Source: an uncultured Ruminococcus sp.
GTDB lineage: Bacteria > Bacillota > Clostridia > Oscillospirales > Ruminococcaceae
Reading direction: 5' to 3'
Assembly: GCA_902787365.1 (NCBI GenBank)
Contig: CADAGC010000006.1
Coordinates: forward strand, 1 to 40,181
Length of the DNA stretch: 40,181 nucleotides
Part shown: piece by piece, positions 1-40,181 of the stretch
Layout: every line of letters starts with the position of its first letter
How positions within the stretch are numbered: position 1 is the stretch's first letter
Program-made: the position numbers and the translations under genes
Notes under the pieces: generated by a model
Told to the model about the DNA's origin: nothing
The model's database searches: none
Seen by the model: the letters and a program-made list of their open reading frames with translations, nothing else

Positions 1-635
1 AAGATGAAATCGCACTTTTCGTCACCGATGTAGGACTTCTGTATCTCCTCATCACGGGTGAGCCACGCTGTCGGGTACTCGGCATCGGGGAAGCGCTCGT
101 TGTACTTGCCGAATGCCATATTGTTTATCTTTTCGCTTCTGTATCTGTCGCCCTTTGCAAGCTTTACCGCATCGAGAACAGTAGACAGCGCCGACAGACC
201 GGGCACTCTGTCGCCCGTGCCGCATATAACAGCTCCGTCAAGCGCACTTGCGTGCTTTATCATATACACTCTTGCGAGGAAAGAGCCCATGCTGTGCCCG
301 AACATAAAGAAAGGCACATCACCGACCTTTTCCTTCATTATCTTTGTCATTTTATACATATCCTCAACGGCATTCTGCCATCCCCTTTCGGGTGAGAAAT
401 AGCCGAGATCGTCTGCATTTGTCACAGAGCTGCCGTGACCTAAGTGGTCGTTTCCGCATACAGCTATGCCGTTGTCGTTCAAAAACTTTGCAAAGTGCTT
501 GTAGCGCAGCGTGTGCTCGCACATTCCGTGAACTATCTGCACAGCCGCCTTTACCTCGCCCTTGGGCATAAATACATAGTAAGCGATATTGTGCTCACCG
601 TCTGTTGATTTGAAAAAGCCGTTTTTGTAGGTCAT
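1..635 (-). CDS. alpha/beta hydrolase (monoacylglycerol lipase / S33 type), 3' end outside window
   Basis: The reading frame starts at ATG 633-635, preceded by GAAAGGACGG, and runs off the left edge after about 211 residues. The N-terminus (MTYKNGFFKSTDGEHNIAYY) and an HGMCEH oxyanion-type segment are typical of Hydrolase_4 / monoglyceride lipase-like enzymes. The nucleophile elbow is GHSMGS, and a GNDHLGHG segment precedes it. The catalytic Asp and His would lie in the missing C-terminal third. It is likely a cytoplasmic esterase or lysophospholipase, since no signal peptide is visible. Substrate cannot be told from sequence. It follows the DUF1963 gene by 28 bases on the same strand, so the two may be co-transcribed. 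Confidence 0.85.
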   Translation of the reverse strand, partial: MTYKNGFFKSTDGEHNIAYYVFMPKGEVKAAVQIVHGMCEHTLRYKHFAKFLNDNGIAVCGNDHLGHGSSVTNADDLGYFSPERGWQNAVEDMYKMTKIMKEKVGDVPFFMFGHSMGSFLARVYMIKHASALDGAVICGTGDRVPGLSALSTVLDAVKLAKGDRYRSEKINNMAFGKYNERFPDAEYPTAWLTRDEEIQKSYIGDEKCDFI

Positions 636-663
636 ATTTATCCGTCCTTTCAGTTATATATTA

Positions 664-1503
664 TCAGCTGCAATCGTAATTATACAAAACCCTTGAAAAA
701 TCAAGCGCCTTAAGCCTGTCACGGGGTATCATAAACGAGCCTGTGCCCATATCGCCCCATAGAATGTCGATACCGTGCTCTGTGTTATACACGCTGTCAA
801 GCTCAAAGAGCAGCGTGTCGCAGTCGGCAACGTCTTCCGACAAACGGGGGTCGTCCTGCGTGAAAACAGGATAGCCGCCGATCACCGCATCGGGGAAATC
901 TATCATATCATAAAGCTCGTCGGTGATCTCATCATCTATATCCCAGAAATCATCGACAGGCTCGTCTGCAAACTCGTTGTATGCTCTTACAAACGCATCA
1001 CCAAACCGATAGTCCCACATCGTAGGCGGCATCGATGATGGCTGTTCGGCTGTAAGCTTATACTCGCCCCTGAAAGGCAGATAACACTCCTTATCGCCCG
1101 AATATTTGGGTATCTCATCAGCAGAAAGCAGCTTTGACTCGTCCGTGATGACATTTTCGTGATAAATCACCCTGAAATTATCCTGCCTTGTCATTCCCTC
1201 GCCGTATTCTGTTGACATTCCGTAAAGGTCATCTGCGGCGATAAAGAACTGTAATATCCCCTTCCCCGGAAAATCGGGTATTTTGGGGAGCTTGTCGAAA
1301 TTGAGCTGTGCGAGCAGTACCAGCGGCTGCCCCTCAAAAACGTTCTTTTTGCCCGTGGGGTATTCCATATCCTTAGGGAAATAGGGCGTTCCGCCTATCT
1401 TGCTGTCAAAAAGCCCCGGCTCGCCGGTTTCAACCGTAAGCCTTATCGCAGGCACGGGCGGCAGGTATTCATAGGCTTTTTCGAGTATCTGTTTTACGTC
1501 CAT
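664..1503 (-). CDS. DUF1963 (YwqG-like) protein
   Basis: This 279-residue protein matches the DUF1963/YwqG family in length and layout. Family hallmarks visible are the early KIGGTPYFP block, a PLVLLAQLNF segment, and LQFFIAADDLYG. The C-terminal third carries the GGYPVFTQDDPR and LLFELDS-type blocks. Function of the family is not established; members are cytoplasmic and often lie near cell-envelope or toxin-immunity genes. The start ATG at 1501-1503 has an AAAAGGAG site 9 bases upstream and a consensus promoter (1527-1555). The hydrolase gene lies 28 bases downstream on the same strand. Confidence 0.8.
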   Translation of the reverse strand: MDVKQILEKAYEYLPPVPAIRLTVETGEPGLFDSKIGGTPYFPKDMEYPTGKKNVFEGQPLVLLAQLNFDKLPKIPDFPGKGILQFFIAADDLYGMSTEYGEGMTRQDNFRVIYHENVITDESKLLSADEIPKYSGDKECYLPFRGEYKLTAEQPSSMPPTMWDYRFGDAFVRAYNEFADEPVDDFWDIDDEITDELYDMIDFPDAVIGGYPVFTQDDPRLSEDVADCDTLLFELDSVYNTEHGIDILWGDMGTGSFMIPRDRLKALDFSRVLYNYDCS

Positions 1504-1526
1504 ATATCACAGCTCCTTTTTACATT

Positions 1527-1555
1527 ATTATAGCACTATTTTTCTATTTCTTCAA
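1527..1555 (-). promoter_or_regulatory. promoter of the DUF1963-hydrolase unit
   Basis: Read on the minus strand, TTGAAG (1550-1555) is 17 bases from TATAAT (1527-1532), with TGC directly before the -10, i.e. an extended -10. The DUF1963 ATG lies about 25 bases downstream of the -10. Confidence 0.75.
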
Positions 1556-1560
1556 GATTT

Positions 1561-1642
1561 TTGGTGCATTTCGTCAAAGCCCACAAAAACGGCTGCCTGT
1601 TTTTGTAAGTGCGAAAACGTTTTTGTTCGGCAAATGCGCCAA
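1561..1642. repeat. nested inverted repeats in divergent intergenic region
   Basis: Outer arms TTGGTGCATTT (1561-1571) and AAATGCGCCAA (1632-1642) pair with one mismatch. Inside them ACAAAAAC pairs with GTTTTTGT (about 1581-1604), followed by a second near-palindrome around AAAACGTTTT. The structure sits between the DUF1963 promoter and the phosphohexomutase promoter and has no T tract, so it is not an obvious terminator. Function unknown. Confidence 0.4.
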
Positions 1643-1701
1643 ATACCTAAAAGTGTGCAAACGTTAACTTACATAAAAAAGTAAACTTTTTTGCAAACCC
1701 C

Positions 1702-1729
1702 TTGCAACTTGACTGATTTATGGTATAAT
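1702..1729 (+). promoter_or_regulatory. promoter of phosphohexomutase gene
   Basis: TTGCAA (1702-1707), a 16-base spacer and TATAAT (1724-1729), with TGG before the -10 (extended -10). The start codon at 1776 has GGAGAG upstream. Confidence 0.7.
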
Positions 1730-1775
1730 AATATCATACCCCGCATATCTAAATAAAGAAACGGAGAGATAATTT

Positions 1776-3497
1776 ATGAAAGAAATGGAGCTTTATAAGC
1801 TTTGGTGTGAAAAGGCAGTAGACGACCCCGATCTTGCAGCAGAACTCAAAAGCATAGAGGGCGATGAAGAGGCTATAATCGACAGATTTTACCGTGACCT
1901 TGAATTCGGCACGGGCGGTCTGCGTGGCGTTATAGGCGCAGGCGCATTCAGACTCAATGTTTACACCATCAGAAGAGCTACACAGGGTCTTGCTGACTAT
2001 GTAAACGGCGCATTCAAAAACGGCGCTGTTGCTATATCCTATGACTCGAGAATCAAGTCAGATAAATTCGCACAGGAGGCTGCTGCTGTTTTAGCAGCCA
2101 ACGGCATAAAGGTATATATCTACAAGGAGCTTATGCCTACTCCCTGCCTTTCATGGGCAGTAAGAGCCTGCAAGGCACAGGCAGGTATCATGATAACCGC
2201 TTCACACAACCCCGCTAAGTATAACGGCTATAAGGTATACGGTGAGGACGGCTGTCAGATAACACTTGACGTTGCAAACACAGTTATCGGCAAGATAAAC
2301 GCTGTAGAGATGTTTGGCGGCGCTAAGGTAATGAGCTTTGACGAGGCTGTTAAGAACGGCATGGTAAGCTACATAGGCGACGACATAATCGAAGCTTACT
2401 ATCAGCGTGTGCTCAAAGAGGGCATACATACTGACCTTGTGGCTGACAGCGGCTTAAAGGTAGTTTACACTCCACTTAACGGCACAGGCAACAAGCCCGT
2501 AAGAGAGATCCTTAAGAGAATAGGCATAAAGGAAGTAACAGTAGTTCCCGAGCAGGAGCTGCCCGACGGCAACTTCCCCACCTGCCCGTTCCCGAACCCC
2601 GAGATAAAGGAAGCGCTTGCAAAGGGCTTAGAGCTTTGTGAGAAAGTTAAGCCCGACCTGCTGCTTGCTACCGACCCCGACTGCGACAGAGTAGGTATAG
2701 CTGTTCCCGACAACAAGAACGGCGGCTATGTGCTCTTCAGCGGCAACGAAGTGGGCGCTATGCTCTTAAAGTACGTTTGCCAGGAGAGAACAGCTTTAGG
2801 CACCATGCCCAAGGCTCCCGTTGCAGTAAAGACAATAGTTACAACAGATATCTGCAAGAAGATAGCTGCCGAGTATAACGTTGAGCTTCGTGAAGTGCTC
2901 ACAGGCTTCAAGTTCATCGGCGAGCAGATAGGCTTCCTCGAGCAGAAGGGCGAGGAGGACAGATACGTATTCGGCTTTGAGGAGAGCTACGGCTACCTCT
3001 CAGGCGGCTATGTAAGAGACAAGGACGCTGTAAACGCTTCAATGCTCATCTGCGAAATGGCTGCATTCTACCGCACAAAGGGCATATCCCTCCTTGATGC
3101 AAGAGAGGCTATGTATAAAGAGTACGGCAACTACGTTCATACACAGAGCTCCTTCCAGTGCGAGGGCGCAAGCGGTATGGAGAGAATGAAAGAGATAATG
3201 TCAGGTCTTCGCAACGACCCGCCCAAGGCTATAGGCGGCCTTAAGGTAGAAAAGGTAGGCGACTACATAGCTTCTGAGGAGACTGACCTTGCAACAGGTG
3301 CAAAGACCGCTATCGACCTGCCCAAGAGCGATGTTCTGGCATTCAGGCTCGAGCAGGGCGCAAGCGTTATTATCCGTCCCTCTGGCACAGAGCCCAAGAT
3401 AAAGGCTTACTACACCACGATAGGTGAGAACAGAGCCGATGCTAAGGCACTTGAAGAGACTATCTCGGCTGATTTTGCTAAGATACTTGGGTTTTGA
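1776..3497 (+). CDS. pgcA: phosphoglucomutase/phosphomannomutase (alpha-D-phosphohexomutase)
   Basis: It interconverts hexose 1- and 6-phosphates in the cytoplasm, feeding glycogen and envelope precursors. All four family signatures are visible in 573 residues: the phosphoserine loop TASHNP (Ser near 143), the metal loop DPDCDR (300-305), the sugar-specificity loop FEESYG (401-406), and the phosphate-binding RPSGTEP (534-540). The length matches the long B. subtilis PgcA type rather than short GlmM. The gene has its own promoter and a strong terminator, so it is monocistronic. Glucose versus mannose preference cannot be read from the sequence; the symbol is by family resemblance. Confidence 0.92.
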   Translation: MKEMELYKLWCEKAVDDPDLAAELKSIEGDEEAIIDRFYRDLEFGTGGLRGVIGAGAFRLNVYTIRRATQGLADYVNGAFKNGAVAISYDSRIKSDKFAQEAAAVLAANGIKVYIYKELMPTPCLSWAVRACKAQAGIMITASHNPAKYNGYKVYGEDGCQITLDVANTVIGKINAVEMFGGAKVMSFDEAVKNGMVSYIGDDIIEAYYQRVLKEGIHTDLVADSGLKVVYTPLNGTGNKPVREILKRIGIKEVTVVPEQELPDGNFPTCPFPNPEIKEALAKGLELCEKVKPDLLLATDPDCDRVGIAVPDNKNGGYVLFSGNEVGAMLLKYVCQERTALGTMPKAPVAVKTIVTTDICKKIAAEYNVELREVLTGFKFIGEQIGFLEQKGEEDRYVFGFEESYGYLSGGYVRDKDAVNASMLICEMAAFYRTKGISLLDAREAMYKEYGNYVHTQSSFQCEGASGMERMKEIMSGLRNDPPKAIGGLKVEKVGDYIASEETDLATGAKTAIDLPKSDVLAFRLEQGASVIIRPSGTEPKIKAYYTTIGENRADAKALEETISADFAKILGF

Positions 3498-3514
3498 TAT
3501 AATCTGATACACAC

Positions 3515-3541
3515 GCCCCGCAACCCTGCGGGGCTTTTTTT
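3515..3541 (+). terminator. Rho-independent terminator after phosphohexomutase
   Basis: GCCCCGC (3515-3521), a 6-base loop, GCGGGGC (3528-3534), then seven T residues. Confidence 0.9.
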
Positions 3542-3616
3542 ACCCCTATGCAGGCTGTCTGTTACAGCGACATTTGTGCGATATCAATAATTTTCGTAAA
3601 GTTTTCTATACATCTA

Positions 3617-3645
3617 TTGCAATTTATCACAAAATGTGGTATAAT
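3617..3645 (+). promoter_or_regulatory. promoter of the EAL gene
   Basis: TTGCAA (3617-3622), exactly 17 bases, TATAAT (3640-3645) with TGG before it. The AAAGGAGG ribosome site is at 3675-3682. Confidence 0.8.
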
Positions 3646-3689
3646 GAATAAAATATACCCTGAAAACCATATGCAAAGGAGGCGGGAAC

Positions 3690-5783
3690 GTGGACAGCTC
3701 GGAAATGATACTTCTTACCGAGTTTATCGAGCAGATAAACAGCGGTGCCGATATCAAAGAACTGACGAAAAAATATGACGAGTTGCTGAATAATTACGGC
3801 AGCCGTGAAGCTCTCAGGCTTAAAAACGACGTTTTCTGCCTTGTGCGTGAGCTCGACGAGCTGAGGACCCGTGTCAAAGCCTCTATGCAGGAGGCGGAGG
3901 ATAAGCTTACCGAGCAGGAAAAGCAGGAGCTTGCCAAGGTCAGAGGACTTATTGACAATAACCTCTTTACCTACCATTTCCAGCCGATAGTCAAGGCAGA
4001 TGACGGCGAGATATATTCCTATGAGGCACTTATGCGCTCGGGCGATATACAGGGCATAACCCCGTTCCATATACTCAAATATGCGGCGTTTATGGATAGG
4101 TTAAGCGAGATAGAGCAGTATACCTTTACGAATATGCTCAAATATATCAGCGAGAACAGGGAGCTTTTTGCAGGCAGGCCTGTGTTTATAAACAGTATGC
4201 CCAGCGTGCGTATGCACCCAGATACCGAAAGGGAGATTGAGCGCCAGCTTGAAGAACTTTCGGATATAGTGGTCGTCGAGATGACCGAGCAGTCGGAATT
4301 CTCTGATGTTGACCTTAGCAGGATCAAGGAGAAATTCTCACGCTTGGGCGTTCGTATAGCAATCGATGACTACGGCACGGGGTATTCAAACATCAGCAAC
4401 CTGCTGAGATATACCCCGAATTTTGTAAAGATAGACCGCTCGCTTCTTAGCGGCATACAGGATAACCCCAACAAAAAGCACTTTGTAAGAGAGATAATCG
4501 ACTTCTGCCACTCAAACGGCATACTCGCACTCGCCGAGGGCATTGAGGACGAGCAGGAGATGAAAACGGTCATTATGCTGGGTGTTGACCTTATACAGGG
4601 CTTCTACACCGCAAGGCCTGCCCCGCAGGTCATATCTGCAATACCCTATGATATAAGGTCGCAGATAAAGATGTATAAGACAGAAAGCGAGCACGGCCGA
4701 CGACTTAAGGTATATAACGCCGCACAGAGCGAGCGTGTATCCCTTGAAAAGCTAAGCAAAGAGGGCTACAGCCGTATAGTTGTCGGCTCGGATTACAGCG
4801 AGGGCGAGGTCACGGTCGCAGGCACGCCATACCTTAATACCGAGATACATATCGAGGTGGCAGAAGGCTTCTGCGGCAGGCTTATCATACACAACGCCCA
4901 CCTTTCAAACGACGTTCACGAGCCGTGCATCAATTTCAACAACAAGTGCAATTGCTCGCTTTTCATAAAGGGCGATAACAAGCTTGAAAACAGCGGCATA
5001 AGAGTTCACGAGGGGGCATCACTTAAGATAGAGGGCAGCGGCCTGTTAGAGATAGCCCTCGGAAATGCCAACTTCTACGGCATCGGCAACGATAACAGCT
5101 CTCACCACGGCGCTTTGCACTTTGCGCATAATGCCCGCATAAGGATAACCTCAATGAGCCATTCGGGCGTGTGCATAGGCTCGGGTCTCGGCGGCCCGAT
5201 AAAGATAGAAAGCGGCGAATACGAGCTTGAGGTACACGGCAGCAACGGCGTGTGCATAGGCTCGCTCGAGGGCGATATATTCCTTGATATAGTCAACTGC
5301 GACTTCCAGGCAAAGGCCGCAGGCGCAACCAGCACGATAATAGGCTCGCTAAACGGCAACGCCAGGGTCAGCATTTCAAGGTCGAGCGTGCGCATCTACG
5401 GCTACAGCCAGACGCTTACGGCGGTAGGCTCGGTAAGAGGGCGCTCGGAGGTAAAGTTTGAAAACGCAAGCATCAGCATACACGCAAACGGCAAGGCGAT
5501 GACCGCCTGCGGCTCGCTTTACAACGACAGCTCGGTAAATATCGAATGCTGCACCTTCCGTGCGTTCTGTGACGGCACGAATGCCCTTGTCATCGGCGGC
5601 ATGACGGGCAGAACGAAGTTTACCATAATGAATGCAGACGTTGAGTTCGAGCACGCTTCACAGCTTGGGGCGTGTACCTATGCAGCCAATGAGGATATTT
5701 CCATAAACGGCAAGCTTCTTGTAACTATTAACGGCAAGCAGTATATGGGCGTTCCCGACAGAGCAGGCTCGCAGGAGGTCTGA
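3690..5783 (+). CDS. EAL-domain c-di-GMP phosphodiesterase fused to a beta-helix-like repeat domain
   Basis: GTG start 7 bases after AAAGGAGG. Residues 1-85 are helical and charged. Residues 88-315 form an EAL domain that keeps the catalytic set: E112 in EALMR, N168, E197 in VEMTE, D226-D227 in IDDYGTGYSN, K248, E283 in AEGIE and Q303. It should therefore hydrolyse c-di-GMP to pGpG. Residues about 340-690 are an unusual tail of short beta-strand repeats of about 25-30 residues, with recurring GVCIGS, TIIGSLNGNA and TACGSLYNDS turns. These look like a right-handed beta-helix or solenoid. No signal peptide or membrane segment is present, so the solenoid is predicted to be cytoplasmic. A sensor or docking role is inference. 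Own promoter and terminator. Confidence 0.88.
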   Translation: MDSSEMILLTEFIEQINSGADIKELTKKYDELLNNYGSREALRLKNDVFCLVRELDELRTRVKASMQEAEDKLTEQEKQELAKVRGLIDNNLFTYHFQPIVKADDGEIYSYEALMRSGDIQGITPFHILKYAAFMDRLSEIEQYTFTNMLKYISENRELFAGRPVFINSMPSVRMHPDTEREIERQLEELSDIVVVEMTEQSEFSDVDLSRIKEKFSRLGVRIAIDDYGTGYSNISNLLRYTPNFVKIDRSLLSGIQDNPNKKHFVREIIDFCHSNGILALAEGIEDEQEMKTVIMLGVDLIQGFYTARPAPQVISAIPYDIRSQIKMYKTESEHGRRLKVYNAAQSERVSLEKLSKEGYSRIVVGSDYSEGEVTVAGTPYLNTEIHIEVAEGFCGRLIIHNAHLSNDVHEPCINFNNKCNCSLFIKGDNKLENSGIRVHEGASLKIEGSGLLEIALGNANFYGIGNDNSSHHGALHFAHNARIRITSMSHSGVCIGSGLGGPIKIESGEYELEVHGSNGVCIGSLEGDIFLDIVNCDFQAKAAGATSTIIGSLNGNARVSISRSSVRIYGYSQTLTAVGSVRGRSEVKFENASISIHANGKAMTACGSLYNDSSVNIECCTFRAFCDGTNALVIGGMTGRTKFTIMNADVEFEHASQLGACTYAANEDISINGKLLVTINGKQYMGVPDRAGSQEV

Positions 5784-5818
5784 CGGCCCTTTATGACATA
5801 ACAGAATAAAGATAACAG

Positions 5819-5852
5819 CAGCAGTCCTTATATTGGGACTGCTGTTTCTTTT
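5819..5852 (+). terminator. Rho-independent terminator after EAL gene
   Basis: CAGCAGTCC (5819-5827) pairs with GGACTGCTG (5836-5844), followed by TTTCTTTT. Confidence 0.85.
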
Positions 5853-5940
5853 ATGAAAATGTCAACCCCTTTTGATATAGAAATTTTCGTTATAGATTTA
5901 TGCAGCATAAACAAAATATTTTAAATAATCAATTTTTTAT

Positions 5941-5969
5941 TTGACAGTTTGTTAATAATATGCTATAAT
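5941..5969 (+). promoter_or_regulatory. consensus promoter of the beta-helix gene
   Basis: TTGACA (5941-5946), 17-base spacer, TATAAT (5964-5969), extended by TGC. It matches consensus at both hexamers, so strong expression is expected. A leader of about 60 bases follows, without a recognisable riboswitch. Confidence 0.85.
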
Positions 5970-6038
5970 TGGGATAGTCACCATTAGGAAAGTAATGAAA
6001 TTGTAACGAAATTTTCGCTTAAAGGAGGCCGCAAAAAA

Positions 6039-8720
6039 GTGAGCAGAAATGTCATCAGGCGCACAGCAAGTATTATAACAGTATTCGCTATGATATTGAC
6101 CACGGTATGCGGTCTGTCACTTTGCCCGCTGTCTTATGTGTATGCGGCAGAATCGACAAAAAGCGTCATCGTTCCGAAGATTCGCAAAGGCGAGGCGGTG
6201 AGCAAGAAGCTAAACGAGGCGCTGCTCTCGGCTGCCGAGACAGCTGATGATGACAACCCCGTGACAGTCAGGCTGCCCGAGGGGTCATACTTCCTTGACG
6301 ATGCTCTGCATATCTACTCAAACACTATACTCGACGCCACAGGCTGCACTCTGATAAGCGATGAGAACAAGCACAACCTCTTCATTCTCGGCACAAACAG
6401 CAGCCATATGGGCATCAGCAGATATAACTCCAGCGAAGTTTCAAAGGGCTATAACTCGATAAGGAACGTCACCGTAAAAGGCGGCGTGTGGGAGGGCAAC
6501 GACAAGAACACCAACACCCCCATAAGACTTGCCCACGCTACGAATGTTACCTTTGAGAATATGACCGTAAGAGGTGCGGGCATGAGCACCCACCAGGTGG
6601 AGGCGGCAGGCATTGACGGCTTCTTTGTGAGAAACTGCACATTCTGCGACTTTACGCCCCTTACCTACAAGGCAGGACACTTTGAAGCGATACAGCTTGA
6701 TGTGCCGATAAACACAGCCGTTTACAACAGCAGCTACCTTGACGGCACACCCAACAACAACGTTGAGATAACAGGGTGTACTTTCAGAAATGTTTCCCGT
6801 GGTGTGGGAACTCACTCAATGCTCGTGGGCGCATATCACACAAACATCAAGATAACCGACAACACCTTTATAAACGTTCAGGAAGAGGCCATAGTCGCCC
6901 TCAATTACCTCGACTGCCGTATAAGCGGCAACAAGATAGTAAAGTCGGGCGGCGGCATAATCTTTGAGAGCGCTAAGTTCAAGCCCGGCTCAGGCGATAA
7001 GATATCGTCTATGCACACCACCGTCTTTGACGGCCAGCAGGAGTATACAGGCGACATCATCTACGATATGCACAGCACTATCACAGATAATGATATCGAC
7101 ATAGCCTACTCCTCTCTTTGTTCAAGAATAATAGGCATACGTGTTCATGGCCTTGCGCTTGATGAGCAGTATGTGGGCGGCGACGATATGCCCCTGCCCG
7201 TGACCAACTACTACATAAGCGGCGTAAATATCGCAAACAACAGGATAACCACCCAGGGCGGCGGCATACTGCTCGATGATGCAAGAGATATCAACTGCCG
7301 CTCGAACACCATTACCCAGACAGCCGTTAATAAGAACGACAAGCGTGCAGATTCCTACGACGGCATATACATAACCACTGGCTGCCAGGATATAAGCGTT
7401 ACCGACAACACGGTATCGGGCTTTACAAGGCATGGAATACTCGTAAACAGCGGCAGCAGCGCAGGCGTTATACTCGGCAACAGAGTAAGCAGCTGCACCA
7501 AGCACGGCATATATGTATCGGGCAGCACAACATCATTTATCAAAAACAACACATCCGAGAAATGCGGCGGCTGCGGTATCGTCTTAGGCTCGGGAAGCTC
7601 TGTAAAGTGCATTGAAGCAAACTCTGTACGTTCAAGCGGCGGCCACGCTGTATACCTTACGGGCAAATCGACCGTTACTGGCGGCATTACGGGCAACAGC
7701 ATAGAAAAGCCCCTCGACTGCGGCATAGCGCTTAACGGCAGCAAGGCAAGCAGCATTGAAAAGAACACTATCATCAGCCCCTCGGCATACGGCGTGTATC
7801 TTTTCGGCGCATCGACCGTCAGCAGCAGGATAGCTTCAAACACAGTTTCCGACACAGGCGCAAGCGGCGTGCTGCTTGAAGGAAAATCCACCGCAGGCTC
7901 TATAGCCTCAAACAAGATAGGAACTGTCGGCAGCAACGGCATTTTCATCAACTCCAAGAGCACCGTCAAGGGCGGCATATCGAGCAACACCGTCAAGAAC
8001 ACCGTTCAAAACGGCATAAGCCTTTCCACAGGCAGCAAGGCGGGAAGCATCAGCTCAAACACCATAGGTGCTAACGGCAAGAACGGCATATTCGTTTATT
8101 CATCAAGCAAGGTAAATACGTCGATAGCCAAGAACATCGTCAGCGACACCAAGAGAAACGGCATACTGCTCGATAAGTCAAGCAGCGCCGATACCATAAG
8201 CTCGAACAACATCAAGACAAGCGGGCAGAACGGTATATTCCTCTATAACAAGAGCAAGCTCGGCGGCAATATCTCGGGCAACACCGTCAATGATTCAAAG
8301 CAGAGCGGCATAGCGCTCGACCACAGCAGCAGCGGCAGCGAACTTGTTTCAAACAAGATAAGCTCAAGCGGCAAGAACGGCATATACATCTACTCTTCGA
8401 GCAAGATAGTCGATATATCAAAAAACACTATCAAGAGCTCAAAGAGAACAGGCATAGCCCTTGGCAGCAAGTGCAGCGTCAATGATATATCTGCAAACAC
8501 CGTAACATCAAGCAAGGTATCGGGCATAAGCTTGCAGGATAAATCAAAGGCCACAGGCAGCATAAACAGAAACAACATAACAAAGGCCGAAACAGGCATC
8601 TATGCCGACAAGACCTCAGCCGTAAAGGGCAAAGTCTCTGACAATACCTTCGGCAAGATAAAGGGCAAAAAGACTGACATTACAAGTGCAAAGACCACAA
8701 AAAAGCAGGCGAGCAAATAA
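6039..8720 (+). CDS. secreted right-handed beta-helix repeat protein
   Basis: GTG start preceded by AAAGGAGG (6021-6028). Residues 1-37 are a signal peptide: NVIRR, a hydrophobic stretch, then a VYAAES cleavage region. The mature protein is almost wholly parallel beta-helix (PbH1-type). Residues 60-400 are a pectate-lyase-like fold with less regular coils. From about residue 440 to 880 there are regular repeats of about 22-24 residues, with ITSNTIxxxGxxGIxLxxxS-like turns. The tail is lysine-rich. No LPXTG motif, dockerin or transmembrane anchor is seen, so it is either released or held by charge. The family includes polysaccharide lyases, epimerases and adhesins; catalytic residues cannot be assigned. 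Single-gene unit with a consensus promoter. Confidence 0.85.
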   Translation: MSRNVIRRTASIITVFAMILTTVCGLSLCPLSYVYAAESTKSVIVPKIRKGEAVSKKLNEALLSAAETADDDNPVTVRLPEGSYFLDDALHIYSNTILDATGCTLISDENKHNLFILGTNSSHMGISRYNSSEVSKGYNSIRNVTVKGGVWEGNDKNTNTPIRLAHATNVTFENMTVRGAGMSTHQVEAAGIDGFFVRNCTFCDFTPLTYKAGHFEAIQLDVPINTAVYNSSYLDGTPNNNVEITGCTFRNVSRGVGTHSMLVGAYHTNIKITDNTFINVQEEAIVALNYLDCRISGNKIVKSGGGIIFESAKFKPGSGDKISSMHTTVFDGQQEYTGDIIYDMHSTITDNDIDIAYSSLCSRIIGIRVHGLALDEQYVGGDDMPLPVTNYYISGVNIANNRITTQGGGILLDDARDINCRSNTITQTAVNKNDKRADSYDGIYITTGCQDISVTDNTVSGFTRHGILVNSGSSAGVILGNRVSSCTKHGIYVSGSTTSFIKNNTSEKCGGCGIVLGSGSSVKCIEANSVRSSGGHAVYLTGKSTVTGGITGNSIEKPLDCGIALNGSKASSIEKNTIISPSAYGVYLFGASTVSSRIASNTVSDTGASGVLLEGKSTAGSIASNKIGTVGSNGIFINSKSTVKGGISSNTVKNTVQNGISLSTGSKAGSISSNTIGANGKNGIFVYSSSKVNTSIAKNIVSDTKRNGILLDKSSSADTISSNNIKTSGQNGIFLYNKSKLGGNISGNTVNDSKQSGIALDHSSSGSELVSNKISSSGKNGIYIYSSSKIVDISKNTIKSSKRTGIALGSKCSVNDISANTVTSSKVSGISLQDKSKATGSINRNNITKAETGIYADKTSAVKGKVSDNTFGKIKGKKTDITSAKTTKKQASK

Positions 8721-8732
8721 CTCGCCTGTTTT
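8706..8732 (+). terminator. terminator overlapping the beta-helix stop codon
   Basis: CAGGCGAG (8706-8713) pairs with CTCGCCTG (8721-8728), followed by TTTT. The left arm is coding sequence and the TAA stop lies in the loop. Confidence 0.8.
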
Positions 8733-8769
8733 ATGTTAGGATAAATCAAAAACCAAAGCGCTTATGTAA

Positions 8770-8798
8770 TCGACTTTTATCATATATTGTGATATACT
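8770..8798 (+). promoter_or_regulatory. promoter of the CotH gene
   Basis: TCGACT (8770-8775), 17 bases, TATACT (8793-8798), with TGA before the -10. Weaker than the beta-helix promoter. Confidence 0.6.
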
Positions 8799-8839
8799 TA
8801 ATTTGATATTGAAATAAAATAGGAAAGAGAGTGAATACT

Positions 8840-11800
8840 ATGAACGACACGATAAAAAAGGCCGTCAGCCTGCTGTCGGCAGCTGCGATGATGTCAGGGC
8901 TTTGCGAGGTTTCGGTTCTTGCAAAGAGTGAGACAAAGCTCTATATCAACGAGGTCTGCACAGGCAACGGCGGCACAAACGGCAACCTTACGGGTGCTGT
9001 TGACAAAAAGGGCGAATACTGCGACTGGGTAGAGCTTTACAACGCAGGCAGCGAAGCGGTGAGCCTTAAGGGCTTTGCGCTTGTCAAGGACGGCAAGGAT
9101 AGCTATGTTTTTGACGATGTGACAATTGCCGCAGGAGAATACAAGATAGTCTACTGCTGCAAGACCTACAATGGCGATGAGAATATCCCCCACGCCGCAT
9201 TCAATCTCTCGGGCGACGGGGTGAAGCTTACCCTTACAAATAATGATGAGGATATCGACACAGCCGACGTGCCCGCACTTGCAGACGATACCGTCTGGGG
9301 CAGAAAGACAGACGGCGGCGAGTTTACCTATCTTCTGCCGACGCCTGCTCTTAGCAACAACAACGCCAAATCGGCTATTCCCTGCAACGCACCCACATTC
9401 AGCAAGGGCAGCGGAATGTATACGGACAGCTTTGAGCTTACCCTCTCGACAGACGAGGGCAACAAGATATACTATACCCTTGACGGCACCGACCCGAGAA
9501 CGAGCGAAACAAGGGTAGAATACACCTCGCCCCTTACCATAAAGGACAGGAGCAAGGAAGCGGCGGTGCTTGCCACCTACCTTAAGCCCTCGCAGATATC
9601 CCCGTGGGCTGATGACTGGCAGGTGCCCAAAAACAGCGCTATCGACAAGGGCACGGTCATTCGTGCGGTGACATACAGCAGGGCTGACGAATACAGCGAC
9701 GTGCTGACAAACACCTACTTTGTGGGGGTAAGCAACAAAGACCACAACGGCCTGCCGATACTCTCGGTGACTACCGACCCCGCATCGCTCTATGACTACG
9801 AAACGGGCATTTACAGGCTCGGCAAGGTGTATGACAAGGTGGGCAAAAAAAGCTCTGACCGCAACAACCCCACAGCCAACTACAATCAAAAGGGCAAGGA
9901 CTGGGAGCGTGCCTGCCATATTGATTTCTTTGAGTCAGACGGCACACTTGCCCTCTCGCAGGACTGCGGCATGAGAACGCAGGGCGCTTATTCGAGAGCC
10001 GACTATCAGAAGTCGCTTCGCTTCTATGCAAGAGAAGACTACGGCGAGAAGAACTTCAAGTATACATTCTTTGAAAACGCATATCAGGAGAACGGCTCGG
10101 GCAAACAGCTCAAAAAGTTCAAAAAGCTCGTTATGCGAAACGGCGGCAACGACACCACCTACACCAAATTCAAGGACAGCTATATCCAGTCGCTGGTATC
10201 CGACAGAGCCTTTGACACCCAGGAGGGCAGACCCTGCGTAATGTTCATCGACGGCGAATACTGGGGTCTTTACACCTTGCAGGAGGACTATGACGACCAC
10301 TATTTCGAGGAAAACTACGACGTAAACTCCGACGAGGTGGTAGTTTACAAAAAGGGCGAGATAGATGAGGGCAACGACGAGGATATTGAGCTTTTCAAGA
10401 CTATGCGCACCTTTGCCGAAAAGAACGACCTTTCAAAGAAAGAGAACTATCAGAAGATGTGCCAGATGCTCGATGTAAGAAGCTTTGCCGAGTATATGGC
10501 AACCGAGATATACATCCTAAACGAAGACTGGCCAGGCAACAACTACGCCTGCTGGCGCACAAGAACAACAGACGAAACTAACCCCTACGCCGACGGCAGG
10601 TGGAGAATGCTCTTCTACGATACCGAAATGGGCGTTGACCACTACGGCAACAGCGGCACGCACTTTAACAGCGACAACTTAAAAAATATCCTCAAAAACA
10701 ACAAGGACGATATGCCCGTGCTGTTAAATGCACTTCTTAAGAATGATGAGTTCAAGGCACTTTTCGTCACATCGTTTATGGATATAACGAATATTAACTT
10801 TTACTATAAGACCACACAGCAAAAGCTCAAGCCCTTTAAGGACGCATATTACCCCGAGCTTAAGAATTACTTCGAGCGCTTCCCCTCTTGGGCTAACACT
10901 GGCAACGCCACCGACCCCTGCCTTTCGAGAATGAATACATTTCTCAAAAACCGCCCCGAGTATGTGGTAAAGATGCTTAAGAATAACTTAGGGCTAAGCG
11001 ATGCAGTTTCTGTCAAGATAAACGCAGTATCGCCCGAGGGCGGCGAGATAAGCATAAACGGCACAGCCATAGACCTAAGTAGTGGCTTTGAGGGCAAATA
11101 CTTTAACGAATATAAGCTCACCCTTACAGCCAAGGCTAAAGAGGGCTACACATTCAAGGGCTGGGCAGGAACGTATGAAAGCACAAGTGCCACAATAACC
11201 GTCAGCCCCAAGCAGGCGGCAGGCTTGCAGGCGATATTTGTAAAATCGGGCGACAAGCTGTGCAAGGTAACAGCCACAGACGGCGTTAAGACGATAGTTA
11301 CCTACGCTCTTTCGGGCGGCGAGATGTTCATACCCTCAGAGTGCTTCACAAAGACTGGCTTCCTGCCCAAGATACCCACAGGCAAGGTAACGCAGGACAA
11401 GAACGTAAACATAACCTACGAGCCGATAACCTACCGTGTCAACTTCCTGCCCGCAGGCGGCGCAGGCAAGGTCGTTTCGCAGGTGTTCACCTACGACAAG
11501 GCGCAGAATCTCAGCGCAGGCACATTCACCAAGAAAGGCTATAAGTTCGCAGGCTGGAGCACCAAGTCGGGCGACACCAAGGTGGTATACAAAGACAAGC
11601 AGTCGGTCAAGAATTTGCTCGACAAGCAGGACGGCGTGTTCTACCTCTACGCTGTATGGCAAAAGGACGTAACCGACACCGACATAGCGCTCTCGGCGCA
11701 GAGCTTCTACTACACAGGCAAGGCTATAAGCCCCGCTGTTACAGTTAAAGACGGCTCGACCACCCTCACCAAGGGTAAGGATTACACCGTTACTTACAAA

Positions 11801-12169
11801 AACAACACCAAAATAGGCAAGGCGACTGTCACTATCAAGGGCATGGGCAAATACACAGGCACAAAGAGCCTGACTTTCAAGATAGTGCCCAAAAAGACAG
11901 CTATCAAGAGCAAGTCAAGCCCCAAGAAAGGCCAGCTTAAAGTTACCTACTCAAAGGTATCGGGCGTTTCGGGCTATCAGATAGCCTATGCCACCAACAG
12001 CGGCTTTACCAAGGGCAAGGGTTCAAAATCAAGCACCAAGCTTACAAAGACCATATCGGGTCTTAAGAGCGGCAAGACCTACTATGTAAAGATACGCACC
12101 TACAAGACAGTAAACGGCGTAAAATACTACTCGCCCTACACAAAGGCGGTCAAGGTCAAGGTGAAATAA
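8840..12169 (+). CDS. secreted CotH-kinase family multidomain surface protein
   Basis: ATG 8840 is preferred: AGGAAAGAG lies 10 bases upstream, while an in-frame GTG at 8831 abuts it. Residues 1-28 are a signal peptide ending VLA. Domains in order: lamin-tail domain (about 33-120, KLYINEVCTGN and WVELYNAG); chitobiase C-terminal-like domain (about 185-270, KIYYTLDGTDPR); CotH kinase-like domain (about 300-720, with LQEDYDDHYFEENYD, NEDWPGNN and FYDTEMG). Then follow two Listeria/InlB-type repeats (GYTFKGWAG, GYKFAGWS), an Ig-like repeat (YYTGKAISPAV) and a C-terminal Fn3-like domain. CotH domains are atypical protein kinases of spore coats, also found on cell surfaces. No sorting signal is visible. 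A surface adhesion or phosphorylation role is inferred. Confidence 0.87.
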   Translation: MNDTIKKAVSLLSAAAMMSGLCEVSVLAKSETKLYINEVCTGNGGTNGNLTGAVDKKGEYCDWVELYNAGSEAVSLKGFALVKDGKDSYVFDDVTIAAGEYKIVYCCKTYNGDENIPHAAFNLSGDGVKLTLTNNDEDIDTADVPALADDTVWGRKTDGGEFTYLLPTPALSNNNAKSAIPCNAPTFSKGSGMYTDSFELTLSTDEGNKIYYTLDGTDPRTSETRVEYTSPLTIKDRSKEAAVLATYLKPSQISPWADDWQVPKNSAIDKGTVIRAVTYSRADEYSDVLTNTYFVGVSNKDHNGLPILSVTTDPASLYDYETGIYRLGKVYDKVGKKSSDRNNPTANYNQKGKDWERACHIDFFESDGTLALSQDCGMRTQGAYSRADYQKSLRFYAREDYGEKNFKYTFFENAYQENGSGKQLKKFKKLVMRNGGNDTTYTKFKDSYIQSLVSDRAFDTQEGRPCVMFIDGEYWGLYTLQEDYDDHYFEENYDVNSDEVVVYKKGEIDEGNDEDIELFKTMRTFAEKNDLSKKENYQKMCQMLDVRSFAEYMATEIYILNEDWPGNNYACWRTRTTDETNPYADGRWRMLFYDTEMGVDHYGNSGTHFNSDNLKNILKNNKDDMPVLLNALLKNDEFKALFVTSFMDITNINFYYKTTQQKLKPFKDAYYPELKNYFERFPSWANTGNATDPCLSRMNTFLKNRPEYVVKMLKNNLGLSDAVSVKINAVSPEGGEISINGTAIDLSSGFEGKYFNEYKLTLTAKAKEGYTFKGWAGTYESTSATITVSPKQAAGLQAIFVKSGDKLCKVTATDGVKTIVTYALSGGEMFIPSECFTKTGFLPKIPTGKVTQDKNVNITYEPITYRVNFLPAGGAGKVVSQVFTYDKAQNLSAGTFTKKGYKFAGWSTKSGDTKVVYKDKQSVKNLLDKQDGVFYLYAVWQKDVTDTDIALSAQSFYYTGKAISPAVTVKDGSTTLTKGKDYTVTYKNNTKIGKATVTIKGMGKYTGTKSLTFKIVPKKTAIKSKSSPKKGQLKVTYSKVSGVSGYQIAYATNSGFTKGKGSKSSTKLTKTISGLKSGKTYYVKIRTYKTVNGVKYYSPYTKAVKVKVK

Positions 12170-12183
12170 CAACATAAAACAAA

Positions 12184-12215
12184 CAAGGCTGTGAGCATTT
12201 TCACAGCCTTGTTTT
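12184..12215. terminator. bidirectional terminator between convergent genes
   Basis: CAAGGCTGTGA (12184-12194) pairs with TCACAGCCTTG (12201-12211). T-rich tracts lie outside on both strands. It serves the CotH gene and the leftward operon ending at 12214, whose TAA overlaps it. Confidence 0.85.
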
Positions 12216-13011
12216 ATTCTATCTTCACCGAAAGCGTTGCTTCCTGGCGGTAGTTGAAATCCATAAAGCTCATGCCGCCTATCTTTGTCTCGGTGTTTTC
12301 AAACGCCCCCGATGCGCCACGGTAGACCTTTTCCTCCTGCTCCTCCTCCGTATCGGAGAAAAGCCGCTTGTAGGTGAATGTCACACAGTCCTCGGTGACT
12401 TCGGTTATCCTGATCTTTCGGGTGAATATGTCGTCGCAGTCCCACGGGTCATATTCGAGTATCTGCATATCGCCATAGGAAAACTCCCCTACCTTTGCCG
12501 CAAAACGGCACACAACGTGGTGGAAGTATCCGTATTTTTTGCAGTCATCAACTATTGTGAGCACGGGTACTCCCTCGGCCTCCTCGAAAGCGAGCCTGCC
12601 CTCGATGTAGCGCTGGGCTATCACGCTGCCGTTCTTGCAGACGTAGTGCCCCTCGCCGTCTTTCCTGCCGCTTTTGAAATACCCCTTGTACTTGTCGCCG
12701 CAGGGATAGGTGAACGTGCCCCTGCCATTTATCTCGCCGTGCTTCCACTCGCCCTCGTAGCTGCTGCCGTCATGGTAGCTGACCTCGCCGTAGCCCTCGG
12801 GTATGTCGTTGCGAAAGCTGCCTATGTACTTGTCGCCCTCGGCAGTTTCAAAAGTGCCCGCACCGAAGCGTATGCCGTTTCTGAAATCGCCCTCATAGAC
12901 CGAGCCGTTGTTATACTGCATAACGCCCTTGCCGTGGGCAAGGAAATGCCCGTTGACCTCGCCCTTGTAGAAGTCACCGTTTTTATAACGTATAGTTCGC
13001 TGTTGTGCCAT
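12214..13011 (-). CDS. MORN-repeat protein
   Basis: 265 residues. Residues about 10-130 contain five consecutive MORN repeats of about 23 residues, for example GDFYKGEVNGHFLAHGKG, YEGDFRNGIRFGAG, YIGSFRNDIPEGYG, YEGEWKHGEINGRG and YKGYFKSGRKDGEG. Residues 150-265 form a separate beta-rich domain not recognised. MORN repeats commonly bind lipid headgroups or scaffold proteins at membranes. It is the last gene of a leftward operon after a diguanylate cyclase and an AAA ATPase; the intergenic gap to the ATPase gene is 46 bases. A scaffold role for that operon is inference. Confidence 0.85.
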   Translation of the reverse strand: MAQQRTIRYKNGDFYKGEVNGHFLAHGKGVMQYNNGSVYEGDFRNGIRFGAGTFETAEGDKYIGSFRNDIPEGYGEVSYHDGSSYEGEWKHGEINGRGTFTYPCGDKYKGYFKSGRKDGEGHYVCKNGSVIAQRYIEGRLAFEEAEGVPVLTIVDDCKKYGYFHHVVCRFAAKVGEFSYGDMQILEYDPWDCDDIFTRKIRITEVTEDCVTFTYKRLFSDTEEEQEEKVYRGASGAFENTETKIGGMSFMDFNYRQEATLSVKIE

Positions 13012-13057
13012 AAGCTGTCACTCCGTTTTCATAGGCGGACAGTTTTCCCGCCTTATC

Positions 13058-15016
13058 CTACTGTTTGCCGAAGCCGAGATGCTTTACTGTATCTATCTTT
13101 TCAGAGAATTCCTTTTCCGAGCTTGCCGCAACAAAGTCCTCAGCCGTGAGCAGTATGTCGGTCTTGCCCGCAAGCGAGCAGCGCAGAGCGCCCTTAGACC
13201 ATGTTCTCTCGTAAAGGTTTCTTGAAAATCTTGCGTTTGCAAATTCCTTTGACCCCACATAGCCGTCAGTCAGCGAGAGGAAATAATCCTTTGCTTTCTC
13301 TTCAAGCGCCGGCTCGTAGTCAAAGTGCTTTTTCACCATCTGCATGAATATCTCAAAAAGCTGCTGCTTGGTGTAGCTCTTGAATTCCAGCAGATAAGGC
13401 ATTCTGCTGCGAAGACCCGGGTTTACTTTCATCAGGCTCTCCATTTCCTCGGAATAGCCCGCCATAACCACCAGCATATCGTCACGGTGGTTTTCCATTT
13501 CGGCAACAAGGGTAGCAAGCGCTTCCTTGCCAAAGTTTGCGCCGTTGTATTTGCCCTCGTCAAGCGCATATGCTTCATCTATGAACAGCACCGAGCCGTA
13601 TGCGTCACGGCAGATAGCTGCGGTCTTAACCGCTGTCTGCCCCTCATACTCGGCAACTAAGTCCCTTGCACCGTATTCAAAGAAGCCGCCTTTTCTGAGC
13701 ACACCCTCTTCACGCAGAATCTGCCCTATTATGCGGGCAACGGTGGTCTTGCCAGTACCCGGGGCGCCCGTAAAGCGCATATGTATGCAGGGGCGGTCAA
13801 GCTTTTCGTTTTTGATAGATACCTTGACCTGTGCTACTATCTCCTTGACACGCTGGGTTATTTCCTCCATACCTATAAGCTCTGCCATAGCATCAAAGCC
13901 CGTGGCCTTGCTCTTTTGCTTAGGCAGCAAGCCCTCAAGGTCGGCATCTTTTATCACAGTTGTGTCGGTCTCCTCGCCTTTATACAGCTTGCCTGCTATG
14001 TCGGCAGATTTTTTGAGTATCATCTCCTGCGCTATCTTTGTCGCAGTCTTGAAGCCGTAAAAACGCCCGTCCATTTTCTCACGGTATATCTTTTCTTTTA
14101 CAATGTCAAACACCGACGTGTCAGGCGAAAAGCCACGGTCGCTGGTGATGTTCCATACAGTTTCCATAAGCACCGAATCATGAAGCGGCGGAATCTGCAC
14201 CACTCGCAGAAGCATCATATCAGAAAGTATGCCCGCTGTCTCGTCAAGCACTTTCTTTTCAAGGAACGGTATGCGGAATGCGAAAATGTAGCTGTCCTGA
14301 TAAGGCTCTAAGCGCCTTAAAAACGTCCTCAGCTCGTCCTGCCTTTTCTTGTCAAGAAAGTATGATATGTCAAGGCCTATTATGTTGTACTGGTTCGTCT
14401 CGCTGTCGCCACGAAGCGTGTCTATCACATCATCAGCCGAAGCGCAGCCGTCCTTGTCCTCCTCGCCGAGCTTCATTTCTATGTAGTAGGCACGGCTCTC
14501 ATACTGCTCTTCGGGGTAGACTTTCATCTTGTGCAGATAGTCACCAAGGGATATAAAAAGTGTCGAAAACCCGCAGCCGCCGTCAGCAGCTATAAGGTAG
14601 TTGCGCTTTCTTATAACGTCAAGAGCATTGTGCTCTGCAAGCAGCGGTATGGTGTCATTAAGCTCTGTCACAAGGCTTATATACTCGTCAGCGCCGTAAG
14701 TGTTGTTGTATATCGTTTTGATAATGCCGTTTATCTCGTCAGCATCTTCTGCTATCTCGCTTATGAATATCTGCTTTATGCCGCCCTCGTCACCGAACGC
14801 CTCACTCCAGCCCTCCCGCAGCAGCTTCTCGCACTCGGCCTTGTTCTCGGCTTCAAGGGTAAATGTCGCAAAGGTAAAGCGATACATTATCCTCTCAATG
14901 CTGTGCCCGCTGAGTGCGCTTGCGTCAACAAGCTTCTTGCTGAAATTCCCCAGCCCGTCAAGCCTCTCTGCCGCAAATTCATATGTTACCGATATTCTCG
15001 CTATATAGTTTGCCAT
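13058..15016 (-). CDS. tandem AAA+ ATPase, CbxX/CfqX (EccA-like) type
   Basis: The chosen ATG (15016) lies 7 bases after GGAG; an in-frame ATG at 15022 is only one base from it. Counting from 15022, the C-terminal half has a complete AAA+ core: Walker A GAPGTGKT (419-426), Walker B VLFIDE (478-483), sensor MAGY (520-523), and arginine-finger segment NPGLRSR (534-540). This is the CbxX family pattern. The N-terminal half holds a decayed AAA domain with ADGGCGFST (146-154) where the lysine of Walker A is gone, and YNIIGLDIS as a Walker B relic. It lies 6-12 bases after the diguanylate cyclase gene, so translation is likely coupled. Role probably remodelling of a partner complex; partner unknown. 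Confidence 0.87.
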   Translation of the reverse strand: MANYIARISVTYEFAAERLDGLGNFSKKLVDASALSGHSIERIMYRFTFATFTLEAENKAECEKLLREGWSEAFGDEGGIKQIFISEIAEDADEINGIIKTIYNNTYGADEYISLVTELNDTIPLLAEHNALDVIRKRNYLIAADGGCGFSTLFISLGDYLHKMKVYPEEQYESRAYYIEMKLGEEDKDGCASADDVIDTLRGDSETNQYNIIGLDISYFLDKKRQDELRTFLRRLEPYQDSYIFAFRIPFLEKKVLDETAGILSDMMLLRVVQIPPLHDSVLMETVWNITSDRGFSPDTSVFDIVKEKIYREKMDGRFYGFKTATKIAQEMILKKSADIAGKLYKGEETDTTVIKDADLEGLLPKQKSKATGFDAMAELIGMEEITQRVKEIVAQVKVSIKNEKLDRPCIHMRFTGAPGTGKTTVARIIGQILREEGVLRKGGFFEYGARDLVAEYEGQTAVKTAAICRDAYGSVLFIDEAYALDEGKYNGANFGKEALATLVAEMENHRDDMLVVMAGYSEEMESLMKVNPGLRSRMPYLLEFKSYTKQQLFEIFMQMVKKHFDYEPALEEKAKDYFLSLTDGYVGSKEFANARFSRNLYERTWSKGALRCSLAGKTDILLTAEDFVAASSEKEFSEKIDTVKHLGFGKQ

Positions 15017-15028
15017 ATCCATTCTCCC

Positions 15029-16051
15029 TTATACTACCAGCCTGTTCTTGCCGCTGTTTTTGCCCTCGTAGAGCTTGCCATCGACCTGCCGTGTCCACTC
15101 GTCTATAGAAATGCCGCTCTGCCGTGGTGATATACCTATAGTTATCGTGACGTTTATGGCTTTACCCTCAAACACCACAGGCTCGCTCTCTATGCTCACA
15201 CGCATCTGCTCATACATAGTTATAGCTTCATCATGCTCGCTGTGTGAGAGTATCATAAATTCCTCGCCGCCCCAGCGTGCTATGTCACAGCCCTCGCAGG
15301 CGGCTTTCATTCTCTCGCTGACAGTTCTCAGCACCTCGTCACCTGCATTGTGACCGTAGGTGTCGTTTATCTGCTTAAAGCCGTCTATATCCGCCATAGC
15401 CAGCGTGCCCTGCTCATCGCCCTCAAAAAAGCCCGTGAGCTTTTCAAGCATAAAGTGCCTGTTGTAAAGCCCCGTGAGACTGTCAGTGTGTGCCATTTCC
15501 TTCAGCTTTTCCTCGCTGCCTATGATAGAGCGGATAAGGAAATTTGTGTATATAACAAGATAGCTGAACACCAGCAGAGAGTTGAACATCCAGAAAAACG
15601 ATGCATACCTGCCGCCCGTGTCATAAACAGGCCCGTTTGCCGAAAGGTAGCCCATAAACATAAGATAAAACAGCGTTATGCCTATGCTGACATAAAGCGG
15701 CCTTACCCTCGGCGTGCCAAGCTTGTAGGATATATACTCTGAGGTGTATGCTACCAGTATCATCGAAAAGCAGTATAGGTGAAAGCCGTATTCGCTGCCA
15801 AGACATATGGTCGTTACCCCCATATAAAAGGTCAGCCATATGTATGCACTCCACAGATAACTGCTAAGCTTACGCTTATATATCACAGGATACATAACTA
15901 TCCAGAACGCCAGCGCCTCAATGCTGAAATACACAAGGAAATCGACGCCCAGCATCTTGAAAAATGCCCCAAGAGCTATAACGATAACGACCATTGCATT
16001 ATTGACCATATAGCAGATCTTCTGCACCGATCTTTCGCTCAAGCCCGTCAC
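15029..16051 (-). CDS. membrane diguanylate cyclase (GGDEF domain)
   Basis: 340 residues. About six transmembrane segments between residues 16 and 173 are followed by a GGDEF domain (about 185-340). DSLTGLYNR, DIDGFKQINDTYGH and the active-site GGEEF (261-265) are intact, so c-di-GMP synthesis is expected. The inhibitory I-site RxxD is missing: the four residues in that position read EGCD, so product feedback is likely weak. GTG 16051 lies only one base from GAGAGGA; an in-frame TTG at 16042 has better spacing and may be the true start. First gene of the operon with the AAA ATPase and the MORN protein. Confidence 0.9.
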   Translation of the reverse strand: MTGLSERSVQKICYMVNNAMVVIVIALGAFFKMLGVDFLVYFSIEALAFWIVMYPVIYKRKLSSYLWSAYIWLTFYMGVTTICLGSEYGFHLYCFSMILVAYTSEYISYKLGTPRVRPLYVSIGITLFYLMFMGYLSANGPVYDTGGRYASFFWMFNSLLVFSYLVIYTNFLIRSIIGSEEKLKEMAHTDSLTGLYNRHFMLEKLTGFFEGDEQGTLAMADIDGFKQINDTYGHNAGDEVLRTVSERMKAACEGCDIARWGGEEFMILSHSEHDEAITMYEQMRVSIESEPVVFEGKAINVTITIGISPRQSGISIDEWTRQVDGKLYEGKNSGKNRLVV

Positions 16052-16080
16052 TTCCTCTCAAAAAAGATACTATTTATAAT

Positions 16081-16109
16081 ATTATAGCACGTTTTTAGTC
16101 TTTTTGCAA
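16081..16109 (-). promoter_or_regulatory. promoter of the GGDEF-AAA-MORN operon
   Basis: On the minus strand TTGCAA (16104-16109), 17 bases, TATAAT (16081-16086), with TGC before the -10. Confidence 0.8.
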
Positions 16110-16210
16110 CAAAAACCATTTTACGCATATGGCAAAATCACAGGCTCGTTTTTGTGAAATGTGTCTAAATTTTATCTTGCGATAAGTCTTTTCGTGGATA
16201 TAAACACAAA

Positions 16211-16231
16211 ATCCCGCTTGACGAGCGGGAT
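16211..16231. promoter_or_regulatory. perfect palindrome over the xylanase -35 (candidate operator)
   Basis: ATCCCGCT (16211-16218) and AGCGGGAT (16224-16231) are exact inverted repeats around a 5-base centre. They cover the -35 hexamer. The position fits a repressor operator; no cognate regulator is in the window. Confidence 0.5.
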
Positions 16232-16246
16232 CAATCATGCTATAAT
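16218..16246 (+). promoter_or_regulatory. promoter of the xylanase gene
   Basis: TTGACG (16218-16223), 17 bases, TATAAT (16241-16246), with TGC before the -10. Confidence 0.8.
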
Positions 16247-16277
16247 ATTATCATCACTAACCGTGGGAGGGCGTATA

Positions 16278-17333
16278 ATGAACGGCACATCTTCACTTTT
16301 CAAAGCTTACGACAAGCACTTCAAAATAGGCGCCGCAGTCAGTTGCGTGACGGCGGGCATCTTTAAGGATATACTGGGGCAGCACTTTAACAGTATCACC
16401 CCCGAGAACGAGCTGAAATACTCATCCACCGAGCCGGAAGAGGGGCAATTTACCTTTGATGAGGCGGATAAGATATTTGACGTTGCCCGCAGCCTTGGCA
16501 TAAAGGTGCGTGCTCACGCCCCCGTTTGGCATACGCAGACCCCCGACTGGATGTATGTTGACGGCAAAAAGCCTGCCGCCCCCGAGCTTATATATGAGCG
16601 TATAGAGGCGCACACCAAAGTTCTCTGTGAGCGCTATAACAATGACGTTTATGCGTGGGACGTGGTGAACGAGGCCGCCTGCGACGACCCGAACGACCTT
16701 AGCGACACCTACCGTGACAGCGAGTATTTCAAGCTCTGCGGCGAAAAGTTCATCGAGAAAGCTTTCAAGGCTATGGACAAGTATTCGCCGAACAATCAGC
16801 TTTTCTATAACGACTACAGCGAGTGCATACCCGCAAAGCGTGAGCGCATAGTCAGGCTCATACGCACCTTGCAGGAGCGTGGCTGCCGCATTGACGGCTT
16901 TGGTATGCAGCAGCACCATTTCGCCGCCCCCGACTATGACGAAATAAAGCGCTCTATCGAAACCTATGCTTCATTAGGGCTGAGGCTGCACATAACCGAG
17001 CTTGACGTATCACTTATGGCTACTCTCAACGAGGGCGAGCGGCGCTTAAAGCCCGGCGACCCGGGCTTTGCCGAATACATAAAAGAAGCCCTCCGCCCCA
17101 CCCCCGAGCGCCTTGCGATGATAGAGGATATTTATCTTAAGCTCTTTGAGATATACCGCTCATACAGCGATGTTATCGACTGCGTTACCACCTGGGGCGT
17201 TGCAGACGATTTCACATGGCTCGATGACTTTGGTGTGGATAAGGATATGCCCAAGGTCAAGCAGCACCCGCTGCTGTTCGATACCGAGCATAAGGCCAAG
17301 GGCTGCGTTGATACGCTGATAGAAAGAGCATAA
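16278..17333 (+). CDS. GH10 endo-1,4-beta-xylanase, intracellular
   Basis: ATG 16278 is chosen because GGGAGG lies 7 bases upstream and the promoter is at 16218-16246; the open frame extends further but is untranslatable upstream of the promoter. The 351 residues are a single GH10 barrel. SITPENELKY, the acid/base E132 in WDVVNE and the nucleophile E241 in ITELDVS are all present, as is the WGVADDFTW subsite motif. There is no signal peptide, carbohydrate-binding module or dockerin, unlike secreted ruminococcal xylanases. It probably trims imported xylo-oligosaccharides. Monocistronic, with a palindrome over its -35 box suggesting repression. Confidence 0.93.
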   Translation: MNGTSSLFKAYDKHFKIGAAVSCVTAGIFKDILGQHFNSITPENELKYSSTEPEEGQFTFDEADKIFDVARSLGIKVRAHAPVWHTQTPDWMYVDGKKPAAPELIYERIEAHTKVLCERYNNDVYAWDVVNEAACDDPNDLSDTYRDSEYFKLCGEKFIEKAFKAMDKYSPNNQLFYNDYSECIPAKRERIVRLIRTLQERGCRIDGFGMQQHHFAAPDYDEIKRSIETYASLGLRLHITELDVSLMATLNEGERRLKPGDPGFAEYIKEALRPTPERLAMIEDIYLKLFEIYRSYSDVIDCVTTWGVADDFTWLDDFGVDKDMPKVKQHPLLFDTEHKAKGCVDTLIERA

Positions 17334-17336
17334 AAC

Positions 17337-17369
17337 AAAAAGCTGCTTCGTAATGAGGCAGCTTTTTTA
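17337..17369. terminator. bidirectional terminator, xylanase / tRNA cluster
   Basis: AAAAAGCTGC (17337-17346) pairs with GCAGCTTTTT (17358-17367). T tracts lie on both sides, so it ends both the xylanase mRNA and the leftward tRNA transcript. Confidence 0.8.
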
Positions 17370-17371
17370 TA

Positions 17372-17464
17372 TGGCGATCACACCGAGACTCGAACTCTTC
17401 AAACCGCACATCACACGGCTCACAGTTTAGCAAACTGTTGTCTTACCAATTAGGCTATGTGATC
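17372..17464 (-). tRNA. tRNA-Ser(GCT), aberrant
   Basis: 93 bases including an encoded CCA. The acceptor GATCACA pairs perfectly with TGTGATC, and the discriminator is G as in serine tRNAs. The anticodon arm ACAGT/ACTGT with loop TTGCTAA gives anticodon GCT. A 22-base variable region fits a class II tRNA. Oddities: the D-stem GCC/GAC has one mismatch and the T-stem AAGAG/CTCGG has two. It may be poorly functional or specialised. Confidence 0.7.
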
Positions 17465-17465
17465 G

Positions 17466-17539
17466 TGGGTCGAACGGAGGGAGTCGAACCCTCATTTTCA
17501 GTGCCACAAACTGACGTCCTGCCGTTAGACGAATCCGCC
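17466..17539 (-). tRNA. tRNA-His(GTG)-like, acceptor stem unpaired
   Basis: 74 bases with encoded CCA and C73. The D-arm (GTC/GAC), anticodon stem TCAGT/ACTGA with loop TTGTGGC (anticodon GTG) and T-arm GAGGG/CCCTC are all good. The acceptor strands GGCGGAT and CGTTCGA cannot pair beyond two G-U wobbles. Its 5' half shares TCGTCTAACGGCAGGACG with the tRNA-Glu at 17798-17871, suggesting a chimeric origin. Probably a pseudo-tRNA. Confidence 0.55.
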
Positions 17540-17541
17540 GT

Positions 17542-17793
17542 TGGTATCCGTGAAGGGATTTGAACCCTTAAGGCAACAATGTCGGGGCATTGTGCGGCAG
17601 ATACGTCGTCCGGGTTTTCGTCAGAGTGCCCATATTCGCCGCAGTTTTACTGGCGTAAGACAAGGTGAATTTGGGTGCTATGACGGAAATCCGGCAAGTA
17701 TATGGCGTACAAAGCCGTAAGGCGGTGCCCCGACATTGTTGCCTTGAGGGACCGGTTCTTAGCCGGGTGCGTCTGCCATTGCGCCACACGGAT
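17542..17793 (-). tRNA. tRNA-Leu(AAG)-like, split by a 176-bp inverted-repeat element
   Basis: Removing 17570-17745 leaves a regular 76-base tRNA: acceptor ATCCGTG/CACGGAT, A73 and CCA, D-stem GCG/CGC, anticodon arm with loop CTAAGAA (anticodon AAG), variable region CCCTC, T-arm AAGGG/CCCTT. The interruption falls exactly between the variable region and the T-stem. The 5-base variable region is too short for a normal leucine tRNA (class II), so aminoacid identity is uncertain. Whether the RNA tolerates the hairpin as a giant variable arm, is spliced, or is dead is unknown. Confidence 0.6.
17570..17745. mobile_element. 176-bp MITE-like hairpin element inside the tRNA
   Basis: Perfect 20-bp terminal inverted repeats are at 17570-17589 and 17726-17745 (starting AAGGCAACAATG). 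A second, imperfect pair (24 of 31 positions) lies at 17610-17640 and 17664-17694. The element can fold end to end into one long hairpin. It has no ORF of note. AAGG occurs at both junctions but a clear target duplication is not evident. The pairing extends into the flanking tRNA bases (CCCT/AGGG). Confidence 0.65.
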
Positions 17794-17797
17794 ATTA

Positions 17798-17871
17798 TGG
17801 CAACCGCAGCGAGGGTTGAACTCGCATTACAGGGATGAGAGCCCTGCGTCCTGCCGTTAGACGATGCGGCC
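17798..17871 (-). tRNA. tRNA-Glu(CTC)
   Basis: 74 bases with encoded CCA. The acceptor GGCCGCA/TGCGGTT pairs with two G-U wobbles. D-stem GTC/GAC, anticodon arm CAGGG/CCCTG with loop CTCTCAT (anticodon CTC), and T-arm GCGAG/CTCGC are all sound. First tRNA of the leftward cluster, 24 bases after the XRE gene. A different tRNA-Glu(CTC) lies at 39901-39975. Confidence 0.8.
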
Positions 17872-17876
17872 TTGCT

Positions 17877-17897
17877 GACTGCCCACAAGGGGCAGTC
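17877..17897 (-). terminator. hairpin at the XRE stop codon, before the tRNA cluster
   Basis: GACTGCCC (17877-17884) pairs perfectly with GGGCAGTC (17890-17897) and overlaps the XRE stop. No T tract follows in either direction, so it may be a processing or attenuation hairpin rather than a full terminator. Confidence 0.5.
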
Positions 17898-18120
17898 ATA
17901 TTGTTCTTGTCACTATTATCTGATCAATGGTCACGCCGAACATATCGGCAATAATGACCATATTATCCATCGTGGGCACGGCGTCGCCACGCATCCACTT
18001 AAAGATAGCCTGCGGGGTGTTGAAGCCGCAGCGCTTCTGTACGTCTGCGATCTTTAAGCCCCTCTGTCTTATCATAGTTTTGATATTCATTCCCGTTGCA
18101 CGGGTGTCTATTACAGGCAT
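17896..18120 (-). CDS. small XRE-family helix-turn-helix regulator
   Basis: 74 residues from ATG 18120, chosen for the AAAGGAGAG site upstream. The open frame reaches 18225, but that extension crosses a terminator. The protein is one HTH domain: MNIKTMIRQRGLKIADVQKRCGF, then PQAIFKWMRGDAVPTMDNMVIIADMFGV, the Cro/CI-type pattern, with the C-terminal DQIIV block common in these single-domain regulators. No effector domain. It lies between the 42-residue ORF and four tRNA-like genes on the same strand. Targets unknown; autoregulation is plausible. Confidence 0.8.
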   Translation of the reverse strand: MPVIDTRATGMNIKTMIRQRGLKIADVQKRCGFNTPQAIFKWMRGDAVPTMDNMVIIADMFGVTIDQIIVTRTI

Positions 18121-18145
18121 TTTTGATCTCTCCTTTCTTAGGCAT

Positions 18146-18178
18146 AAAAATACACCGCCTGCTGTGTGCAGACGGTGT
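18146..18178 (-). terminator. terminator/attenuator upstream of the XRE gene
   Basis: On the minus strand ACACCGTCTGC pairs with GCAGGCGGTGT (18152-18178, one mismatch) and is followed by ATTTTTA. It lies between the 42-residue ORF and the XRE ribosome site, so XRE expression would depend on read-through. Confidence 0.7.
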
Positions 18179-18206
18179 TTATCATTCTTAGCTTTGGGGT
18201 AATACA

Positions 18207-18335
18207 CTAATTTCGGGTATCCCAAAAATGATCTTCCGTTTTTTCTGCACGCAGCACAAATAGAGTCTCGGCATTTTCAAAGCTGAGGCTTGTAAGCACT
18301 TCACTATGCAGTTCAAAAACATTGATCCTTTTCAT
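18207..18335 (-). CDS. 42-residue small protein, uncharacterised
   Basis: ATG at 18333-18335 follows GGAAAGGAG and a consensus promoter (18368-18396). The peptide MKRINVFELHSEVL continues to HFWDTRN and stop. It is acidic and soluble with no membrane segment and no recognised family. The ribosome site, promoter and terminator frame it as a real transcription unit. It could be a leader peptide for attenuation of the downstream XRE gene or a small functional protein. Confidence 0.6.
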   Translation of the reverse strand: MKRINVFELHSEVLTSLSFENAETLFVLRAEKTEDHFWDTRN

Positions 18336-18367
18336 TTTGGGTTACTCCTTTCCTTTATGTTGATTTG

Positions 18368-18396
18368 ATTATAGCATACTTTTTTTATTTCGTCAA
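18368..18396 (-). promoter_or_regulatory. promoter of the small ORF / XRE / tRNA unit
   Basis: On the minus strand TTGACG (18391-18396), 17 bases, TATAAT (18368-18373), extended by TGC. Confidence 0.8.
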
Positions 18397-18431
18397 GTAA
18401 ACCGTGAGTATATTTTCGGGGCTTCCTACCC

Positions 18432-18460
18432 TTGCTATGTTTTGCAAAACGTGCTATAAT
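18432..18460 (+). promoter_or_regulatory. promoter of the YaiI/YqxD gene
   Basis: TTGCTA (18432-18437), 17 bases, TATAAT (18455-18460), with TGC before the -10. Confidence 0.75.
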
Positions 18461-18500
18461 ATACCAAAGAGATAACTCTGCTGAAAAAGAGGTGTAAAAA

Positions 18501-18953
18501 ATGACAGTATATATAGACGCCGATGCCTGCCCCGTTACACGCATCGCAGAACGAGTGGCAAAGGAATACTCTATCCCCGTGGTGCTTCTGTGCGATACCA
18601 ACCATGTGCTTACATCTGATTACAGCACCGTCAAGGTCATAGGTGCGGGGGCTGATGCGGTGGATATAGCGCTTATAAACCTCTGCAAGCGTGGAGATAT
18701 CGTCATCACGCAGGATTACGGCGTGGCGGCTATGGCGCTCGGCAAGGGGGCTAAGGCTATACACCAGAGCGGCAAAATATACACAGACGACAACATCAGC
18801 GGCCTGCTCGAAAGCCGCCATATCGCTAAAGTTCAGCGCCGCAAAGCCAAGAACCACCTAAAAGGCCCTGCCAAGCGCACCACCGAGGACGACATGAACT
18901 TTGAAAACAGTTTTCGTCAAATGATTTGTAAAATGCTGAAAACTCTTGAATAA
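18501..18953 (+). CDS. UPF0178 / DUF188 protein (YaiI/YqxD family)
   Basis: 150 residues, the usual family length. The signature start MTVYIDADACPV, the CDTNH segment, the GADAVDIALI block, the VITQDYGVAAMAL block and the C-terminal GPAKRTTEDD motif identify the family. It has a PIN-like fold with conserved acidic residues, suggesting a nuclease-type role, but function is unproven. Cytoplasmic. An AAAGAGG site precedes the ATG. The promoter of the next gene overlaps its stop codon. Confidence 0.9.
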   Translation: MTVYIDADACPVTRIAERVAKEYSIPVVLLCDTNHVLTSDYSTVKVIGAGADAVDIALINLCKRGDIVITQDYGVAAMALGKGAKAIHQSGKIYTDDNISGLLESRHIAKVQRRKAKNHLKGPAKRTTEDDMNFENSFRQMICKMLKTLE

Positions 18954-18973
18954 ATGGAGAAATGTGATATAAT
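18946..18973 (+). promoter_or_regulatory. promoter of the truncated GGDEF gene
   Basis: TTGAAT (18946-18951) overlaps the preceding stop codon; 16 bases, then TATAAT (18968-18973) with TGA before it. Confidence 0.65.
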
Positions 18974-19007
18974 GGTAAAAATACACAGATAAAGGAGTGG
19001 GAAACGT

Positions 19008-19382
19008 ATGGCAGGTGCCGTCAAAAGGCATTCTTCTATTTCAATACGCCTTCCGCTTTTGCTTATATCGAGCTTTCTTATCATAATAGCATTTGTTGTA
19101 GCGCTTGTTTATATGAGGTTTGAAAAGCGCACAATACAGGAATACACCATAAAGGTCGATGAGCTAAACAACGCCTCTGACGAAGACAAGGCAAACCTTG
19201 CAATAGTTATGACCGACTTTAACGACCTTAAGCGCATAAACGACGAGAACGGCACTATGAACACAAAAGCGCAGATAACTCTTATGCCGCTTGAAGAAAG
19301 CGACAGGGAGCAGTTTATAAACACGAAGACATCTGCACAGCAGGATCACACGATCAAGACCACGACCACATTTCAAAAGTAA
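19008..19382 (+). CDS. membrane-anchored short protein, remnant of a GGDEF diguanylate cyclase
   Basis: 124 residues from ATG after AAAGGAG. Residues 12-36 are a transmembrane helix. Residues 60-80 (LAIVMTDFNDLKRINDENG) match the start of a GGDEF domain, where the family reads D-x-N-x-LK-x-IND-x-x-GH. The GGDEF motif itself, the glycine-rich loop and the rest of the domain are missing; an unrelated Thr/Gln-rich tail follows. It keeps a good promoter, ribosome site and terminator, so a short product is probably made. It is either a decayed cyclase or a repurposed stub. Confidence 0.65.
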   Translation: MAGAVKRHSSISIRLPLLLISSFLIIIAFVVALVYMRFEKRTIQEYTIKVDELNNASDEDKANLAIVMTDFNDLKRINDENGTMNTKAQITLMPLEESDREQFINTKTSAQQDHTIKTTTTFQK

Positions 19383-19396
19383 TCATTCATAAAAGA

Positions 19397-19438
19397 AAGG
19401 TGTTCCGACACAGATTATGTGTCAGAACACCTTTTTTG
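19397..19438. terminator. bidirectional terminator
   Basis: GGTGTTC-C-GACACA pairs with TGTGTC-A-GAACACC around GATTA, followed by TTTTTT on the plus strand and TTTCTTTT on the minus. It separates the GGDEF remnant from the convergent DHH gene. Confidence 0.85.
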
Positions 19439-19454
19439 TGCAGCAGTACTATAC

Positions 19455-21008
19455 TCAACAGCCCTCATATGTCAGCGTAAAGATATCTCCACGTATGATA
19501 TAGAGATCATTCTCATCATGTGCAGGGTGTGCAATATAATCACCGATAGTTCCGTACATATAATTCACCTGATCCCAGAGAGAATAGAGTTTTGTGAAAT
19601 TATTCAGCTTCACAGCAAGAATCTCGCTGCTTCCTGATGCCCTGCACCCACGCAGATAGTCAACAAGCTGTTTCCCTGTTCGTTTCTGACCGACCCTTGC
19701 TGTAGGGGGATAGTAATAAGCAGACACATCGGGTGCGCCCTCACACGGGGCATATTTTTTCTCGAATTTCTCAAGCCTGATGGGATAGACCTCTCCTATC
19801 AGGCCGACCATAAGATAGATGTCAGGATCAGGCGATACGGTGATATCGCCCTCCAGCATTCGGATATGTATGTCTTCTCCGTCAGGTGAGAGTTCTGCTG
19901 TCGGTACAAACCCAAGAATAATATCCTTTTTACGAAAGCGCTCTGCGCCGGAAAAATCGGGATGATCCTTGCCTGCAAAAATGACATCGGGCTTTGTAAA
20001 GAAATCGTGTATGCGCTCTGCAATAAAATCCATGATATCCTTCGGCAGCGAGCTTTGATAGTCAATACAGCCGCCTGCTTTGTTATCATGTCCGCCGCCT
20101 CCGCCGTATCCGTGGGTTATGAATGCGGCAAGATCGGGCGCCTTGACAGAATTCGTGCAGGTGCGCACAGAGATCTTGTATCCGTTATGATACGGGCAGC
20201 AGACAACGCAGTCTGAAACCATATCGACCTGTATCAGCGTGTCGGAGATGATGCCGAGAAGATTCGGGTCGCAACTGTCTGCAATGGTATAAGCGCTCTG
20301 CTGCTTCGGAAGAGAGGGGTCATCTGATATTGCAGAACCATCGGGGTGCGGGGAGTATTTGCAAGCGCTGAGCGCCTTGCCGATAATGCTTAACTCCTCC
20401 TCTGTCAGATTGGTATTCACAAGCAGACGGATAAGCGCCTGGTTATAGTTTGCAGTATCACGCAGCTCACGGTCTATCGGCGTGCTGATCTCCGAAAGCC
20501 CGACCGTGTCCATATACAATCCGTAATAGAGTGCCGTTGCAACGTCCTGATCCTCGTTGATGTCGTAGCTTGTCTCTTTAAACAGCTCGTAGATAACAGC
20601 CGCACAGCTTCCGTAATTCTCCTTGATGACCGAATGCTTGGGAACAGGCTTCCCCTTCGGTAGTCTGTGGTGGTCGATGACAATTACGTTTTCCGCCGCA
20701 AAACTGCCGACATTACCTTCTCCGTGAAAGCAGTCAACTGTGATAAGAAGCTCAGGCTTATCGCCGTTTTCGTTAAGATCATTCACATGGCTGACCTGAA
20801 TGCCGAGTTTGTTTATCATTATCAGCATATTGGGCTTGCTGATCTCACGTTCCCCGGCATAGACAAAGCGTGGCTTTTTCCCGTTTTTTTCGAGATAGCG
20901 GCAAAGAGCAAATCCGGAAGCGATCGCATCGGCATCGGGATTGTGATGCGCTTGAATGACAATATCATCATAGCTAAGCAGAGCTTTAAGCAGCGGTTCC
21001 ATTTTCAT
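19455..21008 (-). CDS. DHH/DHHA1-family phosphoesterase with C-terminal extension
   Basis: 517 residues. Residues 1-340 are a complete DHH phosphoesterase: HNPDADA (about 22-28), VDC (91-93), DHH (112-114), an Asp in YMDTVG, and a DHHA1 module ending GGGGGHDNKAG (about 303-312). The family cleaves cyclic dinucleotides, pAp or oligonucleotides using Mn2+. The last 160 residues are extra, with two segments resembling PGDYG-type modules (GEVYPIRLEKFEKKY and the region GDYIAHP to DIFTLTYE). It is cytoplasmic and lies 52 bases after the TIR gene in one operon. This suggests it removes or tunes a nucleotide signal; that pairing is inference. Confidence 0.85.
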   Translation of the reverse strand: MKMEPLLKALLSYDDIVIQAHHNPDADAIASGFALCRYLEKNGKKPRFVYAGEREISKPNMLIMINKLGIQVSHVNDLNENGDKPELLITVDCFHGEGNVGSFAAENVIVIDHHRLPKGKPVPKHSVIKENYGSCAAVIYELFKETSYDINEDQDVATALYYGLYMDTVGLSEISTPIDRELRDTANYNQALIRLLVNTNLTEEELSIIGKALSACKYSPHPDGSAISDDPSLPKQQSAYTIADSCDPNLLGIISDTLIQVDMVSDCVVCCPYHNGYKISVRTCTNSVKAPDLAAFITHGYGGGGGHDNKAGGCIDYQSSLPKDIMDFIAERIHDFFTKPDVIFAGKDHPDFSGAERFRKKDIILGFVPTAELSPDGEDIHIRMLEGDITVSPDPDIYLMVGLIGEVYPIRLEKFEKKYAPCEGAPDVSAYYYPPTARVGQKRTGKQLVDYLRGCRASGSSEILAVKLNNFTKLYSLWDQVNYMYGTIGDYIAHPAHDENDLYIIRGDIFTLTYEGC

Positions 21009-21060
21009 AAGATTCTATACTCCTTTTTTAATATAGTCATTTTGTCGATCACGGTTTATC

Positions 21061-24000
21061 TCATTCTTTGCCCAATGCCGAAAGATATGTCTTCGCATCT
21101 TCCAGCAGCTCCTGTGTCGTGTATAGCGGGAACAGACCGATCTTATTACTGTTGAAGTCTCTGATATATACCATATCGCCCTCAGTCGGCGCAGCAGCAA
21201 AGCTGTCGATACGATAGCGAACAGCAAAAACTGATGTATCCAGTACCCATGCCTGAGATCTCTCCCATACGGCAAAGACCCGGCTCTTGTCAGGTGAGAT
21301 CTTGGTCTCAAATAAAGATGCAGATGAACTGTCGCACGTAAAGATATTATTATCCATGTTTCTCGGGAAATCAAGACGGCAGCTTCTTCCCGTAAAGCCG
21401 TCGTTATTCATCTCATAAAGATTAGAGTCACGGCAAAGAACAGCAAAGGTATCCTCGCTGAGTGCTGCAACAGAAACAGGTTCCTGGCTTGTTCCCACAA
21501 GGGAAACGGTGCTTTTGAGACTGCCGGTATCCGCATCAAAAAATGAAACGGTGCGGTCGTTGAAGAATACGCCGACAGTAGAGCTGTTCTGCCAGAATAT
21601 CCGCTGGATCTTGCGCTTTACGGCATCTGATGTATCATAATCAAGCGTTATATCCTTATCCGATGAGAAGTCGTGAACGATCAGCGCTGTTCCCCCGTTC
21701 TCGTCATTGAATTTTGCATAGATTGCTCCCTTGCTTCCCGAAAAGGCATACATACTGTTAAGCAATTCCTTGTCTGCACGGGATGAGTCTTCCTTTTTAG
21801 TGCCCCACGTCTTTGCGTTTCCGTCAGAGGAGACGAACACAATATTCATTTCGGTTTTATCCAAATAGAATGCGCCGCCGCCCGAAGGGATAAGCCCCAC
21901 AGTAAAGGACATAGACTCAGATGCGCCCTTTACTTCTTCGGCCTTTGCATTATCGGGATCTATGCACATGGTTTTATCCGTATAGCTATCAGGGTCGGTT
22001 GCATTTACTATAAGCTGATCGCTGTCAGTAAACACAGCGCTGTTTATCTTGTGATTTTCAAGTGAAGTTATCTCTTTGCATTCTCCCGATGTCGAGTCAT
22101 ACAGGAACAGGTGATATGTAACTTCTGCATCGGCATTGTAGGTGCCGTTCGGATAATAGGTTGATACAACAGCAGCTTTTGTGCCGTCATTTGTTACTGC
22201 GATGACATCACGGTCATACATGAATTCGCCTGTGTTTATCTCCGTGAACCTTTCATTCTGCTGCGGATACTGGATATAGGCGGTGTTGGAGAAATCCTCA
22301 GCCGTTACGTATTTGCCACGGCTGTAGCTGCAAAGTGAAAAATTCGTATTGAATGTCTGCAATCTGTATGCGCAGTTGTCTGCATCGTTTCCTGTGATAT
22401 AGTTATTGACAATGAGCAGATATTCCTCGCCGTTTTTCAGCGTAAACATCACGGTGCCTTTTGTGCTGAATGATATATCTGTTATCTCTCCGTCAATGGG
22501 AAGATTCTTTATCAGCCTGCCCGTTTCATAATCCACAAATGAGATGGTGCAGTTAGTCGTCACAACAAGAATATCATGCTTAGTTTCGATCTGATCGGCG
22601 GGCATGAGGAATGTCTGCCCGTTGTTGCAGTAGTTGATTGGAAGATTAACACTCCATTTCTTCTCGGTTATATCCTTATCAAAGCGTGTAAGATCAGTGG
22701 TCGTATCGAAAGCAAAATTACACGCAGCGAGCAGCGGGTCGTTGCCGCTAAAGTTAAGATAGCAATCGTTCGTCGCTGACGGAGCGGAATAATCCACCTC
22801 GGCTTCACTAACGGCCTTCATAGCGTGTTTATTTATCGAATAAGCTTTCAGGGTATTGTCTTTTTCATAATAAATATAGATCACGCCGTCATGTATCGCT
22901 TTTATTTCAAAATCGTGTGACAGACCCGGTGAGTTGCTATCGAATTTCATTTTCACGGTATCTTCTATCTTGCCTGTCTCGCAGTTGATCATCTCAAGAT
23001 AGTAATCATTGCCCATGACTGCCGATCCGTCGAGCAATTCTTTTTTATTCAGATAGACACGCAGAATATGGTCTTCATACACCTTGATGTCATAGTAAGA
23101 ATATGCATTCTCCGATTTCGGAACGCTCCATTTCACCTCGCCCGTTGCACCGTCGATACGCCATAAGTCCCTGTCAGAATTATAAATGTATACATCCCCG
23201 CCTGTGCCGGGTTCTTCGTCGCTGACAGAGTGTACGAAGCATTTATAGATACGATTGTAAACAGGGCTGCTTTCATATCTGATATTGCCGGGAGAACTGG
23301 TATTTGTAAATACCGTGCCTGTCTTGTCAGTGTCTATATCGAAATAGGCCGTCAGTTTGTCTGAGCTTCCTTCTGCCGATGCAAATTCATCCTCATCGGC
23401 AGATATTTTCCTTATCAGCTCGCCTGTCTCGGCATTCCAGAAGTAGACGCCCGTAGCATCTGTTGAAACGATAGACTTGCCGCCGCCCATGAAAGAAAGC
23501 TGTTCCACAGCACATTCGTGTTTTAAAAACATACGAGGCGCAAGGTACGTATGATCAAACATACCGAGCTCACGGGAAAGTGCATATTCAGCTTCGGGAA
23601 GAACAGGCTTATCTTCGTCAATTGCGGGCAAAGCAGCAACAGCCTTTTCAATTGCAGGGATCAGATCGTTCTCTAAGAAGAGGTTTTCGGATTCTACGGC
23701 AAGATGTCTCGAATTCTCGACGAGAAGCTCACCGTTCTTGTTCTCGATCTCGGCATTCTGCACCTTGATCTGATCGTTCTGCTTCTGGATCTGCTTGTTC
23801 TTGCCGCTAATAGTCACAGCAGACGCAACGCTGATAATAGAAATAACAGAGAGAATACCCGACACTCCGGCGAATATCATACGCTTTCTTGCAGCTTCCT
23901 GCCGTTTTTCACGCTGATAAAGATCATTATAATCACATCCAAGCAAAGGTGCGGCAATACGAAGAGACTCATTTTTCAGCTTTTTCATTGATTCTTTTAG

Positions 24001-24462
24001 ACTATCCGCAACAATATTAGCCGCAAGAGGCTCAACCTCTTCTCTGACAGTGATCTCCTCGCCTTTTTCGTTCGTGGTGGTCACTTCGGTATAGGTGAGC
24101 ACATCAGGAAATGAATTCTGCGGATCACCGTTTACCAGCAGCGTGATGATGTTCGTATTTTTGTTATCGTGAAGCTCACGGAAACGTGTGATCTCCTGCA
24201 TACACCACTTAGACTCGGTATACTGCGGTGAACAGATCACGATAAGATACTCCGACGATTCAATTGCATTTTTAATGATCTCGCTGAGATCACTGCTGGA
24301 CTGCAATTCAGACACATCACGAAAAATACGCCATTTCTCCTTTTTTATACCCAGAGACTTTGGCGGCTTGTAAGTTTCAAGAATCTTTTGCAGCCTTTCG
24401 GCAGCGTGCATATCCGGCTCAATATGGCGATAGCTGATAAAAGCTTTGTACTTATAATCCAT
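21061..24462 (-). CDS. TIR-domain protein with transmembrane helix, coiled coil and beta-propeller
   Basis: 1133 residues. Residues 4-150 are a bacterial TIR domain: YKAFISYRH, RIFRDVSEL, then SPQYTESKWCMQEI, where E90 is in the position of the catalytic glutamate of TIR NADases. Residues 195-218 form one transmembrane helix and 219-260 a Gln/Asn-rich coiled coil. Residues about 310-1110 are a long run of beta-propeller blades (WD40/PQQ-like, e.g. VYFWNAETGELIRKI, YIYNSDRDLWRIDGATGEVKW, FVDYETGRLIKNL). By topology the TIR would be cytoplasmic and the propeller outside. First gene of a two-gene operon with the DHH phosphoesterase. A membrane sensor with a nucleotide-based output is inferred. 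Confidence 0.85.
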   Translation of the reverse strand: MDYKYKAFISYRHIEPDMHAAERLQKILETYKPPKSLGIKKEKWRIFRDVSELQSSSDLSEIIKNAIESSEYLIVICSPQYTESKWCMQEITRFRELHDNKNTNIITLLVNGDPQNSFPDVLTYTEVTTTNEKGEEITVREEVEPLAANIVADSLKESMKKLKNESLRIAAPLLGCDYNDLYQREKRQEAARKRMIFAGVSGILSVISIISVASAVTISGKNKQIQKQNDQIKVQNAEIENKNGELLVENSRHLAVESENLFLENDLIPAIEKAVAALPAIDEDKPVLPEAEYALSRELGMFDHTYLAPRMFLKHECAVEQLSFMGGGKSIVSTDATGVYFWNAETGELIRKISADEDEFASAEGSSDKLTAYFDIDTDKTGTVFTNTSSPGNIRYESSPVYNRIYKCFVHSVSDEEPGTGGDVYIYNSDRDLWRIDGATGEVKWSVPKSENAYSYYDIKVYEDHILRVYLNKKELLDGSAVMGNDYYLEMINCETGKIEDTVKMKFDSNSPGLSHDFEIKAIHDGVIYIYYEKDNTLKAYSINKHAMKAVSEAEVDYSAPSATNDCYLNFSGNDPLLAACNFAFDTTTDLTRFDKDITEKKWSVNLPINYCNNGQTFLMPADQIETKHDILVVTTNCTISFVDYETGRLIKNLPIDGEITDISFSTKGTVMFTLKNGEEYLLIVNNYITGNDADNCAYRLQTFNTNFSLCSYSRGKYVTAEDFSNTAYIQYPQQNERFTEINTGEFMYDRDVIAVTNDGTKAAVVSTYYPNGTYNADAEVTYHLFLYDSTSGECKEITSLENHKINSAVFTDSDQLIVNATDPDSYTDKTMCIDPDNAKAEEVKGASESMSFTVGLIPSGGGAFYLDKTEMNIVFVSSDGNAKTWGTKKEDSSRADKELLNSMYAFSGSKGAIYAKFNDENGGTALIVHDFSSDKDITLDYDTSDAVKRKIQRIFWQNSSTVGVFFNDRTVSFFDADTGSLKSTVSLVGTSQEPVSVAALSEDTFAVLCRDSNLYEMNNDGFTGRSCRLDFPRNMDNNIFTCDSSSASLFETKISPDKSRVFAVWERSQAWVLDTSVFAVRYRIDSFAAAPTEGDMVYIRDFNSNKIGLFPLYTTQELLEDAKTYLSALGKE

Positions 24463-24586
24463 TTTTACTCCTTAAAGACACTCCTGTTTTATTCCTGATT
24501 ACAGTCAGCTTAATGACATTACGCATGGCAGCAGCTCTGTTCCTGTTCAGGTTTCATGCCGATTTCTTCGGTTTTGTCCTGATTTC

Positions 24587-24615
24587 ATTATATCACATAT
24601 GTTTCCTAAAATCAA
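24587..24615 (-). promoter_or_regulatory. promoter of the TIR-DHH operon
   Basis: On the minus strand TTGATT (24610-24615), 17 bases, TATAAT (24587-24592), with TGA before the -10. Confidence 0.75.
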
Positions 24616-24745
24616 GCATATTGTGAATTATCTTCTGTCTGCTGTCAAAAGCAGATGTTTTCTCGCATCTTGATTTTTCAAGCAAGGCGCACTCGGTGGA
24701 GGTGATTTCGAGTGCGTTGGCGAGTTATTATTTCTATCTGTTAAG

Positions 24746-24775
24746 TTGACTTTTTCCATTAACTCATGGTATAAT
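24746..24775 (+). promoter_or_regulatory. orphan promoter reading into the IS200 end
   Basis: TTGACT (24746-24751), 18 bases, TATAAT (24770-24775), with TGG before the -10. No long ORF follows. Confidence 0.6.
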
Positions 24776-24904
24776 AATGAAAAAAGCAGGTGATTGTATG
24801 AGCAAAAGCAAATAACTTTCCGGCTTATTTTTGGCACACCAATATGTTCTATTCCTTAATTCTCCGTCCGAATAGCAATTTACAGCTCATAGAGATTATA
24901 ATCA

Positions 24905-24975
24905 AAACCACCACTAAAGTGGTGGTTTGCTCTGCCCCTAAAAGGGGCTATTACTGGCTTGACCCCTCAAGGGGT
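24905..24975. repeat. three tandem hairpins at the IS200 end
   Basis: AAACCACCACT/AGTGGTGGTTT (24905-24928), GCCCC/GGGGC (24934-24948) and ACCCC/GGGGT (24962-24975). The first is probably the transposase-recognised end hairpin. Confidence 0.6.
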
Positions 24976-25008
24976 ACCGAAAGTTTAGCACCGCATTACA
25001 TTCACGGG

Positions 25009-25037
25009 CAGCCGCTAAAGCGGCTGTTCTTTTTTTG
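25009..25037 (+). terminator. terminator inside the IS200 end
   Basis: CAGCCGC (25009-25015), loop TAAA, GCGGCTG (25020-25026), then TTCTTTTTTT. It faces the 3' end of tnpA on the opposite strand. Confidence 0.75.
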
Positions 25038-25038
25038 C

Positions 25039-25506
25039 CTACTTGGTCTTACTACCCGTAAACGGGTCCATGAATTCTTTCAAACTCATCTGATCCTGCA
25101 TATAATCTTCTTCGGTCTGATTCTTTATGTACTCTAGTATGACTTTTTCGTTACGCCCTACTGTGTCAACATAGTACCCTCTGCACCAAAAATGTCGGCT
25201 GCCGTACTTGTATTTCAGATTTGCGTGTCTATCAAATATCATAAGTGTGCTTTTTCCCTTGATATATCCCATAAATTGTGCTATACTTAGATAAGGTGGC
25301 ACACTCACCAACATATGGATATGATCGGGCATTGCATTTGCCTCCAGTATCTCCACGCCTTTCTGCTCACACAGCTTTCTCAGTATCTGTCCTATATCTT
25401 CTCTTAGTTTTCCATAGATCACTTTTCTTCTATACTTTGGTGCAAATACTATGTGATATTGACAGCGATATGTGGAATGCGCTGTGTGTCTTATTTCATT
25501 TTTCAT
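25039..25506 (-). CDS. tnpA: IS200/IS605-type Y1 transposase TnpA
   Basis: 155 residues, the normal TnpA length. Visible motifs: YHIVFAPKYRRKVIYG near the start, the metal-binding HUH-type motif in MPDHIHMLVSVPP, FMGYIKGKS, and the catalytic tyrosine region FWCRGYYVDTVG. It cuts and joins single-stranded DNA at hairpin ends through a phosphotyrosine link. The protein appears intact. Its ribosome site AGGAGGTTAT is complementary to an upstream sequence, suggesting translational control. Confidence 0.93.
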   Translation of the reverse strand: MKNEIRHTAHSTYRCQYHIVFAPKYRRKVIYGKLREDIGQILRKLCEQKGVEILEANAMPDHIHMLVSVPPYLSIAQFMGYIKGKSTLMIFDRHANLKYKYGSRHFWCRGYYVDTVGRNEKVILEYIKNQTEEDYMQDQMSLKEFMDPFTGSKTK

Positions 25507-25510
25507 GTTT

Positions 25511-25582
25511 ATAACCTCCTTGTATTTTACTTTAGTAATGCGGTCGCCAAACCTTTACTATTGTACCATACTTGGAGGTTAT
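25511..25582 (-). promoter_or_regulatory. tnpA leader with sequestered ribosome site
   Basis: GGAGGTTAT of the ribosome site (complement of 25511-25519) pairs with ATAACCTCC (complement of 25574-25582). A weak promoter lies between the arms (-10 TACAAT at 25560-25565 with TGG before it, -35-like TTTAAA at 25583-25588). The tnpA transcript itself would lack the far arm; only read-through RNA from outside would hide the ribosome site. Confidence 0.5.
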
Positions 25583-25610
25583 TTTAAAGCGTTTGCTAAA
25601 GCTTTTTAAT

Positions 25611-25631
25611 ACCACCAGTAGAACTGGGGGT
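25611..25631. repeat. IS200 upstream end hairpin
   Basis: ACCACCAGT (25611-25619), loop AGA, ACTGGGGGT (25623-25631), one mismatch. Position and shape fit the tnpA-proximal end of an IS200-type element. Confidence 0.55.
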
Positions 25632-25655
25632 TGTTTTACGCTAAAGCGCCAAAGC

Positions 25656-25687
25656 AAAAAGTCCGCAAACCTCAGGTTTACGGACTT
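25656..25687 (-). terminator. displaced terminator of the tRNA-Trp array
   Basis: On the minus strand AAGTCCG-T-AAACCT pairs with AGGTTT-G-CGGACTT, then TTTTTGC. It lies directly downstream of the detached 3' tRNA-Trp fragment (25693-25715), as expected for the original tRNA terminator now 14 kb away. Confidence 0.65.
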
Positions 25688-25692
25688 ATCTT

Positions 25693-25715
25693 TGGCAGGG
25701 GCAGAAGGGATCGAA
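25693..25715. other. attachment site, distal end of the element
   Basis: 23 bases identical to 39693-39715, the T-loop-to-CCA part of tRNA-Trp. The flanking bases differ on both sides (T versus C before, G versus C after), which bounds the repeat exactly. Confidence 0.9.
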
Positions 25716-26058
25716 GAGCCGATGATGCCTTTTATGCCTTCGCCTATCTTTTGTAAAACTGCGTAGAGACACCATTTTGCAAAAAGATGTATTAAGCACA
25801 TTTGCTTAACTTGCGGCAGTTTTTCATACCAATAAAGGACAAGTAAAGGACAAAACTCACGGCATACTCTTGTACAAAAGACTGCCCGTTATTCCATATC
25901 ATCTTGCTTTTCTAAAAGCATTAAAAATCATAAAATGGTCTTTCTTCTGATCATAGAAATACCGAAGCCGGCTTTTGTCAGCTTCTGTATTATCTTTTAA
26001 AAAGAATATATATCACATTTAAAAATCTATCCGTCAGCACTAACTAATACTCATCAAT
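25716..26058. other. non-coding left end of the element
   Basis: Short open frames here lack ribosome sites and resemble no protein. The only structured item is the arm-site repeat at 25831-25853. No promoter into the cargo operon is seen; that operon is read from the other end. Confidence 0.5.
25831..25853 (+). repeat. candidate integrase arm-type site, left
   Basis: 23 bases identical to 39604-39626, containing two tandem copies of TAAAGGACAA spaced by 11 bases. It lies about 115 bases inside the left attachment site in the same orientation as the right copy. Confidence 0.6.
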
Positions 26059-26613
26059 TCACGGAAACCACTCCTTCCGTGGCAGAGTATCCGTATAGTA
26101 AGGCAGTATCTTAGCAAAAAAGTCTTTCAGCGGCAGCGTGTGCCCCGAATGTCCTCCTCCGGAAATACGGCGAAAGCGTGCGTTGCCGAGTAGTTCTTCC
26201 GTAAACCTGTGGTCACCGAGCAGCTCATCGTTATCTCCAACGATACAGCTCACATTGCTGATGTCGATTTTTGAGAGCGAGCCGAACAGCCCGATCAGAG
26301 CCTTTGTATCCTTGCGTGGGCGAACATCACCGTCGAATGTCAGAAATGACATCAGAAAGGGATTGATAAGTATCACGGGACAATTATGCTGAGCACTCAG
26401 CACCGCCGCATAAAATCCACCGAGGCTCGTCCCGACAACAATGTCAGGGCGCTTGTCAGTAAGAATGTATTTCAAACCGCCGAGAATGTTCTCGGGCGAT
26501 ACGCTGTCATAGTCCAGCTCGGGTGCTATGATCTCGCACCCGAAAGGATCAAGCGCCTTGTATGCACTGTTCTTCGGGCTTCCGTGATAGCCGTGAATGT
26601 TCAGTATCTTCAT
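26059..26613 (-). CDS. small alpha/beta hydrolase (YqiA/UPF0227-like)
   Basis: 184 residues. The start MKILNIHGYHGSP has the HG oxyanion motif and the nucleophile elbow is GTSLGG (Ser about 83). An Asp sits in VGDNDELLG and the His in GGGHSGH. This order and size match UPF0227/YqiA esterases; substrate unknown. Its start overlaps the previous gene by 4 bases (26610-26613), so it is the last gene of the element's long leftward operon. Confidence 0.8.
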   Translation of the reverse strand: MKILNIHGYHGSPKNSAYKALDPFGCEIIAPELDYDSVSPENILGGLKYILTDKRPDIVVGTSLGGFYAAVLSAQHNCPVILINPFLMSFLTFDGDVRPRKDTKALIGLFGSLSKIDISNVSCIVGDNDELLGDHRFTEELLGNARFRRISGGGHSGHTLPLKDFFAKILPYYTDTLPRKEWFP

Positions 26614-26951
26614 ACGTTGTCCTCCGTTTTGTCAAGATAGTCTCTTATTTGCTTCTTGCTGACGTTTTGTATTTTGTAATTCATCATACGCTCGGCTTTG
26701 TCGAAAACCTGTTTTATACGCATTACGTTGGAATTACTTATTGCGGATATCTCCGTGAGGCTCATACCCTCGCAAATATGGAGCAATAGTACGCTGCGGT
26801 TGTGTTCGGGAAAAACATCAAGTATCTCACCAAACCGCCCGGCGGAGAGTGGCTGCTCGAGCTTGAAGTAATCATTTAGCATTGCTGCGTATTCATCTGT
26901 GATACTGTCAAGTTTTTCCGGAAGAGTAGCAAGTGTGCAGATACATTTCAT
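26610..26951 (-). CDS. sigma-70 region-4-like helix-turn-helix protein
   Basis: 113 residues. The middle (about 50-92) reads SVLLLHICEGMSLTEISAISNSNVMRIKQVFDKAERMM, the pattern of a sigma-factor region 4 helix-turn-helix; no region 2 is present, so it cannot be a full sigma factor. The N-terminus CICTLATLPEKLDSI resembles that of the 131-residue protein at 30737-31132 (CTLxTL, then LD). An AAAGGCGG site precedes the ATG. It could be a regulator or a protein-binding adaptor. Confidence 0.65.
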   Translation of the reverse strand: MKCICTLATLPEKLDSITDEYAAMLNDYFKLEQPLSAGRFGEILDVFPEHNRSVLLLHICEGMSLTEISAISNSNVMRIKQVFDKAERMMNYKIQNVSKKQIRDYLDKTEDNV

Positions 26952-27019
26952 AGGTACCGCCTTTCTGTCAATTAATGCTCTCTATTATCATTTTATATAA
27001 AAGAATAATAAAAATCTTC

Positions 27020-29017
27020 TCATCCTACCTTGAAGCCTATCCTGCAAGCCGGCTGGTTTTCATTATCTGATATTCCGATATTGAAGTTTGAAAAGTCCTC
27101 TGCTTTAAGTGTCAAGAGCTCGTCACCTGTCAGCGCTGAAAGGTCGCATTTTGAAAGCCTTAACGCCTGAGCAAGCTGCGCTTTCTCAACAAGATTTCTT
27201 GCATATCGTCCGTTACCGTGATTTGTTGTACCTACGGAGGCTTCAAATATCGGGATAAGTTTCTCATATGTATCATCTGCCATCTTATATCCGTTGTTCC
27301 CAGCGATATGCTTTGTTATATCATAAAGCTCCGACGGTGAATAATCCTTGAAATCGACATAGAATGATATGCGAGATCTCAGTCCCGGATTGCGGTCAAT
27401 AAAATCTTTCATTTCTTTTGGATATCCGGCAAAGATAACAACCATATCCTCTCGCTGATTCTCCATTTCCTGCACGATAGTATTGATAGCCTCATCTCCG
27501 AACAAACCATTGCGGTCATCGCAGAGTGAATATGCCTCATCAATAAATAGCACCGAACCCTGCGCTTTCTGAAACAACTGCTTGACCTGTACCGCTGTCC
27601 ATCCAACATATTTTCCGACAAGATCACTTCTCCCACATTCAATAATATTACCAACAGAGAGGATCTTGTTATCCTTCAATATCTGCGCAAATAGCCTTGC
27701 AACTGTGGTTTTTGCTGTGCCAGGATTACCGGTGAATACCATATGCATAGAGCGTTTTGCGTTAGGCATACCTCTGTCTGCAAAAGCCTTCTGCATTTTG
27801 GAATATATAACTGCCTGCTCGATGAGTTCCTTTACTTCTCTAAGACCTATCATCTCTGCAAGTTGGCGTGATGCCCTGCCTTCCTGTGTGAGCACAGTTT
27901 TACGGTCTAAACTCTTTTTGAATTCGGAGTACTGCGGATAGACCTGTGTTTTCAGTGCATTGGCATACCACTTTCTGTATGCCACACGAAGGTCATCGGA
28001 ATTGTATCCTGTGTCCTTTGCCACAAAAGATAAAAGCTCCTTATCAGCTTTTACATTGTCCTTACGACAGTAGGCTCGGAGTATTTTCTTTGCGTCATTG
28101 TTCATTGCAAGACGCTCATTTATCTCGATAAAGGTCAATTCGGGGAGTGAGTTTTTTATAGTTCCCGAAACACTGTCAAAATGATTGGGCATTAAGAAGA
28201 TCATAAGTGTATCCTGACAGTATTCCATAATTAGCTTTGTAAGCTGTTCAGTTAGAAAATTATATATGGCTCGATCTTCAGTTTCCCATGAGAAACTGTT
28301 TATATCCATAACAACAGTTCCGTATCTTGCTGCTTCAAAATATATATCCAGCGAATTTGCTACCCGTATTGTCATAGGCTTTATGACTGTACAGCGTTTC
28401 GATATCAATCTGCTATTTTCATACAACACGGAAACAAGGTCATCGCAAGCCTTGTTTGCATTACTGCATCTTATAATGTAGTGAACAGGATGACCTTTTG
28501 CTCCCACACACTTCGCCGGCTGTTTTATACGTTCTATCTCCGGCAGAAGATCATGATCATACAGACCAAAGATAGATTGGTTCTTTATTTCTTTATAAGG
28601 TATCAGATCTACAACTCTTTCCGTCAATTTCGGATTGCTACCGAACCTATGCATTCCGAATGGTTCGAGCATATTATCATCAAACACAAAATCCCTGATA
28701 TAATGGTTTTCCGCATATCTTCTCACAAATTCTACCGTAGTCTCACCAATAGTGTACTTACCAACAAATCCGCAGTTTTTAATAAGCGCAGATACTGCAT
28801 CATCAACGCTGCTCCCATTATTTATGATCATATTGATAACGATCCAAGCCCCATTGTAATCGCTGATAAAAGCAAAACTACTACCATAATTCTTTTCATT
28901 GAATCTGTTAAACCCGGTATTTATTTGATCAATAAACTCTTTGCTGTATTCTGTAAGTCCATTCTCATTAGGTGTGATAGTTTTGGAAATATCAAGTGTG
29001 ATTCTGTAACATATCAT
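27020..29017 (-). CDS. tandem AAA+ ATPase, CbxX/CfqX type, in the element
   Basis: 665 residues. The C-terminal AAA+ core has Walker A GNPGTAKT (430-437, Ala replacing the usual Gly before Lys), Walker B VLFIDE (489-494), FAGYPKEM sensor and NPGLRSR arginine-finger segment. Residues about 175-345 look like a second, decayed ATPase domain with no P-loop lysine. The first 110 residues are distinct. Domain order parallels the chromosomal ATPase at 13058-15016, but the N-terminal parts differ. The ATG overlaps the preceding gene's stop (ATGA). Likely remodels a complex formed by operon partners. Confidence 0.87.
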   Translation of the reverse strand: MICYRITLDISKTITPNENGLTEYSKEFIDQINTGFNRFNEKNYGSSFAFISDYNGAWIVINMIINNGSSVDDAVSALIKNCGFVGKYTIGETTVEFVRRYAENHYIRDFVFDDNMLEPFGMHRFGSNPKLTERVVDLIPYKEIKNQSIFGLYDHDLLPEIERIKQPAKCVGAKGHPVHYIIRCSNANKACDDLVSVLYENSRLISKRCTVIKPMTIRVANSLDIYFEAARYGTVVMDINSFSWETEDRAIYNFLTEQLTKLIMEYCQDTLMIFLMPNHFDSVSGTIKNSLPELTFIEINERLAMNNDAKKILRAYCRKDNVKADKELLSFVAKDTGYNSDDLRVAYRKWYANALKTQVYPQYSEFKKSLDRKTVLTQEGRASRQLAEMIGLREVKELIEQAVIYSKMQKAFADRGMPNAKRSMHMVFTGNPGTAKTTVARLFAQILKDNKILSVGNIIECGRSDLVGKYVGWTAVQVKQLFQKAQGSVLFIDEAYSLCDDRNGLFGDEAINTIVQEMENQREDMVVIFAGYPKEMKDFIDRNPGLRSRISFYVDFKDYSPSELYDITKHIAGNNGYKMADDTYEKLIPIFEASVGTTNHGNGRYARNLVEKAQLAQALRLSKCDLSALTGDELLTLKAEDFSNFNIGISDNENQPACRIGFKVG

Positions 29018-29448
29018 ATTATTTTCTCCTTCTTCACCCTCTCATCAAATACCATATCAAATCCCTCCGGATAAATAACACTTGTTTCTCCGCCCGATCT
29101 GATAACAAGCTCGCCTGACGCAAACTCTTTGTCGGGAATGCTTTTAAGCAGAGCATTAATAAACACGCTGCAGGTAAAGTATTCGCCCCATAGCTTATTG
29201 CTTTTGGCTATCTCAAATACTTCTCCCTCTGATCCGCAAAGCACGAAGCTAACGCTGTGCAGCTCGTTTAAAAGCCTTATGTCCTCCAGAGCAAGCGTGC
29301 CGTTTGCTGCAATAGCCGAAAAATAGCCCCATGTTCTTTTGTACAGGTCTTTGAAGCTGTCGAGAGTTAGGGGCTTTTGTGTTATCATATCCGACAGCTC
29401 ACGCCAGCCGGCTATAAGGCTATTTCTTTGAATATCATTAATCGTCAT
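29014..29448 (-). CDS. uncharacterised 144-residue protein
   Basis: No family recognised. It is soluble and mixed alpha/beta, with segments LIAGWRELSDMI, FKDLYKRTWGYFSAI and VSFVLCGSEGEVFEIA, and a Lys-rich C-terminus. It overlaps both neighbours by 4 bases (WYL regulator before, AAA ATPase after). Such tight coupling suggests it works with the ATPase, for example as a substrate adaptor; that is inference. Confidence 0.7.
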   Translation of the reverse strand: MTINDIQRNSLIAGWRELSDMITQKPLTLDSFKDLYKRTWGYFSAIAANGTLALEDIRLLNELHSVSFVLCGSEGEVFEIAKSNKLWGEYFTCSVFINALLKSIPDKEFASGELVIRSGGETSVIYPEGFDMVFDERVKKEKII

Positions 29449-30500
29449 ACTGTATCCTTACCGTATCTTTTGGCTGCCTCACGCAGCGTCTTTGCTATAT
29501 CATTCCTCAGGCTTTCCGGGAAAAGCACCTCAACGCAGTCGCTGTACTGCAAAGCCCAGTGTAGCATTGCCTTTTCGCTTATGCGCACCCTGACCTCTAT
29601 CGTGTCTTTGTCTATCTCGATTATGCCTGCCTTGCTGCCGAACCAGTCAACGATGTCATTCATTATGTATCTTGGGCAGCGGAAAACGCACACGCTCACC
29701 TCGCCGCCCCACATATTCGGGTGCTCGCTTATGTAGTCGGATAGGTTTATGCCGTTTTTATAGCCTTTAAGCGAGCGCACGCTCTTTGCCTTGCGCTCTT
29801 GCAGGCTGATGTTCTTTATCCTGTCAACTCTGAATGAGAGCAGCTTGTCGTGGTCAGCAGAGCTGCAAAGCAGATAATACCGCCCGTTTAGCGACACGAG
29901 CTTGTAGGGACTTATGACATACAGCTTGACCTTGCCGTTGTCATCAAGGCGTGGGTGTGGTTTTATATCGGTATCATAATCGTAATAATTGAAGCTCACC
30001 TGAACGCCTGCCGATATAGCCTCACAAAGTACCGATATAACATAAAACAGCGACTTGTTTGCAGGGCGCTCGACAACGGCGGAATAGACGGACGAATGCT
30101 TTTTGACAAACTCGGGACTGCCGAATGATACAACCTTGTTGATAAGGTCTTTGCACTGCTTTGCGGGAAGATAGTTTGAAAAGAGCAGGCTGTCTATCAT
30201 CACCTGCAGCTCGCTCTCGTCAAATCTTACCTCGGGGGAATAATACCAGTTTGTGTGGATAAGCTCTGTCGTGCCGTTTTTGCCTGCTCTTTCAAGCTCA
30301 TCATATTCAAGCGGGAAACCTGCTTCAAGCAGCTTTGACAGGTTATGGCGTATCGTCTTGCGGTCAAGCACCATACCGTATTCCTGCTCGACAAGCTCGG
30401 CTATGCGCTGCTGGGTTATCCGCTCAGATGCACTTGTGAACCTTTCAAGCACCAGCAGGATATAGATTATTGCGAGCTTTTTAGGCTGGCTTACGCTCAT
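29445..30500 (-). CDS. WYL-domain transcriptional regulator
   Basis: 351 residues. Residues 1-70 are a winged helix-turn-helix (TQQRIAELVEQEYGMVLDRKTIRHNLSKLLEAG). Residues about 150-250 form the WYL domain with VISPYKLVSLNGRYYLLC and LSFRVDRIKNI, followed by the WYL C-terminal extension (EVRVRISEKAMLHWALQYSDCVEVLFPESLRNDI). WYL regulators bind nucleic acid or nucleotide ligands and often control defence islands. Its position inside the cargo operon suggests it regulates that operon. Confidence 0.88.
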   Translation of the reverse strand: MSVSQPKKLAIIYILLVLERFTSASERITQQRIAELVEQEYGMVLDRKTIRHNLSKLLEAGFPLEYDELERAGKNGTTELIHTNWYYSPEVRFDESELQVMIDSLLFSNYLPAKQCKDLINKVVSFGSPEFVKKHSSVYSAVVERPANKSLFYVISVLCEAISAGVQVSFNYYDYDTDIKPHPRLDDNGKVKLYVISPYKLVSLNGRYYLLCSSADHDKLLSFRVDRIKNISLQERKAKSVRSLKGYKNGINLSDYISEHPNMWGGEVSVCVFRCPRYIMNDIVDWFGSKAGIIEIDKDTIEVRVRISEKAMLHWALQYSDCVEVLFPESLRNDIAKTLREAAKRYGKDTV

Positions 30501-30511
30501 ACAAATTCCCC

Positions 30512-30715
30512 CTATCGTGATTTTCTCTGCATTTTGTAAAATTCCGACAGCATCTTGTCATGCTCATATTTTGCTCGTATCTCGTCCATTTCTTTTGCTA
30601 TCCTCGCAGCGGCTGAGAGCGGCTTCTCACCCCTCATACGCTGACGCACCTTTTCCTTTTCACGTTCAAGCTCACGGGCTTTCATACGTTCATTCTGTGT
30701 AAGACCATATTTCAT
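30512..30715 (-). CDS. 67-residue charged coiled-coil protein
   Basis: ATG 30715 is preferred because GGAGG lies 8 bases upstream; an in-frame GTG at 30724 lies within that site. The peptide is almost all Arg, Lys, Glu and Met helix (NERMKARELEREKEKVRQRM, then ARIAKEMDEIRAKYEHDKML). No family recognised. It ends 11 bases before the WYL gene and is co-transcribed with it. Its charge pattern suggests protein or nucleic-acid binding. Confidence 0.65.
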   Translation of the reverse strand: MKYGLTQNERMKARELEREKEKVRQRMRGEKPLSAAARIAKEMDEIRAKYEHDKMLSEFYKMQRKSR

Positions 30716-30736
30716 AAAATGCACCTCCGTTTAAGT

Positions 30737-31132
30737 TTACGGGTAATCACTGAGCTCGGGCTCGTCCTCGACCTCGACTATTATATCGGGGTCTGTGCCG
30801 GGGCTTATGTTATGCTCATTCATATATGACCTTATATAGTCATCAAAGTTGATGTACATAATACCCTCAAAATCATCATTCTCGTCAACATGAACTATGC
30901 CGTCATCAAGAAACAGGAATTCCTGCTCCTCCTCGTCATATTTTTCTTCTTGTATCTCACGCAGGATTATGCCGAGCGAAGGCACACGCACTGAATATTT
31001 ACAGAACATATAACGGTAATTGTCATTATACCCTTTGAGATCGCATTTATAGCTGCCGATATTGCCACCAAAGAGCTTTTCCATATGATCAAGAGTATCT
31101 GTAAGGGTTGAGAGGGTGCAGTAGAAATTCAT
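30737..31132 (-). CDS. uncharacterised acidic 131-residue protein
   Basis: The start MNFYCTLSTLTDTLDHMEKL is followed by an acidic domain with EEKYDEEEQEFLFLDDGIVHVDENDDFEG and an acidic tail. No family recognised. The first 15 residues resemble those of the sigma-4-like protein later in the same operon. An AAAGGAT site lies before the ATG. It follows the nuclease gene by 48 bases. Confidence 0.65.
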   Translation of the reverse strand: MNFYCTLSTLTDTLDHMEKLFGGNIGSYKCDLKGYNDNYRYMFCKYSVRVPSLGIILREIQEEKYDEEEQEFLFLDDGIVHVDENDDFEGIMYINFDDYIRSYMNEHNISPGTDPDIIVEVEDEPELSDYP

Positions 31133-31180
31133 AGGGAGATCCTTTCGTCTTTTTCATCAAGTCTGCATTTATAAAAACAA

Positions 31181-32308
31181 TTAGAGATTTAATTCTTGTA
31201 TTGCTTTATCTGCACATTTATACCATTTAGTGAAATCATCTTTTTTAAGTTCTTTACTAAGCTTGTCTAACGCTTTATTAATTCCGTCAATGCTTGAAAA
31301 AACACACTTGTCAATGGTTCTGTCAACTAAAGTAATAGTATTTTTATATTCTATTGGTTTATTTGTTTTATCATCTATAAAGAATTCTTTTAGCTTTTCA
31401 TATTGTGATTTGTTGGGTTCAAGATGAATAACTACATGCAGTCCACTGGCAAATGCAAAACGTTTCTGCATTTCGCAAGTAGCTTCTGGACATTCCGGAA
31501 AAACTTCAATATGAAAATCCAGAGTACGCCATTTACTGTCTCTTTTTATTATTTGCCAGTACCCTGCCTTAATATTATCCGATTTAAAATCCGAACTGTT
31601 TTTATCAAGTCCTTTTTTTATATATTCATCTATACTATCAACATAATTCTTATAAGCTGATTCTGCATCTTTAATTATAGAAATGCTATTATAATAAGCT
31701 TCTATATACTCGGACATTTCAGGAAACTCACACACAAGATCAACCCCCACATATTTAATAAACTCATCTCTGAGCAATTTGGTTATTTTATTATCTTCAT
31801 CAACATCAAAAGATTCCATATCAAGATGCAATGTGTTATATGTTACTATTTGAAATATTTTGTCCTCGGGACAAGAACCATTGAGTTCGGGTTTAAGATA
31901 TATACAAATAAGCTTTTTATTCTCCTTATTATATTCATTCAGACTGCTCGCATAATCTTTAGTCTGGTTTGGCTGCTCGGACGACCACAACTTGTTCTCT
32001 ATTGCAATGATTTGATTTGAGGTTTCGATAAGCAGATCAATTCTCCTACCATTACTAAATACATATTCAGACCGTACATCTACTTTATCGGATCTGTCAT
32101 AGTTGCTTTCTTCGTTTACACATTTCAAAAAGCAATCTATCATTCCATACCAACCGCCGTTCCTGTTTGGATCAAGAAGAAAAGAAAGCCATTGAGTAAT
32201 GTAAATCTCCTTATCTTTTATCCCAAATATTTCAGGAAGTGTTATTGTAGTGCTTTTCTTTAATTCAGATAACTTGTTACAAATATTTATAAAATCTGTA
32301 TGGCTCAT
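31181..32308 (-). CDS. PD-(D/E)XK nuclease-family protein
   Basis: ATG 32308 is chosen because AAAGGAGG lies 6 bases upstream; the adjacent ATG at 32311 is too close. Residues about 80-120 carry the nuclease core: IDLLIE (Asp near 91), IIAIENKLW (Glu and Lys of the ExK motif) and a downstream Q-x6-Y. This fits the PDDEXK_4-type family of about 370 residues. Target unknown. The gene is very AT-rich (14 G or C in the 60 bases from 31621), unlike its operon neighbours, a sign of separate transfer. First gene of the eight-gene cargo operon. Confidence 0.82.
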   Translation of the reverse strand: MSHTDFINICNKLSELKKSTTITLPEIFGIKDKEIYITQWLSFLLDPNRNGGWYGMIDCFLKCVNEESNYDRSDKVDVRSEYVFSNGRRIDLLIETSNQIIAIENKLWSSEQPNQTKDYASSLNEYNKENKKLICIYLKPELNGSCPEDKIFQIVTYNTLHLDMESFDVDEDNKITKLLRDEFIKYVGVDLVCEFPEMSEYIEAYYNSISIIKDAESAYKNYVDSIDEYIKKGLDKNSSDFKSDNIKAGYWQIIKRDSKWRTLDFHIEVFPECPEATCEMQKRFAFASGLHVVIHLEPNKSQYEKLKEFFIDDKTNKPIEYKNTITLVDRTIDKCVFSSIDGINKALDKLSKELKKDDFTKWYKCADKAIQELNL

Positions 32309-32402
32309 CATATTCCTCCTTTAAGTCTTTCCGTTTCCTTACTGTGCTTATATCATAACATATGCTATGGGCAAAAAACTCCTCATCATATCAACTAATG
32401 AC

Positions 32403-32431
32403 ATTATACCACACATTCGGCTCAATGTCCG
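32403..32431 (-). promoter_or_regulatory. promoter of the eight-gene cargo operon
   Basis: On the minus strand CGGACA (32426-32431), 17 bases, TATAAT (32403-32408) with TGG before it. The inverted repeat TTCGG/CCGAA (32416-32433) overlaps the -35 region. The leader is about 90 bases. Confidence 0.6.
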
Positions 32432-32438
32432 AAGATAG

Positions 32439-32467
32439 GGGAGAATTTCTGCAAAATTCTCCCTTTT
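32439..32467 (+). terminator. terminator-like hairpin
   Basis: GGGAGAATTT (32439-32448), loop CTGCA, AAATTCTCCC (32454-32463), then TTTT. No plus-strand gene lies upstream, so it may insulate the two divergent units. Confidence 0.55.
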
Positions 32468-32505
32468 ACACAAACCGAAAGAGCCTCCTTTGTATAAAAA
32501 GCAAA

Positions 32506-32548
32506 AACAGCAAACCGCCCTAAACGAGCGGCCTGCTGTTATTTTTTT
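32506..32548. terminator. second insulating terminator
   Basis: AACAGCA...CCGC (32506-32518) pairs with GCGG...TGCTGTT (32528-32540). Seven T residues follow on the plus strand, and a T-rich tract flanks it on the minus. Confidence 0.6.
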
Positions 32549-32627
32549 ATGTGAGGTTTTCTCCCCATAAGATATGCTATAATATGCTCATAAGCAAGAA
32601 AATAATCGAGAACTCCGGAGGTGTCTT

Positions 32628-33095
32628 ATGAACGTTAGTATCTATTCAAGAGAGGCGATCGAGGCGGTGATAGCACAGGGGGATTTTCCCGAAAAAACGG
32701 CTGTCATCAGCTTTTATGACCCTGCACTCAAGCACCTTGACAAAAGCTACACTCACATTGATTACAGCGGCGTGTGCGAGAGCGTTTTTTACAGCGAGCT
32801 TGATGATCTCGACCTTTACTACCTTGCCGATAAGGGACTGACCTATGAAACGTTTTTCCCTGAGGCTGATGCTATGGCAAGGTTTATCTACGATGCTTTT
32901 GATAAGGGCATGGACATCATCTGCCAGTGCGAATACGGACAAAGCAGAAGTGCCGCCTGCGCCGCTGCGATACTTGAACATTTTTATCACACGGGCATAT
33001 CTGTGTTTGCAAATTATGATTACTACCCCAATCAGGTGGTATATCATAAGGTGTTTGATGCGCTGGAGAAGGTCAGTGGAGAAAGGAAAAGCTAA
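32628..33095 (+). CDS. dual-specificity/tyrosine phosphatase-like protein
   Basis: 155 residues from ATG after GGAGG. The motif CQCEYGQSRSAACAAAI contains a C-x5-R phosphatase P-loop (C101 to R107) followed by Ser. This is the signature of cysteine-based phosphatases in a minimal fold. Many bacterial proteins of this layout are annotated only as hypothetical; substrate unknown. A TATAAT at 32578-32583 with TGC before it probably drives it. It ends two bases from the convergent transglutaminase-like gene. Confidence 0.75.
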   Translation: MNVSIYSREAIEAVIAQGDFPEKTAVISFYDPALKHLDKSYTHIDYSGVCESVFYSELDDLDLYYLADKGLTYETFFPEADAMARFIYDAFDKGMDIICQCEYGQSRSAACAAAILEHFYHTGISVFANYDYYPNQVVYHKVFDALEKVSGERKS

Positions 33096-33097
33096 AA

Positions 33098-34015
33098 CTA
33101 TCCTGTTATCTTTATGACCTTTGCGGATCTGTTTTTGACATCATCAGGCATATGTCCGACAGTCCAGCCTTCGCCTGTGCTTTCAACATAGAAATACTTT
33201 TTGCCGTCGATCTCAAAATACGATCCGGTTATTGAGTCTTCTCCCATAATGCCGATAGCCACATGGTCATCATAATCAAGCAGACAAGTGCCGAAATTAA
33301 GCTCTCTGAGTATTCCGACAAGCAGAATGCTCGTGTCTTCGCAGTCACCTCCGAAATCATACAGCGTTTCAAGAGGATATTTGGGGAACTCTTCTTTTCC
33401 GGTCGAATCTATGTCATATACATATTTTATAGCCTGCACAAAGCTGATAGCTTCCAATGCCGTCTGGCTCCCATCATATCCGGCACCGTCAGCAAGATTT
33501 TTAAGGCTGTCGGCAATTGATTTGAGTATCTCCCGGTTGTTGCTGTCATCTATGTATTTCTGATAGTCTTTTTCGTCGTAATACCTTGCAAGCGAGTGAT
33601 AATACTCATACATATATTTATCCAGGTGCATGGTAATGGAAAAGATATGCATCTGATCGTGTGATGTCCATTCAATCTTTACATCTTTATATTCGGGCGT
33701 ATGTGTCTGCTTATAATCCGGAATGCGGTCGTCCTTGTAAATCTGTACATCTTCCTGCTCGGGAATCTCGACAGTTTTTCTTTTGGCAGTCTTTTTGGTT
33801 GTCGTTTTCTTTTTGCGTGTAGTTACTTGTGGTGCAGTTGTTTGCACAGGCTGTTCCGGCTGAACCGGTTGAGTAGTCTTTGTCTGTTTATTATCAGAAA
33901 AGAATTCTGTTTCAGGCAGGTAATCAAGAAAGCTCTCGTCAGATAGAGTAACTTGTGCATACAGCCCTAAGACCAAGACAAGTAAAACAAGCAGCAGGAT
34001 AGATCTGTTAGACAT
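33098..34015 (-). CDS. membrane-anchored transglutaminase-like cysteine protease-fold protein
   Basis: 305 residues. Residues 5-22 are an uncleaved signal anchor (ILLLVLLVLVLGLYA). Residues 42-85 are a Thr/Pro/Lys-rich linker. Residues about 120-300 hold a transglutaminase-like domain with Cys225 in FGGDCEDTS, His251 in DDHVAIGI and an acidic residue in FYVESTGEGW, the catalytic triad order. The catalytic domain is predicted outside the membrane. It follows the helicase gene by 51 bases, so the two are probably co-transcribed. Natural substrate unknown; protein cross-linking or peptide cleavage are family activities. Confidence 0.8.
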   Translation of the reverse strand: MSNRSILLLVLLVLVLGLYAQVTLSDESFLDYLPETEFFSDNKQTKTTQPVQPEQPVQTTAPQVTTRKKKTTTKKTAKRKTVEIPEQEDVQIYKDDRIPDYKQTHTPEYKDVKIEWTSHDQMHIFSITMHLDKYMYEYYHSLARYYDEKDYQKYIDDSNNREILKSIADSLKNLADGAGYDGSQTALEAISFVQAIKYVYDIDSTGKEEFPKYPLETLYDFGGDCEDTSILLVGILRELNFGTCLLDYDDHVAIGIMGEDSITGSYFEIDGKKYFYVESTGEGWTVGHMPDDVKNRSAKVIKITG

Positions 34016-34066
34016 TGATCATCATTACCTCCGTTCTAAATAATGCTTTTTGCAGAGTATATTCAG

Positions 34067-36529
34067 CTAAATATCCCTCGTATATCTGCACCCCTTAGTA
34101 TAATTTGAACACCCGTAAAACGCACCATATCTGCCGTTCTTTCTTATGACTTTTCCGCCGCATAACGGGCATTCAAATCGCTCGTTCTTCATCTCTTTTT
34201 CATACCTTTTGTGAAGCTCTGATACAAATTCCGATTCGTGATTCTCGATAGTCAGTAAGAAAGCTTTTTGCTTTGCTCTTGTAAGCGCAACATAGAAAAG
34301 CCGCCGCTCCTCTGAATAAGGATAATCGTCATGCCCCTCCAACAACAGTTTTAAAATAGGTGCGTCCTGTATCTTGCTCGGAAAGCCTGATCTGGTATTC
34401 TTGTTGTTGAGAATGAATACATAGTCTGCCTGCAACCCTTTTGATTTATGAGCAGATAAAAACTGAATCTTAAGATCGGGACGATTTGAATATCTTACAT
34501 TTACCATTCCGCATGAATTATCATATCCGTATGTCAGCATACTGTTGTCCTTGAGCATATTTGCATCATAATTGTATCTGCCTATAAGAAATACATTACT
34601 GTTCTGTGGCAGATCATTCATACGCTTTAGCATAAATTCAACTGCAAATCTTTCATTGTAGGCATTTATCTCACCCAGAGGAAAGCCATTGCCGACGTTT
34701 TTAGCTTTTATTTCCTTTTTTATCTGCATAGGGTTTTGCATAATAAATCCGCCTGAGATTTCTATCAGAGTTTTAGGAAATCTGTATGTTGTCTCGATCT
34801 TGCTTTTTTCGGTTGCACCCCAGAATCTTTCAAAGTCTATTATATACCCAATGTCACTTCCTGCAAATCTGTAAATGCTCTGCCAGTCATCACCTACACA
34901 AAACAGCTTGTAATAGTTTGAATCTCTGAGAGCCTTTAAAAGATTGAACCTTGACTTTGCAAGATCCTGGTATTCATCAACTATCACATATTTGTAAGGG
35001 TTGTTGTATTTGCCCTGTCTTACATACTCTGCCGCAAGGTTTATCATATCGTTGAAATCTATCTGACCATTCTTTTGCAGATAATCATTGTAAGCATTAT
35101 ATATCGGCTCGATAAGATCAAGGATCATCTCGTTGATTTTGCAAAACGGCGAATTGCGGTTCAATTCTCTTACGGTAGCTACTGTATAATTGTTGCTCTT
35201 TATAAGGTTGATAACAGTTGCGAACAGCTCGTATATACCGCCAAGAACATTGTTATCTTTGGTCGTTTCCTCCCAAACTTTATCAAGAGGCTTTTCTTCA
35301 AGTACGACTCCGCATTCTGTCAGCTTTTTTCTTAATGAATCAAGAAGTATGTCCTCCATTTTCTCATAGGCATACACTTCTATCATCTTTGTGTTGTTCT
35401 GTTTGTGAAGCTCACGCTTCCACGCAATAGATTCATTATATGTCTGTGAAGCAGTTTTTCCGAGTGCCGCACTAAAATATGCAGGCACTTCGTTTTTTCT
35501 GTTTATACCAAAGTATTCAATGTAAATATCATGATCGGGCAAATAGAAATCAGGATGATACTGTCTGTGCTCTATATCTGCGGTATCGAATTTATATGCC
35601 TGTTCATATACATAATTAACTCCGTTGAGTGTAAGGAAATTTGCAATGTCCATCTCACCATAGCTTTTGACTGTTTCACCGTTTATGGTGGTTGGTGGAT
35701 TTAAACGCAGGTATTCATTGTATTCTCTTTCGTTATTGAATGAGAATTCTGATCTGTAAAGCACTCTGTAAAAGTTTATGTACCTGAGCATCAGCTCCAT
35801 ATATGCTCTGTCATTCAGCAGACGAGCAATGGTTTCTTTTATAAACTTGCTCATTTGCAGATCACAGATGTCGGGCTTTTTCCCTTGCACAGATGCAATT
35901 ATATTCAGCCCCAATTTGTGAAAAGTCGAAGCATCAATAGACTTGCCGGTCTCATTATTTATCCTAATGTTCATTTCAGATGCAGACGCATTTGTAAATG
36001 AAAGCACCAGTATATCTTCGGGCAAGCATATGCCTGATAAAAGCATATACTTTATCCTGCCGACAACAGTTGTGGTCTTGCCTGTTCCGGCACCGGCAAT
36101 AACAAGGTGATTGTTTGCGTCTTTTATAATGCACATAAGCTGCTGCCTGTCAAGAGGCTTGCCTTCGACGTTACCTATAAGAGCACTCGCAGCAGCTATT
36201 TTCTTTTCTAATACTGCCGTGTTATGCTTTGCAACTTTTCCTCGAAAAGTATCGGTTTCATTTTTGAGCTTGGCGTGTTCTGTAACAAGTGTCTCGTAAT
36301 TCTGAGCTTTCCTTAATATTAAACTGCTTTCCGATACAGTTATAAGCGCCTGTTTCATGTTTTCGTGTATGTATCTTGCACGCTCAGGAATAATCTCTTT
36401 ATCTTTATCATCAAAGATCTTAGCTGTATTTTCAAGTGTGCTGCGGCACAGGGATATTTTATTATTGCAGTCATCTTCTCTTTGTTTTATCTTGTTACGA
36501 TGTTTTTCTATGCGTTTTTTTATTAACAC
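34067..36529 (-). CDS. UvrD/Rep superfamily I helicase (helicase IV-like) with C-terminal zinc finger
   Basis: 820 residues from GTG 36529, 9 bases after AGGAGG. Residues 1-110 are coiled coil. Q-motif DRQQ (127-130), Walker A GAGTGKT (146-152) and LSFTNASASEM mark domain 1A. An insertion at about 285-400 has E292, PDF (326-328) and IEYFG (337-341), a PD-(D/E)XK-like pattern known from helicase-IV-type proteins. VDEYQD, GDDWQSIYRF, AHKSKGLQADYVF and VALTRAKQ complete the helicase. The last 35 residues form a four-cysteine topoisomerase-type zinc finger (CPLCGG, CSNYTKGC). It unwinds DNA; in a mobile element it may serve defence or element maintenance. Confidence 0.9.
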   Translation of the reverse strand: MLIKKRIEKHRNKIKQREDDCNNKISLCRSTLENTAKIFDDKDKEIIPERARYIHENMKQALITVSESSLILRKAQNYETLVTEHAKLKNETDTFRGKVAKHNTAVLEKKIAAASALIGNVEGKPLDRQQLMCIIKDANNHLVIAGAGTGKTTTVVGRIKYMLLSGICLPEDILVLSFTNASASEMNIRINNETGKSIDASTFHKLGLNIIASVQGKKPDICDLQMSKFIKETIARLLNDRAYMELMLRYINFYRVLYRSEFSFNNEREYNEYLRLNPPTTINGETVKSYGEMDIANFLTLNGVNYVYEQAYKFDTADIEHRQYHPDFYLPDHDIYIEYFGINRKNEVPAYFSAALGKTASQTYNESIAWKRELHKQNNTKMIEVYAYEKMEDILLDSLRKKLTECGVVLEEKPLDKVWEETTKDNNVLGGIYELFATVINLIKSNNYTVATVRELNRNSPFCKINEMILDLIEPIYNAYNDYLQKNGQIDFNDMINLAAEYVRQGKYNNPYKYVIVDEYQDLAKSRFNLLKALRDSNYYKLFCVGDDWQSIYRFAGSDIGYIIDFERFWGATEKSKIETTYRFPKTLIEISGGFIMQNPMQIKKEIKAKNVGNGFPLGEINAYNERFAVEFMLKRMNDLPQNSNVFLIGRYNYDANMLKDNSMLTYGYDNSCGMVNVRYSNRPDLKIQFLSAHKSKGLQADYVFILNNKNTRSGFPSKIQDAPILKLLLEGHDDYPYSEERRLFYVALTRAKQKAFLLTIENHESEFVSELHKRYEKEMKNERFECPLCGGKVIRKNGRYGAFYGCSNYTKGCRYTRDI

Positions 36530-36593
36530 ATCCGGCAGCCTCCTGTGGATATATAATTATTCTAACGCCTTGATTATTTAGCATCTTTATTCA

Positions 36594-36622
36594 ATTATAC
36601 AGCACAAATTATAAAAAGGCAA
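36594..36622 (-). promoter_or_regulatory. promoter of the helicase operon
   Basis: On the minus strand TTGCCT (36617-36622), 17 bases, TATAAT (36594-36599), about 65 bases before the GTG start. Confidence 0.65.
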
Positions 36623-36860
36623 TACCTTACTTTTTGTATAGCAATCTTTCTTTTAATCCGATACACCTAATGTGTGTGCTTGACAAACATCTTTTATAAT
36701 ACAATATGGATATAGGCAAATCGTAGGATCTCAAAGAGTTCTTCGGTTTGCTTTTTTATTATTCCTTAGTAATACTTGATGACTATTGAGGGAAGTTATT
36801 TGGTGATAAGAATCTTTCTGTATAATCCTCACAAGAATGCCCACCCCAATCCAAACAACA

Positions 36861-37240
36861 TCACCAAAAAAGGTTACAATCTAATCGACCGCTGTAAAAA
36901 AAGCCTGCCCTATAAAATATGTCAATCATAGGCCCCCATACAACACTCGCCTTATGCAATTCAGAGAATATATTTCGAGTAGCCTCATTTTCACTTAAAA
37001 ATATGCCACATTCTGTAGTGTCTTATGAAGGCTATGTTGCACTATCTACTTCCTGCATATATTTTGCAATAAATTCACACCAACACACTTGCCCTTTGTG
37101 CAATCCTACGATTCTTTCAAAAGCCCAATAACTTTTCCGCTCGTCATTCAGAATTAACTTATGAAAGGCACATATTTCTTCCTGCCTCGCCAGCAGGAGA
37201 AAAAGTGCATTGTCACACACCCAAACCGTCCAGACCCGAA
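36861..37240 (-). pseudogene. possible decayed ORF with in-frame stops
   Basis: One minus-strand frame reads KSYWAFERIVGLHKGQVCW, then two stops about three codons apart near 37025-37034. It then continues in the same frame as ECGIFLSENEATRNIFSEL, through VVWGPMIDIFYRAGFFY to a stop at 36861. The composition is protein-like on both sides of the stops. No start, ribosome site or family could be identified. This is the only sign of coding in the 766-base gap between the helicase and the excisionase-like gene. Confidence 0.35.
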
Positions 37241-37295
37241 AGGAGGAAAAGACAGCGTACATTAAAACCATACAAAACAAAAATCAGAGAGGAGA

Positions 37296-37595
37296 ATGAC
37301 ATTTGAATTTAACAGAAAAAAACAGATCATCTCGCAGGTAGTCCTGCTATTGGAGCAGCTTATCGAATCGCAGTCGCCTGAGCCTGCGCCGCAGTCTGTA
37401 CTGACCGAAACTCAGCCGGTTGAAATGCTCACAGTCAAAGAGTGTGCCGCACTTGTAAACGGCTTATCAGAAAACACAGTTCGTCAGCTTGTTGCACAAG
37501 GAAAGATTGCTTATGTCCGTGCAGGCAGCGGTGTGAGGGGGAAGATATTGGTGAGCAAAGCAAGCCTACTTGAATATTTAGGTATTGCAAGTTGA
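37296..37595 (+). CDS. excisionase-like helix-turn-helix protein
   Basis: 99 residues from ATG 37296 with AGAGAGGAG just upstream. Residues about 44-99 are a MerR/excisionase-type DNA-binding domain: MLTVKECAALVNGLSENTVRQLVAQGKIAYVRAG, ending in a LVSKASLLEYLG helix. The N-terminal 40 residues are a helix and linker. Position upstream of mobC-like and integrase genes fits an excisionase or directionality factor, though HTH_17 proteins also regulate transcription. Confidence 0.7.
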   Translation: MTFEFNRKKQIISQVVLLLEQLIESQSPEPAPQSVLTETQPVEMLTVKECAALVNGLSENTVRQLVAQGKIAYVRAGSGVRGKILVSKASLLEYLGIAS

Positions 37596-37832
37596 TAGAA
37601 AAACAATAGCCTTATCGGGCAAGCAGAGATAATTCGTGTAAATGCGTTTTTTGCAATACTTGTTTTCACCATAGGAAGCAAGTATAGAAAGTGCCGTATT
37701 ATTTGCCACTTTCTTCCAAATCGGTGTGTTACCCCTCCGATATGGTTGTTAAGGGAATCCGATGCCCTTAACACACATCTCTCTCATACGAGAGGAAAAC
37801 AATCATAATAAAAACAGCGAGAAGATTATAAA

Positions 37833-38174
37833 ATGGCAAGAAAATATAAACAGGTACACCGCAAGGAGATAGATTTTTCACTCGAAGACTGGGCAGAGGT
37901 CGAGCGCAGAGCTGCTGCCTGTCATATGAAAACCGGTACATATCTCAGGCGCATAGCTGTTACAGGAAACGTGATGTGTATGAATATGAAAGAGTTAGCG
38001 CCCTTGATAAATGGTATGCGAATCATCAATAACAATATAAACCAGATAGCAAGGAAAGCCAATGAAACAAACAATATCTATGCGGAGGATCTCCGCAGAA
38101 TAAAGCAAGATCACGAAGAGCTTTGTCATATGGTAACGAGGTTTATTACCTCGGCACATTGGGAAAAGGTGTGA
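37833..38174 (+). CDS. MobC-like relaxosome protein
   Basis: 113 residues. The N-terminal part EIDFSLEDWAEVERRAAACHMKTGTYLRR is a ribbon-helix-helix-like region and the segment PLINGMRIINNNINQIARKANE is the MobC family signature. MobC proteins help a relaxase open the transfer origin. No relaxase gene is present nearby, so the element may rely on one supplied by another element, or this gene is left over. An origin of transfer may lie in 37596-37832, where only weak hairpins were seen. Confidence 0.78.
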   Translation: MARKYKQVHRKEIDFSLEDWAEVERRAAACHMKTGTYLRRIAVTGNVMCMNMKELAPLINGMRIINNNINQIARKANETNNIYAEDLRRIKQDHEELCHMVTRFITSAHWEKV

Positions 38175-38227
38175 GGGATATTTATAGAAGCACGTCATAA
38201 AAAAAGTAGAGCAAAAAGTATAGGCTT

Positions 38228-38313
38228 CCCTTGTACATAAAATTATTACAGATTTAACGCAATTTCGTCTTGCTTTAAATTGTGAGGCGATTTATAATTA
38301 AGGTGTACAAGGG
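38228..38313. promoter_or_regulatory. inverted repeat bracketing the integrase promoter
   Basis: CCCTTGTACA (38228-38237) and TGTACAAGGG (38304-38313) are perfect 10-base inverted repeats. The right arm covers the expected transcription start. Possible repressor or excisionase site. Confidence 0.5.
38270..38298 (+). promoter_or_regulatory. promoter of the integrase gene
   Basis: TTGCTT (38270-38275), 17 bases, TATAAT (38293-38298). The AAAGGAGG ribosome site lies just before ATG 38347. Confidence 0.7.
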
Positions 38314-38346
38314 TATGCCAAATACACATCTCAAAGGAGGATATAA

Positions 38347-39642
38347 ATGGCTACCATAAGAAAAAGAGGAAATACATATCAGATCAGAGTCAGTTGCGGA
38401 TATGATGTAAATGGAGATCAGGTCATACAAACTATGACATGGAAGCCCGACGAGGGAATGTCAAAGAAGCAGATTGAAAAAGAACTGAATCGTCAGGCAG
38501 TAATGTTTGAGGAAGATGTTATGGGCGGACAAGTGACCGTAACAAAAAAGTTTCAGACGTTTGCTAAGGAATGGTTCAAGGAGTATGCAGAGATCAAGCT
38601 AAAAACGCAGACGCTGCGCAATTATCATAATTATGAAAAGCGTACATATGAAGCGCTTGGACATCTGCGAATGGACAAAATAACACCTCGGACAATACAG
38701 AAGTTTGTCAGCGACTTGTGCAGCGCTAAGAAATACAATTCAAAAGGCGAAGTAACAGGAACTCTGTCACCAAAAACAGTCAAGCATTACATTTATTTCA
38801 TTTCAAGCATATTTGACTATGCCGTAAAAATGCAGCTTGTAAAGGACAATCCCTGCCGGAATGTAACGCTCCCGACGCAGGAGGACAAAGAACGTGACAT
38901 TTATACTCTCGAAGAGGTGCAAAAAATGCTCTCCCTTTTTGAAAAGGAGAGCGAGGCGAATTATAAATACACTATATTCTTTACTCTTGCAGCATTCACC
39001 GGACTCAGGCGAGGCGAGCTTCTCGGACTTGAATGGAAAGATTTTGACTGGGACACCCGCCTTATGAAAGTAGTCAGGACATCGGAATGGACAAAGGAAA
39101 AGGGCATTTATACAGATACCCCTAAAACAAAATCAAGTCGAAGAGTCCTGAAACTGCCGTCTGATCTCTGTACAAAGCTGAAAGAATACAAGCAATGGCA
39201 GGACAACTACAAAGCAAGCATAGGGAATAAGTGGGTAGAAAATGACAGACTATTCACCAAGTGGAACGGTGAGCCTATGGGTATGCGCTCGCCATACAAA
39301 TACTATGAAAAGTTCTGCAAGCGCACAGGGATGCGGTTCGTTAACATTCATTCTTTCCGTCATTTCAATGCTACGGCTATGATCCTAAACGGCATAGATG
39401 TCAAGACCGTGCAAACGTGTTTGGGCCACAATGATGCGAACACAACGCTTTCTATATATGCTCATTCATTCCAGGAAGCTCAGGCTCATGCTATGGACAG
39501 TGTTGCGAACAGCATCTACGGGAAAATCAATCCGACAAATATTCAGTCAGAACAGAGCGACGCAAACTGCGTAAAACAACGTTTTCAGATCAAAGTCACA
39601 ACAAATAAAGGACAAGTAAAGGACAACACAGAAAATGCGTAA
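38347..39642 (+). CDS. int: tyrosine recombinase / integrase
   Basis: 431 residues. Residues 1-65 are an arm-binding domain (AP2-like, MATIRKRGNTYQIRVSCGYD). Residues 68-175 are the core-binding SAM-like domain. Residues 185-385 are the catalytic domain with Arg in FTGLRRGEL, Lys in TPKTKSSRR, HSFRH (H335, R338), LGHND (H361) and the nucleophile Y371 in SIYAH. All catalytic residues are intact, so the element may still be mobile. The protein resembles Tn916-type integrases. The last codons encode the arm-site repeat (39604-39626), and the gene ends 51 bases from the tRNA-Trp attachment site. Confidence 0.94.
   Translation: MATIRKRGNTYQIRVSCGYDVNGDQVIQTMTWKPDEGMSKKQIEKELNRQAVMFEEDVMGGQVTVTKKFQTFAKEWFKEYAEIKLKTQTLRNYHNYEKRTYEALGHLRMDKITPRTIQKFVSDLCSAKKYNSKGEVTGTLSPKTVKHYIYFISSIFDYAVKMQLVKDNPCRNVTLPTQEDKERDIYTLEEVQKMLSLFEKESEANYKYTIFFTLAAFTGLRRGELLGLEWKDFDWDTRLMKVVRTSEWTKEKGIYTDTPKTKSSRRVLKLPSDLCTKLKEYKQWQDNYKASIGNKWVENDRLFTKWNGEPMGMRSPYKYYEKFCKRTGMRFVNIHSFRHFNATAMILNGIDVKTVQTCLGHNDANTTLSIYAHSFQEAQAHAMDSVANSIYGKINPTNIQSEQSDANCVKQRFQIKVTTNKGQVKDNTENA
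39604..39626 (+). repeat. candidate integrase arm-type site, right
   Basis: 23 bases identical to 25831-25853, with two TAAAGGACAA copies, lying inside the 3' end of the integrase gene and 66 bases from the attachment site. Confidence 0.6.
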
Positions 39643-39646
39643 AAGC

Positions 39647-39685
39647 AAAATCTCGCAAACCACGTATTTACGTGATTTGCGAGAT
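39647..39685 (-). terminator. element-borne terminator serving the tRNA array
   Basis: ATCTCGCAAA (39650-39659) pairs with TTTGCGAGAT (39676-39685), with an inner ACGT/ACGT stem. The T-rich tract (TTTTGCTTTT) is on the minus-strand side only, so it stops the leftward tRNA transcript rather than the integrase mRNA. Confidence 0.7.
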
Positions 39686-39692
39686 CATGATC

Positions 39693-39715
39693 TGGCAGGG
39701 GCAGAAGGGATCGAA
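39693..39715. other. attachment site, tRNA-proximal end
   Basis: 23-base repeat of 25693-25715 forming the 3' end of the intact tRNA-Trp gene. Confidence 0.9.
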
Positions 39716-39768
39716 CCCTCGGCACGCGGTTTTGGAGACCGCTGCTCTACCGGCTGAGCTATACCCCT
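39693..39768 (-). tRNA. tRNA-Trp(CCA)
   Basis: 76 bases with encoded CCA, G73, acceptor AGGGGTA/TGCCCCT and anticodon loop CTCCAAA. Last tRNA after the rRNA operon and the insertion target of the element, which rebuilt its 3' end. Confidence 0.93.
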
Positions 39769-39776
39769 AAATTAAA

Positions 39777-39853
39777 TGGTGGACCATCAGGGACTCGAAC
39801 CCCGGACCAACCGGTTATGAGCCGGTTGCTCTAACCAACTGAGCTAATGGTCC
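39777..39853 (-). tRNA. tRNA-Met(CAT) (or tRNA-Ile2 with modified CAT)
   Basis: 77 bases with encoded CCA, acceptor GGACCAT/ATGGTCC and loop CTCATAA. Not an initiator type. Sequence alone does not separate elongator Met from lysidine-modified Ile2; the GGACC start and GGCTCATAACC arm resemble bacterial Ile2. Confidence 0.85.
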
Positions 39854-39871
39854 ACATTTAAATATTAAATA

Positions 39872-39898
39872 ATCACGCCCCTGGTCAAGAGGCGTGAT
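39872..39898 (-). other. hairpin between tRNA genes
   Basis: ATCACGCC (39872-39879) pairs with GGCGTGAT (39891-39898). On the minus strand an AT-rich tract follows. It may be a processing site or partial terminator within the tRNA array. Confidence 0.45.
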
Positions 39899-39900
39899 CA

Positions 39901-39975
39901 TGGTGACCCGTGCGAGAATCGAACTCGCGTTACCGGCGTGAGAGGCCGGTGTCTTAACCGCTTGACCAACGGGCC
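39901..39975 (-). tRNA. tRNA-Glu(CTC)
   Basis: 75 bases with encoded CCA, acceptor GGCCCGT/ACGGGTC, and anticodon arm CCGGC/GCCGG with loop CTCTCAC. Regular cloverleaf. Confidence 0.9.
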
Positions 39976-39979
39976 AAAA

Positions 39980-40055
39980 TGGTGCACCATCGGGGGCTCG
40001 AACCCAGGACCCACTGATTAAGAGTCAGTTGCTCTACCAACTGAGCTAATGGTGC
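39980..40055 (-). tRNA. tRNA-Lys(CTT)
   Basis: 76 bases with encoded CCA, acceptor GCACCAT/ATGGTGC and loop CTCTTAA. Lies directly after the 5S rRNA gene. Confidence 0.93.
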
Positions 40056-40061
40056 ATATTC

Positions 40062-40175
40062 CGGCGACTACCTATTTTACCAGGCCGTTGCCAGCCAAGT
40101 ATCGTCGGCGTAGATGAGCTTAACTTCTGTGTTCGGCATGGGAACAGGTGGGACCTCATCGCTATCGTCACCGAA
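40062..40175 (-). rRNA. rrf: 5S ribosomal RNA
   Basis: The minus strand carries the 5S core GTCCCACCTGTTCCCATGCC, then GAACACAGAAGTTAAGC and a final GGTAGTCGCCGG pairing with the start CGGTGACGAT. Ends are estimated to within a few bases. The 23S and 16S genes would lie beyond the right edge. Confidence 0.92.
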
Positions 40176-40181
40176 AAGAGA

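Follow-up and report, generated by a model that had tools for sequence, protein, structure and literature searches.

Organization of the operon and its mobile element

Within the window, by which we mean the whole stretch of 40,181 nucleotides from an uncultured Ruminococcus sp. analyzed here, the ORF list contains eight ORFs that are tightly packed on the minus strand from 32311 to 26059. In order, they encode a PDDEXK_4 nuclease, P2, P3, a WYL regulator, P5, an AAA+ ATPase, P7, and P8 (Table 1). Three junctions are 4-base overlaps (WYL/P5, P5/AAA, and P7/P8), and the remaining junctions are gaps of 48, 12, 11, and 68 bases. An earlier note on this DNA had described eight genes joined by 4-base overlaps or short gaps, and the genes are present and packed in this way; however, it missed the divergent gene for a Cys-phosphatase-like protein, P9, which belongs to the set.

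Table 1. Features of the operon and its element (window coordinates)
Feature	Position	Strand	Evidence or remark
23-bp att repeat that copies the 3' end of tRNA-Trp	25693–25715		exact repeat of 39693–39715
P8, UPF0227/YqiA-like alpha/beta hydrolase, 184 aa	26059–26613	-	PF05728 9.5e-9, 35.8 bits, over cut-off
P7, sigma-70 region-4-like (weak), 113 aa	26610–26951	-	Pfam 17.5 bits; NCBIfam 4.7e-6 at best; both under cut-off
AAA+ ATPase, CbbX/SpoVK/EccA kind, 665 aa	27020–29017	-	N-domain of ~380 residues and one AAA+ domain (383–642)
P5, 144 aa	29014–29448	-	relatedness to the C-terminal portion of DnaA-like ATPases (L062, L068, and L092)
WYL-WCX regulator, 351 aa	29445–30500	-	PF13280 1.8e-11, 44.3 bits; PF25583 (WCX) 1.9e-5, 25.3 bits
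P3, 70 aa	30512–30724	-	among the loci compared, in the window and G113 only
P2, 131 aa	30737–31132	-	model pLDDT 73; P2-like part fused to phosphatase in L060
PDDEXK_4 nuclease, 376 aa, exchangeable first gene (putative effector)	31181–32311	-	PF14281 1.1e-14, 55.3 bits, over cut-off
Divergent intergenic region	32312–32627		promoter-like site 32431–32403; motif TTTTTTGCCCATA (32366–32378, minus strand)
P9, DSP-type Cys-phosphatase-like, 155 aa	32628–33095	+ (divergent)	CEYGQSR (Cx5R); DSPc 8.6e-4, under cut-off
Tyrosine recombinase (integrase) of the element	38347–39642	+	PF00589 1.5e-26; 93.8% identical over 1513 bp in G113
att repeat inside tRNA-Trp (39693–39768, minus strand)	39693–39715		tRNA-Trp 3' end

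The promoter-like site upstream of the nuclease gene (CGGACA-17-TATAAT) has a TG ahead of the −10 element (extended −10), and a 15-pair hairpin with a T tail lies further upstream at 32540–32506. Since 19 promoter-like sites were detected and shuffled sequences gave 17.4, we infer, rather than observe, that a single promoter drives the eight-gene operon. Additionally, a perfect 9-bp inverted repeat (loop of 7) upstream of this site in the window was not found in G113, a genome of another species of the same genus. The motif TTTTTTRCCCATA has one site in G000 and one in G113, each ahead of the operon, and two of its three sites in G071 fall within the gene cluster of that genome. With one extra degenerate letter, it has three sites in L105, two before WYL and one before P2. 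Across 12 genomes, the total of 11 sites is close to the seven of the reversed pattern and thus means little as a number; four of the 11 lie in clusters of the gene set, and the other seven have no set gene within 1.5 kb. We regard TTTTTTRCCCATA as a candidate operator only.

The operon is the cargo of an element of 14,023 bp (both repeats counted) in tRNA-Trp, which is defined by the 23-bp repeats together with the integrase. A second repeat, alike in 25 of 26 bp, lies inside each end (25828–25853 and 39601–39626). Further element genes encode a UvrD-type helicase, a MobC/NikA-like protein, and a helix-turn-helix protein; no relaxase was matched among the element proteins scanned, which took in only part of the small ORFs. 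The premise that the operon sits on a mobile island is thus borne out by the att repeats in tRNA-Trp, the integrase, and the transfer between species described below. This setting, an att-bounded element with an integrase and a MobC/NikA-like gene, together with the presence of two likely regulators in a single operon, would also suit a role in control of the element itself, in which the WYL and sigma-4-like proteins govern excision, transfer, or the exclusion of rivals and the nuclease guards the niche of the element rather than the cell. We consider such a role distinctly unlikely, because L. eligens and R. albus 7 plasmids also carry WYL–AAA and WYL–hydrolase–phosphatase clusters, so that the set is not tied to the window integrase, and because an arms race would better fit the turnover of effectors.

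Properties of the encoded proteins

The assignment of the first gene to the PD-(D/E)XK nucleases is well founded, as PF14281 is matched over its cut-off and the core D...ExK residues are kept in four of the four full-length relatives in the alignment; the L064 fragment, a sixth sequence, is without that domain. The nuclease also matches the PADLOC candidate PDC-S26 at 6.5e-21, as do its relatives in L006, L060, L090, and L124 with the PDC-S26 models. However, PDC-S26 is a label for a single gene, whereas the nuclease here belongs to an operon, of which it is one exchangeable component, and a candidate label of this kind is a prediction distinct from a tested function; the term was not mentioned in the literature searched. 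The nuclease gene has a GC content of 31–34%, against 46–50% for the WYL gene, which is a first sign of a separate origin of the nuclease.

In the regulator, the WYL domain, in agreement with the earlier description, and the WCX domain score over the Pfam cut-off, while for a DNA-binding domain just a weak HTH_33 match (E 0.17) was seen. A relative on an R. albus 7 plasmid is 56.9% identical. BrxR-family WYL proteins are described as repressors of defense loci that adjoin diverse defense systems (PMC9122601), and WYL domains have been presented as predicted sensors of nucleotides or nucleic acids (PMC4012209). In the divergently encoded P9, the Cx5R motif is invariant in six of six aligned sequences. 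Fusions join P9 to a P2-like part in L060 (the same locus as L096) and to weak sigma-4-like tails, under cut-off, in L064 and L133.

The ATPase scores over the Pfam cut-off for AAA (61.1 bits, residues 426–533) and AAA_lid_6 (50.2 bits). Its best families are SpoVK (1.2e-77), EccA (1.3e-66), and CbbX (6.7e-66), and its match to CbbX in the PDB has an E value of 9.9e-52. These scores and the AAA_lid_6 domain place the protein with the CbbX/SpoVK/EccA clade; as the equivalog cut-offs of all three families are missed, the protein is none of the three. The earlier note took it for a tandem AAA ATPase, which is not the case: the protein has one AAA+ domain and an N-domain of its own, a profile comparison of the N-half with the AAA-half (five sequences) gave a probability of 0.2%, and the N-half has weak matches under the cut-off only, such as AAA_11 at 172–223 (E 0.015). 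Within the N-domain, GxPVxY is invariant in four of four aligned sequences. Besides the two domains that it shares with the CbbX/SpoVK/EccA clade, the window ATPase carries features given for this clade in PMC10659427, namely GY following the sensor-1 strand, an N placed four residues ahead of the first R finger, and a GR..R stretch at sensor 2. It differs from the clade in its N-domain and in its WYL/nuclease context. According to the same source, CbbX, SpoVK, and EccA are dedicated chaperones with narrow targets and varying N-domains.

Among the small proteins, neither the P2 model nor the helical P5 model (pLDDT 69) has a PDB match at E <= 0.001. These models, of moderate confidence, thus do not link P2 or P5 to the type of chaperone in Iyer et al. 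(PMC9503650). The relatedness of P5 to the tail of DnaA-like ATPases suggests an AAA+ partner, and P5 may therefore serve either a DnaA-like or a CbbX-like protein. The sigma-4-like nature of P7, previously noted, stands as a set of weak matches, none of which passes a cut-off. Plasmid searches with P7 and with P5 returned nothing, and a scan of viral contigs with P7 found no relative. For P8, the earlier identification as a hydrolase is confirmed by the UPF0227 match, and GTSLGG is invariant in five of five aligned sequences.

Co-occurrence of the genes in related genomes

To find the set elsewhere, 396 genomes of the family were searched with four models. The WYL model was found at 46 places in 42 genomes, P9 at 36 in 27, and the AAA N-domain at 21 in 18, and PDDEXK_4 nucleases (PF14281) are rare in the family, with 17 places in 16 genomes. 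The earlier reading of the operon as a defense or island-control system would be refuted if the genes did not co-occur elsewhere; they do, in varying subsets. Within 5 kb, there are six nuclease–WYL pairs (0.010 expected), nine P9–WYL pairs (0.021 expected), five nuclease–P9 pairs (0.008 expected), five AAA N-domain–WYL pairs (0.012 expected), two AAA–nuclease pairs, one of them the window (0.005 expected), and two AAA–P9 pairs. These expectations, 0.005–0.021 each, assume random placing at a genome size of 2.4 Mb; conditional on the number of places per genome, they rise to 0.025–0.115 per pair. Some of the seed sequences of the models came from such neighborhoods. Without G000 and G071, which contributed rows to the WYL model, a WYL place accompanies four of 14 nuclease places (G062, G083, G146, and G282). 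Without the seed genomes of the P9 model, two nuclease–P9 pairs (G282 and G335) and three P9–WYL pairs (G113, G163, and G282) are left, and without those of the AAA model, three AAA–WYL pairs (G017, G059, and G113, the last being the near-identical copy).

Many places stand by themselves. No nuclease, phosphatase, or AAA N-domain place lies within 5 kb of 33 of the 46 WYL places, and no WYL lies within 5 kb of 27 of the 36 P9 places and 16 of the 21 AAA places. WYL or P9 adjoins nine of the 17 nuclease places when a weaker WYL (2e-19, L129) and P9-type proteins (L127 and L133) are counted; at the other eight, some of which are on 4-kb contigs, neither was present in the stretch fetched. Similarly, a scan of genome contigs with P8 gave 17 loci, seven with other set genes and ten without them in the stretch examined.

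The neighborhoods differ in composition and order. In G083 (L124), of another genus, WYL, PDDEXK_4, and AAA stand in a row. In G282 (L060; L096, an uncultured Ruminococcus MAG), the P9–P2 fusion is divergent from WYL, nuclease, P5, and P8, while in G071 (L006; L093) P9 is divergent from WYL, P2, a glycosylase-like gene, PDDEXK_4, P7, P5, and P8. L090 has P5, P8, and the nuclease. R. flavefaciens XPD3002 (L092) has WYL, an ADP-ribosylglycohydrolase, P8, a DnaA-like ATPase with a P5-like tail, and P9. The R. albus 7 plasmid pRUMAL01 has WYL, an LRR protein, a GIY-YIG-like protein (named so in the record and under the Pfam cut-off), P8, and a double P9, and the L. eligens plasmid has WYL, one gene, and AAA. 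Thus, the WYL, PDDEXK_4, Cys-phosphatase, AAA N-domain, hydrolase, and 144-aa families recur in varying subsets, also in other genera, and the eight genes do not make up an invariable unit, as the nuclease, the AAA protein, and others come and go. Compared in this way, the predicted products comprise a recurring chassis of WYL, Cys-phosphatase-like protein, YqiA-like hydrolase, P5, P2, and sometimes the AAA+ ATPase, to which a putative nucleic-acid enzyme is added in exchangeable form, PDDEXK_4 here and DNA-glycosylase-like or GIY-YIG-like elsewhere.

Gene sets that vary by locus, the absence of the rest from most WYL places, and a nuclease GC content far below that of its neighbors could also be read as a patchwork of passengers that share a hotspot and a promoter and have no common job. 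The excess of pairs within 5 kb, the P9–P2 fusion, and the linkage of the nuclease with WYL or the hydrolase in differing gene orders (window, L060, L090, and L124) speak against such a patchwork, which we judge to be very improbable.

Exchange of the putative effector in a sister species

Compared with the window, G113 is 98.4% identical over 25972–31161 and 99.1% identical over 32504–34109, whereas three stretches of core DNA, of 10.0, 5.7, and 1.0 kb, are 77%, 78%, and 79% identical, respectively. Both element-end sequences were found in G113 (96% and 88%), where they join at one att copy. Given this contrast between block and core, together with the integrase and the element ends in G113, the element, or the part bearing the operon, appears to have moved recently between the two lineages. 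In G113, the stretch between the integrase and the shared block additionally contains genes for a relaxase, HsdM, and RlaP.

No PDDEXK_4 match at E <= 0.001 was obtained in G113. The slot between P9 and P2 there holds a 313-aa gene in the same direction as P9 and a 132-aa gene in the direction of the operon, and 141 bp of the window (32334–32474), including the promoter-like site, are kept at 87% ahead of the 132-aa gene. The 313-aa protein matches no Pfam family over its cut-off. It has a relative in L062 (3e-113) and a weak relative in L006 (3e-5 to 1e-4); the L062 protein is weakly related to a protein in L068 (1.3e-5), which in turn matches Adenine_glyco at 7.6e-5, under the cut-off, and PADLOC OGG at 5e-5. 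By this chain of matches, DNA-glycosylase-like is a reasonable, though not firm, name for the 313-aa protein. In the PDB, the glycosylase-like protein of L006 reached an E value of only 0.89 at best, and the 132-aa protein of G113 had no match. The latter may have an alkyltransferase-like fold. Two further proteins (L105:7601–8338 and L077:6997–7704) were taken for HhH proteins by eye only, had no support in Pfam, and were not counted.

Comparison with known systems

No named PADLOC system fits the set of eight proteins, in line with the earlier statement that no named system is matched. The WYL protein matches generic CRISPR-associated WYL models, the ATPase matches IetA models weakly (2.3e-8) over its AAA domain, and the other five operon proteins match nothing in PADLOC. 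No description of the gene set was found in the titles and abstract starts of the literature searched. Regulators of the BrxR/CapW type join WYL and WCX to an N-terminal DNA-binding domain and bind inverted repeats at the promoters of their loci. As in such loci, a regulator with WYL and WCX domains shares a mobile island with closely packed effector genes; however, WYL is here the fourth gene rather than ahead of the locus, and no BREX or CBASS gene was matched in PADLOC among the eight.

A second resemblance is to the conflict systems outlined by Iyer et al. 2022 (PMC9503650), in which an ADP-ribosylglycohydrolase (ARG), a WYL or Nudix regulator, a Cys-phosphatase, restriction-endonuclease-fold proteins, and variable modules come together. 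The window shares with that outline WYL, the Cys-phosphatase-like protein, a restriction-endonuclease-fold effector, and a conserved core with variable modules; a Cys-phosphatase-like protein of the rhodanese/DSP type accompanies WYL here as well, with Cx5R kept throughout the alignment and P9–WYL pairs within 5 kb. In contrast, the window adds the AAA+ ATPase, the YqiA-like hydrolase, and the sigma-4-like protein, and a Pfam scan of 20 window proteins gave no PF03747 match for an ADP-ribosylglycohydrolase. By the features compared, the window operon appears to be neither BrxR/CapW nor ARG-centered, though resembling both, and we file it as a variant of WYL-regulated conflict loci that is not a member of a named system.

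The neighborhoods of Iyer et al. (PMC9503650), with ARG, WYL, Cys-phosphatase, and REase, also bring to mind counter-modification or repair, in which the phosphatase, the hydrolase, and the exchangeable glycosylase-like protein or nuclease would clear host molecules of the damage or ADP-ribose-type marks that phage or stress leaves on them. The ADP-ribosylglycohydrolase gene of XPD3002, which lies beside hydrolase, DnaA-P5, and phosphatase genes, and a NADAR protein at L068 are in keeping with this; nevertheless, the scan of window proteins gave no ARG, NADAR, or macro family at the E limits applied, and we hold counter-modification to be unlikely.

A proposed conflict system with exchangeable effectors

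We favor, with moderate confidence, the reading that the cargo operon of this tRNA-Trp element is an inducible conflict system, most likely directed against phages or competing elements. Several observations lead to it: the pair excess, the WYL–PDDEXK_4–AAA row in G083, and the P9–P2 fusion; the turnover of the effector inside a block that is 98–99% identical where the core is at 77–79%; the HsdM and RlaP genes between integrase and block in G113; the match of the nuclease and its relatives to a PADLOC defense candidate; and the published placement of BrxR-family WYL proteins next to defense systems (PMC9122601) and of the CbbX clade among dedicated chaperones (PMC10659427). Against it, most WYL places have no partner within 5 kb, most phosphatase and AAA places have no WYL there, AAA and nuclease occur together only twice, and the pair counts fall when seed genomes are left out. 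A role in defense is likely, as judged from association, effector turnover, and the predicted nature of the enzymes.

In such a conflict system, the WYL protein would keep expression low for both the operon and the divergent phosphatase gene, and would release them on binding a nucleic-acid fragment or a nucleotide made in infection. The nuclease would then cut the DNA of the invader (or of the host). Assembly or activation of the effector may fall to the CbbX-type ATPase, which would work with P5 and by way of its N-domain as the dedicated chaperone, while the phosphatase and hydrolase could process a signal or strip a modification.

More tentatively, the locus could represent an undescribed platform immunity system of Ruminococcus-related clostridia, in which WYL sensor, Cys-phosphatase, hydrolase, P5 adaptor, and CbbX-type chaperone form a recurring chassis for swappable effectors (nuclease; glycosylase-like protein with its 132-aa partner; GIY-YIG-like protein). 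The swap would have been caught between two species in the same kind of tRNA-Trp element, and the ATPase would be a chaperone for immune effectors. If this is true, the locus offers a defined, transferable set of genes whose regulator and helpers stay the same while the DNA-acting effectors that they serve differ, so that how immune systems change weapons yet keep their sensor becomes testable. Furthermore, immunity would be added to the known roles of CbbX-type AAA+ chaperones, which concern Rubisco, type VII secretion, and the spore wall.

Relatives of the operon ATPase

The operon's AAA+ ATPase has a second SpoVK/CbbX-like counterpart in the window, and the two share 41-42% identity over the AAA domain. 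The DNA around this second gene is common, at 77%, to the congeneric species that carries a near-identical operon block (G113). A further relative is encoded in a 'Bacteriophage sp.' record of 5 kb, which carries no annotation and originates from human faeces; this protein is 44.8% identical to the operon ATPase and covers 97% of its length.

Features of the window and of compared loci (L005, G113 locus; L062 and L068, loci of relatives)
Feature	Location	Remarks
DnaA-like ATPase with P5-like tail	L062 989-2023	WYL gene nearby
NADAR-DnaB fusion	L068 10695-11867	WYL gene nearby
tRNA-Trp element, 14,023 bp	window 25693-39715	att repeats and integrase
IS3-type insertion	L005 12991-14335	related to R. 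albus 7 element so named
TIR protein, 1133 aa	window 21061-24462	outside tRNA-Trp element
DHH-family protein	window 19455-21008	adjoins TIR protein gene; outside tRNA-Trp element
Second SpoVK/CbbX-like AAA+ gene	window 13058-15022	
ATPase relative in phage record	MT838628.1, 2393-4348	

The element and its surroundings

The tRNA-Trp element also encodes a MobC/NikA-like protein, as well as a UvrD-type helicase that contains a zinc ribbon of the topoisomerase type. Among the scanned proteins of the element there was no relaxase match, whereas a relaxase is present in the corresponding G113 region. In G113, the IS3-type insertion lies directly after the operon and interrupts the homology with the window at window 25972-25975.

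The TIR protein shows beta-propeller-like matches under the cut-off; together with its DHH-family neighbor, it perhaps forms another conflict pair.

Within the operon, the small proteins P2 (window 30737-31132) and P7 (window 26610-26951) begin with a similar N-terminal stretch, M..CTL.TL...LD.
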